The position numbers were made by a program, and so were the translations under genes. Shown one piece after another: positions 1 to 64,000 of a DNA stretch of 64,000 nucleotides. The stretch comes from Beroe forskalii (taxonomy: Eukaryota > Ctenophora > Nuda > Beroida > Beroidae), in contig WFMF01000512.1 of the NCBI GenBank assembly GCA_011033025.1, positions 54,681 through 118,680 of the forward strand. Reading direction: 5' to 3'. Every line of letters starts with the position of its first letter. The stretch's first letter is position 1. The notes under the pieces are model-generated. The model did not search any database. It was given only the letters and a program-made list of their open reading frames with translations, and was not told where the DNA came from.

Positions 1-75
1 TCCTTGTCTGCCTTCGGTGGGTGCGCGCTTCGAGTGCGCGCCCACCGAAGGCGAAGGGGTCAGACAACGCCTGAC
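1..75. repeat. GC-rich hairpin repeat, family member 1
   Basis: A palindrome of the CCTTCGG(T/C)GGG type with a GCGC-rich stem is followed by GGGGTCAGACAACG. The same module recurs near 29869-29940 and, inverted, at 30391-30450, so it is a dispersed hairpin repeat cut by the window start. The bases from 76 to 267 show no gene. Confidence 0.55.
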
Positions 76-267
76 AATCCAATCCCAACTCTGGCCGCTA
101 ATATATGCGTTCAGATTGTCCCACTTTTAACAATTTTTTACACTTTTGGCGAAACATCATATGGGGTTGAGAAAATTGGCACAAGATTTAGATACTATAC
201 GATCTAAACAGCACATAAGCACATAGTGAGGCATTCACAGCACAGCGCATATCTGCAGCTACTTATC

Positions 268-1362
268 TTCAAGCCAAATTTTTGGGAAAACATGTTTCTG
301 AGGCAACGGTTGACCCAAAAGGTATACCCCGTGAGCCAACTTTTTGGCCGGGTTTGGTACCACCAGACCCACTGGTGCCGCCGTGGCGCCATGCCCAAAT
401 ATGGGCACAAAATGGGCATATTTTTTCGAAAGCAACTTGGGTGGGATCTCAGGTGTGCAATCGATAGATAATGGTCCCCTGAGTTACCATAAAAAATTTG
501 AAGTCGATATCTCAAAAAATGGCTGAGTTATGACCGAAAAACTTATGCCCATATATGGGCATACGCGCGTCACGCGAGCCAATTCTGGCCCATAACTTGG
601 GCAAATACCAATATTTTTGAATGAAACCAACTTTATTCGATAAGTAGCGTTGAATTATGTATTCTCTGCATGTTTGGGCTTGATTGCTGCTAAAATGGCG
701 ATCCGAGGTCCAAAAAACCTCTAAAAAACCACAAAATCGCCATTTTCTCAGTTCGCGTTTTTTCCAAAGTGCACTTTACTCAAACGCTTATAACTTCGGC
801 TACGATTGATATTTTTGCATAATTCTTTTTTTACGTGAAACTAGACTAAATTCCTCAGATACTAATGGACTCGGATTTTTGAGTTAGGCCTTCAAAAAAT
901 TTTGACGCCAAATTTTGTGGTTTTTAAGAGGTTTTTTGGACCTCAAATCGCCATTTAAGCAGCAATCAACCCCAAACCCGCAGAGAATACACAATTCAAC
1001 GCCATTTATCGAATTAAGTTGGTTTCATTCAAAAATATTGATATTTATCCAAGTTATGGGCCAGAATTGGCTTGCGCGACCCGCGTATGCCCATATATGG
1101 GCATACGTTTTTCGGCCATAACTCAGCCATTTTTTGAGATATCGACTTCAATTTTTTATGGTAACTCACCTCAGATCCCGCCCAAGTTGCTTTTGAAAAA
1201 ATATGCCCATTTTGTGCCCATATCTGGGCATGGCGCCACGGCGGCGCCAGTGGGTCTGGGGGTACCAAACCCGGCCAAAAAGTTGTCCCACGGGGTATAC
1301 CTTTTGGGTCAACCGTTGTCTCAGAAACTTTTTTCCCCAAAAATTTGGCTTGAACCCCCCCA
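268..1362. mobile_element. Palindromic (foldback-like) element
   Basis: Two arms of about 450-465 bp (about 268-733 and 916-1362) are inverted copies of each other around a loop of about 180 bp. Both arms read the same 50-60-codon open frame, but that is only a consequence of arm similarity; no transposase is present. A partial relative lies at about 60596-60785. The outer ends share CAAGCCAAATTTTTGGG. The next 190 bases (1363-1554) hold nothing recognisable. Confidence 0.75.
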
Positions 1363-1554
1363 AGTTTAAATCGTGATAACTGATTTTGACATTATGTCAC
1401 CATGATCAAGTATGAGGACAGTGAGGCCCAATTTTAGCGTATGGTGAAGAATTCAGTCCTTAGACCTAGTCCAGTTTAGAACATGTTTGGAATGTGAAGT
1501 TGGTATGGAACAAGTGCAAAAACCAGCTCATCGTGCGAAAATGGGGTTTGAAGA

Positions 1555-2258
1555 ATTAAGCCCGCAGGCGCAATTCTTGTTTTTATTTGCATGCTAGCGG
1601 CCTCTGAGTGTGCACTGCGCGCGGCGCCAGCGCATCACTCCTGCGCCAATATAAGACAAATCAAGAAGCCGCGTGTTCCATTCAGTAAATGTCCGAGCTC
1701 AAAATTCAGTAGATTTTCTAGCCCAAAATTGTCATGATTTTACAGGAGTTGTACCTATAATTGATCCTCGACAGAGCATGCGGCGCGTTCCGTAGCTGGA
1801 CACGAACAAGCTCCTTCGAATTTCTAAGATTATCTGCAATCCATATCATGATACGGATATGGTTTCATTCAAGCAAGTAGACAATATTATATTGCGTAAT
1901 CAAGCATCCACTCTTATCAATTGAAATTACGTCAGCCGAAACATAGAACGTGATATCGAGCTGACATAATGCTAGCCGCAAAGCCACAGAGAGCACTTTG
2001 TTGATACTTTGTTGATTCTACATGTCGATCTACCTATTGATCCTCGACAAAGCATGTCGCGCATTCCGTAAGGAACGAATTTCTGAGAATATCAGCAAAT
2101 ATCATGATACGGATAAGGTTTCATCCAATCAAGCAGGCGACTCGGCGTGATCTATTACCCACTTTGCTCACCACTGCAGATATGGTGACTGGAGGTCCTG
2201 ACGGGAACTGCAAATTGCCTGGGCAAACTGCAAAATTTCTTAGATTGCAGAACAAATT
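1555..2258. other. Outer flank of left arm, 3' of the gene copy
   Basis: This segment is closely matched by 50011-50707. It contains an internal direct duplication of about 115 bp (about 1741-1880 and 2033-2130), recognisable by TATCATGATACGGATA(A/T)GG and by the shared ATTGATCCTCGACA. Read on the minus strand it would be downstream of the last exon. An AATAAA hexamer on that strand near 1590 could serve as a polyadenylation signal, as in the right arm. TTAA stands exactly at the arm edge (1556-1559). Confidence 0.6.
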
Positions 2259-2402
2259 TCATGGATGTTGCATCAAATCGACAAATCTGCAGTTTGTTCG
2301 AGTGCCATAGCATTCAAGACAAGCCTTATGGTCCTAAGTGCAGTTTGTTTCTTCATCTTCACAAGAAATTAGAAAATCTTGTTCTTCAGGAATTTCTGGG
2401 GT
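2259..2402 (-). pseudogene. Probable last exon of left GT31 copy, with in-frame stop
   Basis: Positional counterpart of 49867-50010. On the minus strand an AG acceptor (CCATAG) precedes a frame that starts in phase 0, matching the phase in which exon 3 ends. The reading begins TPEIPEEQDFLISCEDEE, but codon 23 is TAG where the right arm has TTG (Leu), which would remove the last 25 residues. The other coding differences from the right arm (TTA/CTA and CAG/CAA) are silent. Assignment as the terminal exon rests on phase, position and arm conservation; I do not recognise its sequence as a GT31 tail. It could instead be intronic. Confidence 0.38.
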
Positions 2403-2671
2403 CTATGGTTTTGTAGTTGATATTATGGTTCCAATCAATTTATTCATGTTTGAACCCCTGGCTTCTTGGGGCTGCGCCCCAAGACCCCTGCCCTGTAGAA
2501 AATGCCCGACCTATTCATCTGCCAATAGCTTTTGCGAACGAAGTGGCGCGAAGCGCCGCCGAGTGAGCTACAAGCTGCTAGATTTTCTCGGGAACTGCAA
2601 AATAATCTGCACCTATGACTTTGCTCTGTGATAATTACGTCCTAAAATTTAGAATTTATTATTAAGCAGAC
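2403..2671. other. Intron 3 segment with GC hairpins
   Basis: Mirrored at 49587-49866. Two small hairpins stand out: TTGGGGC-TGC-GCCCCAA near 2470 and GGCGC-GAA-GCGCC near 2545. Open frames here on the plus strand are antisense to the gene copy and are not supported as genes. Confidence 0.5.
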
Positions 2672-4543
2672 ATAATAAGAGAGCACACCAAACTACACAA
2701 CATAGTAACATAGTACACAACATAGTAACATACCTCTGCGTGATAGGAGAGCACACCAAACTACACAACATAGTAACATACCTCTGCGTGATAAGAGAGC
2801 ACACCAAACTACACAACATAGTAATACCTCTGCGTGATAAGAGAGCACACCAAACTACACAACATAGTAACATACCTCTGCGTGATAAGAGAGCACACCA
2901 AACTACACAACATAGTAACATACCTCTGCGTGATAAGAGAGCACACCAAACTACACAACATAGTAACATACCTCTGCGTGATAAGAGAGCACACCAAACT
3001 ACACAACATAGTAACATACCTCTGCGTGATAAGAGAGCACACCAAACTACAACATAGTAACATACCTCTGCGTGATAAGAGAGCACACCAAACTACACAA
3101 CATAGTAACATACCTCTGCGTGATAAGAGCACACCAAACTACACAACATAGTAACATACCTCTGCGTGATAAGAGAGCACACCAAACTACACAACATAGT
3201 AACATACCTCTGCGTGATAAGAGAGCACACACCAAACTACACAACATAACATAGTAACATACCTCTGCGCGTGATAAGAGAGCACCAAACTACACACAAC
3301 ATAGTAACATACCTCTGCGTGATAAGAGAGCACACCAAACTACACAACATAGTAACATACCTCTGCGTGATAAGAGAGCACACCAAACTACACAACATAG
3401 TAACATACCTCTGCGTGATAAGAGAGCACACCAAACTACACAACATAGTAACATACCTCTGCGTGATAAGAGAGAGAGCACACCAAACTACACAACATAG
3501 TAACATACCTCTGCGTGATAAGAGAGCACACCAAACTACACTTGAACATAGTAACATACCTCTGCGTGATAAGAGAGCACACCAAACTACACAACATAGT
3601 AACATACCTCTGCGTGATAAGAGAGCACACCAAACCACAACATAGTAACATACCTCTGCGTGATAAGAGAGCACACCCAACTACACAGCATAGTAACATA
3701 CCTCTGCGTGATAAGAGAGTTACAACAAACTACACATAGTAACATACCTCTGCGTGATAAGAGAGCACACCAAACCACAACATAGTAACATACCTCTGCG
3801 TGATAAGAGCACACACCAAACTACACAACATAGTAACATACCTCTGCGATAAGAGAGCACACCAAACTACACAACATAGTAACATACCTCTGCGTGATAA
3901 GAGAGCACACCAAACTACACAACATAGTAACATACCTCTGCGTGATAAGAGAGCACACCAAACTACACAACATAGTAACATACCTCTGCGTGATAAGAGA
4001 GCACACCAAACTACACAACATAGTAACATACCTCTGCGTGATAGGAGAGCACAACAAACTACACAACATAGTAACATACCTCTGCGTGATAAGAGAGCAC
4101 ACCAAACTACACAACATAGTAACATACCTCTGCGTGATAAGAGCACACCAAACTACACAACATAGTAACATACCTCTGCGTGATAAGAGCACACCAAACT
4201 ACACAACATAGTAACATACCTCTGCGTGATAAGAGAGCACACCAAACTACACAACATAGTAACATACCTCTGCGTGATAAGAGAGCACACCAAACTACAC
4301 AACATAGTAACATACCTCTGCGTGATAAGAGAGCACACCCAACTACACAACATAGTAACATACCTCTGCGTGATAAGAGAGCACACCAAACTACACAACA
4401 TAGTAACATACCTCTTGATAAGAGCACACCCAACTACACATACCACTGCGTGATAAGAGAGCACACCAAACTACAACATAGTAACGTGATAAGAGAGCAC
4501 ACCAAACTACCGCGTAACCTCTGCGTGATAAGAGAGCACACCC
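2672..4543. repeat. 48-bp minisatellite A, left arm (about 39 copies)
   Basis: The unit reads CATACCTCTGCGTGATAAGA on the plus strand and continues with GAGCACACCAAACTAC. On the minus (gene) strand each unit holds the last 23 bases of exon 3, ending CACGCAGAG, then the intron start gtatgtta. The array therefore abuts and is derived from the exon 3 donor junction. Forty-eight is divisible by three, so all frames tend to stay open; short indels shift them. Its counterpart is 45688-48326 plus 49408-49586. Confidence 0.95.
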
Positions 4544-4605
4544 ATGTACGCGTCTTCTACTAGGAAAAGTTCTTGGTTTCCTGAGAAGTGGACAGCCAGC
4601 ATTTT
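4519..4605 (-). CDS. GT31 glycosyltransferase, exon 3 (left copy)
   Basis: An 87-bp, 29-codon exon in phase 0/0. The minus-strand acceptor is CCATTTCAG at 4606-4614 and the donor after GAG is gttacg (GT kept, weaker than the gtatgt of the array). It encodes KMLAVHFSG followed by ELFLVEDAYMGVLSYHAE. The ED-x-Y-x-G block is the C-terminal catalytic motif of GT31 galactosyl- and N-acetylglucosaminyltransferases, Golgi type II membrane enzymes that transfer a sugar from a UDP donor. It joins exon 2 without a frame break. Three differences from the right copy (CTA/CTT, GTA/GTC, GAA/GAG) are all silent. Acceptor sugar and donor cannot be told from the sequence. Confidence 0.85.
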
Positions 4606-4691
4606 CTGAAATGGAAATTTCATACTCTCATAATATTGTGTTAATATTATATCGGGTGGCCCGATAAGTTAACAAAGAATACGTAGTCATA

Positions 4692-4904
4692 GCGATACTG
4701 GCTTGATACTGGTCTGATACTGGTGTGATACTGGTGTGATACTGGCGTGATAATGGTCTGATACTGGCGTGACACTGGCCTGATACTGGCTTGATACTGG
4801 TGTGATACTGGCCTGATACTGGAGTGATACTGGCGTGATACTGGCTTGATACTGGTGTGATACTGGCCTGATACTGGAGTGATACTGGCGTGATACTGGC
4901 CTGG
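4692..4904. repeat. 11-bp minisatellite, left arm (about 20 copies)
   Basis: Tandem TGATACTGG followed by two variable bases, in intron 2 of the left gene copy. The right arm has about 59 copies of the same unit at 44895-45542. No function visible. Confidence 0.92.
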
Positions 4905-5310
4905 ACAGATCGCTCAATTTACCAATATAGTCATGTCTACTTGCTAAGGTTATCTGAGATAAGAGGGAAAGCTCGTCAAGGTCAAGTCCCAGTATAATTT
5001 TCTGTATGACATCTGTGTGAGCTTTGACCAGAACGATTCAGTGCTGAGTTCAAAGTAGCTGAATACTTCGGATGCCGAGGTAGTAGATGAGGCTGAGAAA
5101 TGCCTTGAAGGAAAGCCTCTTCCGTTGTTATGTTGTTGGTGCACTTCTTGCAGATGTTTCACTTCCAAACTCATAGGTATGCAGACTCGGAAGCGGCACA
5201 GGTAACCGCAGCCACATTGTATGTCTCATAACATCCCGTTGGAGGAAGAAGCTGCATCTTCTGAAGAGGTGAGCTGAACGATCTCGTCGTGTGGCCTCGG
5301 TAGAGTAGAA
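4905..5310. other. Conserved intron 2 segment with a 74-codon open frame
   Basis: Mirrored at 44484-44894. Both copies keep an open frame (minus strand 4950-5174 here) beginning MSLEVKHLQEV. The amino-acid differences between arms (for example N/S, F/S, T/N, L/P) are all replacements, unlike the GT31 exons, so this does not look constrained as protein. Confidence 0.5.
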
Positions 5311-6452
5311 GCCTTAGGTCCGCCTTACGTCCGCTGAAGCGAGGCTGCCTTACGTCCGCTGAAGCGAGGCTGCCTTACGTCCGCTGAAGCGAGGCTGCCT
5401 TACGTCCGCTGAAGCGAGGCTGCCTTACGTCCGCTGAAGCGAGGCTGCCTTACGTCCGCTGAAGCGAGGCTGCCTTAGGTCCGCTGAAGCGAGGCTGCCT
5501 TAGGTCCGCCTTAGGTCCGCTGAAGCGAGGCTGCCTTACGTCCGAAGAAGCGAGGCTGCCTTAGGTCCGCCTTACGTCCGCTGAAGCGAGTCTGCCTTAC
5601 GTCCGAAGAAGCGAGGCTGCCTTAGGTCCGCTGAAGCGAGGCTGCCTTACGTCCGCTGAAGCGAGGCTGCCTTAGGTCCGCCTTACGTCCGCTGAAGCGA
5701 GTCTGCCTTACGTCCGAAGAAGCGAGGCTGCCTTAGGTCCGCCTTACGTCCGCTGAAGCGAGTCTGCCTTACGTCCGCTGAAGCGAGGCTGCCTTACGTC
5801 CGCTGAAGCGAGGCTGCCTTACGTCCGCTGAAGCGAGGCTGCCTTACGTCCGCTGAAGCGAGGCTGCCTTACGTCCGCTGAAGCGAGGCTGCCTTACGTC
5901 CGCTGAAGCGAGGCTGCCTTAGGTCCGCTGAAGCGAGGCTGCCTTAGGTCCGCCTTACGTCCGCTGAAGCGAGTCTGCCTTACGTCCGAAGAAGCGAGGC
6001 TGCCTTAGGTCCGCTGAAGCGAGGCTGCCTTACGTCCGCTGAAGCGAGGCTGCCTTACGTCCGCTGAAGCGAGGCTGCCTTAGGTCCGCCTTACGTCCGC
6101 TGAAGCGAGTCTGCCTTACGTCCGCTGAAGCGAGGCTGCCTTGGGTCCGCTGAAGCGAGGCTGCCTTAGGTCTGCTGAAGCGAGGCTGCCTTACGTCCGC
6201 TGAAGCGAGTCTGCCTTACGTCCGCTGAAGCGAGGCTGCCTTAGGTCCGCTGAAGCGAGGCTGCCTTACGTCCGAAGAAGCGAGGCTGCCTTAGGTCCGC
6301 TGAAGCGAGGCTGCCTTACGTCCGCTGAAGCGAGGCTGCCTTACGTCCGCTGAAGCGAGGCTGCCTTACGTCCGCTGAAGCGAGGCTGCCTTACGTCCGC
6401 TGAAGCGAGGCTGCCTTACGTCCGCTGAAGCGAGGCTGCCTTAGGTCCGCCG
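5311..6452. repeat. 25-bp minisatellite, left arm (about 44 copies)
   Basis: The unit is CGTCCGCTGAAGCGAGG followed by CTGCCTTA. Variants contain an extra 10-bp GTCCGCCTTA(G) module, apparently an internal unequal duplication. Lies in intron 2; counterpart 43787-44483 with about 28 copies. Confidence 0.93.
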
Positions 6453-6517
6453 AAGATGAGTCGGCGTTCCTCCAGACTGCCAGAAAGTTTGCGTAAAGTA
6501 ACGTGGATTTGGACATA

Positions 6518-7449
6518 GGGCGTTCGGAAATGATTGTCACTACAGGCATAAAATGACAAATATGACCAAAAATATCAAAATTTCAACATATTCGAGTACA
6601 AGGGACTCTACCAGACTGAATTGCAAATTTTCAGTGTTAACGAAGATTTTTGAGTGGGTCATCTAGCTTGTTTTTTGATTGTTTTCAGGTGCTCCGCTGT
6701 ATGGCGAATTCTACATCTTCTAGGCCATGTTTTTATGGTCCGATTTCACTATTCAGGACATATTCAGGGCCTTCAGGTCCAAAACTAAAGAATAGGATGA
6801 TTGGTTTACATCCGGGGCAAATTTCTGTACAATTTAACCCTGCATTATTGATAATGAGTAGAGCTAAAAAGTGGCAAATTTAACAGTTCAGTAACCGATA
6901 ATGCAGTACACAGCTAGCACACACGTTTCTGATGTTAAGAAAATTAGTCAAAATCTTAAAAATGGTTGTCTCGTGTACGGAAGGGTCTGAACTAATATCC
7001 TAACACGATAACCGAAGGTTTCAAGTTATTTAAATGTTGTATTTCTGGGCAATTGCCAGAGCAAAAGTTGCAACAGCCTTTTCTGGAGCATATCCTTTTT
7101 GAGGTCAAAGCACCCCTTAGGATTATTTCATCTCGACGAAAAACAGTCCATTTGTTCCAGTTAGCATCCACATGTGCTGCAACAGCCTCATTTTGATTAT
7201 CTCACACTTCTTGGGTCCGTTGATAGCCCGTTTTCTTTGACAACGAAATTTGTGGTCAGTTTCGTACAGCGGAGCAAATAATTATAAATTTGAATCTGCT
7301 GTAGAATGGGCTAAGAAAACTTAGTTATCGGTAAAACCCGATTATCTCAATCCAAAAATGTCTGAAAAAAAAGAATAACACATCAAAAAGTCACTCCCGA
7401 CAGTCACTTTCTCCAGAAAATTGCAAGTGACAATCTCTTCCGAACGTAC
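6518..7449. mobile_element. Non-autonomous TIR element in left intron 2
   Basis: Present in the left arm and absent at the matching right-arm site near 43722. The termini are inverted repeats: GGGCGTTCGGAAATGATTGT at the left and GTACGTTCGGAAGAGATTGT (reverse complement) at the right. TA stands at both edges (6516-6517, 7450-7451), with a small ATA difference from the empty site. No transposase frame was found in its 932 bp. A Tc1/mariner-like TA target is possible but unproven. Confidence 0.7.
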
Positions 7450-7969
7450 TAATATATTTTATCAGAAGCTTTTGAGCTTTTGATATTTTGTTACTAGAAA
7501 AATTGGCCTTTACAACAAGGGGAATGGCAAGATCAGTTATTATTACGAGACGGATAAACAACTTCCTAGAAACGTATGCGAACTCGAAACTGGCAAGCTT
7601 TAACACTTTAACATTAAAAACCCAAGACTTGAACATTTATTAAAAACCAAAGACTCACATACGAAATACAGATTGTGGCCTGTAGCGGAAATTTTCCAAG
7701 TGGACTAAAGAGTGTGCGAATTCAAACTGAAATCTGTAAACCTCATGAAATGTTGTAAATTTTCTTCAACTAATCTTTATTAATTCGCTCCCTTCGTAAC
7801 ATGATCTGGACCCACACCAAAGCTACATTGCGCGGTACGCTGTTATCAACGCACTACATAACGCTATGACCATGACAACTTCCTATTCACCTATTTCTCC
7901 TCTTGGAAAATTACTCTTCAAAGATTAGAAAAACATGCGCATGAAAAGAAAGAAAAGAGATAAATCGGT
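7450..7969. other. Intron 2 segment, mirrored in right arm
   Basis: Matches 43230-43722 inverted. An open frame on the minus strand here is broken by indels in the other arm, so it is not supported as coding. Confidence 0.5.
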
Positions 7970-8577
7970 TACTTATAGTGTCACAACTTCACCACTTTAA
8001 GCAGTGACTTACAGTGTCACAACTTCACCACTTTAAGCTGTGACTTATAGTGTCACAGCTTCACCACTTTAAGTTGTGACTTATAGTGTCACAGCTTCAC
8101 CACTTTAAGCAGTGACTTATAGTGTCACAACTTCACCACTTTTAGCAGTGACTTATAGTGTCACAACTTCACCACTTTTAGCAGTGACTTATAGTGTCAC
8201 AGCTTCACCACTTTAAGTTGTGACTTATAGTGTCACAACTTCACCACTTTTAGCAGTGACTTATAGTGTCACAACTTCACCACTTTAAGCTGTGACTTAT
8301 AGTGTCACAACTTCACCACTTTTAGCAGTGACTTATAGTGTCACAGCTTCACCACTTTATGTTGTGACTTATAGTGTCACAGCTTCACCACTTTAAACTG
8401 TGACTTATAGTGTCACAACTTCACCACTTTTAGCAGTGACTTATAGTGTCACAGCTTCACCACTTTAAGTTGTGACTTATAGTGTCACAGCTTCACTACT
8501 TTAAGCTGTGATTTATAGTGTCACAACTTCAACACTTTTAGCTGTGACTTATAGTGTCACAGCTTCACCACTTTTAG
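7970..8577. repeat. 36-bp minisatellite, left arm (about 17 copies)
   Basis: The unit is GTGACTTATAGTGTCAC followed by a variable TTCACCACTTT(A/T)AGC stretch. Each copy contains an imperfect palindrome, TGTGAC-ACTATAA-GTCACA on the other strand. In intron 2; right-arm counterpart 41978-43229 with about 35 copies. Confidence 0.93.
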
Positions 8578-9072
8578 ATGGAATGGCCAAAACACAGTTA
8601 AATGTTGAGTATACATGTGTGTAGTGGCACACCTCTCAATGAGGGAACGTGCCATGGTAATGTGGAGAGTGGATACGTAGGAGTAATGTCTAGCTGTACT
8701 GCAGAGTGGTGTTCTATGTGGTACTTTGGACTCAGGAGCCACGGAGAGTGGTGTTTTATCAAGAAATCAACTATATAAGGAATTCAAGGGAATTGTGAAG
8801 GAAAGGGTTTAAATCGTAGGCTGTAATTGCATATAACGTGGTGATAGCAATGGCCTGTATACGGAGTAAGAATTCCTTCTTTAACAGCAAGGATCTCCAC
8901 TGCCCGGGCCTATAGGCGCATTGCACATAGCCATTACTATAACACGACACATAAGCTGTATATTTAATACCCTCTTCAGCCCTCTTCGGGTTGGTAATGT
9001 TTCCTTACGTTTGACAGTACAGTAGCATTTAATATCCGATGATGCTATAAGCAACACCACCCTAAAGCTTAC
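8578..9072. other. Intron 2 start, left copy
   Basis: Non-repetitive sequence matching 41429-41977 inverted. No exon seen in it. On the minus strand it starts with the gtaagc donor of exon 2. Confidence 0.55.
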
Positions 9073-9163
9073 CTCTATCGCTGGCTTGTTGAGTGTGTAA
9101 CCACCCCCAGAACAGTAAGGCGGGAATTTATCTGGTTCCCACGCAGTCCTTGACACTTCATAC
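9073..9163 (-). CDS. GT31 glycosyltransferase, exon 2 (left copy)
   Basis: A 91-bp exon that supplies the last base of a split Arg codon and 30 further codons. Minus-strand acceptor CTACTTTTCAG; donor GAG|gtaagc. The translation runs YEVSRTAWEPDK then FPPYCSGGGYTLNKPAIE. The W-x-P-x4-P-P-Y-C-S-G-G-G-Y block is highly characteristic of GT31 beta-1,3-galactosyltransferases. Phase fits exon 1 (ends GGCAG) and exon 3 (starts AAA). Only one base differs from the right copy (AAC/AAT, both Asn). Its first 28 bases and acceptor are the source of array B, which sits directly upstream. Confidence 0.87.
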
Positions 9164-11858
9164 CTGAAAAGTAGGTGGCGTTATTCCCACGCAGTCCTTG
9201 ACACTTCATACCTGAAAAGTAGGTGGCGTTATTCCCACACAGTCCTTGACACTTCATACCTGAAAAGTAGGTGGCGTTATTCCCACGCAGTCCTTGACAC
9301 TTCATACCTGAAAATTAGGTGGCGTTATTCCCACACAGTCCTTGACACTTCATACCTGAAAAGTAGGTGGCGTTATTCCCACGCAGTCCTTGAAACTTCA
9401 TACCTGAAAAGTAGGTGGCGTTATTCCCACACAGTCCTTGACACTTCATACCTGAAAAGTAGGTGGCGTTATTCCCACGCAGTCCTTGACACTTCATACC
9501 TGAAAGTAGGTGGCGTTATTCCCACACAGTCCTTGACACTTCATACCTGAAAAGTAGGTGGCGTTATTCCCACGCAGTCCTTGACACTTCATACCTGAAA
9601 AGTAGGTGGCGTTATTCCCACGCAGTCCTTGACACTTCATACCTGAAAAGTAGGTGGCGTTATTCCCACGCAGTCCTTGACACTTCATACCTGAAAAGTA
9701 GGTGGCGTTATTCCCACGCAGTCCTTGACACTTCATACCTGAAAAGTAGGTGGCGTTATTCCCACGCAGTCCTTGACACTTCATACCTGAAAAGTAGGTG
9801 GCGTTATTCCACGCAGTCCTTGACACTTCATACCTGAAAAGTAGGTGGCGTTATTCCCACGCAGTCCTTGACACTTCATACCTGAAAAAGTAGGTGGCGT
9901 TATTCCCACGCAGTCCTTGACACTTCATACCTGAAAAGTAGGTGGCGTTATTCCCACGCAGTCCTTGACACTTCATACCTGAAAAGTAGGTGGCGTTATT
10001 CCCACGCAGTCCTTGACACTTCATACCTGAAAAGTAGGTGGCGTTATTCCACGCAGTCCTTGACACTTCATACCTGAAAAGTAGGTGGCGTTATTCCCAC
10101 GCAGTCCTTGACACTTCATACCTGAAAAGTAGGTGGCGTTATTCCACGCAGTCCTAGACACTTCATACCTGAAAAGTAGGTGGCGTTATTCCCACGCAGT
10201 CCTTGACACTTCATACCTGAAAAGTAGGTGGCGTTATTCCCACGCAGTCCTTGACACTTCATACCTGAAAAGTAGGTGGCGTTATTCCCACGCAGTCCTT
10301 GACACTTCATACCTGAAAAGTAGGTGGCGTTATTCCCACGCAGTCCTAGACACTTCATACCTGAAAAGTAGGTGGCGTTATTCCCACGCAGTCCTTGACA
10401 CTTCATACCTGAAAAGTAGGTGGCGTTATTCCCACGCAGTCCTAGACACTTCATACCTGAAAAGTAGGTGGCGTTATTCCCACGCAGTCCTTGACACTTC
10501 ATACCTGAAAAGTAGGTGGCGTTATTCCCACGCAGTCCTTGACACTTCATACCTGAAAATTAGGTGGCGTTATTCCCACGCAGTCCTTGACACTTCATAC
10601 CTGAAAAGTAGGTGGCGTTATTCCCACGCAGTCCTAGACACCTCATACCTGAAAAGTAGGTGGCGTTATTCCCACGCAGTCCTTGACACTTCATACCTGA
10701 AAAGTAGGTGGCGTTATTCCACGCAGTCCTTGACACTTCATACCTGAAAAGTAGGTGGCGTTATTCCACGCAGTCCTAGACACTTCATACCTGAAAAGTA
10801 GGTGGCGTTAATCCCACGCAGTCCTTGACACTTCATACCTGAAAAGTAGGTGGCGTTATTCCCACGCGCAGTCCTTGACACTTCATACCTGAAAAGTAGG
10901 TGGCGTTATTCCCACGCAGTCCTTGACACTTCATACCTGAAAAGTAGGTGGCGTTATTCCCACGCAGTCCTTGACACTTCATACCTGAAAAGTAGGTGGC
11001 GTTATTCCCAGGCAGTCCTTGACACTTCATACCTGAAAAGTAGGTGGCGTTATTCCCACGCAGTCCTTGACACTTCATACCTGAAAAGTAGGTGGCGTTA
11101 TTCCCACGCAGTCCTTGACACTTCATACCTGAAAAGTAGGTGGCGTTATTCCCACGCAGTCCTAGACACTTCATACCTGAAAGTAGGTGGCGTTATTCCA
11201 CGCAGTCCTTGACACTTCATACCTGAAAAGTAGGTGGCGTTATTCCCACGCAGTCCTTGACACTTCATACCTGAAAAGTAGGTGGCGTTATTCCCACACA
11301 GTCCTTGACACTTCATACCTGAAAAGTAGGTGGTGTTATTCCCACGCAGTCCTTGAAACTTCATACCTGAAAAGTAGGTGGCGTTATTCCCACGCAGTCC
11401 TTGACACTTCATACCTGAAAAGTAGGTGGCGTTATTTCCACGCAGTCCTAGACACTTCATACCTGAAAAGTAGGCGGCGTTATTCCCACGCAGTCCTTGA
11501 CACTTCATACCTGAAAAGTAGGTGGCGTTATTCCCACGCAGTCCTTGACACTTCATACCTGAAAAGTAGGTGGCGTTATTCCCACGCAGTCCTTGACACT
11601 TCATACCTGAAAAGTAGGTGGCGTTATTCCACGCAGTCCTAGACACTTCATACCTGAAAATTAGGTGGCGTTATTCCCTGCAGTCCTTGACACTTCATAC
11701 CTGAAAAGTAGGTGGCGTTATTCCCACGCAGTCCTTGACACTTCATACCTGAAAAGTAGGTGGCGTTATTCCCACGCAGTCCTTGACACTTCATACCTGA
11801 AAAGTAGGTGGCGTTATTCCCACGCAGTCCTTGACACTTCATACCTGAAAAGTAGGTG
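9137..11858. repeat. 48-bp minisatellite B: amplified splice acceptor plus exon start (about 57 copies)
   Basis: On the minus strand each unit is a pyrimidine-rich tract and AG acceptor (CTACTTTTCAG) followed by the first 28 bases of exon 2 (GTATGAAGTGTCAAGGACTG and on) and a 9-base linker before the next tract. The right arm has a single copy (about 41326-41367), so the array expanded after the inverted duplication. Several copies are 47 or 50 bp, so frames change along the array. Open frames of 60-204 codons within it are repeat artefacts. Confidence 0.95.
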
Positions 11859-12493
11859 TTTTTATTACCTAGTAGGTGTTTTCATTACCTACTAAGAAAA
11901 GTAATAGTATTACATATTGATAACTCCCTAACTGTACAGTTATCAAACCTTTGGAAAAATTATCGCGACCCAAGATTTCGGGATTTTTAAGACTTATGAA
12001 ATGTGTTTACTGTCTCTCAAAATTTATAATTTTCGAGCCCGTTATATGTCAAAAATTGTCGGAGTCAAAATTATACTATTATATAACGATCGTGGCCAGT
12101 GTGGAATGGTTTGGGTGACCTTTTTTCTTAGTATTGATAACCTGTGACTACTACAGTAGAATTTAAGAATTGAACTAAAATGCACATTTCGTCTTATCTA
12201 TAATCTTATCATAGTTCAAATAAAAAGTCACGAAACACCCTCAATCTCAGCTAGTGGTTTGCCCATTCACATGATTTCAATAGAGGGATGATAGATCTGT
12301 TGAGAGTCTAAAATTAAGATAATTCGAAGTGAATGGTGATCAGAACATCGACATAACGCCGTGTTTTATAAAGAATCTCAGTTAGACATCACAAGATTTG
12401 ATGATAAAGCATGAAATTAACTATCCATTATTCATCTCCCTTGGAAAAAAAAGGGCAGAGAAGGTAGGTAAATGAAATTTAAATCTCATTCAC
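11859..12493. other. Intron 1 remainder, left copy
   Basis: Matches 40711-41325 inverted with few changes. On the minus strand it begins with the exon 1 donor gtgaat. No exon seen. Confidence 0.55.
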
Positions 12494-12640
12494 CTGCCTT
12501 GTCTGAACACTGGCATGCCGCCGAACCTGACTCCCCCATAAAATGGCTTGGAAGTGTCTTGCTGCTTCATCAGCTCGTGGTACTTAGACATGTTTATTAT
12601 CGTGTCATCATCACACTTTATTATTGCATCGAAGTCGTAC
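12494..12640 (-). CDS. GT31 glycosyltransferase, exon 1 of window (left copy)
   Basis: A 147-bp exon (one base, 48 codons, two bases). Minus-strand acceptor CTTCTATCGCAG; donor GGCAG|gtgaat. It encodes YDFDAIIKCDDDTIINMSKY and ends with PFYGGVRFGGMPVFRQG plus a split Arg. The DDD at residues 10-12 is the family's metal- and UDP-sugar-binding acidic motif; FYGGV is the next conserved strand. Two differences from the right copy (CAA/CAG, CCA/CCG) are silent. The 69-codon plus-strand frame over the same bases is its antisense shadow. Upstream exons (membrane anchor and first half of the catalytic domain) were not found in the window. Confidence 0.88.
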
Positions 12641-12717
12641 CTGCGATAGAAGTATGGTTTTCATTATTCAAAAAACAATAGATTAATGATGAGATGTTTC
12701 AGAAATTAGAATCTTTA

Positions 12718-14957
12718 TATCAAGAGATTAAGGAAAGAGGCGAATTGCTCATTCGCCGGGTACTGCTGCAATTACATTGCTTTGCTACCAAACACCCGCT
12801 TATACTGCTGCAACTGGTCTAACTCTCTGGTAGACTACTCACCAGCGCGGTGGTCGGAACTCTGATGACCCTACGACTCAACGAAAACACAACAAAGTAA
12901 CGAAGTAAGTTACCCCATTCACCTATAATTGGTACCTTTCTGACCCACAACTTCTACCCATTCCAATATTGGTACCTTTCTGACCCACAACTTCTACCCA
13001 TTCTAATATTGGTACCCTTTTACCTTTTTAAACTAATAGTAACACTTCTACCCATCCCACTACATAATCTTTGTTTGACTTATCGCTGTTAGACTAATAA
13101 TATATTGTGATAAAATTAATCGTTGTTAAGGTAAAAAAGCATGATTGAAAACTGAAAAGTTACAAAGTTACAATGGATACTGGATAATCATACATTCACA
13201 TCCACGCCAGCTCATTCAAGACGCATTTGGGATGGCTCTGGTGTGACAAGATAGACACAAATACTGCATGTACAAAAGCATGGTGGACAACGAAATTCCC
13301 CGTAAACCTGTTAATTACGAACTCATGAAATGCATAAACATACAGTAATTAATACTGACATATGAATTAGTGAATGATGAGTTTACTAGGTCAAGTAAAA
13401 TGTTCAATCCAAATCTGCATGGGAATATCTTTGGATAGATTTGATGAATGGAGATAGCTCATATATATCTTCAATGCTAGTTATGCCATTCGACCCAATG
13501 ACCTCCGAGAGTTACTAGCAATGAGGTTATCACTTTAAAGCAACTTCATTTCAAGGCAGAAATCATCTGATACTGTCGTAGAAATTACCAAAATGCAACC
13601 CAAAAAAACCTAGCCCAAGAATCGTAAAAGTAGGCCATGGCTTGGTTTTTTGGGTTGCAAACCCCCCCTATTCCTCTATTCTAACGTTTTAGTCAGACAA
13701 GCTGACTGCCCCATGGGGTAAGAAAAGAGGGAAAGAGAGGAGATGAGGGTTTTAAACTTAACAACACTTCTCATTATAATCAAATTTGAGCAGCAAGGTT
13801 TACAACGTTACTGCAAGAAATGCAAGAATTGGTAAAGAAAAATTGTGTTTCATATTGTTTACTCGAAAGTTTTACTTCTATTCCAACAGCTGTACAGCCA
13901 ATGACAGAAATCGAAAGGTCCAAGTGATCAAGCCAGTTACGGTTAAGGAAGTGTAATCCATACTTTCTTCGCCCGAGACTTCGCTGCAATTGGCAGCTCC
14001 TCATTTACCCCTTCTGCACACTGCAAAGTTTCTTCTACACTAGGCTGATTGAACTGTTGATGCTCGGAAGACTATCATCAAGCTACAGTCTAAGCAAATG
14101 TCGAATGTCGGTGAAGGATGAACAGATGGACAGTATCAGGACAGTGTCGAGCACAGTAGAGGAGATCAAATCCTACAGCGCAGCAGTTCAAGGCAGTGTG
14201 AAGGAGAATCCTGTCAGCCAGACTGTGTTGAAGAAGGTTGTTCAGGAAGTTGTTTAGGGAGAGTACCGCGCCAAGAATGTGATGATCTTTGGCCTCGAAG
14301 AAGAAACTGAAGAAGATGTGGGTGTCAAGGTGAACGAGATTCTTCAGTTATTGGGAGAAAAACCCCATGTTGAAGCTTGTCGCGTTGGACAGAGGAAGTC
14401 CAGCGGCAGATCTGCAAGACCTGCAAAAGTCACAACAGCTTTGCCCACAGTTGCGGACCAGATACTTGTCATGTCTTGCTTTCTTAGATAAGTACAACAG
14501 CGTAGGGAGCAGGTTAAGGAAGTGAAATGTTTGTCAGAAGAGTAAAAAGAAAAGAGACACTACATAAAGAACGGGCGAGTTTGCAGTGTTCAAAGGAGTT
14601 CAACATAGTGACCTATGTACTTTGTGATAATCGGTCGGAGACTTTCTTGGTTTCATATTCTGATTTTGAATCTAGTTGACTGAGTTTGTAAGTGTTCTTA
14701 GTTTCTTGGGCAGAGAACACAAGACTTGATAGTCTTCGCATTAATTTAATAATTAACACTGAACAAGTAGAGTCAAAATCCCTTTTGAAGTCATTTTTGG
14801 TGTGCTGTGCCCTGCAAAGGGATTTTATGTTTCATATGTTTTATACAATATTTTTCCTTTCAAAGCCCTTAGTGGTACCCCAAGTGGGTTTTCAATCAGA
14901 GAAGATCAGGAGAGGGTATCTTGGTGGGTGGAGACCAGCAAGAGGAGGGGGTCCTGC
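12718..14957. mobile_element. Left-arm insertion carrying a LINE ORF1 remnant
   Basis: The matching right-arm site (near 40481) reads straight through, so about 2.2 kb were inserted on the left or lost on the right. No terminal inverted repeats are evident; AT flanks both sides. The segment contains the ORF1-like pseudogene at 14060-14608. Around 13940-13985 it shares a stretch (AAGGAAGTGTAATCCAT) with 20850-20880. Confidence 0.65.
14060..14608 (+). pseudogene. Non-LTR retrotransposon ORF1-like fragment
   Basis: One continuous frame interrupted by three stops (at 14255-14257 and two downstream). Recognisable pieces are RAKNVMIFGLEEETEED, the following LLGEKPHVEACRVGQRK, and the tail RHYIKNGRVCSVQ. 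This order is that of ORF1-type proteins that accompany reverse transcriptases in CR1/L2-like LINEs of invertebrates; the identification is from memory of the family. No reverse transcriptase follows. Fragmentary and inactive. Confidence 0.55.
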
Positions 14958-15382
14958 ATTTTAAGCAGTGGCACCTTGGGTAGGCTTGCAGCTCCACACC
15001 TCATGATGCAGGTATTACTACAATGAGAGGTTGCAGGGCGCTGCATGGGCCCTCCCAGGCCCATCCCCCGCTTAGTAGTAGAGAGGTTGCAGATTGCACG
15101 TATCAATAAACTCTGGAGCTATTCCAACATGGAAAAGTTGAGGAAAACCTGGCACAACTCCAGCATGAGGTTAGTCCCTCTTTAGTGTGTAATGGCATGG
15201 ACTTACCATGAGTTAAGTCCCCCCTTGCCTCCCAGTAAATATACCAGTAATTCCCGGTAACTTAAAGCGCTTTCTTAATTGCTGTTTTTATTAATAATCA
15301 GGAGCAGAGTACTGGGTAATGTTACATTCAGAACTTAGGTTTGACTGTTTTATCTTTATGACGTTTTTGCCTCAAATTCATA
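14958..15382. other. Inner end of left arm, single 56-bp unit
   Basis: Matches 38400-38700 and 40419-40481 inverted. It contains one copy (15025-15091) of the 56-bp unit that is amplified in the right arm. It lies upstream of exon 1 on the gene strand, and no exon was recognised. Confidence 0.65.
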
Positions 15383-15456
15383 CCTATTATAATGTTTGAT
15401 ACATAACTGTTGCATGAGTTATTAACAACGAAATCATAAACGAAATAAATGAAATA

Positions 15457-15668
15457 GGCACCTGCATCGTTCCATGTCGATCGAATGAACTGATCAAATG
15501 AAAAACGCACACAATCGCTTGAGGGGTCAGACGTTGTACCTTCCACTTCGGCGTGCGTGTTTGCATCTGACAATACTTTTTTGTGTGAATGTCTTGGTAA
15601 AAGTGTGTTGTGTGTGTTTTTAATTTGATCAGTCCATTCGATCGATGCAGAACGATGAAACCACCATA
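15457..15668. mobile_element. MITE with GATCAAATGAAAAAC terminal repeats
   Basis: Inverted termini of about 50 bp share CATCGTTC, then ATGAACTGATCAAATG and AAAAAC on the inner side. The same two ends, in opposite orientation, bound the longer element 22012-26035. TA may be the target duplication. Confidence 0.65.
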
Positions 15669-16776
15669 TATTACTATATTAGAATTGATTATACAATCAA
15701 CCTGTTTGCAGCCCATTCAATGAGCCATAGAGATTTGTACACAAGATTCTTGTATGAATCAGAAAAATCGCCAATAAGAACATCACCACATTCCTTCGAC
15801 TCCTCTAATACAGCAGCATTAACTTCAGGGCTTTCTGTTTGACCTGAAGATGTTCTTCAAGTTGAATCTAATGAATGACCATCTGAATAAGAAGATATGC
15901 AATTGAGTATTATATTATATCTATTCTTATTTGCATACTACAGTACAGGGGTCAGGGTTGCTGTAATAGTATCAACCATGTATCCATAGTTAGTATATAA
16001 AGGTACACCATTACAGGAAATTAAGCTTTCACATAATTAATGGGGATGGAGGTTTACCAATGAATCAGATATATTAAAAAAAGTAAATTACACAGATACT
16101 ATTGGACTCGGGTATTTGATTCAGGGCTCCAAAATTTCTTTAGCCCATTTGCCTAGTAGATGTTGAGTTGAGGACACTTTAAAAAAATTGATTCAATAGT
16201 TTGAGACTTTACCTACAACAAAGAAGTGTTTCCAGTCAATAAGCTTGCCATCAGAATCTGTCCAATTATAAGCCCAATACCCATCTTTTCTTAATAAATC
16301 CCTAATTTCCCTCTTATGTGGTGTTGATATTACAAACACCATGTATTGTACATAGTCTGTTCTGAGGAAGATGTCATTATTGTTTTGAATGAATAAAAAT
16401 TTCAGAGTCAGTACTTAGCAGAAAAGCAAAGTGAGAGAGAGGATTATTATACTTAATTTAAGGTACATAATGGTACATGCTTGTATACCTAATAAAATAC
16501 CTCAATCTCAATTCATACAATACTTACTTTTTTTAATGCATCAGCAAATAACTGACTTATTTCATTAGATCTCTGATTTATAGAGCTTTCTAAATTTCTA
16601 TTTTGACTCCCCTTTAATCTGTTTCGTAAGCTCCTGATAAAAAGATAGGTGAATAGGATGAATGGTTGCTTCTCCTCACGATCACACCATATTATTGAAT
16701 ACTTGTAGCCCAAAAAAGCATTCATTATAATGTCATTTATTGAATAGAAAAAATACTTCTAGCTTTTTTATAACAT
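15669..16776. other. No feature recognised
   Basis: AT-rich unique-looking sequence. Short open frames only; no splice-flanked exon or family match seen. Confidence 0.4.
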
Positions 16777-16800
16777 CATTATAATTACGTTGATACTAAA

Positions 16801-17595
16801 AGGTGGAACCACCCGAAACCACCCGAAACCATCCGAAACCACCCAACCCACCCGAAACCACCCCCGAAACCACCCAACATAACTCCGAAACCACCCGAAA
16901 CCACCCGAAACCATCCGAAACCACCCGAAACCATCCGAAACCACCCAACCACCCGAAACAACCCAACCCACCCAACCCAGCCAACGGTGGGTTGGGTGGT
17001 TTCGGGTGGTTTCGGGTGGTTTCGGGTCACTCACATTTAAGTAAAATTTTGGGTTGTTTCGGGCTGGTTTCGGGCTGGTTTCGGGATGGTTTCGAAATTT
17101 TAGCATAAATTGGGGTTCTTAAAACACCGAAACCACCCGAAACCACCCAAAACCACCCGAAACCACCCGAAACCACCCAAAACCACCCGAAACCACCCGA
17201 AACCACCCAAAATTCATATTTTGGGTTGGTTCGGTGGGTTGGGTCGTTTCGGGTAGTTCCAAACAAAGGTAAAATTTTGGCTCGTTTCAAAATTTTTGCA
17301 TAAATTGGGGAATTCTAACCACCAAAATGACCCAAAACAACCCAACCCACCTGAAACTATCCAAAATCCATATTCTGGGTGGGTTTGGGTGGTTTCGGGT
17401 AGTTCAAATTTAAGTAAAATTTTGGTTCGTTTTGCGCTAGTTTCGAAATTTTTTGCGTAAATTGGGGTATTCAAACCACCTGAAACCAGCCGATTCCACA
17501 CAAAATATGAATTATGCACTTTGTGCTGTTTCGTATGGTTTCGAAACAGCCCGAAACAACCCAAAACAACCCACAACAATCCGAAACCACCCAAA
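16801..17595. repeat. GGGTGGTTTC array, left (C-rich on plus strand)
   Basis: About 10-bp units GAAACCACCC, in blocks separated by diverged AAATTTTAGCATAAATTGGG-like spacers. The minus strand has regularly spaced GGG runs. Confidence 0.9.
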
Positions 17596-17609
17596 CGATG
17601 AATTTTGGG

Positions 17610-19720
17610 TTATGGTGGACTGACGGTTTCTAAACTGGCAATTGTGATCATATCAATCATTCTCCTCCGATATGTACATTTTGATACTCTGTCGATTTTA
17701 CGTTAACTTAGTGTGTAGGTACCATTACTCCAATCTCCATTATATGATGTATAGCTCTGTTACCAAATAAAATGAGGAAATTTGGTAACTTTCCGAAATT
17801 TAATGATCACATGCAATGATGAATCATGAACTGATCATGTGCCACGTGCAATGTGCATGGATTACGTTTACGAGCACAATTGCATGGAAGTAGTGGCATA
17901 AAGCTCTGCAATTCTCAAATATTACGTAGTCATAGACCAGAGATTGTGAGACATCTGAAATCCGAAATTTATATCAACAGCCGTGCTGTAATTCAGCTTG
18001 CTGTAGGTACGATATAAGTTATTGGATCATGCTGAAAATCAAAGAGAGGCTTGCAAAAGAGATGAAATATCACCCACAAACTCGTCCACTCGTTAGGTAT
18101 AGTTTTTTATTTTGTTACAATTACATGCGCTGTTTCTTAATTAGTTAATTGCCAAAACCTCGATACCACGTATTACACAATTCAAGGGCTGCCTGTAATA
18201 ACTTATCATTGCACAATACACAAGTAACATTTGATACACGTCTGTAAGTGTACATTGTGGGGATTTCTATAGTCCCACCGCCCACGTGATTATATATCAA
18301 GTAACATTAACAACAAAATATAATGTTGGAATGTAGTATTTGAACATTTTCATAAAGGTGAATAAGATGAATAAGATGAACGTACGGTCGAATTACATAC
18401 AAAAAGGTGAATATAAGTGCACGGGCCGTCTGAGCAATGAAAATACTGTAATGCAACGAAATGAAGGATTCTTACGCAACCAATGACACATTCGCGATAT
18501 TTCCCTAACTGCCGCTGAACTTGCCCGGGCATGTTATGCGTCGCGCGCGAAAAATAGGCGCAAGAATTGTTACTGTTACTGACAGTGTCAGGGGCATATT
18601 GTTCGTGTGGGACTTACTATTCGTGCGCGATGTTACCCTCGGCAAAATCTTCCATCATTTCAAACAAAAGTCAGATGTTTCGTTGTGAATTATATTTTGA
18701 ATGTTTTAATGAATCAGAATTTGCACACTCGGGCTCAAGTAAAGTGATGCAATCATCATAAGTGATAGTGTTGTTTTAAGAACATTTTGGGTCAAAAAAG
18801 TGTTACCACGCATGATTTTCAAAAGTTCAAAGCACCTTTGCTCCTTTACTCTTTTACAGTAAAACTTCTCAAACGTTGAATGGTTGTTTGGTTTGCCATA
18901 GACTACAGCCCCAGTGTGGACGATTTTCTTTACAAGAACTACCTATTTCTCTGTAGATTAAAACCACCATATATGCAATTACCCGGCCACTGAGGATCTT
19001 TCGTGAGCCATTTCACCCTTTCAACTTATTTTACAATCTGATGCCTCTGACCTATGATTTATGAAGATACATATCAATAACGAGCTAGGCCGTCAGGCTC
19101 GTTCTTCGTAGCTCAAGCTGCCACAGGTCATCAATAAGTCAATACACGTCTTGTTCCTGATTAACGATTTTAAGTCGAGTGTTCAACCCATGTTATAGTG
19201 ATAATATAATAATGCTGTTATTTCTCCGAACCTCGCTCTTGCATTGAATAGTCGTTGTATTTTGCCACAAAAACTTTCTGTTGGTTTTAAAATTCTTTGA
19301 AGATTTATACTCAAACTTTCAACATTTCCTTTCTAGAAGGGTAAATCTCTCAAATAAGCTCCCGAGAATGACAGGTATTGGATAATGGATATATCACAGT
19401 CAATTCATTGGCCCAGACTATTATTCAGTGTCACATGAATATAAAATATGCCGCAAAATTCGCTCTCCAGGTATTATACATATTATTGATACACGTATGG
19501 ATTGGGTCACGCTGAATTTGAGCAGAGCCGTGGACACTGGACATATCCATGAGGAATCTCAATTCTTACTTGCACACACGAAGTGAAATAGCCCATGTCA
19601 GTGTCAACTGTGCAACATGCTGGAGGATGGAAGTCACGCTACTGATACTGTACTACAGTTATACCATCCGAATTGGAAACTTTTGCCATGGGCTTTCCTT
19701 GAATTCACAGTGTATCGGGT
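17610..19720. other. No feature recognised inside the G-rich element
   Basis: AT-rich sequence between the two arrays. Scattered short open frames, none with family motifs or convincing splice sites. Confidence 0.4.
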
Positions 19721-19729
19721 TGATTCACG

Positions 19730-20545
19730 TGGGTTGGGTGGTTTCGGTGGGGGTTGGGTGGTTTGGTTTCGGGGCTATATTGGGTGGTTTCGGGTGGGTT
19801 GGGTTTGGGTGGTTCCACCTTTTAGTATCAACGAAAATGTTGTAACAGAGGTGCTACACTTTTAGACGATAATCAGATTTTCCAACCTTATCCAGACCAA
19901 TTAAAAAGTTTATTGACAGGCAATAGTATCAACAGTCAAAACTGGGTGGTTTCGGGTGGGTTGGGTGGTTCTAGGAAGGTTGGGTGGTTCCGGGAAGGTT
20001 GAGTGGTTTCAGGTGGGTTCGGTGGTTTCGGGTGGATTCGGTGGTTTTGGGTGGTTTCGGGTGTTTTGGGTGGTTTCGGGTGGGTTGGGTGGGTTGGGTG
20101 GTTTCGGGTGGGTTAGATGGTTTCGGTGGGTTGGGTGGTTTCGGGTGGGTTGGGTGGTTTCGGGTGGGTTGGGTGGTTTCTGGTGGGTTGGGTGGTTTCG
20201 GGTGGGTTGGGTGGTTTCGGGTGGTTTCGGGTGGTTTTGGGTCGTTCCACATTTTACTTAAATATCAGCTGGTTTCGGGCTGGTTTCGGGCTGGTTTCGT
20301 ATTTTTTGACAAAATGTTATAGTAAAAACAATGTTTTTGGGTGGTTTCGGGTGGGTTGGGTGGTTTCGGGTGGTTTCGGGTGGGTTGGGTGGTTTCAGGT
20401 GGGTTGGGTGGTTTCGGGTGGTTTCAGGTGGTTTCGGGTGGTTTCGGGTGGTTTCGGGTGGTTTCGGGGCTATGTTGGGTGGTTTCGGGGGTGGTTTCGG
20501 GTGGGTTGGGTGGTTTCGGGTGGTTTCGGGTGGTTTCGGGTGGTT
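19730..20545. repeat. GGGTGGTTTC array, right
   Basis: Blocks 19730-19822 and 19944-20545 of the same unit in opposite orientation to the left array. GGG recurs every ten bases, which fits G-quadruplex-forming potential. Confidence 0.9.
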
Positions 20546-20575
20546 CCACCTTTTAGTATCAACGATTATAATTAA

Positions 20576-20904
20576 TGAAAAAATTCACCTGATAAAAAGT
20601 TGGAGTTTCATTCTGGGAAGGAATAAATAATATCTGAATGTTTTATGAATATGTGAGAAGGTTGATCCACTATTTTCAGCTGTACTCACTTCTGCTTGCA
20701 TATACAAGGTCTGCCAAAGGTGCTCAAATTACACAGATCAATAAGAGTAGGACTGTAACATAGTGTCAAGTAACTAGTAAACTAGGTCTGACAACTCACT
20801 ACAGTAGCTCATAGAGTCATAGGTCCTAGATCCACAAAACACTTAATAAGGAAGTGTAATCCATTCTTTATTCACCCTAGACTTTGCTGGATCTAGGACC
20901 TATG
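20576..20904. other. No gene recognised
   Basis: Unique-looking sequence. Near 20850-20880 it shares about 45 bp with 13940-13985. Confidence 0.4.
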
Positions 20905-21607
20905 AGCTGGGGGGAGCAACCCCCATAAACCCCCAAAAATTGAACCCCCATTTGCCTTTATAGATATCCAGTATCCACTTGGGGGTTTATGGGGGTTTAA
21001 TTTTCCAGGTACCATTTCCAAAATGATCAAAATTTCAAACAAAAATGGCTCAATTGTGGTAAAAATGTGTAATTCTTGAGATCCTTGCTCAATTTCAAAG
21101 GCAGTTTTAAACTAAGAAGCGAAGAAAGGATGAAAAGATAAGACAAAAATCTCTAAAAAATGGTACCAATGTTCTAGAGGAGGGTCGAAAATCATCAACA
21201 AAAAATGGTACCATTTCAAAAAAGGGCCAAAAATCTTCAAAAAATGGTAATAACACTTCAGAAAAGGGTTAAAAATCGTCAACAAAAATGGTACCATTTC
21301 AGAAAAGGGTCGAAAATCATCATTTCATAGATGGGCCAAAATCGTCAACAAAAAATTTTGGTACCAATTCAGAAAAGGGTGAAAAATCTTAAACAAAAAT
21401 TAATTAAACAAAAATTTGGTACCATTTCAGAAAACGAACAAAAATCCTCAACAAAAAAGGTACCATTCTGTAAAAAAACCAAAATTCGGGAAAAAATCAA
21501 TCATTAAACAGCAAAGTTTAACTAATTTAAACCCCCAAAAATGAAACCCCCATTTGCCATTTTTCGATATCCACTGGGGGTTTATGGGGGTTGCCCCCCC
21601 CCCAGCT
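20905..21607. mobile_element. TIR element with AGCTGGGGGG ends
   Basis: The ends are inverted copies: AGCTGGGG..CAACCCCCATAAACCCCC at the left and the reverse at the right. The interior is a degenerate tandem repeat of about 45 bp built on AAAATGGTACCATTTC and GGGTCGAAAATC (about 21080-21480). No transposase. Confidence 0.65.
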
Positions 21608-22129
21608 ACCAAAAAACGTTCTCAAACCTAGTGACAAAACTAGTGTGCACACTATGTTACAGTTCAGGGCATTATATACGACCCTAACAAAGCAAATTTA
21701 CATATTGAAATATGGAAATTAACTCATAAGTAAACAATCACACACAACTTTACTAGAATAACCAATTAACAGGAATTGAACAATACATGCAGCATCTGGT
21801 AAATTTAACTGTACATACCATAAACTTGAATTGACGTTCAGGTTGATATTCAATAATACAATATTACATTAAGTGCTAAACATCTTACCTGAATAATCAT
21901 AACTGATACCAAGCCACACAATATAAGAAATGATAGGAAAATAAGTTTTGTCAGTTTCATGATTCATGGACTCTGCTACCCTGATAAAGAATATTAGTTC
22001 AATGTTTAGGTGGTTTCATCGTTCCTCATCAATCAAATGAACTGATCAAATGAAAAACGTGCACAATAGTTAAATAAATTATTAGTAAAACTATGATTTG
22101 TATTTATAGCTCAGAGCAATTTTCTTTAT

Positions 22130-22482
22130 TAAAACAACAGTGAATAAATTAGGTAAAATAATATCATTATAAATTCTCAATTAAATTCTTTTAAATGGTG
22201 CCCTATTGTATTAATGGAAAATGAGTACAAATAGAGCTTCATAGGTTCTGAGGGGGTGCACAGTAGAATTCATGCAGTATACTAAGATACACACCTACAG
22301 ATATAAAACAACAGTGAATAAATTAGGTAAAATAATATCAATATAAATTCTCAATTAAATTCTTTTAAATGGTACCCTTTTGTATTAATGGAAAATGAGT
22401 ACAAATAGAGCTTCATAGGTTCTGGGGGGTGTACAGTAGAATTCATGCAGTATACTAAGATACACTCTATAGACAGATAAAC
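22130..22482. repeat. Two-copy tandem duplication of about 175 bp
   Basis: 22130-22303 and 22304-22479 are near-identical, beginning AAAACAACAGTGAATAAATT. A few substitutions separate them. Confidence 0.9.
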
Positions 22483-22619
22483 GCAGCCTTGTAACTTGGA
22501 AAAGTGAGCTACCCAAGGTTAGGTTGGCATGTTTACCCCTTTTACAAGAATTTACAAGAATTTTAAAATATAATTTGTGACAGAAGCAATGTCATTCAAA
22601 TCACACACAAGACAGTAGC

Positions 22620-23450
22620 TCATGTTAAACGGAGATTATATATTGTGATTTGGTGATGTGTAATGGTGATTGGAATTGATTTGATGCAAAGTCATCAAAG
22701 TACTGATTTGAGGAAGAAGAAGAAATGATACAAAAAAGGCGCTCACAATTTGAAATACTTGAAGGAACTAGGTGAGATAGGGGATCATAATGGGGGCACG
22801 TACAGAGTGTATGGACCAAAGAGCAAACAGAGAGATGCTGAAGAGAAATAAGAACTGATCAGAGATGAAGTAACAGGAGTGATACTGCAGGAGGAGCAAA
22901 GCAACAAGAACTCAGGAAGACCTGGAGGAGGAGGAGAATGAGAAAAAAGAAGAAATGGATAGGGTTGATGTTGTCCCCTGGTCTATGCATGCCCCACGCA
23001 TGGGACACAGTTAAGCCCAAATTGGTATGCAGCCAGGTGAGCATCGGAGGGGCACCTGCTTCCCACGCATATGTAGCAGGTGACTGGATCACTACCAGCG
23101 CAAGTCAGAAACACCCCCTCTTTTCCACTCAGCCATCTGGGATCCAAACTGAGAGGGACACTTAGACAACACCAAGGCCCTAAGAGATGAGGACTCGGAA
23201 GACAAAAAGAGCAGACAAGGCTGGAAAAAGAAAGAGCAGGAAGCGGAAGGAGGGAAAGACTGAGGAGAGAGAGATTGAAGGTGGAATCACAGGAGATCTA
23301 AGTTGAGCTTTCACCTTGCTGAGACAGTTCCTTTTTGTACTTTAGAATGCTCTTGTACATAATTTTGATTGCCCTGGTCGTGATTTGAATGTGTCTCACA
23401 AGTGCATCATTGTTTCAGAATAAAACAAATGTTCAGAATAAAACAAATGT
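22620..23450. other. Purine-rich stretch with polyadenylation-like end
   Basis: GA-rich plus strand (GAGGAGGAGGAGAATGAG) ending in two AATAAAACAAATGTT repeats near 23420-23445, as in a transcript 3' end. A minus-strand frame at 22983-23090 has paired CxxC motifs (CYIC, CVPC) but is short and stops. Possibly a decayed retrocopy; not identified. Confidence 0.3.
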
Positions 23451-24178
23451 TTATTTTGCATCTCATTCTTCATTCCTAATTAATAAATATATTCTAAACA
23501 AATAATCCCACACAGACTTGAGTTATGGATATCATTAAATGAGGTAAATTAGATCCGAATAGAGGCCAGAGTTTTTAATGTGAGAAGATTTATTTTCCTA
23601 GGTTCAGTTCTAACCTTTGTGGAGGGCCTACTACCTTGTGTCCATGGTAGGCTCTGGATTGATGGCGAAATGCAGGGTCACAAGGCTTTGGGCTTACTGC
23701 TTCCCCCTAATGAACCATCAATCAGAGCTGAGATATAACCCTAGTCAGATATATTTTCAGAGTAAGAAGTTAAAGTATAAGGAACTGAACCTAGTAATTG
23801 ACCACCTTTCAAGTATAAAAGATTGTCAATAGCAAATTCAATACAATTAATCAAAAAATATAGATAAACTTAAAAAGTTATTAAATCATGTTATCTTATT
23901 CATTATTGAATAAATGGGTTTTAAACTTAGAATGTGTTTGGTAATACGAAATTGTAATGAAATGCACTACTAAGTATGTAGTGGTTGATTTATCTAGAAT
24001 TATAGTACATATATTTATCATACAATTATAGTACAGTATATTTATAGAATAATAGTACATATGTAACAAAAGGCAGCCATAACCAATATTGTCATAAGTT
24101 AGTCGTTGCTCAGAACTTCGGTGTGGCTGCTGTCAAGGAACTGAGGCTGTCAAGTCTCCTTCAGCTGGGGACATTGAT
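23451..24178. other. No gene recognised; 3' side of LINE remnant
   Basis: AT-rich. From about 24060 to 24178 it is probably the 3' untranslated tail of the minus-strand LINE remnant. Confidence 0.35.
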
Positions 24179-25751
24179 TCAGACCTTATAAATGCCATAG
24201 TCTAAGCTATTCCAGAACATTTTTCCCCACTCTAATGGATCACCTTCCGACTGAATTTTTAGGATCTGCTCTTTGAGTTTTGATTTAATTGACAGCTCTT
24301 TAGAATTTAGGTCATGAACTTTAATAATATCTCTAACAACATTCCAGATGAGGCTTGCATAATAAATAAATTCATTTGAGGGGGCAGGAGTTACCAGTAA
24401 AGTTGATTTGCCAGCTCCCTGTGAGAACTTGAGGAGTTCAAAAATACTTATTGAGTTATTGGGGTTCTGAATTTAAGAATTTTAAATATATCATTAGCAC
24501 AGTGATAAACATACAAGTTTCTGACATTCATTATTGACTTAGAATTAAATAAGGGTTTCGTGTGTTCACGTTTATAGAACTCAGCACTTAGTTCTTGTTG
24601 ATCAAATTCACGAGTTCTTGCACAAGTTTTGAACTTATCTACATAAGCTTCTTTATCTCCAAACAAAATTCTCATGCACTTTTTTTGCATTTTGAATAAA
24701 GCATCAATTTTGTAATTTTTTTCGCCGCCCCATACAGTTATACCATAGGCAAGGTGACTTTCAAAGAGAGTGTAGTATATATCTTTATGAAGTTCAGCCG
24801 GAATGTTGTCTTTTATTGAGTTTATGATTCCTGCACTACAAGAAAGCTTTTTAGATAGCTTAGTTATATGAGCATTCCAATTGAGATTTTCATCAATTAT
24901 TACACCAAGAAATTTTGTTTCTGTTGCTCGTTTCACAGCAATGTCCTGTATTTTCACTGTAAATTTAAGACTATCCTCCTCAGTTCCCATTGGTTTGAAG
25001 TCAATGAAGCAGCACTTGGACATATTTATATGCAGTCTATTCAGTAACATATAGGTACTTAATGACTGTAGTATTTTGTTAGCCTGTTGATATGCAGTTT
25101 CCTTGTTCCTTGCAGTAATAAAATATTAGTGTCATCAGCAAATAATATAAACTCTGAATTATCATCTACTTTTGAGATATCATTGATGTATATCAAAAAT
25201 AACAGTGGTCCAAGGCAACTTCCTGTGGGACTCAAATATGACTGGGAGGTTATTGGATGTATCTCCAAGAATGCTCACATATTGCTTTCTGTCGGATAAG
25301 TAACTTTCGATTAGCCTTTGTGGCACTCCACGTATGCCATAAGTTTCTAGCTTCTTGAGTAATATGTCATGATCAATTGTGTCAAATGCTTTGCTTAAGT
25401 CTATGAATATGCCTAACACATGTTTGTTATCCTTCAATGACTTTTTAATGTGATTGATTGAGTAGTTAAGAGCATGTGATGTTGAGTGACCTTTCCGGAA
25501 CCCAAATTGATTTTTATGGATCATTCCATTAGAAGCAAAGAACCCGTAAAGCCGAGTATAGATGACTTTTTCAAAAATTTTACTAAATATTGGAAGGGTT
25601 GACACAGGCCTATAATTTTCAAGTAGGCAGGACCTGGTGGAGTTGTCCTGGCTATCTGAATGCCATTGAGAGGAGTATCACCATGGTTGATGTCAAGACT
25701 GTTGATCAATGAAGCCATCTTTTTATGAGTGAGGATTTCCCCAAGCATCAA
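24179..25751 (-). pseudogene. Decayed non-LTR retrotransposon reverse transcriptase
   Basis: The minus-strand order is that of a Jockey/CR1-like LINE reverse transcriptase: NYRPVSTLPIFSKIFEKVIY, QFGFRKGHSTSHAL, FIDLSKAFDTIDHDILL, then SCLGPLLFLIYINDI, FADDTNI (the catalytic acidic pair), KFLGVIIDENLNW, and a C-terminal thumb region ending at a TGA at 24179-24181. At least four frameshifts break it (near 25610, 25270, 25130 and 24460), so no full-length protein can be made. The endonuclease domain and ORF1 are absent. Truncated at the 5' side, as LINE copies usually are. Confidence 0.88.
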
Positions 25752-26035
25752 AACTGCAGATCATGATGGCAGCTGATACCACTCAACTGAGCAGCAGCCC
25801 AATTCTCTGAATTTACAAGGCTATATCTGTCACTGATAACTGGTACAGTACACTGTATACACACATAATGCTTATTAAACATGTGGATGAGATCCTATAG
25901 AGGATGGTGCTTCAGAGGGAACCTGATTTTGGAGCACTGTCTGTTCTGTTTCTGGAGCGATTATATGATGATTATGATTTTTGTGTTTTTCATTTGATCA
26001 GTTCATTCAATTGATGCTGAATGATGCAGGTGCCT

Positions 26036-26991
26036 AAGGATTGAACAAAATAGTTCAAATTTTTTCTCTCTCCAATTGCATTTTTGTTTTACAAAAAGGC
26101 AAATGAGAGGGTTAGCAGAGATCGTGTTTCGGAAGGTGAGAAATAGGATATATGCATAGCAGGTCCAGATTTGCAATACAACTACTGTAATTTCTGGAAA
26201 GTGCCCAGAAAGTCTGAGGGAGATATGTCCACAAAATTTGAGGGAGATGTCCACAAATTTGAGGGAGGTGTCCTCATAATTCATATTTGAGGGAGATTTT
26301 GTCAACAATGGTACCATTGCAGGCACAAGGTGCATTAACCAACTGCTCCTTTATAAAATCACTTGCGCCGGTGTAGTTGTTCAGTTTGGTGTAGTGGCAT
26401 CGTGTGGAGTTCTCACAGCAGCTAGCTTACAGCTATTTGGGTTCAATGCTCCGGTGATCCTGACCTTGAAAATTTTGATTCCTTTTTAAGTTTTTAAAAC
26501 TTTGTTTATTAATTTCAATGATAAGACATGGCCCAGGCCCATGGATAAGTGAAATATCTAACAACTGTCACGCTGTCGCGGAATTCATCATCAATATCCT
26601 TTTGGATTTCAAGTGATATTGTAGCTTAGGAACAATTGACAATGAACAATTCAAGTGCAATCAATGATGACCATGGCTTCCAATGAAAAATTTGTCTCGA
26701 TAATCATATCAGAATCTTCAATCTTGAGTACAGTATGAAGTAAGTACCTATCAAATCATCAATCTTTTCCATGTCTTGACTTCATGAAATCATGTAAAGG
26801 AACGATGTGATACAACATGAACCATAAAGTGCAACAATTGTACAATTTGATAGCGACATCAAAGAAAATGTGATTGAATATGTTCTATGCCTATTGACAA
26901 TGAAATCTGAATCATAATTGATATAGCATTGAAAAGAATTGATATGTTAAGGCTTTGGTGTAATGGCTACAAAATATAAATTACTTGTTTT
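26036..26991. other. No gene recognised
   Basis: AT-rich, short open frames only. Near 26210-26300 a short GAGGGAGATGTCC motif is repeated three or four times. Confidence 0.4.
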
Positions 26992-29421
26992 AAATTATGT
27001 TTGAATTAAAAAGAAATCTTTCTTCAAGACATCAATCTGCAAGACTTTTCTCCAACTCCATACTTGAACACCAACATGATTCCTTTAGGTAATGCAATGT
27101 GGAGAGTAGTAGGATCTTAATGAGTCACACCAAGATGAGTGGTGTGCAGGCATCTTCAGTCCAATACCTACCTCAGCTTTCGGGTGTTTAAATTGCGAGA
27201 GCTTTTTATGAGGTAGGCCCCCAGCAGTCACCCCTGGTACCAGGGTATAGCACCGTCAAGTGCAGTGACCACCTGCCTGAATGAATCTGAAACTTGCTCT
27301 TTGGTCTTTGTCTTTACTCAAGCACCAAGAAATTAAGCAACACACTAAGTGAAGAGAAGTAGAGGACCGGTGGATGGATCCGGTCATTTGTGTCCTTTAC
27401 GTTGCACATTAATAAAATTAATGCAAGTGGCATGCATCCTGATCTAATCTTGAGAGATGCTTCTCCTGAAAATCAGGGTTAAAACATATTTGAATTGAAA
27501 AAAGAAATCTTTCTTCAAGACATCAATCTGCAAGACTTTTTTCCAACTCCATACTTGAACACCAACATGATCCCTTTAGGTAATGCAATGTGGAGAGCAG
27601 TCGGATCTAAATGAGTCACACCAAGATGAGTGGTGTGCAGGCATCTTCAGTCCAATACCTACCTCAGCTTTTGGGGTGTTTAGATTGCAAGAGCTTTTTT
27701 AAGAGGAAGGCCCCAGCAGTCACCCCCTGGTACCAGGGTATAGCACCGTCAAGTGCAGTGACCACCTGCCTGAATGAATCTGAAACTTGCTCTTTGGTCT
27801 TTGTCTTACTCCAAGCACCAAGAAATTAAGCAACACACTAAGTGAAGAGAAGTAGAGGACCGGTGGATGGATCCGGGTCATTGTGTCCTTTTACGTTGCA
27901 CATTAATAAAATTAATGCGAGTGGCATGCATCCTGATCCAATACTTCATCTTGAGATGCTTCTCCTGAAAATCAGGGTTAAAACATGTTTGAATTAAAAG
28001 AAATCTTTCTTCAAGACATCAATCTGCAAGACTTTTCTCCAACTCCATACTTGAACACCAACATGATTCCTTTAGGTAATGCAATGTGGAGAGCAGTAGG
28101 ATCTTAATGAGTCACACCAAGATGAGTGGTGTGCAGGCATCTTCAGTCCAATACCTACCTCAGCTTCGGGTGTGTTTAAATTGCGAGAGCTTTTTATGAG
28201 GTAGGCCCCCCAGCAGTCACCCCCTGGTACCAGGGTATAGCACCGTCAAGTGCAGTGACCAGTGATGTAGGAAGTGGGTGGGCCAGTAGGGCCATGGCCC
28301 TACTGCATTTCAGGCTGGTAGGGCCAAAGTATACTTTGGCCCCACTGCTCTTCAAGGCCAGAAAACATAGATTTATACAATATTACAGTAATTTTTGTTC
28401 TTTCTCCAATCTCCATGTTTCGTACAGTATTACATGTTTTTATCTGACTTAATTTGATTCTACTTGAATGCAAATGTAAACTTGGTTAGCAATAGAGCAA
28501 TGAGGCCCTGTAGTGTTTATTTAACTCATGATTTTGGGGCTATCATAAGGCGATAGTATCTTGTTATGTCATGTCTGATGAGTGATGGTTGGAAGGACTC
28601 GAATTTCCTGTTAAGGTGATCATGTCTTCTTAAGATGAATAGTGATCAGGCAATTGCCTTTGAAGTGCAATTGCACATATGCGTTTCTAATTACGTATGT
28701 ACATCGTACATAAAGGTCATGTGATAGAAGTCATGAACCAATCATATCACCTGCCAGGTGAAAGCAAAATTGTTTTTGCTTCCCCACTTCGTGTGTAAAA
28801 GTTGATTGCAAATACTGAAAACTGTTCATTGCTCACTATGCCGTCCTTTACAAGTAAGGGTAGAAACGTTTCGATGCAATGTTGATTTTTAGTGCCTTAT
28901 TAAAATTTCTCTAGATGATCGCATAATGTAAAGTCACGTGAAATAATGTCACGTGACATGACGTCACGTGACCACTCTTGCGTCAAAAGTGGCCCTACTG
29001 CTTAATGACATCTTCCTACATCATTGGCAGTGACCACCTGCCTGAATGAATCTGAAACTTGCTCTTTGGTCTTTGTCTTTACTCCAAGCACCAAGAAATT
29101 AAGCAACACACTAAGTGAAGAGAAGTAGAGGACCGGCGGATGGATCCGGGTCATTTGTGTCCTTTTACGTTGCACATTAATGAAATTAATGCGAGTGGCA
29201 TGCATCCTGATCCAATACTTCATCTTGAGAGATGCTTCTCCTGAAAATCAGGGTTAAAACATATTTGAATTGAAAAGAAATATTTCTTCAAGACATCAAT
29301 CTGTAAGACTTTTCTCCAACTCCATACTTGAACACCAACATGATTCCTTTTGGTAATGCAATGTGGAGAGCAGTAGGATCTTAATGAGTCACACCAAGAT
29401 GAGTGGTGTGCAGGCATCTTC
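26992..29421. repeat. Tandem repeat of about 490 bp, 3.3 copies
   Basis: Copies begin near 26992, 27481, 27979 and 29255 (the last partial), each starting AAACAT(A/G)TTTGAATT. Each contains the perfect palindrome CCCTGGTACCAGGG. The third copy is interrupted by a transposon at 28260-29026. Confidence 0.9.
28260..29026. mobile_element. hAT-like non-autonomous transposon
   Basis: 767 bp with termini CAGTGATGTAGGAAG and CAATGATGTAGGAAG (inverted) and a perfect 8-bp target duplication GCAGTGAC (28252-28259 and 29027-29034). Subterminal GGCC(A)GTAGGGCCA sequences are also inverted. CAGTG ends and 8-bp duplications are hAT hallmarks. No transposase. The intact 490-bp neighbours give the empty-site sequence. 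Confidence 0.85.
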
Positions 29422-29732
29422 AGTTTTACTTGTTTTATTAACAAAAATGGCGCTATTTGTAATGAAATGGCACATAAACAAAAAGGCCAAATCTACAAAG
29501 AGTTCTACGAATTAGGGGGAGCGCGTGCAATGATTTGGCATGTGTAACGGATGGAATTCACCCACGTGCCATTACATGCATATGTTAATTCAAGTATGTT
29601 GGAGAGGAGGAGAGGGAAATAAAGCGCCTGCAAAACCCGGCAGAACGATGCAACGGGACAAAAAAGAATCAAGCTTGCAGGCACAATTCTTGTTAAATTT
29701 CAATTTCTTAATACCACTTATTAAGGATTAAC
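29422..29732. other. No gene recognised
   Basis: Contains at about 29671 a GCTTGCAGGCACAATTCTTG stretch that resembles the outer end of the giant inverted repeat (GCCCGCAGGCGCAATTCTTG). Confidence 0.4.
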
Positions 29733-29945
29733 GGACGTTGTCTGACGTTGACAGACCCTCTCGAGATCAGAATCAGCGCCGCGCGCGCGGCACTGATTCT
29801 TGAAAGGGTCTGTCTTGTCGGACGACCGGACGTTGTCAGACCATTATTTCAGTATTTCGGCGGACGCGCGCGCCCGCCGAAGGCGAAGGGGTCAGGCAAC
29901 GTCTGACAACTGACAAGGCAAGGTCTGTCAACGTCAGACAAGCGC
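29733..29945. repeat. GC-rich nested hairpins
   Basis: A long imperfect palindrome centred on GCCGCGCGCGCGGC with GACAGACCCT arms (about 29751-29815) is followed by the CGCCCGCCGAAGGCGAAGG hairpin module. TGTCTGACGTTGACAGACC at the left recurs inverted at the right edge. Confidence 0.65.
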
Positions 29946-29966
29946 AATTGTGACCGTCCAAATTAG

Positions 29967-30213
29967 GGGTATGTCTCCCATATAAACGGCTTTGAGTGAC
30001 GTCACAGATCTAAGCGTCAATTTTTCTGTATCCTAAACCTAACCATTGCCCTAACCAAAACCCTAACCTTAATCCTTACCCTCAACCTAACAAATCATGA
30101 CCTTAACCAGAACCCTAACCTTACTGCTTAAAGTGCTAGATTATATTTTTCTATTTTCTGAGTGACGTCATTGTCATAGATAATGAAGGCTCTCGTTTAT
30201 ATGGGAGACTGAC
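29967..30213. mobile_element. MITE with GTCTCCCATATAAACG ends and telomere-like core
   Basis: Inverted ends GTCTCCCATATAAACG plus an inner GTGACGTCA. Between them, 30032-30125 is a degenerate run of CCCTAACC-like motifs. No coding capacity. Confidence 0.6.
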
Positions 30214-30390
30214 CAAATGTGGAGCGTTGCGCGCGCGGGGTAGGGTAACATCCTACCCATCTTTTTTCTACGTGGAACAACACAACCCTCGGAATCTCCG
30301 AGAATTTGCGATGGGACATTCTTGAATGTGCGGCTTAAATGTGCGGCGTCAAATTGCCCCAGCCAGGACCTCGACCCTGGACACACTTGT

Positions 30391-30450
30391 CAGACGTTGT
30401 CTGACCCCTTAGCCTTCGGCGGGCGCGCGCGCGAAGCGCGCGCGTCCGAC
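30391..30450. repeat. GC-rich hairpin repeat, inverted family member
   Basis: CAGACGTTGTCTGACCCC followed by CCTTCGGCGGGCGCG and a GCGCGC-GAA-GCGCGC stem: the reverse orientation of the module at 1-75. Confidence 0.6.
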
Positions 30451-30625
30451 AAGGACACACATACTGAAGTGTCGCCACCTCTGAGATCGGTGTCTGAAAT
30501 TTCCAAAAAAAAAAACACAATTTGTACGCGTGTTCCCCTAACCGCGCTGCACACTCCGTGCACGTAACCAGGGTCCTGGTTACTTCTAATCCCGCAGAGG
30601 TGTGTATACGTGCGCAGCACTTCCC

Positions 30626-32424
30626 TAAAACTGACCGTAATATTTCTCAATACTGCCCTAAATACTCACCTTTATATGGACCTTAATACTTACCTTAATA
30701 CTTACCTTAATACTGACCTTTATACTGACCATAATATAATACTGACCTTAATACTGACCTTTATACTGACCATAATATAATACTGACCTTAATACTGACC
30801 TCAAAACTGACCTTAAAACTGACCGTAATACTGACCTTAATACTGACCTTAATACTGACCTTAATAATAATACTGACGTTAAAACTGCCCTTAATTATAA
30901 TACTGCCCTTAATACTGATCTTAATACTGACCTTAATACTGACCTTAATACTGCCCTTAATACTCACCTTTATACTGACCTTTATACTAACCTTAATGCT
31001 GACCTTAATACTGACCTTAATACTGACCATAATACTGACCTTAATACTCACCTTAATACTAACCTTAATACTGACGTTAAAACTGCCCTTAATTATAATA
31101 CTGCCCTTAATACTGATCTTAATACTGACCTTAATACTGACCTTAATACTGCCCTTAATACTCACCTTTATACTGACCTTTATACTAACCTTAATGCTGA
31201 CCTTAATACTGACCTTAATACTGACCATAATACTGACCTTAATACTCACCTTAATACTCACCTTAATACTAACCTTAATACTAACCTTAATAATGACCGT
31301 AATACTAACCTTAATAGTACCCTTAATAATGACCGTAATACTGACCTTAACACTGACCTTAATACTGACCGTAATACTAACCTTAATAATGACCTTAATT
31401 CTGACCTTAATACTGACCTTAAAACTGACCTTAATACTGACCTTAATACTGACCTTAATACTTACCTTAATACTGACCTTAATGCTGACCATAATACTAA
31501 CCCTAAAGCTGACCTTAATACTGATCTTAATACTGACCTTAATACTTACCTTAATACTGACCTTAATACTGACCTTAATACTGTCCTTAATACTTACCTT
31601 AATACTGACCTTAATACTGACCTAAATATTGACCTTAATACTGACCATAATACTGATCTTAATACTGAAGTTAAAACTGCCCTTAATGCTAATCTTAATA
31701 CTGACCTTAATACTGACCTAAATACTGCCCTTAACACTGACCTTAATACTGACCGTGATACTGACCTTAATACTGAACTTAATACTGAACTTAATAATGA
31801 CCTCAATACTGATCTCAATACTGACCTTAATATTGACCGTTATACTGACCTTAATAATGACCATAATACTAACCTTAATACTGACCTTAATGCTGACCTT
31901 AATACTAACCTTAATGCTGAACTTAATAATGACCTTAATACTGACCTTAATACTGGCCTTAATACTGACCTTAATACTGACCTTAATACTGAACTTAATA
32001 ATGACCTTAATACTGACCTTAATACTGACCTTAATACTGACCGTTATACTGACCTTAATACTGACCTTAATACTGACCTTAACACTGACCTTAATACTGA
32101 ACTTAATACTGAACTTAATACAGAACTTAATACTGCCCTTAATACTTACCTTAATACTGACCTTAACACTGACCTTAATACTGAACTTAATACTGAACTT
32201 AATACAGAACTTAATACTGACCTTAATACAGAACTTAATACTGCCCTTAATACTGACCTTAATACTGACCTTAATACTGACCTTAATACTGAACTTAATA
32301 CTGAACTTAATACAGAACTTAATACTGACCTTAATACTGACCTTAATACAGAACTTAATATAGAACTTAATACTGACCTTAATACAGAACTTAATACTGA
32401 CCTTAATACTGACCTTAATACTGG
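30626..32424. repeat. 12-bp minisatellite, Y copy 1 (about 150 copies)
   Basis: Tandem CTGACCTTAATA with point variants (CTGCCC, CTGAAC, CTAACC). Period 12 keeps every frame open (LILT or KVSI repeats), which is an artefact. Same array at 54322-56796. Confidence 0.95.
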
Positions 32425-32898
32425 CTGTGCTTCTTATTAATGTCCACCCTTAGATAGCCGGAATATTTCAATACTTCTTGAGCTCTTCTTTATGTTAGTG
32501 TTGCGTAAAAACGTAAGTAGTATGTACATTGTACATGCGGTGTGAAATATTTTACAAAGGAGCACGCCGCTCACAATCAGAGAATTCAAAACATGATTAT
32601 CAACGCTTGAGCCGTTTTCTAATGTCTTGAAGATTCTCAGCGCTTCTGATTCTATTTGCATATGTAAATATTAATACGCCGTACAGCTCACTTCTTTTAT
32701 TTAATGAGTAATAACTTAATTTTGTTACTTCAACCTTGATATGAAATTTAGAGTGAAATTTCAAACACCACTTTAAGTTTAATTTGTTTAGAAATTGGTT
32801 TGAGAGTGTGAGCTATAAAACAAGTTGAAGTAATGTCAGCTGATTCAGAGTACCTTTGTACGCTATGTGAACGCCATAGCGGTGCAGTTTGCCGCTTA

Positions 32899-35226
32899 GG
32901 CCGTTGTTCCTGGTCCGTTTTTGGTGCCGTTTCTGAAACGGCTCCAAACGGTACCAAAAACGGCAAGTCATCATTGGTGGCCAAGAAAAACGGTCCAATG
33001 TGATGATGCCAAAGCGTTTCAAAAACGCTACCTGCCGTTTCTAAAAAGTGTAGACCGTTGATTAAATAATTGTGTTATTAATGCGATTGCGTACACGCAG
33101 GAGGGGAGAGAGAGCTAGTTGATCTGTTCAGGAGTTCGTGAATTCAACTGGGAACTGGAGAATGGTTTCATATTTGCTCCCCAAATTTTGAAATACTCAA
33201 ATATGATGTGTTGACGCATATTGTTTAGTGTTTACACTACGCCGGTGCTCAACTTTCCATTCGTACCTTTGAACTGTATTTAGCTCTTCTTTAATAATTA
33301 ATTGAAATCACCGTCGTCTGACGGATTCGCCCGACAAAATTAAGAGATAGTTACGATAACCGTATTTGATTGAAAGCTGCAAAAACAGCACAGTAACGAC
33401 ATTGCTATAAATCAGTATATTTAAGGAGTGCAACATAATTATTATTACGACGACACAAATTATGGTCCGAATTAACTATGGATTTTTAGATAATATGGTC
33501 AAAATATGCCAACCTGAACAATCCGTACAGTCGACAATAAAAGTATTGCTGTGGTACTGCAATAGCACTTCCACTTTACTACCAAACCAAAGTTGTGGTG
33601 ATATAACCCTGTTTTAACCCTGTTTTAAGTGCCGTATTGTCAATTGGATTATCATTTTAAGCCTTCAAAAACCAGGGTATCGGGTGCCAAAGGGGTGGAA
33701 AATCACACCAAACCTTTTCAAATCGTTAATTCCGTTTAAAGGCATCTATATATCCCTTATCTATGCTGAAATAATGCCAAAAAAATTAAATTTACTGTAA
33801 TTTCATACTGTACTTCATATTGGACAATTGGGTGATTTTCCACCCCAAAATCCTGAACGAACATGGATTCTAAAAAATAGGGTTTTGTCCACCGTACCAA
33901 ACCATATTATAAATAGTGAAAAAATCACTTAGATTGAAATTGTATGAAACTTTTCTTTCGGAAGACCTCAGGCTAATTGGACAAAGGGTTGGACTTCCAC
34001 CCCACCATATAGTATGCAGGTTATAAGTCCTGAAGTTGAGCTCCCCATGAAGTCAAAATTTATACCTAACTACTATAGTACTATGAAAATTTAATGTTTC
34101 TGGTACAAAAAGCAAACTTTTTACGCCATTAAATAAGTCAAAATCGTGTGTACAGTCGCACGGCAAAGTGAACGAATTGAAATTTCGTAATTTCGCCATT
34201 TTTGGAGCCACCGTGCAGCAAAACTATTTTATGAAATCCTAGAAAAATTAATAAAGAAAAATTTGATCCTTCGTCTATGTATAAAAACAATTTCCAACAC
34301 CAGAGAAGTTACCAACTGAACTTTATATCGCCATATTCTAAGGGTATATTTTCCACCCTTTTGCTTTTGGCATATCTGAATTAGCAAGGTCGATATAATC
34401 ATATTAGAAGATACTTGTTGCTTACATGATATTATCATTATGTTACTGTTAGTGTTATGATCTCATTATACAGCATGGATTTCATTAGACGCATTAATGG
34501 ACCCCAATCCTCCCATAAAGATTGACATACTACACCATTAAAGCATCAACGGCGTGTCACGTGATCAGTCTGGTACTTCTATTCATTGAACTTGAAGTCT
34601 GTGACATGTGTATTGCCCCTATGGGTAGTCTGTCCTAGTACAACGTGAAACAATTTCAATGTTAAGAGGCATAATCGTCTGGAGAATGCGATGAGCAAGA
34701 GTCGTGATCGACTGTCTGTTGGGCAGACTTTTCGATTTTTTGAATTGAGGTTCTGACCATTAGGATTATCATGATTATAATCGTGATTGTAATTAAGATC
34801 AGATATGTTTAGGTACCCTTTTGTAGAAACTAGGTGTATTTTTTAACTTTTTTTCAATAATTGAACCATAACTTTGCTTCTGTGTATCGTACGAACGTCA
34901 GAAAAACGGGGTTATTTATGTTTTAAAAAGATGAATCTGGTGAAATCATTTTCAACTTCGCGAAATAACTGGAAACTCTCCTCGTGATTTTAGCAAGTCA
35001 CGTGATATTTTGCCGTTTTTCGAAAACGGTTCCAAAACGGCAGATGGGAGGCAGTTTTAAAAAACGGCGTTTTTGAAAACGCCGTTTTTTATAATTGAAG
35101 CGTTTTGAAAAACGCCGTTTTTGTTGAAAATGCGGGAACACTGGGAACCGTTTTTGTCCGTTTTTGGTACCGTTTTTGAAAAACGGCACCAAAAACGGCT
35201 CCAAAAACGGACCAGGAACAACGGCC
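32899..35226. mobile_element. PIF/Harbinger-like non-autonomous transposon
   Basis: 2328 bp with perfect inverted ends GGCCGTTGTTCCTGGTCC and a TTA target duplication (32896-32898, 35227-35229). Copy 2 of Y (57261 region) shows the empty site with a single TTA. Three-base TTA targets with GGCC-type ends fit PIF/Harbinger. Both subterminal regions are full of AAAACGG repeats in both orientations, likely transposase-binding or foldback regions. No transposase or Myb-like frame found. Confidence 0.87.
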
Positions 35227-35456
35227 TTAGAAGAGAATAATTTAGTAATTTCACGGTGTGCGCCTCGCTGCCCCCTCCTGTGCTACTGAGGAATAGACGT
35301 CACCAACTCTCCATTATAAACCCTGGTAATGACGTCATCCACGAACTCCTGCGCAGGAATTAATTCCAACTAATTCCCCTGATCACGCCTCGTGTAATAT
35401 TTCTGAAATTATCTGCCGCTTCACAGCTGTTGTTTCTAGGAACCACAGTTCTAAGA

Positions 35457-35660
35457 GTGACGTCATTATCATAGCTTAACATGGTGTGTTAATGATGTCA
35501 TTATCACATCTTAACATGGTGCGTTGATGACGTCATTATCACATCTTAACATGGTGTGTTAATGACATCATTATCACATCTTAACATGGTGTGTTAATGA
35601 CATCATTATCACATCTTAACATGGTGTGTTAATGACGTCATTATCACATCTTAACATGGT
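35457..35660. repeat. 35-bp repeat with CRE-like sites, Y copy 1 (about 6 copies)
   Basis: Unit ATGGTG(T/C)GTT(A/G)ATGA followed by (C)GTCATTATCACATCTTAAC. Several copies contain the perfect octamer TGACGTCA. Related arrays at 57579-57709 and, inverted, at 60789-60900. Confidence 0.9.
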
Positions 35661-36220
35661 GACTCATTGACGTGTACTTGCATGGGCGCTGTCTTAGTGT
35701 CCTTAGCTGTAGGACCTCTGCTCAGATTACACAAGTTATTCGCCACCAGTAGGCGCTGTGACGTCATGATACTCCATGTCCTAGTGTGTACTGGAGGTAT
35801 TGCCAGTGTGTACTGGAGGTATTGCCAGTGTATAAGAGATTAGATTCCATAAAGCAAGTGCTTTGTCTCTTCCCTGCGTTTATTAAATCGTAATTCCTTG
35901 TTGTTAGCAGTGTCAGGTTGTGTGTTGTACATTGGTTATTGAACTCAATTATAGAAATTAGAACATGTACATTGTTCATTGATACCGGTTGACATTGATA
36001 GTGGTTAACATTGACTACTGATGTTTATTCTGGCGAGGTGGTATTGACGAGCTATTGTTCAGGAGTTCTATTATAACTGTTAGCACCAATTGTAGGTGGC
36101 TAATTCATTCTTTTAGTGGCTCCAAATGTTCGTATAATTCATCAATTGTCGAATCATGAAAGTGTAGCATGACCATTATTAATAACTTCAGCCTATATTA
36201 ATATATGCACCCTTTATTTA

Positions 36221-36669
36221 GCTGCTGTAGGTGTAACTATTGTATAACTATTGCTGTGGGTATAACTATTGCTGTAGGTATAAATATTGCTGTAGGTATA
36301 ACTATTGCTGTAGGTATAACTATTGCTGTAGGTATAACTATTGCTGTAGGTATAACTATTGTATAACTATTGCTGTAGGTATAACTATTGCTGTAGGTAT
36401 AAATATTGCTGTAGGTATAACTATTGCTGTAGGTATAACTATTGCTGTGGGTATAACTATTCTAGGTATAACTATTCTAGGTATAACTATTGCTGTAGGT
36501 ATAACTATTGCTGTAGGTATAACTATTGCTGTAGGTATAACTATTGCTGTGGGTATAACTATTCTAGGTATAACTATTCTAGGTATAACTATTGCTGTAG
36601 GTATAACTATTGCTGTAGGTATAACTATTGCTGTAGGTATAACTATTGCTGTAGGTATAACTATTGCTG
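36221..36669. repeat. 18-bp minisatellite, Y copy 1
   Basis: Tandem TGCTGTAGGTATAACTAT with 9-bp shortened units (CTAGGTATAACTATT). The AVGITI-type open frames are repeat translations. Confidence 0.95.
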
Positions 36670-36808
36670 AAGACCTCCCACATCGCTTTGATAAACAAGT
36701 CGTATTGCTCACCACGTAAAGCCTACCGTCTAAAGACAAAGTTATATTTATATGCTGAGAGTGAAGAAAATGTTTTCTTGCGTTTGAAAAAACTTGGTAA
36801 ATAATATC

Positions 36809-36980
36809 GTTACATAACTCCAACAGCGAAGTAACAAATTGTTTTCAACTCGGGCTGCGCCCTCGATGAAAACAAATCATTATTCAACTCAGCCTTCGGC
36901 TTCGGTGAATAATGCAATTTATGCCACTCGCTTCGCTCGAGGCATAAATCATGTTACTTCACTGTTGCTCGTTATGTAAC
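36809..36980. other. Cloverleaf of three hairpins within an outer stem
   Basis: An outer stem (GTTACATAAC, then CAACAGCGAAGTAACA, near 36809-36836, pairing with 36953-36980) encloses three consecutive hairpins: TTGTTTTCA/TGAAAACAA (36839-36875), ATTATTCA/TGAATAAT (36879-36913) and ATTTATGCC/GGCATAAAT (36917-36949). Each is capped by a GC-rich inner stem with a three-base loop (GGGC-TGC-GCCC, GCC-TTC-GGC, GCG/CGC around CTTCG). No tRNA features. Confidence 0.8.
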
Positions 36981-37009
36981 TGTATTCGATTCCCGCCCTG
37001 GCCAGGGCG

Positions 37010-38370
37010 GTAACCCCCTGCATATCAGAAAAATAAAAAGAAATAGAGAGTCAGGACCTATCTAGAACGATTCGTCGTAATATTTTAGATCTAGAACAAC
37101 CGTTCTTATAGATACGCGTATACTTAAATCGCACGCTACAGTAACGTAACTGGCCAGGGCTATATATGAGAGAATTCAGTGTCACAGGAGTTTATATATA
37201 TAAAATAATAAGATAATTTGTGACCCAATTTAAATCGATGAGATCTCAAGTTCTACAAATGGTAGAGACATGATCGAGGTCACGTTTTGCAGATCTAAGA
37301 TGGGGAATTGCATTAGGCTATAAAATAAGTTCTGGTGACGTCATTATGACGTCATTATGACGTCATCAACTTAGCGAAATTTTACTGCTTTTTAGCGAAA
37401 ATAGGTCGTTTTCGTTCGCATTTTTCACCAAGAAGGAGTGGCGATAGCTCAACAATTTTGAAAAATCGTTAGTTGGAAATTAAAGAGCTTTCAGAAAATC
37501 ATACGGATCATTGGGCTATCTCGATTTTCATCGAGATATACGCGATTTCTAAGGTACGGTGAAAAATCGATGTCGAAATTTTAGGACAAAAGTTAAACGA
37601 GAGAGATGTCAAGAACTACGACTTATCTTGAGATGAGATTGGTCAAAGTATGTTGTACTAAGGCGGAATTGTCTTATAGGCTACATGGGAAGTTGGTTTG
37701 AGCCTATTTGGGTGCTGTGATGACGTCATCAAAATCGCGTAAAACCACTAAAATAGCGTATTTTGCGATAAAACGCTATTTTGCGCTACTTTAGACATCT
37801 CTAACTCAGAGAGTTTTCATCGGAATATGTTTTACTTCGATGTTTTGCTTTTAAACCTCGAGATTCAGCTATAAAACGAGTTTCAAGGTGATCAGTTGAA
37901 ATATGTCGTCATGCGAAGCCTCTAAAAATTGAGCCGCAAAATGGTTGAAATTACGTTAATGATGAAAAATTGTGCTCAAGCCTTATTCTGTGATACGATG
38001 ACGAACTAATAATGGTTTCCTCATGTCTCTCAGTGACTAAATGTGGGAAATATACGATGAAATAGTGAATCACGTGAGTTCATGTGGACGTTTTGTAGAA
38101 ATTAGGGGATTTCAAGAAAATGATATTTACACGCGATTTTCGACTTGATTACGTTGAAATGAGTTCAAATACGACTAATGCACGTGAAATTAGATCTGGG
38201 TGCTACATTTCAGCACGTGAGTTCACGTGGACGATTTGTAGAAATTAGGAAATTGGTCAATTCTAGTAATTCCAAGTTAGAATAACGTTGTTTCGGAATG
38301 CGTGAGGTTTACTTACGTTGGTTCCAACCGAAAGAAATGGACTGACGTCACCAAATCAGCAGGGGGTTAC
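37010..38370. other. Possible 1.4-kb element with short inverted ends
   Basis: GTAACCCCCTGC at 37010 recurs inverted at 38359-38370. Only 12 bp match, so the boundaries are tentative. The interior has TGACGTCA sites (37330-37365, 37722) and a short direct duplication (GTGAGTTCA(T/C)GTGGACG at 38072 and 38218). No gene seen. Confidence 0.3.
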
Positions 38371-38691
38371 TACGACAACCGTCTCGGTTTTGGAGAGCCT
38401 ATGAATTTAAAGCAAAAACGTCATAAAGATAAAACAGTCAAACCTAAGTTCTGAATGTAACATTACCCAGTACTCTGCTCCTGATTATTAATAAAAACAG
38501 CAATTAAGAAAGCGCTTTAACTTACCGGGAATTACTGGTACATTTACTGGGAGGCAAGGGGGGACTTAACTCATGGTAAGTCCATGCCATTACACACTAA
38601 AGAGGGACTAACCTCATGCTGGAGTTGTGCCAGGTTTTCCACAACTTTACCGTGTGGGAATAGCTCCAGAGTCTATTGATACGTGCAATCT

Positions 38692-40418
38692 GCAACCTCT
38701 CTACTACTAAGCAAGGGATGGGCCTGCGAGGGCCCAAGCAGCGCCCTGCATCCTCTCTACAACTAAGCGGGGGATGGGCCTGCGAGGGCCCAAGCAGCGC
38801 CCTGCATCCTCTCTACAACTAAGCGGGGGATGGGCCTGCGAGGGCCCAAGCAGCGCCCTGCATCCTCTCTACAACTAAGCGGGGGGATGGGCCTGCGAGG
38901 GCCCAAGCAGCGCCCTGCATCCTCTCTACAACTAAGCGGGGATGGGCCTGCGAGGGCCCAAGCAGCGCCCTGCATCCTCTCTACAACTAAGCGGGGGGGA
39001 TGGGCCTGCGAGGCCCAAGCAGCGCCTGCATCCTCTCTACAACTAAGCGGGGGATGGGCCTGCGAGGGCCCAAGCAGCGCCCTGCATCCTCTCTACAACT
39101 AAGCGGGGGATGGGCCTGCGAGGGCCCAAGCAGCGCCCTGCATCCTCTCTACAACTAAGCGGGGGATGGGCCTGCGAGGGCCCAAGCAGCGCCCTGCATC
39201 CTCTCTACAACTAAGCGGGGGATGGGCCTGCGAGGGCCCAAGCAGCGCCCTGCATCCTCTCTACAACTAAGCGGGGATGGGCCTGCGAGGGCCCAAGCAG
39301 CGCCCTGCATCCTCTCTACAACTAAGCGGGGGATGGGCCTGCGAGGGCCCAAGCAGCGCCCCTGCATCCTCTCTACAACTAAGCGGGGGATGGGCCTGCG
39401 AGGGCCCAAGCAGCGCCCACCATCCTCTCTACAACTAAGCGGGGGATGGGCCGGCCCAAGCAGCGCCCTGCATCCTCTCTACAACTAAGCGGGGGATGGG
39501 CCTGCCCAAGCAGCGCCCTGCATCCTCTCTACAACTAAGCGGGATGGGCCTGCGAGGGCCCAAGCAGCGCCCTGCATCCTCTCTACAACTAAGCGGGGGA
39601 TGGGCCTGCGAGGGCCCAAGCAGCGCCCTGCATCCTCTCTACAACTAAGCGGGGATGGGCCTGCGAGGGGCCCAAGCAGCGCCATGCATCCTCTCTACAA
39701 CTAAGCGGGGGATGGGCCTGCGAGGGCCCAAGCAGCGCCCTGCATCCTCTCTACAACTAAGCGGGGGATGGGCCTGCGAGGGCCCAAGCAGCGCCCTGCA
39801 TCCTCTCTACAACTAAGCGGGGGATGGGCCTGCGAGGGGCCCAAGCAGCGCCCTGCAACCTCTCTACAACTAAGCGGGGATGGGCCTGCGAGGGCCCAAG
39901 CAGCGCCCTGCATCTTCTCTACAACTAAGCGGGGGATGGGTCTGCGAGGGCCCAAGCAGCGCCCTGCATCCTCTCTACAACTAAGCGGGGATGGGCCTGC
40001 GAGGCCCAAGCAGCGCCCCTGCATCCTACAACTAAGCGGGGGATGGGCCTGCGAGGGCCCAAGCAGCGCCCTGCATCCTCTCTACAACTAAGCGGGGATG
40101 GGCCTGCGAGGGCCCAAGCAGCGCCCTGCATCCCTCTCTACAACTAAGCGGGGGATGGGCCTGCGAGGGCCCAAGCAGCGCCCTGCATCCTCTCTACAAC
40201 TAAGCGGGGGGATGGGCCTGCGAGGGCCCAAGCAGCGCCCTGCATCCTCTCTACAACTAAGCGGGGATGGGCCTGCGAGGGCCCAAGCAGCGCCCTGCAT
40301 CCTCTCTACAACTAAGCGGGGGATGGGCCTGCGAGGGCCCAAGCAGCGCCCTGCATCTTCTCTACAACTAAGCGGGGGATGGGCCTGCGAGGGCCCAAGC
40401 AGCGCCCTGCAACCTCTC
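38692..40418. repeat. 56-bp minisatellite, right arm only (about 31 copies)
   Basis: Unit CTCTCTACAACTAAGCGGGG followed by ATGGGCCTGCGAGGGCCCAAG and CAGCGCCCTGCATC. GC-rich, with small indels in the G run. The left arm has one copy (15025-15091), so the expansion happened after the duplication. It lies upstream of exon 1. Confidence 0.95.
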
Positions 40419-40563
40419 AATGTAGTAATACCTGCATTATGAGGTGTGGAGCTGCAAGCCTACCCAAGGTGCCACTGCTTAAAATATAAAGATTCTAATT
40501 TCTGAATCATCTCATCATTAATCTACTGTTTTTTGAATAATGAAAACCATACTTCTATCGCAG

Positions 40564-40710
40564 GTACGACTTCGATGCAATAATAAAGTGTGATGATGAC
40601 ACGATAATAAACATGTCTAAGTACCACGAGCTGATGAAGCAGCAGGACACTTCCAAGCCGTTTTATGGGGGAGTCAGGTTCGGCGGCATGCCAGTGTTCA
40701 GACAAGGCAG
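40564..40710 (+). CDS. GT31 glycosyltransferase, exon 1 of window (right copy)
   Basis: A 147-bp exon with acceptor CTTCTATCGCAG|G and donor GGCAG|gtgaat. Same 48-residue product as the left copy: YDFDAIIKCDDDTIINMSKY at the start, PFYGGVRFGGMPVFRQG at the end. DDD is the metal/UDP-sugar site expected about two-thirds of the way through the family's catalytic domain, so roughly half of the domain plus the Golgi signal anchor must lie in exons not seen here. Between-arm changes are both third-position and silent. It could be a complete gene with distant 5' exons or a 3'-partial duplicate. Confidence 0.88.
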
Positions 40711-41337
40711 GTGAATGAGACTTAAATTTCATTTACCTACCTTCTCTGCCCTTTTTGTTTTTCCAAGGGAGGTGAATTATGGATAGTTAATTTCATGCTT
40801 TGTCATCAAATCTTATGAAGTCTAACTGAGATTCTTTATAAAACACGGCGTTATGTCGATGTTCTGATCACTATTCACTTCGAATTATCTGAATTTTAGG
40901 CTCTCAACAGATCCATCATCCCTCTCTTGAAATCATGTGAATGGGCAAACCACTAGCTGAGATGGAGGGTGTTTCGTGACTTGTGATTTGAACTATGATA
41001 AGATTATAGATAAGACGAAATGTGCATTTTAGTTCAATTCTTAAATTCTACTGTAGTAGTCACTGGTTATCAATACTAAGAAAACAAGACACCCAAACCA
41101 TTCAACACTGGCCACGATCGTTATATAAATTTGACTCCGACAATTTTTGACATACAACGGGCTCGAAAATTATAAATTTTGAGAGACAGTAAACACATTT
41201 CATAAGTCTTAAAAATCCCGAAATCTCGGGTCGCGATAATTTTTCCAAAGGTGTGATAACTGTACAGTTAGGGAATTATCAATAATATGTGATACTATTA
41301 CTATCCTTAGTAGGTAATGACAACACCTACTTTTCAG
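40711..41337. other. Intron 1, right copy
   Basis: 627 bp, matching the left intron apart from array B. It keeps the single ancestral acceptor CTACTTTTCAG. Confidence 0.75.
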
Positions 41338-41428
41338 GTATGAAGTGTCAAGGACTGCGTGGGAACCAGATAAATTCCCGCCTTACTGTTCTGGGGGTGG
41401 TTACACACTCAATAAGCCAGCGATAGAG
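41338..41428 (+). CDS. GT31 glycosyltransferase, exon 2 (right copy)
   Basis: 91 bp, acceptor CTACTTTTCAG|G, donor GAG|gtaagc (near consensus). Encodes YEVSRTAWEPDK and FPPYCSGGGYTLNKPAIE, the acceptor-side conserved block of GT31 enzymes, with the split Arg codon completing exon 1. In this arm the junction is single copy and shows the unamplified state of array B. One silent difference from the left copy. A methionine-initiated frame through the same bases in another register is a shadow. Confidence 0.88.
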
Positions 41429-41977
41429 GTAAGCTTTAGAGTGGTGTTGATTATAGCATCATCGGATATTAAATGCTACTGTATTGTCAAACGTAAGGAA
41501 ACATTACCAACCCGAAGAGGGCCGTAGAGGGTATTAAATATGCAGCTTATGTCGTGTTATAGTAATGGCTAGATGTGCAATGCGCCTATAGGCCGGGTTG
41601 TGGGGATACTTGCTGTTAAAGAAGGAATTCTTACTGAGGGGCTTATGTCGTGGTAGGGCTCCGTATACAGGCCATTGCTATCACCACGTTATATGCAATT
41701 ACAGCCTACGATTTAAACCCTTCACAATTCCCTTGAATTCCTTATATAGTTGATTTCTTGATCACCACTCTCCGTGGCTCCTGTGTCCACAGTACCACAT
41801 AGAACACCACCCTGCAGTACAGCCCCACATTACTCCTACGTCTCCACTTTCCACATTACCTAGCACTCTAGCACTCCTACGTCTCCACATTACCATGTCC
41901 TGGCACGTTCCCTCATTGAAAGGTGTGCCACTACACACATGTACACATTTAACTCTGTGTTTTGGCGATTCCAGCTA
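41429..41977. other. Intron 2 start, right copy
   Basis: No exon seen. A CTCCTACGTCTCCAC motif is repeated around 41835-41890. Confidence 0.5.
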
Positions 41978-43229
41978 TAAGTGGTGAAGTTGTGACACTA
42001 TAAGTCACAGCTTAAAGTGGGGAAGTTGTGACACAATAAGTCACAGCTTAAAGTGATGAAGTTGTGACACTATAAGTCACAGCTTAAAGTGATGAAGTTG
42101 TGACACTATAAGTCACAACTTAAAGTGGTACAGCTGTGACACTATAAGTCACAGCTTAAAGTGGTGAAGCTGTGACACTATAAGTCACAGCTTAAAGTGG
42201 TGAAGCTGTGACACTATAAGTCACAGCTTAAAGTGGTGAAGCTGTGACACTATAAGTCACAGCTTAAAGTGGTGAAGCTGTGACACTATAAGTCACAGCT
42301 TAAAGTGGTGAAGCTGTGACACTATAAGTCACAGCTTAATGTGGTAAATCTGTGGCACTATAATTCATAGCTTAAAGTGGTGAAGTTGTGACACTATAAG
42401 TCACAGCTTAAAGTGATGAAGCTGTGACACTATAAGTCACAGCTTAAAGTGGTGAAGCTGTGACACAATAAGTCACAACTTAAAGTGGTGAAGCTGTGAC
42501 ACTATAAGTCACAGCTTAAAGTGGTGAAGCTGTGACACTATAAGTCACAGCTTAATGTGGTAAATCTGTGGCACTATAATTCATAGCTTAAAGTGGTGAA
42601 GTTGTGACACTATAAGTCACAGCTTAAAGTGATGAAGCTGTGACACTATAAGTCACAACTTAAAGTGGTGAAGCTGTGACACAATAAGTCACAACATAAA
42701 GTGATGAAGCTGTGACACTATAAGTCACTGTTTAAAGTGGTGAAGCTGTGACACTATAAGTCACAACTTAAAGTGGTGAAGTTGTGGCACTATAAGTCAC
42801 AGCTTAAAGTGGTGAAGCTGTGACACTATAAGTCACTGCTTAAAGTGGTGAAGTTGTGGCACTATAAGTCACAGCTTAAAGTGGTGAAGTTGTGACACTA
42901 TAAGTCACAACTTAAAGTGGTGAAGCTGTGACACTATAAGTCACTGCTTAAAGTGGTTAAGTTGTGGCACTATAAGTCACAGCTTAAAGTGGTGAAGTTG
43001 TGACACTATAAGTCACAACTTAAAGTGGTGAAGCTGTGACACTATAAGTCACTGCTTAAAGTGGTGAAGTTGTGACACTATAAGTCACAACTTAAAGTGG
43101 TGAAGCTGTGACACTATAAGTCACTGCTTAAAGTGGTGAAGTTGTGGCACTATAAGTCACTGCTTAAAGTGGTGAAGTTGTGGCACTATAAGTCACAGCT
43201 TAAAGTGGTGAAGTTGAGACACTATAAGT
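41978..43229. repeat. 36-bp minisatellite, right arm (about 35 copies)
   Basis: Unit AGCTTAAAGTGGTGAAG(C/T) followed by TGTGACACTATAAGTCAC. Twice the copy number of the left arm. Confidence 0.94.
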
Positions 43230-43786
43230 AACCGATTTATCTCTTTTCTTTCTTTTCATGCGCATGTTTTTCTAATCTTTGAAGAGTAATTTTCCAAGAG
43301 GAGAAATAGGTGGATAGGAAGTTGTCATGGTCATAGCGTTATGTAGTGCGTTGATAACATTGTACCGCGCAATGTAGCTTTGGTGTGGGTCCAGATCATG
43401 TTACGAAGGGAGCGAATTAATAAAGATTAGTTGAAGAAAATTTACAAAATTTCATGAGGTTTACAGATTTCAGTTTGAACTCGCACACTCTTTAGTCCAC
43501 TTGGAAAATTTCCGCTACAGGCCACAATCTGTATTTCGTATGTGAGTCTCGGGTTTTTAATAAATGTTAAGTGTTAAAGCTTGCCAGTTTCAAGTTCGCA
43601 TACGTTTCTATGAAGTTATTTATCTCGTAATAATAACTGATCTTGCCATTCCCCTTGTTGTAAAGGCCAATTTTTCTAGTAACAAAATATCAAAAGCTCA
43701 AAAGCTTCTGATAAAATATATGTCCAAATCCACGTTACTTTACGCAAACTTTCTGGCAGTCTGGAGGAACGCCGACTCATCTTCGG
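43230..43786. other. Intron 2 segment, right copy
   Basis: Matches 6453-6517 and 7450-7969 inverted and provides the empty site for the left TIR element. No exon seen. Confidence 0.55.
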
Positions 43787-44483
43787 CGGACCCAAGGCAG
43801 ACTCACTTCAGCGGACCCAAGGCAGCCTCGCTTCAGCGGACGTAAGGCAGACTCACTTCAGCGGACCCAAGGCAGCCTCGCTTCAGCGGACGTAAGGCAG
43901 ACTCACTTCAGCGGACGTAAGGCAGCCTCGCTTCAGCGGACGTAAGGCAGCCTCGCTTCAGCGGACGTAAGGCAGCCTCGCTTCAGCGGACGTAAGGCAG
44001 CCTCGCTTCAGCGGACGTAAGGCGGACCCAAGGCAGCCTCGTTTCAGCGGACCCAAGGCAGCCTCGCTTCAGCGGACGTAAGGCAGCCTCGCTTCAGCGG
44101 ACGTAAGGCAGCCTCGCTTCAGCGGACGTAAGGCAGCCTCGCTTCAGCGGACGTAAGGCGGACCCAAGGCAGCCTCGTTTCAGCGGACCCAAGGCAGCCT
44201 CGCTTCAGCGGACGTAAGGCAGCCTCGCTTCAGCGGACGTAAGGCAGCCTCGCTTCAGCGGACGTAAGGCAGCCTCGCTTCAGCGGACGTAAGGCAGCCT
44301 CACTTCAGCGGACCCAAGGCAGCCTCGCTTCAGCGGACGTAAGGCAGCCTCGCTTCAGTGGACGTAAGGCAGCCTCGCTTCAGCGGACGTAAGGCAGCCC
44401 CGCTTCAGCGGACCCAAGGCAGCCCCGCTTCAGCGGACGTAAGGCAGCCTCGCTTCAGCGGACGTAAGGCGGACCCAAGGCTT
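43787..44483. repeat. 25-bp minisatellite, right arm (about 28 copies)
   Basis: Unit AAGGCAGCCTCGCTTCAGCG followed by GACGT, with CCCAAGGC variants and the same 10-bp submodule as the left arm. Confidence 0.93.
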
Positions 44484-44894
44484 CTACTCTACCGAGGCCA
44501 CACGACGAGATCGTTCAGCTCACCTCTTCAGAAGATGCAGCTTCTTCCTCCAACGGGATGTTATGAGACAAACAATGACCTGTGGCTGCAGTTACCTGTG
44601 CCGCTTCCGAGTCTGCATACCTATGAGTTTGGAAGTGAAACATCTGCAAGAAGTGCACCAACAACATAGCAACGGAAGAGGCTCTCCTTCAAGGCATTTC
44701 TCAGCCTCATCTAATACCTCGGCATCCGAAGTATTCAGCTACTTTGAACCCAGCACTGAATCGTTCTGGTCAAAGCTCACACAGATGTCATACAGAAAAT
44801 TATACTGGGACTTGACCTTGACGAGCTTTCCCTCTTATCTCAGATAACCTTAGCCAGTAGACATGACTATATTGGTAAATTGAGCGATCTGTCC
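44484..44894. other. Intron 2 segment with conserved open frame, right copy
   Basis: Counterpart of 4905-5310. Frames here contain replacement differences between arms, so they are treated as non-coding. Confidence 0.5.
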
Positions 44895-45542
44895 AGGCCA
44901 GTATCACGCCAGTATCACTCCAGTATCAGGCCAGTATCAAGCCAGTATCACACCAGTATCAGGCCAGTGTCACGCCTTATCAGACCATTATCACGCCAGT
45001 ATCACGCCAGTATCACGCCAGTATCAGACCAGTATCACACCAGTATCAGACCAGTATCAGACCAGTATCAAGCCAGTATCAGACCAGTATCACACCAGTA
45101 TCAGACCAGTATCAGATCAGTATCAAGCCAGTATCAGACCATTATCACGCCAGTATCACGCCAGTATCAGACCAGTATCACACCAGTATCAAACCAGTAT
45201 CAAGCCAGTATCAGACCAGTATCAGGCCAGTGTCACGCCTTATCAGACCATTATCACGCCAGTATCACACCAGTATCAAGCCAGTATCAGACCAGTATCA
45301 CGCCAGTATCAGACCAGTATCACGCCAGTATCAGACCAGTATCACGCCAGTATCAAGCCAGTATCAGACCAGTATCACGCCTTATCAGACCAGTATCACG
45401 CCAGTATCAAGCCAGTATCAGACCAGTATCACGCCAGTATCAGACCAGTATCACGCCAGTATCAAGCCAGTATCAGACCAGTATCACGCCAGTATCACGC
45501 CAGTATCACGCCAGTATCACACCATTATCACGCCAGTATCGC
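44895..45542. repeat. 11-bp minisatellite, right arm (about 59 copies)
   Basis: Tandem CCAGTATCA plus two variable bases; three times the left-arm number. Ends about 80 bp before the exon 3 acceptor. Confidence 0.93.
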
Positions 45543-45623
45543 TATGACTACGTATTCTTTGTTAACTTATCACCCGATATAATACTAACACAATATTATG
45601 AGAGTATGAATTTCCCATTTCAG

Positions 45624-45710
45624 AAAATGCTGGCTGTCCACTTCTCAGGAAACCAAGAACTTTTCCTTGTCGAGGACGCGTACATGGGTGTGCTCTCTTA
45701 TCACGCAGAG
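45624..45710 (+). CDS. GT31 glycosyltransferase, exon 3 (right copy), donor altered
   Basis: 87 bp, acceptor CCCATTTCAG, 29 codons reading KMLAVHFSG then ELFLVEDAYMGVLSYHAE, in phase with exon 2. The base after GAG is A, so the junction reads GAG|atatgt, whereas every following unit of array A reads GAG|gtatgt. If splicing fails here, translation runs ICYYVV and stops. The next intact donor is 48 bases on, beyond that stop. Three silent differences from the left copy, none altering the protein. Confidence 0.83.
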
Positions 45711-48326
45711 ATATGTTACTATGTTGTGTAGTTTGGTGTGCTCTCTTATCACGCAGAGGTATGTTACTATTTTGTGTAGTTTGGTGTGCTCTCTTATCAC
45801 GCAGAGGTATGTTACTATGTTGTGTAGTTTGGTGTGCTCTCTTATCACGCAGAGGTATGTTACTATGTTGTGTAGTTTGGTGTGCTCTCTTATCACGCAG
45901 AGGTATGTTACTATGTTGTGTAGTTTGGTGTGCTCTCTTATCACGCAGAGGTATGTTACTATGTTGTGTAGTTTGGTGTGCTCTTATCACGCAGAGGTAT
46001 GTTACTATGTTGTGTAGTTTGGTGTGCTCTCTTATCACGCAGAGGTATGTTACTATGTTGTGTAGTTTTGTGTGCTCTCTTATCACGCAGAGGTATGTTA
46101 CTATGTTGTGTAGTTTGGTGTGCTCTCTTATCACGCAGAGGTATGTTACTATGTTGTGTAGTTTGGTGTGTTCTCTTATCACGCAGAGGTATGTTACTAT
46201 GTTGTGTAGTTTGGTGTGCTCTCTTATCACGCAGAGGTATGTTACTATGTTGTGTAGTTTGGTGTGCTCTCTTATCACGCAGAGGTATGTTACTATGTTG
46301 TGTAGTTTGGTGTGCTCTCTTATCACGCAGAGGTATGTTACTATGTTGTGTAGTTTGGTGTGCTCTCTTATCACGCAGAGGTATGTTACTATGTTGTGTA
46401 GTTTGGTGTGCTCTCTTATCACGCAGAGGTATGTTACTATGTTGTGTAGTTTGGTGTGCTCTCTTATCACGCAGAGGTATGTTACTATGTTGTGTAGTTT
46501 GGTGTGCTCTCTTATCACGCAGAGGTATGTTACTATGTTGTGTAGTTTGGTGTGCTCTCTTATCACGCAGAGGTATGTTACTATGTTGTTGTGTAGTTTG
46601 GTGTGCTCTCTCTTATCACGCAGAGGTATGTTACTATGTTGTGTAGTTTGTTGTGCTCTCTTATCACGCAGAGGTATGTTACTATGTTGTGTATGGTTTG
46701 GTGTGCTCTCTTATCACGCAGAGGTATGTTACTATGTTGTGTAGTTTGGTGTGCTCTCTTATCACGCAGAGGTATGTTACTATGTTGTGTAGTTTGGTGT
46801 GCTCTCTTATCACGCAGAGGTATGTTACTATGTTGTGTAGTTTGGTGTGCTCTCTTATCACGCAGAGGTATGTTACTATGTTGGTAGTAGTTTGGTGTGC
46901 TCTCTTATCACGCAGAGGTATGTTACTATGTTGTGTAGTTTGGTGTGCTCTCTTATCACGCAGAGGTATGTTACTATGTTGTGTAGTTTGGTGTGCTCTC
47001 TTATCACGCAGAGGTATGTTACTATGTTGTGTAGTTTGGTGTGCTCTCTTATCACGCAGAGGTATGTTACTATGTTGTGTAGTTTGGTGTGCTCTCTGTC
47101 ACGCAGAGGTATGTTACTATGTTGTGTAGTTTGGTGTGCTCTCTTATCACGCAGAGGTATGTTACTATGTTGTGTAGTTTGGTGTGCTCTCTTATCACGC
47201 AGAGGTATGTTACTATGTTGTGTAGTTTGGTGTGCTCTCTTATCACGCAGAGGTATGTTACTATGTTGTGTAGTTTGGTGTGCTCTCTTATCACGCAGAG
47301 GTATGTTACTATGTTGTGTAGTTTGGTGTGCTCTCTTATCACGCAGAGGTATGTTACTATGTTGTGTAGTTTGGTGTGCTCTCTTATCACGCAGAGGTAT
47401 GTTACTATGTTGTGTAGTTTGGTGTGCTCTCTTATCACGCAGAGGTATGTTACTATGTTGTGTAGTTTGGTGTGCTCTCTTATCTTATCACGCAGAGGTA
47501 TGTTACTATGTTGTGTAGTTTGGTGCTCTCTTATCACGCAGAGGTATGTTACTATGTTGTGTAGTTTGGTGTGCTCTCTTATCACGCAGAGGTATGTTAC
47601 TATGTTGTAGTTGGTGCTCTTATCACGCAGAGGTATGTTACTATGTTGTGTGTGTAGTTTGGTGTGCTCTCTTATCACGCAGAGGTATGTTACTATGTTG
47701 TGTAGTTTGGTGTGCTCTCTTATCACGCAGAGGTATGTTACTATGTTGTGTAGTTTGGTGTGCTCTCTTATCACGCAGAGGTATGTTACTATGTTGTGTA
47801 GTTTGGTGTGCTCTCTTATCACGCAGAGGTATGTTACTATGTTGTGTAGTTTGGTGTGCTCTCTTATCACGCAGAGGTATGTTACTATGTTGTGTAGTTG
47901 GGTGTGCTCTCTTATCACGCAGAGGTATGTTACTATGTTGTGTAGTTTGGTGTGCTCTCTTATCACGCAGAGGTATGTTACTATGTTGTGTAGTTTGGTG
48001 TGCTCTCTTATCACGCAGAGGTATGTTACTATGTTGTTTAGTTTGGTGTGCTCTCTTATCACGCAGAGGTATGTTACTATGTTGTGTAGTTTGGTGTGCT
48101 CTCTTATCACGCAGAGGTATGTTACTGTTGTGTAGTTTGGTGTGCTCTCTTATCACGCAGAGGTATGTTACTATGTAGTGTAGTTTGGTGTGCTCTCTTA
48201 TCACGCAGAGGTATGTTACTATGTTGTGTAGTTTGGTGTGCTCTCTTATCACGCAGAGGTATGTTACTATGTAGTGTAGTTTGGTGTGCTCTCTTATCAC
48301 GCAGAGGTATGTTACTATGTTGTGTA
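45688..48326. repeat. 48-bp minisatellite A, right arm (about 55 copies)
   Basis: Unit GTGTGCTCTCTTATCACGCA then GAG|gtatgttactatgttg: exon 3 end, donor and intron start. Most units are identical, and a few have 1-6 bp indels. Interrupted by the transposon at 48327-49407. Confidence 0.95.
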
Positions 48327-49407
48327 CGGTAATCGCACTATATAGAGACAGCGCACTATATAGAGACACCATTTCTCTATAAAGTGCGCTGTCGCTATAT
48401 AGTGTTTTTTCGCACTATATAGAGACAGTAGGTCGACCATAATATGTTAATGTATGTTCGGAACAAAGTTCGAGTGAAAGCGCACTATATAGAGACACAT
48501 CCTCATTAAGCATACAAGCGTGTCTTTTGAGTGATCGCAGTAGCGGATCACATTGCATTGGTCCCACACAACATGCAGTCACAGTAACAGGTACTCATGT
48601 ACGCTGGTTCTCGGATAACTGCACTTGATCAGACCACACCATGTTGCGTAATTCGTTACGGCTAGTATATATAAGGGGGTTCATCCAGTATCCCATTCGC
48701 ACCATTTCTACTCTACAGAAAAGGTTCCATTACCTGCATACAGATGAACTAGGACACCTAGCTATTCCTCCCCTTGTTCCAACACCTCATCAGACGCAGC
48801 TCCGACACCTCCTCCGCTCCTACTGGAAGTGCACAGGCCGACCGTTCAAGACTCCTCACTCACATGATTTCCAGCTTCCCAAAACCATGCTGAACAACCC
48901 GGCATCATCGCTGTCCATCTTGCCAAGAAGACCCTGAAGAGGAAGGCTGCTGACACTGACCTCCCCTCTGGTCCTCACTAGCTCGAAAAAGTGTAGAATG
49001 GCATGGTCCTGAATGGTGTCCCGAAAGGCCAGTTCGAAGTCCACCACGATGGTTTTTAGGAGCTAAGTTCCTCAGGGCTCACGGGGAAGTCTCATGAGTC
49101 CCGGAATCCTAATGAGGTCACAAGCAGTATCTACCTACCGTATGTTACAGATCTGTAATCCTAGACCTAATGAGGTCAGCTAACAAGCAGTATCTACCGT
49201 ATGTTACACTGTTACAGATGTGTAATCCTAATAAGGTCAGGTATCATTCATGTTTATCAGTTGTTCATACAAGTCATAGGATTCTATTGTCTCTATAAAG
49301 TGCGTTGTCTCTATATAGTGTTTTTACGCACTATTTAGAGAATGTGAACTTTGGCTCCAAAACAGCTTGTCTCTATATAGTGCGCTGTCTCTATATAGTG
49401 CGGGAAT
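48327..49407. mobile_element. TIR transposon inserted in array A
   Basis: 1081 bp with inverted ends in which GCACTATATAGAGACA occurs twice in tandem at each terminus and again inside. Flanked by an exact 8-bp duplication GTTGTGTA (48319-48326, 49408-49415). Absent from the left arm. A direct duplication of about 75 bp lies at 49100-49235 (AAGCAGTATCTACC). Short open frames (98 codons at 48641) match nothing I recognise. Superfamily uncertain; the 8-bp duplication permits hAT or P-like. Confidence 0.82.
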
Positions 49408-49586
49408 CGTTGTGTAGTTGGGTGTGCTCTCTTATCACGCAGAGGTATGTTACTATGTAGTGTAGTTTGGTGTGCTCTCTTATCACGCAGAGGTATGTTA
49501 CTATGTAGTGTAGTTTGGTGTGCTCTCTTATCACGCAGAGGTATGTTACTATGTTGTGTAGTTTGGTGTGCTCTCTTATTATGTCT
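49408..49586. repeat. 48-bp minisatellite A, right arm, distal piece
   Basis: About 3.7 further units after the transposon, ending at the same TATTATGTCTGCTTAATAAT boundary as the left arm. Confidence 0.92.
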
Positions 49587-49866
49587 GCTTAATAATACAT
49601 TCTTAATTTTAGGACGTAATTATCACAGAGCAAAGTCATAGGTGCAGATAATATTTTTTTGCAGTTCCCGAGAAATTTCTAGCAGCTTGGTTTCATTGTA
49701 GCTCACTCGGCGGCGCTTCGCGCCACCTCGTTCGCAAAAGCTATTGGCAGATGAATAGGTCGGGCATTTTCTACAAGGCTGGGGTCTTGGGGCGCAGCCC
49801 CAAGAAGCCAGGGGTTCAAACATGAATAAATTGATTGGAACCATAATATCAACTACAAAACCACAG
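49587..49866. other. End of intron 3, right copy
   Basis: Contains the hairpins CGGCGC-TTC-GCGCC and TTGGGGC-GCA-GCCCCAA, mirrored in the left arm. Confidence 0.5.
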
Positions 49867-50010
49867 ACCCCAGAAATTCCTGAAGAACAAGATTTTTTAA
49901 TTTCTTGTGAAGATGAAGAAACAAACTGCACTTTGGACCATAAGGCTTGTCTTGAATGCTATGGCACTCGAACAAACTGCAGATTTGTCGATTTGATGCA
50001 GCATCCATGA
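49867..50010 (+). CDS. Probable last exon of right GT31 copy
   Basis: Follows AG in ACAAAACCACAG, in phase 0 as exon 3 requires, and encodes 47 residues (TPEIPEEQDFLISCEDEE, then CTLDHKACLECYG, ending CRFVDLMQHP) before TGA. Differences from the left arm are two silent changes and the left-arm nonsense codon. It is Cys-rich (5 Cys). The pyrimidine tract is poor and I do not recognise this as a known GT31 tail, so the call rests on frame, phase and position. An AATAAA lies about 660 bp downstream near 50674. Confidence 0.42.
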   Translation, partial: TPEIPEEQDFLISCEDEETNCTLDHKACLECYGTRTNCRFVDLMQHP

Positions 50011-50707
50011 AATTTGCTCTGCAATCTAAGAAATTTTGCAGTTTGCCCAGGCAATTTGCAGTTCCCGTCAGGACCTCCAGTCACCATATCTGCAGTGGTG
50101 AGCAAAGTGGGTAATAGATCACGCCGAGTCGCCTGCTTGATTGGATGAAACCTTATCCGTATCATGATATTTGCTGATATTCTCAGAAATTCGTTCCTTA
50201 CGGAATGCGCGACATGCTTTGTCGAGGATCAATAGGTAGATCGACATGTAGAATCAACAAAGTATCAACAAAGTGCTCTCTGTGGCTTAGCGGCTAGCAT
50301 TATGTCAGCTCGATATCACGTTCTATGTTTCGGCTGACGTAATTTCAATTGATAAGGGTGGATGCTTGATTACGCAATATTGTCTACTTGCTTGAATGAA
50401 ACCATATCCGTATCATGATATGGATTACAGATATTCTTAGAAATTCGTAGGAGCTTGTTCGTGTCCAGCTACGGAACGCGCCGCGTTCTTTGTCGAGGAT
50501 CAATAGGTACAACTCCTGTAAAATCATGACAATTTTGGGCTAGAACATCAACTGAATTTTGAGCTCGGACATCTACTTAATGGAACACGCGGCTTCTTGA
50601 TTTGTCTTCTATTGGCGCAGGAGTGATGCGCTGGCGCGCGCCGCGCACGCACACTTAGTGGCCACTAGCATGCAAATAAAAACAAGAATTGCGCCTGCGG
50701 GCTTAAT
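50011..50707. other. Outer flank of right arm
   Basis: Contains the internal duplication seen in the left arm (about 50146-50262 and 50397-50515, TTGTCGAGGATCAATAGGTA). AATAAA near 50674 is a candidate polyadenylation signal for the plus-strand gene. TTAA at 50703-50706 marks the arm edge. Confidence 0.55.
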
Positions 50708-50708
50708 C

Positions 50709-50960
50709 AGGGGGCTGGCAAGCCCCCCGCGGCGGTTTGCGAGCCCGAGGGCCCGAAGGGCCCGAGGGCGAGCATTGGACGGCGGTCCTAACAGTGCGAG
50801 GGCCGAAGGCCCGAGCCGCGAGCCCGAGGACCCGAAGGGTCCGAGGGCGAGCATTGGACGGCGGACCTAACAGTGCGAGGGCCGAAGGCCCGAGCGCGAG
50901 CCCGAGGACCCGAAGGGTCCGAGGGCGAGCATTGAACGGCGATCCTAACAGTAAACGAGC
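50709..50960. repeat. GC-rich 79-bp tandem repeat, about 3 copies
   Basis: GAGCATTG(G/A)AC recurs at 50770, 50849 and 50927. Units are full of small palindromes such as GGGCCC-GAA-GGGCCC. Open frames in several registers are artefacts of composition. Confidence 0.85.
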
Positions 50961-52055
50961 TACCGGACATCGGAAGTGAGTTTTGTTAACTTTGCTTGCC
51001 AGCCCCCAACTATATCTTTTCATGGATTGACCATATTTCACGTTAAAATTTGAGTAAGTTCCCGTTGCCAAAATTGCACCAGAATTTGAACATCGCATGT
51101 TTAGAGGTCAAAGGTGCAACTGTCAAAATTTCAGATCGATTGGATTAAAAATGGCCGAGTAATTACAACTTGAATATTGCCAAAATCGAGGGTGTTCTTG
51201 TTAAATAGGGTTACGACCATATATATGTACATAGTCAGGTCACTTAAGTCCGGAATGGGCTCATTATCTGCAAATATGGGTAGAAGTCTGAAAATTTGTA
51301 CAGAGCTTCCCAAAGGTATAAATAATCGAAAAAAGCAAGGAGCCCAAAAAAATTTGATGGGGAACATGCCCAAAGCCACGCCCTTTTGAAGCGGATCGCA
51401 TGCGCATGCTGAAAATATAGAGGTATATACATATAGAGAGATGACGCTTTAGTGCAAGAAGTATACCCTATTTAAACGGCCATATCTCGGGAACGGTAAA
51501 AGATACAGAGGCACAGAGCTCATCGACCCAGCGTTGGAAAGTAGAAGGATAGAACTTGCGAATAATGCCCTTAAAAACTTTTTTACGTCACGATAATGAC
51601 GTCATAATGACGTCACAAAACTAAGAATTTCATATGTCGATTTTCCCAAAAATAGGCGTTTTTTAACTCCATTTTTCGGTATGAAGCTTTCGAGATAGGA
51701 AAAAATGCTCCTCCTAGCGTAGAAAGGAAATTTAATGTACTTTTCAAAAATGTGGTTTAAAAGTTCTGAGCTCCCCAGCATCCTTGAGATATATGCAATT
51801 GTTTGAAACACTTTGACACGAAAAAAATCCCAAAATGGCAAAACTTGTGAAGCTAGTGGAGAGAGAACAGGACAACCCCAGAACTTCATCTTTGGATATG
51901 TTGTCGGTCATAGTCCCAATTGTGTTAATGAATGGGTCTCAGATAAGCTTAACTAATTTTATGACGTAATTGTGACGTCATCAGTAATGCTAGGTAACGC
52001 GAATTTTTGTCGCGCGATTTGACATAAATTTCAATATCTGGGCACAGAAAAGGGT
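50961..52055. other. No gene recognised
   Basis: Repeat-like text including TGACGTCA sites (about 51598-51616) and phrases shared with other elements in the window (ATGGCCGAGTAATTAC). Short open frames only. Confidence 0.4.
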
Positions 52056-52326
52056 GATATTTTTTTAAAACCAAAAGGATTTGGTTGTGATGGTCCGCGG
52101 CGGTTTTAAGGCGTTCTTTACTATGCGACCCATGATATGAGAAAGAACGCGACGGTTAAAACTGCCGCAACGGCACTTTTCGATGCATTAAAGTTACGTG
52201 AATGCTGCATATTGTGACGGTTACCTTAGTTTTAACCGTCGCGTTCTTTCTCATATCATGGGTTTTACAGTAAAGAACGCCTTAAAACCGCCGCGGACCA
52301 TCACAACCAAATCCTTTTTGGTTTTG
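52056..52326. mobile_element. Hairpin element with arms of about 100 bp
   Basis: AACCAAAAGGATTTGGTTGT at the left and its inverse at 52305-52326, with the arms matching through GGTCCGCGGCGGTTTTAAGG and AGAAAGAACGCGACGG around a short loop (about 52161-52226). MITE-like; no coding. Confidence 0.8.
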
Positions 52327-52429
52327 GGAAAATTCTTCAATTCTAGTTTGTGGGATGTTCCCGTATGCAGGCGCTTAATTTCCCTCCCCGGCGGTGCTCG
52401 ATGTAACCTTAGCATCATTCTACAACATG

Positions 52430-52890
52430 CTACCTACCTTGCTGTACAGTGTACAGCTACCTACCTTGCTGTACAGTGTACAGCTACCTACTGCTGCTGC
52501 TACCTACCCTGCTGTACGAACAGCTACCTACTGCTGTACAGTGTACAGCTACCTACCTGCTGTACAGTGTACCCAGCTACCTACCTGCTGTACAGCGTAC
52601 GGCTACCAACCTTGCTGGCACAGTGTACAGCTGCAGCTACCTACTGCTGTACACAGTGTACCGCTACCTGCTGTACAAGTCTACAACTTTACCTACCTGC
52701 TGTACAGTGTACAGCACCTACTACTGCTGTACAGCTACCTACCTTGCTGTACAGTGTACAGCTACCTACCTTACGCAGCGCAGTGTACAGCTGCCTGCCT
52801 TGCTGTACGGTGTGTGCTACTACCTTGCTGTACAGTGCAGTTTTCTACCTTGCTGTACAGTGTGCAGCTACCTACTTGCTGTACAGTTCT
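52430..52890. repeat. 27-bp degenerate minisatellite
   Basis: Unit CTACCTACCTTGCTGTACAG plus TGTACAG. GTACAGTGTAC is itself palindromic. Many indels; the 241-codon frame at 52198-52923 arises from it. Confidence 0.9.
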
Positions 52891-54321
52891 CACTACTTCA
52901 ATCTATTTCAAGATGGGCCGTGAACTTATGAGAAATCTGGGGTTTTTATGAAATTCTAGACGAAATAGGTATTTGACGTAGCTATAAGTAGGAAAAACAG
53001 TATGCAAAAGTTCAAATTAAAGACAGACGACCAAACTGTTGATTTGTGTTTTTTCATTTGTGTTTTTGTTTTTGTTTCCATTGTATTTCCCTAATTTCTT
53101 TTGGTATACTCGTTGAGACTGGTAGTCTTAGCCATAAGTGCGATTTCTCTTCTTCGAGACTTCAATTGTCAACTGAGTTCAATGCTTCTATGATGTCTAA
53201 GAGAATCAATCTGGTCCTTCGTTGTTTTGTTTCATTCCAAAGTTCCACGACCGCCCGTAGCATATTTTCTCAAGCTACTGTGGGTGCCCAATCGTCATTC
53301 ATGTTCAGGCACATCCATGGGAGACTACCAGTATAGTTTTCTGGCGTGTTATTGTAATTCTAAAATGTTTTCCGAATAATCTTCTGAATTAATTGGAAAA
53401 TACTACCAATTGACTTAGCTAGTCTATTGAAAAAGATAAGTAGGAAAATCTTGTGAATGTTTAGAATATCAACGCCATTGCAACCCCTGCATATCATTAT
53501 CAAGAAAATGCTGAAAAACGCTACAAATGCCCATTATAGTTAATCAATGAAATACTGCCATTGCGCCATCATGAGGAGTATCGGTACAGATTAATTCAGC
53601 AATGCTAATTGAAGATAAATTTGCAAAACTAGCCGGGAAAAAGGCTGCACCAGCATGTATATGTCCATGATCATCATAAGGAGTATTATGGATGACAGAG
53701 ATATTCATTAACCCATTAATCCAGTAGAGTGGAAGATTATTAAAGCGATAATTAATCTTAGCAAGCCGAAAAGAGGTACTGCACCAATGTGCCCATCGTT
53801 AAGACTATTCTTAAGTTAAGATATTAATAATTTCCATACTTTTTCAGGGCACCTAAAATGGTGATGATTTAAGTAAAAGATACTTTAAACGTGAAGCGAA
53901 CCGTGAGATATAGTGTTGTGTCGATGCGATAAAGAATTATGACTGATTATAAAAAGAAACAGCTAGTAAAAAATACGCTTATACGCCCGTTACGGGAGGA
54001 TTGTACTGGATTAAAAGAAATTAACTATCCTGAGTCTTATACGTGAGAATAGCTTTGGTTGTTCGGACGAGAAAAATGAGTAGATAAACGATTTTACAGC
54101 TTATTCCTAATAAGTAAGAAGAACTATTGTGAATTAATGCACCCGTCATGAAAATTTAATTAATATATTTTTATAGAAGATAGACAAACGATTCCTACAA
54201 ATGATACTTCGGCACCTAGTGTATGAAAAAATGCATACTCTAAATGAAGGAGAAAACTGGTATGTTAACAGGAAAGCAGGAAGTAGTTGATTCGTTGCTA
54301 CTCGTTGTACCTGTCATCTGA
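52891..54321. other. No gene recognised
   Basis: AT-rich. A minus-strand piece near 53165-53235 reads vaguely like a reverse-transcriptase motif but is too short to call. Confidence 0.4.
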
Positions 54322-56796
54322 ATTTAATACTTACCTTAATACTGACCTTAACACTGACCTTAATACTGAACTTAATACTGAACTTAATACTGACCATAAT
54401 ACTTACCTTAATACTGACCTTAATGCTGACCTTAATACTGACCTTAATGCTGACCTTAATACTTACATTAATACTGACCTTAATACTGAACTTAATACAG
54501 AACTTAATACTGCCCTTAATACTTACCTTAATACTGAACTTAATACAGAACTCAATACTGCCCTTAATACTTACCTTAATTTTGACCTTGGACACTGGAC
54601 CTTTAATACTAACCTTAATGCTGACCTTAATACTGACCTTAATACTGACCGTAATACTGACCTTAATACTGACCTTAATACTGAACTTAATACTGACCTT
54701 AATACTGACCTTAATACTGACCATAATACTGACCTTAATACTGACCTTAATACTGACCTTAATACTGAACTTAATACTGCCCTTAATACTTACCTTAATA
54801 CTGACCTTAACACTGACCTTAATACTAACCTTAATACTGACCTTAATACTGACCTTAATACTGACCTTAATACTGACCTTAATACTGACCTTAATACTGA
54901 ACTTAATACTGACCTTAATACTGACCTTACTTACCGAACCATAATACTGACCTTAACACTGACCTTAATACCAGACCTTTAATACTGACCTTAATACTGA
55001 CCGTAATACTGACCTTAATACTGACCTTAATACTGACCTTCATATTGAACTTAATACTGACCTCAATACTGACCTTAATACTGCCCTTAATACTGACCTT
55101 TATACTGACCTTAATACTGACCTTAATACTGACCTTAACACTGACCTTAATACTGAACTTAATATTGAACTTAATACTGACCTTACTTCACTGACCTTTA
55201 ATACTTACTGACATTAATACTGACCTTAACACTGACCTTAATACTGAAGTTAATACTGCCCTTAATACTTACCTTAATACTGAACTTAATACAGAACTTA
55301 ATACTGCCCTTAATACTGACCTTAATACTGACCTTAATACTGACCTTAACACTGACCTTAATACTGAACTTAATACTGAACTTAATACTGACCATAATAC
55401 TTACCTTAATACTGACCTTAATGCTGACCTTAATACTGACCTTAATACTGACCTTAATACTTACATTAATACTGACCTTAATACTGAACTTAATACAGAA
55501 CTTAATACTGCCCTTAATACTTACCTTAATACTGAACTTAATACAGAACTTAATACTGCCCTTAATACTTACCTTAATACTGACCTTAACACTGACCTTA
55601 ATACTAACCTTAATGCTGACCTTAATACTGACCTTAATACTGAACTTAATACTGACCTTAATACTGACCTTAATACTGACCTTAATACTGACCTTAATAC
55701 TGACCTTAATACTGACCTTAATACTGACCGTAATACTAACCTAATGCTGACCGTAATACTGACCTTAATACTGACCTTAATACTGACCTTAATACTGACC
55801 GTAATACTGACCTTAATACTGACCTTAATACTGACCTTAATACTGACCATAATACTGACCTTAATACTGACCTTAATACTGAACTTAATACTGACCTTAA
55901 TACTGACCTTAATACTGACCTTAATACTGACCTTAATACTGACCTTAATACTGACCTTAATACTGACCTTAATACTGACCTTAATACTGACCTTAATACT
56001 GACCTTAATACTGACCTTAATACTGACCTTAATACTGACCTTAATACTGACCTTAATACTGAACTTAATACTGACCTTAATACTGACCTTAATACTGACC
56101 TCAATACTGACCTTAATACTGACCTTAATACTGACCTTAATACTGACCTTAATACTGACCTTAATACTGACCTTAATACTGACCTTAATACTGACCTTAA
56201 TACTGAACTTAATAATGACCTTAATACTAACCTTAATGCTGACCTTAATACTGAACTTAATAATGACCGTAATACTGACCTTAATACTGACCTTAATACT
56301 GAACGTAATACTGACCTTAATACTGAACTTAATAATGACCTTAATACTGACCTTAATACTGAACTTAATACAGAACTTAATACTGCCCTTAATACTTACC
56401 TTAATACTGACCTTAACACTGACCTTAATACTGAAGTTAATACTGCCCTTAATACTTACCTTAATACTGAACTTAATACAGAACTTAATACTGACCTCAA
56501 TACTGACCTTAATACTGACCTTAATACTGACCTTAATACTGACCTTAATACTGACCTTAATACTGACCTTAATACTGACCTTAATACTGACCGTAATACT
56601 GACCTTAATACTGACCTTAATACTGAACTTAATAATGACCTTAATACTAACCTTAATGCTGACCTTAATACTGAACTTAATAATGACCGTAATACTGACC
56701 TTAATACTGACCTTAATACTGAACGTAATACTGACCTTAATACTGAACTTAATAATGACCTTAATAATGACCTTAATACTGACCTTAATACTGACC
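54322..56796. repeat. 12-bp minisatellite, Y copy 2 (about 200 copies)
   Basis: Same CTGACCTTAATA array as 30626-32424. Includes a higher-order duplication (for example, blocks around 54330-54560 and 55330-55600 share the same variant order). Confidence 0.95.
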
Positions 56797-58284
56797 GTGC
56801 TTCTTATTAATGTCCAGCCTTACATAGCCGGAATATTCCAATACTTCTTGAGCTCTTTATGTTAGTGTTGCGTAAAAACGTAAGTAGTATGTACATTGTA
56901 CATGCTGTGTGAAATATTTTACAAAGGAGCACGCCGCTCACAATCAGAGAATTCAAAACATGATTATCAACGCTTGAGCCGTTTTCTAATGTCTTGAAGA
57001 TTCTCAGCGCTTCTGATTGTATTTGCATATGTAAATATTAATACGCCGTACGGCTTACTTCTTTTATTTAATAACTTAATTTCGTTACTTCAACCTTGAT
57101 ATGAAATTTAGAGTGAAATTTCAAACACCACTTTAAGTTTAATTTGTATTGAAAGTGGTTGGACTTGAGAGTGTGAGTTACAAAACAAGTTGAAGTGATA
57201 TCAGCTGATTCAGAGTACCTGTGTACGCTATGTGAACGCCAGAGCAGTGCAGTTTGCCGCTTAGAAGAGAATAATTAGTAATTTCACGGTGTGCGCCTCG
57301 CTACCATGCCCCCTCCTGTGCTACTGAGGAATAGACGTCACCAACTCTCCATTATAAACCTTTGCAATGACGTCACCAACTCTCCATTATAAACCCTGGT
57401 AATGACGTCACCAACTCTCCATTATAAACCCTGGTAATGACGTCATCCACGAACTCCTGCGCAGGAATTAATTCCAACTAATTCCCCTGATCACGCCTCG
57501 TGTGATATTTCTGAAATTTAGCAAATTATCTGCCGCTTCACAGCAGTGCTGTTGTTTCTAGGAACCACAGTTCTAAGAGTGACGTCATTATCTTATCATT
57601 ACATGGTGTGTTAATGACATCATTATCACATCTTAACATGGTGCGTTGATGACGTCATTATCACATCTTAACATGGTGCGTTGATGACGTCATCATCATA
57701 GCTTAACATGGTGACTCATTGACGTGTACTTGCATGGGCGCTGTCATAGTGTCCTTAGCTGTAGGGCCTCTGCTCAGATTACACAAGTTATTCGCCACCA
57801 GTAGGCGCTGTGACGTCATGATACTCCATGTCCTAGTGTGTACTGGAGGTATTGCTAGTGTGTACTGGAGGTATTGTATTGCCAGTGTATAAGAGATTAG
57901 ATTCCATAAAGCAAGTGTAGACTTTGTCTCTTCCCTGCGTTTATTAAATCGTAATTCCTTGTTGTTAGCAGGTTGTGTGTTGTACATTGGTTATTGAACT
58001 CAATTATAAAACATGTACATTGTTCATTGATAGTGGTTGACATTGACTACTGATGTTTATTCTGGCGTTTACTGAGGTGGTATTGACGAGCTAATGAGCT
58101 ATTGTTCAGGAGTTCAATTAGCAATTGTTGGTGGCTGATTCATTCTTTTAGTGGCTCCAAATGTTCGTATAATTCATCAATTGTCGAATCATGAAAGGAA
58201 AGTGTAGCATGACCATTATTAATATTAGGTCAATGACCAGTCTCACTTCAGCCTATACAGTATACATGCACCCTTTATTTTATA
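56797..58284. repeat. Core of composite direct repeat Y, copy 2
   Basis: Same orientation as 32425-36220; lacks the PIF-like element, with the empty site at about 57261. It has an extra tandem copy or two of a 35-bp CACCAACTCTCCATTATAAA unit near 57345-57440. No exon recognised. Confidence 0.75.
57579..57709. repeat. 35-bp repeat with CRE-like sites, Y copy 2
   Basis: About 3.7 copies of the unit at 35457-35660, with perfect TGACGTCA in several. Confidence 0.88.
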
Positions 58285-59590
58285 GTTGCTGTAGGTGTAA
58301 CTATTGTATAACTATTGCTGTATAACTATTGCTGTATAACTATTGCTGTAGGTAAAACTATTGCTGTAGGTATAACTATTGCTGTAGGTATAACTATTGC
58401 CGTGGGTATAACTATTGCCGTGGGTATAACTATTGCTGTAGGTATAACTATTGCTATTGTATAACTATTGCTGTAGGTATAACTATTGCTGTAGGTATAA
58501 CTATTGCTGTAGGTATAACTATTGCTGTAGGTATAACTATTGCTGTAGGTATAACTATTGCTGTAGGTATAACTATTGCTGTAGGTATAACTATTGCTGT
58601 AGGTATAACTATTGCTGCAGCTATAACTATTGCTGTAGGTATAAATATTGCTGTAGGTATAACTATTGCTATTGTATAACTATTGCTGTAGGTATAACTA
58701 TTGCTATTGTATAACTATTGCTGTAGGTATAACTATTGCTGTGGGTATAACTATTGCTGTAGGTATAACTATTGCTGTAGGTATAACTATTGCTGTAGGT
58801 ATAACTATTGCTGTAGGTATAACTATTGCTGTAGGTATAACTATTGCTGTATTGCTGTAGGTATAACTATTGTATAAATATTGCTAGGTATAACTATTGC
58901 TATTGTATAACTATTGCTGTAGGTATAACTATTGCTGTAGGTATAACTATTGCTGTAGGTATAACTATTGGGTATAGGTATAACTATTAACTATTGCTGT
59001 AGGTATAACTATTCAAATGACACCAAAAGTTCTCAAATTTTCAAATTCAATTTCTAAACTTTCCATTCACAATATTTCGTTTTGCAATATTTGCAATTGT
59101 ATTTCTGCAATATGATATCGATATTTCCAAATTGACTGAGCACATGATTAAATGAGGCTCGTCTGAAACAAGTAGAACCACATTTCGTCTATTTCTAACG
59201 AATTTAACTACATGGATCACACCACATGTATGTGATTTATATTGCATGTCTGTATAACTATTGCTGTAGGTATAACTATTGTATAACTATTGGTGTAGGT
59301 ATAACTATTGCTGTAGGTATAACTATTGCTGTGGGTATAACTATTCAAATGATGACACCAAAAGTTCTCAAATTTTCAAATTCAATTTCTAAACTTTTCC
59401 ATTCACAATATTTCGTTTTGCAGTATTTGCAATTGTATTTCTGCAATATGATATCGATATTTCCAAATTGACTGAGCACATGATTAAATGAGGCTCGTCT
59501 GAAACAAGTAGAACCACATTTCGTTTATTTCTAACGAATTTAACTACATGGATCACACCACATGTATGTGATTTATATTGCATGTCTGTT
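58285..59590. repeat. 18-bp minisatellite and its tandem-duplicated flank, Y copy 2
   Basis: TGCTGTAGGTATAACTAT array at 58285-59010, then a unique flank of about 240 bp (59011-59243) starting ATTCAAATGA. A second short array (59244-59347) and a second copy of that flank (to about 59588) follow, so array plus flank were duplicated together. Confidence 0.9.
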
Positions 59591-60319
59591 CTTTCGATAC
59601 GAATTTGTTTTGAAAAATGGGGGGATTTGATCAATGCTGACGCCAGCAAGTGGGAGTGGGGCAGCAAATGATGAAATTCGCTGACAGATGGGGGGAGGGT
59701 TGAAAATTTCCAAAAAAGTGATGAGGTGATATGTGGCTGCTCCCTAACGTAGTAGCATTCACATATCAAATGATATTTTCACTCAGAAGGTATTGGAACA
59801 TTTCTAGTAAATCCGTAATTAAATCAAATAAATTGATTTCTAAGAAATCCTCCAAATGGATCCTTTGACTCGCTAACTACTACCTAGTATAGTAACTACT
59901 ACCTAGTATAGTGACTGTGTTAAGATTTAAAATAGCTGCCGGATTTCACTACAAAAGGATCGTTTTGGTAACTTTTGTCCAATAAAACGGCCATTAAATC
60001 CTTAGAGCGTTTACCAGTATAGCAATATTCTGGCTACATAGAGCTACTACCTCCATTGTACTATTGAAAATGTACTTCGGTGTACTACATTTAACATCGG
60101 CGCCTCATCTTGCATCCTTTTCTTGCTATTAGGCTACGTTAACTTTGTGCGCTATCATCAGTCTAGTAAACGCCAATTTATCTTCAGGATGCTATTTTGA
60201 AGTTTTTTTACATTCTTTACGGGCTATGATTGGAGCGTGGTGGGGATTTCCTTTTGAAATCCCCAATTTAGCATCGTTATTGAGTAATTGTAGTAGGTAA
60301 TTAGGGATAATTATTAATA
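59591..60319. other. No gene recognised
   Basis: Contains a 22-bp duplication near 59875-59920 (TAACTACTACCTAGTATAGT) and a perfect hairpin GGGGATTTC-CTTTT-GAAATCCCC at 60242-60264. Confidence 0.45.
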
Positions 60320-60461
60320 TGGGATCGTTCACATATTACGTAATCAGCCGAGGGGGGAGGGTGTTTTCAAATGATTACGTTTGATTACGGAGGGGGGAAA
60401 GGGGTTTGGCCAATGATCAAAAATGACAAAAATTGATTGCGTAATATTTGAACGATCCCTA
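60320..60461. mobile_element. Short MITE, GGGATCGTTC ends
   Basis: Inverted ends GGGATCGTTCACATATTACG and GGGATCGTTCAAATATTACG with TA(T) flanks. This end sequence resembles widespread small TA-target elements of invertebrate genomes. Confidence 0.75.
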
Positions 60462-60595
60462 TTGAGGGAGACCAAATTTGGTTAAATGCAATAATATGGG
60501 GTTTTTCAAAAATTAAAAATCTCCATTGCAACATTTTTCACCATCAGTGGTTAGAATGGTGTGATGGCTACGTCATTATCATTCAGAAAAATTGA

Positions 60596-60785
60596 TATGT
60601 AGCCAAGTTATGGGCTGAAATAGGCTTGCGGGACACACGTATGCCCATATATGGGCATATGGTTTTCGGCCATAACTCGGCCATTTTTTTAGATATCGAC
60701 TTCAAATTTTTTATCGTAACTCAGGGGACCATTGTCTATCAGATCCTGTCCAATTCACTTCTGAAAAAACGCATCCATTTTTGGC
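60596..60785. mobile_element. Partial copy of the palindromic element of 268-1362
   Basis: Shares GCCCATATATGGGCATA, the CGGCCATAACTC(A/G)GCCAT stretch and GATATCGACTTCAA with that element. Only one half-arm is present. Confidence 0.7.
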
Positions 60786-60788
60786 GCA

Positions 60789-60900
60789 TGATAATGGCGT
60801 CATCAACGCATCATGTTAAGATATGATAATGACGTCATCAAGTCACCGTGTTAAGATATGATAATGACGTCATCAACGCACCATGTTAAGTTATGATGAT
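60789..60900. repeat. 35-bp CRE-like repeat, third locus (inverted)
   Basis: Three copies of GATAATGACGTCATCAACGC plus ACCATGTTAAGATAT, the reverse complement of the unit in Y. Confidence 0.85.
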
Positions 60901-61775
60901 GACTGACTATCAACTGCCTGCTCTATTTCACTCCACTCATATTATGTGCTATCTCTCAGTGCCATGGCTCACGAATCCTTAGAGCTATTGAGCTATTATT
61001 TGTACAATTGTCAACTTTTATTGTGTATTGACGAATACCATCGCAGGGCTTAGCTTGGAGCCACGAGCTTTTGCTAAGCTTTTGTTTATATAAAATACAC
61101 GAGCTTTTGCTAAGCTTTTGTTTGTATAAAATACACGAGCCTATCAGTCCATTTCGGGATCCTTCTTAAGCCTTAACGTTTATAGAACCCTCTGACGTTT
61201 TCATGTCCCTTGCTACGGGGGTAGATAAGAGCGGTCCTGTGTGTGCTTTATTATAGTAGGAAGCATTGTCATACACAGAGTTATTGCTGAGTTAACTGGT
61301 GTTTGATATTAACACCGGTGTAGGTGTGTTTGATATATGCCCCCGTTTTTGCAGAGGTTTGCACTTATACTTTTTACGAGTTATTAAACAATAAACTGAA
61401 TTATGCAAGAAATTATTAGCTAAAATGGGGTCTGTCCAAACACAAGGAAATATCTTAGATTATGAAGCCATAACTGGCTCTATCAGTGCGTTTATTTATC
61501 ATGCACTGTTCCTCTGCACCATAATAAATTGTCATGAGCTACAGTTGGTAATAAATCGGGATTTTTTTAAATAATTTATTACACACGGTTCACCAGGTAC
61601 CTATAAGGATTTTGAATACACTGCATAAACCTGTCTGAATAATAAACGTTTTATTGTTTAATACTGGTATATAGCAGTAGAGATGATGAGTACTCTATTG
61701 TAAAATGGTGTATCACTCTCTCGTTTGTCGACTGAGTTAAACGCATTACATGTGAACTATGTGACCATGACGTCA
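60901..61775. other. No gene recognised
   Basis: One 41-bp tandem duplication (about 61062-61143, CACGAGCTTTTGCTAAGC). Otherwise AT-rich with no family match. Confidence 0.4.
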
Positions 61776-64000
61776 CTGCCAGACACTGCCAGACACTGTA
61801 ACACACTGCCAGACACTGCCAGACACTGTAACACACTGCCAGACACTGCCAGACACTGTAACACACTGCCAGACACTGCCAGACACTGTAACACACTGCC
61901 AGACACTGCCACACACTGCCACACACTGTCACACACTGTAACACACTGCCAGACACTGTAACACACTGCCAGACACTGTAACACACTGTCACACACTGCC
62001 ACACACTGTAACACACTGCCAGACACTGTAACACACTGCCAGACACTGTAACACACTGCCAGACACTGTAACACACTGCCAGACACTGTAACACACTGCC
62101 AGACACTGTAACACACTGCCAGACACTGTAACACACTGCCAGACACTGTAACACACTGCCAGACACTGCCAGACACTGTAACACACTGTAACACACTGCC
62201 AGACACTGTAACACACTGCCAGACACTGTAACACACTGCCAGACACTGTAACACACTGCCAGACACTGTAACACACTGCCAGACACTGTAACACACTGTA
62301 ACACACTGCCACACACTGCCAGACACTGTAACACACTGCCAGACACTGTAACACACTGCCAGACACTGTAACACACTGCCAGACACTGTAACACACTGCC
62401 AGACACTGTAACACACTGCCACACTGCCACACACTGCCACACACTGTAACACACTGCCAGACACTGTAACACACTGCCAGACACTGTAACACACTGCCAG
62501 ACACTGTAACACACTGCCAGACACTGTAACACACTGCCAGACACTGTCACACACTGTAACACACTGCCAGACACTGTAACACACTGCCAGACACTGTAAC
62601 ACACTGCCAGACACTGTAACACACTGCCAGACACTGTAACACACTGCCAGACACTGTAACACACTGCCAGACACTGTAACACACTGCCACACACTGCCAG
62701 ACACTGTAACACACTGCCAGACACTGTAACACACTGCCAGACACTGTAACACACTGCCAGACACTGTAACACACTGCCACACACTGCCACACACTGTCAC
62801 ACACTGCCACACACTGCCAGACACTGCCACACACTGCCAGACACTAACACACTGTAACACACTGCCAGACACTGTAACACACTGTAACACACTGCCAGAC
62901 ACTGTAACACACTGCCAGACACTGTAACACACTGCCAGACACTGTAACACACTGCCAGACACTGCCACACACTGCCAGACACTGTAACACACTGCCAGAC
63001 ACTGTAACACACTGCCAGACACTGTAACACACTGCCAGACACTGTAACACACTGCCACACACTGCCAGACACTGTAACACACTGCCAGACACTGTAACAC
63101 ACTGCCAGACACTGTAACACACTGCCAGACACTGCCACACACTGCCAGACACACACTGCCAGACACTGTAACACACTGTCACACACTGTAACACACTGCC
63201 AGACACTGTAACACACTGCCAGACACTGTAACACACTGCCAGACACTGTAACACACTGCCACACACTGTAACACACTGTAACACACTGCCAGACACTGTA
63301 ACACACTGCCAGACACTGCCACACACTGTAACACACTGTAACACACTGTAACACACTGCCAGACACTGTAACACACTGCCAGACACTGTAACACACTGCC
63401 AGACACTGTAACACACTGCCAGACACTGTAACACACTGCCACACACTGCCAGACACTGCCAGACACTGTAACACACTGCCAGACACTGTAACACACTGCC
63501 AGACACTGTAACACACTGCCAGACACTGTAACACACTGCCAGACACTGCCAGACACTGTAACACACTGCCAGACACTGTAACACACTGCCAGACACTGTA
63601 ACACACTGCCAGACACTGTAACACACTGCCAGACACTGCCACACACTGCCAGACACTGTAACACACTGCCAGACACTGTAACACACTGCCAGACACTGTA
63701 ACACACTGCCAGACACTGTAACACACTGCCAGACACTGTAACACACTGCCAGACACTGTAACACTGTAACACACTGCCAGACACTGCCACACACTGCCAG
63801 ACACTGTAACACACTGCCAGACACTGCGACACACTACCAGACACTGTAACACACTGCCAGACACTGTAACACACTGTCACACTGTAACACACTGTAACAC
63901 ACTGCCAGACACTGTAACACACTGCCACACACTGTCACACACTGTAACACACTGTAACACACTGCCAGACACTGTAACACAACACACACTGCCAGACACA
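61776..64000. repeat. 20-bp minisatellite running off the window
   Basis: Alternating ten-base modules ACACTGCCAG and ACACTGTAAC, occasionally ACACTGCCAC or ACACTGTCAC. All three minus-strand frames stay open for hundreds of codons because none of the module combinations makes a stop there; this is not evidence for a protein. The array continues past 64000. Confidence 0.95.

Follow-up and report, generated by a model that had tools for sequence, protein, structure and literature searches.

In the ctenophore Beroe forskalii, the 3′ splice site and the first bases of an exon of a GT31 glycosyltransferase gene occur in 57 tandem copies, the last of which is the acceptor of the intact exon itself. 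This array, termed array B, occupies positions 9136..11858 on the minus strand of the window, i.e., the whole stretch of 64,000 nucleotides analysed here (contig WFMF01000512.1, positions 54,681 to 118,680, assembly GCA_011033025.1; coordinates are those of the window), and it is likely to be a mirage-type minisatellite that is near-neutral, carried in 57 copies on one arm of an inverted duplication, compatible with a normal mature mRNA and devoid of a product of its own. Mirage minisatellites were reportedly described in amphioxus by Canestro et al. in 2002. The name was given in amphioxus to tandem duplications spanning an intron-exon boundary, and the published passages used here report unit lengths of 10–160 bp (PMC3087553). 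Although the initial annotation of this DNA knew of no standard feature class for such an array, the amphioxus mirages, as far as these passages describe them, fit (PMC3087553). We class array B and its kin as mirages in a ctenophore, present in two unrelated gene families and reaching up to 57 copies; among the matches listed from the open-licence literature, no mirages in ctenophores were seen. As a large example of a mirage, array B suggests that dozens of decoy splice sites are tolerable in animal genes. It opens two questions to testing: by what means the spliceosome chooses one of dozens of near-identical sites, and whether duplications at boundaries contribute to the growth and gain of introns.

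For array B, TRF reported the interval 9136-11858 with a period of 48 bp, 56.9 copies and 97% matches, and 57 acceptors were counted by both fuzzy and exact searches, which bears out the earlier reading of an amplified 3′ splice site and exon start in about 57 copies. An identity of 97% over 2.7 kb shows that the array is no chance match. The 56 spacings between neighbouring acceptors measure 48 bp in 45 cases, 47 bp in eight, and 46, 49 and 50 bp in one case each. On the minus strand the unit is CACCTACTTTTCAG|GTATGAAGTGTCAAGGACTGCGTGGGAATAACGC, and its alignment to the single-copy counterpart on the right arm (41316..41363, plus strand) shows that it comprises 22 bp from the intron end and 26 bp from the exon start, so that it spans a genuine boundary and, with 48 bp, has a size within the 10–160 bp reported for mirages. 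Read from the sequence, array B is shown to be a 48-bp tandem duplication across the intron-exon boundary. At its intron end, TRF and the comparison of the arms revealed a 20-bp two-copy duplication (11851..11891, minus strand), which the right arm does not have. An assembly-wide query, considering the best-scoring candidates and skipping very common words, returned at least 57 matches, 56 of which fall into array B and one into the right arm; further copies of the unit may exist elsewhere in the assembly.

The copy number of array B is taken from one assembly. It is highly improbable that this number is an artefact, whether from inflation of a few real units or from a head-to-head joining of two haplotypes, even though the window is largely palindromic and GT31 gene pairs on two other contigs, C557 and C77, are likewise opposed on one contig: the units differ from one another by many substitutions and indels, both flanks of the array continue like the array-free right arm, and similar arrays are found at other exons.

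The exon behind the array is complete. Exon E2 (YEVSRTAWEPDKFPPYCSGGGYTLNKPAIE; 9073..9163, minus strand, assigned by homology) has its acceptor in the 57th copy of array B, which leaves 56 extra copies, and since the genuine exon is complete behind the last copy (9163-9073), all extra copies are intronic. The array therefore does not end just upstream of the genuine exon, as had been proposed, but its last copy is the acceptor of that exon. The assignment of the exon to GT31 holds, as it agrees with a Pfam match and with homology to other GT31 genes, whereas its designation as exon 2 does not: in the present gene model it is about the seventh coding exon, or the sixth if 20585-20719 is left out.

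The model of the left gene, built with the aid of the paralogue C183, comprises a start-codon exon, seven further exons and a tentative last exon, all on the minus strand. The start-codon exon (21889..21960, donor CAG|GTAAGA) encodes a hydrophobic, signal-anchor-like segment, MKLTKLIFLSFLILCGLVSVMIIQ. It is followed by a probable exon at 20585..20719, which is the least sure one and is 73% identical to the C183 paralogue at the DNA level, and by an exon at 16528..16635, both with approximate edges. For the exon at 16213..16361 (..DYVQYMVFVISTP...FFVVG) and for E0 (15702..15843) the edges were taken from splice signals; within E0, positions 15704-15832 match Pfam PF01762 (GT31, Galactosyl_T). 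E1 (YDFDAIIKCDDDTIIN...; 12494..12640, donor CAG|GTGAAT, by homology) then precedes E2, and E3 (KMLAVHFSGNQELFLVEDAYMGVLSYHAE) lies at 4519..4605. The tentative terminal exon has a right-arm counterpart with an in-frame stop. From the start codon to E3 the left exons remain open when read in the frame corresponding to the paralogue, the joins upstream of 16213-16361 being approximate, and the paralogue has the same exon order, with 60% and 66% identity in the two first-found exons. Moreover, the peptide of the joined exons E1 and E2 aligns unbroken to open frames from further GT31 genes in Beroe forskalii; one such frame, on C312, is matched over residues 1-77 of 79 at 48%, and the 238-aa open frame P0121 (longest contig 1184 bp) aligns to the joined GT31 exons over 196 aa with 0 gaps and 54% identity. 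The alignments with C312 and P0121 support a joining of E1 to E2 at the last AG of array B.

The window contains a large inverted duplication (1555-15382 and 38400-50707), whose main non-array blocks of at least 300 bp are 89-96% identical and whose arms differ in their arrays: a 56-bp array at 38690-40418 is present on the right arm only, and array B on the left arm only. Free of array B, the right arm represents a natural control on the very contig that carries this array. On this arm E1 lies at 40564..40710, E2 at 41338..41428 and E3 at 45624..45710 (all plus strand), and the boundary of E2 is present once, as the initial annotation had stated; the same single-copy state is seen at the corresponding acceptor of the C183 paralogue. 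The two arms of this one window, in a single assembly, thus differ by 57 versus 1 copies. In the inward direction, the right-arm gene copy stops at about 38400, short of E0; since E0 was not found on the right arm, this copy has no 5′ exons.

Over E1–E3 (321 codon bases compared) the arms show six differences, all of which are synonymous and none nonsynonymous, with 66.5 synonymous versus 254.5 nonsynonymous sites (P about 8e-5, or 2.9e-4 with kappa 4); in the intron, 27 of 593 aligned sites differ. As the differences in these exons are all synonymous, the arrays seem to be tolerated. The pattern argues for a protein that would have been constrained since the arms parted. It is ambiguous since the right arm has neither E0 nor the exons upstream of it, and gene conversion or a recent duplication, rather than function of both copies, may be behind it. 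A loss of splicing, which had been considered as a consequence of the array, is argued against by the synonymous pattern, even if it may still occur. In line with this, pseudogene status of the left gene, with array B as the outcome of drift in dead DNA, is unlikely: such a decay would be favored by the weak or altered first donors of array A in both arms (see below) and by the right copy without 5′ exons, but the left exons are open from the start codon to E3 in the frame of the paralogue, and E1–E3 differ between the arms synonymously only.

With regard to splicing, all 57 copies of array B share an invariant core, CAG|GTATGA, and because it is kept, each copy constitutes an acceptor and a possible donor. 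E1 ends in CAG, so that its joining to any copy recreates the donor-like CAG|GTATGA; as this junction is recreated at each step, whole units could be shed stepwise with the mRNA unchanged. We infer a normal mature mRNA despite the array, which might be reached by two routes. In the first, the last acceptor, whose distance to the donor of E2 equals a normal exon, would be chosen. In the second, any copy would be used and its AG|GT core would then act as donor for the next step, each step removing whole units and leaving the exon junction unchanged. Either route, as we judge, would leave array B passed over.

The units themselves are mostly non-coding in frame, because the linker brings a stop. 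Without further splicing, 47 of the 57 acceptors lead to a stop after 10 codons, the product being R-YEVSRTAWE-stop or a near relative of it; reading from the acceptors covered no more than about 110 codons. If single units were used leakily, a short, early-stopped product would result. The use of alternative acceptors, which the initial annotation had considered, may occur in array B, where these 47 would run into the early stop. A regulatory role could be built on this, in which decoy acceptors compete, early-stop isoforms set expression and the copy number tunes the output, and both the early stop of most acceptors and the core kept in every copy would suit it. We regard such a role as quite unlikely, however. 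Array B is missing from the right arm and from the corresponding acceptor of the paralogue and is therefore no fixed part of the GT31 gene family. Furthermore, the units are too alike to reveal a protection of the splice core by selection, and since variants are inherited by copying, the columns of their alignment are not independent. The array is probably selectively near-neutral.

A mirage-type origin of array B can be outlined as follows. The first duplication probably arose between two near-repeats, intronic GGTAA and exonic GGGAA, which are the likely breakpoints, and slippage or unequal exchange would then have expanded the array to 57 copies. The linker of the units, AATAACGCCACC, appears to resemble AATAAAAACACC in the left-arm intron.

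Array B shares several features with known systems. In the passages of the amphioxus reports used here, mirages are listed for Adh3, the globins BflGb6 and BflGb9, TnC and PGBD5, and RT-PCR suggested that they leave regular splicing undisturbed (PMC3087553, PMC3902484). As described there, these mirages and array B have in common short units across the boundary, a genuine exon that is kept and AG/GT signals in many of the units, and in amphioxus as in Beroe forskalii both 3′ and 5′ boundaries are affected. BflGb6 comes close to array B, as the 3′ end of an intron and the 5′ part of the exon are duplicated, but the two haplotypes described for BflGb6 contain 6 and 3 units compared to 57 here. 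The phylum is a different one (Ctenophora), and array B is described from its sequence, whereas RT-PCR was applied to amphioxus mirages. A second parallel is the dual-specific array of polyubiquitin UBC, in which, according to the portion of the report considered, each unit also contains an AG|GT core that could act as acceptor or donor and the junction stays the same when whole units are removed (PMC10809524). The AG|GT core is present in 57 of 57 units of array B, for which a dual use is predicted. In contrast to array B, where the linker introduces a stop in most units, those of UBC are protein-coding and retained in varying number (PMC10809524). Similarly, the ratchet points of recursive splicing, as outlined in the cited section, juxtapose an acceptor and a donor-like sequence as does TTTTCAG|GTATGA; array B differs in that it would place 57 of them in a row in steps of 48 bp, the last being that of a coding exon (PMC8605326). 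Finally, boundary tandem repeats were reported in recently duplicated human genes of segmental duplications, a setting that resembles the one found here; the human repeats are, in the part of the report used, linked to novel introns, whereas the intron of array B exists without the array (PMC2812944). The formation of a new intron by an AGGT tandem duplication inside an exon was considered and rejected for array B, since the intron is present, and the array absent, both in the right arm and in the C183 paralogue.

Array A concerns the 5′ splice site of E3. In both arms its 48-bp unit spans and repeats the E3 donor (...SYHAE|GTATGTTACTATG). On the left arm, this donor mirage extends over 2714..4518 (minus strand) including degenerate copies up to E3, with TRF reporting 36.1 copies at 2714-4440; on the right arm (45687..48326, plus strand) 54.9 copies were found. 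The first E3 donor is GTTACG on the left and ATATGT instead of GTATGT on the right. As the left donor is weak, the 3′ part of the left gene may splice uncleanly. In the C183 paralogue, E3 is followed by a decayed second copy of the array A unit, suggesting that the initial duplication may be older than the divergence of the paralogues. In the C183 paralogue the E2 donor is also repeated, 6.5 times in units of 57 bp.

Further boundary arrays were found in GT31 and in myosin genes. A myosin gene on C225 contains an acceptor array of 8.1 copies with 34-bp units, CGTGTTTCAG|TTCAACCCG, which reproduce the acceptor CGTGTTTCAG|TTCAACTCG belonging to exon FNSFEQLCINLTNEKIQQFF, and a myosin exon on C785 shows a donor duplication of 2.2 copies. 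In other myosin stretches, a 16-bp array (L061, 237-1096) adjoins an acceptor and contains no exon, one array in L060 and two small arrays in L062 are without exon sequence, and another array in L064 ends 6 bp from the edge of a match. On C557, two gene copies each carry a 55-bp array of about 26 units that overlaps the beginning of the GT31 match. It resembles an acceptor array, but an exon upstream of it was not identified. The GT31 gene pairs on C557 (L011 and L012) and on C77 (L015 and L016) are each arranged in opposite orientation on one contig. A 66-bp array on C77 (L015) was rejected as a splice-site array, as it overlaps the end of the coding sequence and the stop codon. In L039, a 33-bp repeat of four copies (1342-1473) lies within the GT31 open frame and, being in frame, represents a coding minisatellite.

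Whether arrays accumulate at exon edges was evaluated statistically, with mixed results. In the two GT31 genes, which were chosen post hoc and have several approximate edges, three of 12 arrays with a period of at least 15 and at least three copies span an exon edge, as counted by hand from the coordinates, compared to 0.36 expected (P 0.0044). For myosin, five stretches with 59 match edges were analysed, an array being scored as touching an edge within 3 bp and as spanning it by at least 3 bp. Among arrays of at least two copies, four of nine touch an edge (expected 0.53, P 0.0009) and one of nine spans it (expected 0.34, P 0.29); among those of at least three copies, two of five touch (expected 0.26, P 0.023) and one of five spans (expected 0.15, P 0.14). 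The counts for the GT31 genes and for touching arrays are thus suggestive of an excess, and the strict spanning test shows none in the five myosin stretches. As match ends are not exact exon ends, the strict test missed a 22-bp donor duplication of 2.2 copies (L063) by about one base. A more general proposal would be that exon-intron boundaries in the genome of Beroe forskalii are hot spots of minisatellite birth, at which the arrays persist since AG|GT cores make each unit removable stepwise, and introns grow splice-neutrally by nearly any number of units; we regard it as tentative and rather unlikely.

Several observations concern the remaining window and the genome. Positions 24448-25677 contain two open frames that, by their motif, presumably belong to a non-LTR reverse transcriptase, which they resemble. 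The segments 30649-36669 and 54324-59345 carry like-ordered arrays with units of 12 bp (AATACTGACCTT), 35 bp (TGACGTCATTATC) and 18 bp (GTATAACTATTGCTGTAG), and this order suggests a further direct duplication. The assembly comprises 216 Mb, i.e., more than twice the 91.6 Mb given for the B. ovata assembly in the excerpt cited (PMC11184263). C1134 is the mitochondrial genome of 13.3 kb with 17.5% G+C, in which TGA is read as tryptophan and no tRNA genes were found; its COI shows 100% identity to the Beroe forskalii sequence. In the absence of tRNA genes, in having one coding strand only and in its genetic code, it corresponds to what has been published, as given in the section considered (PMC6991124). 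At the end of the window, about 220 units of a 10-bp repeat (61774-63981) stop no more than 20 bases before the contig ends, and this repeat may have stopped the assembly there.
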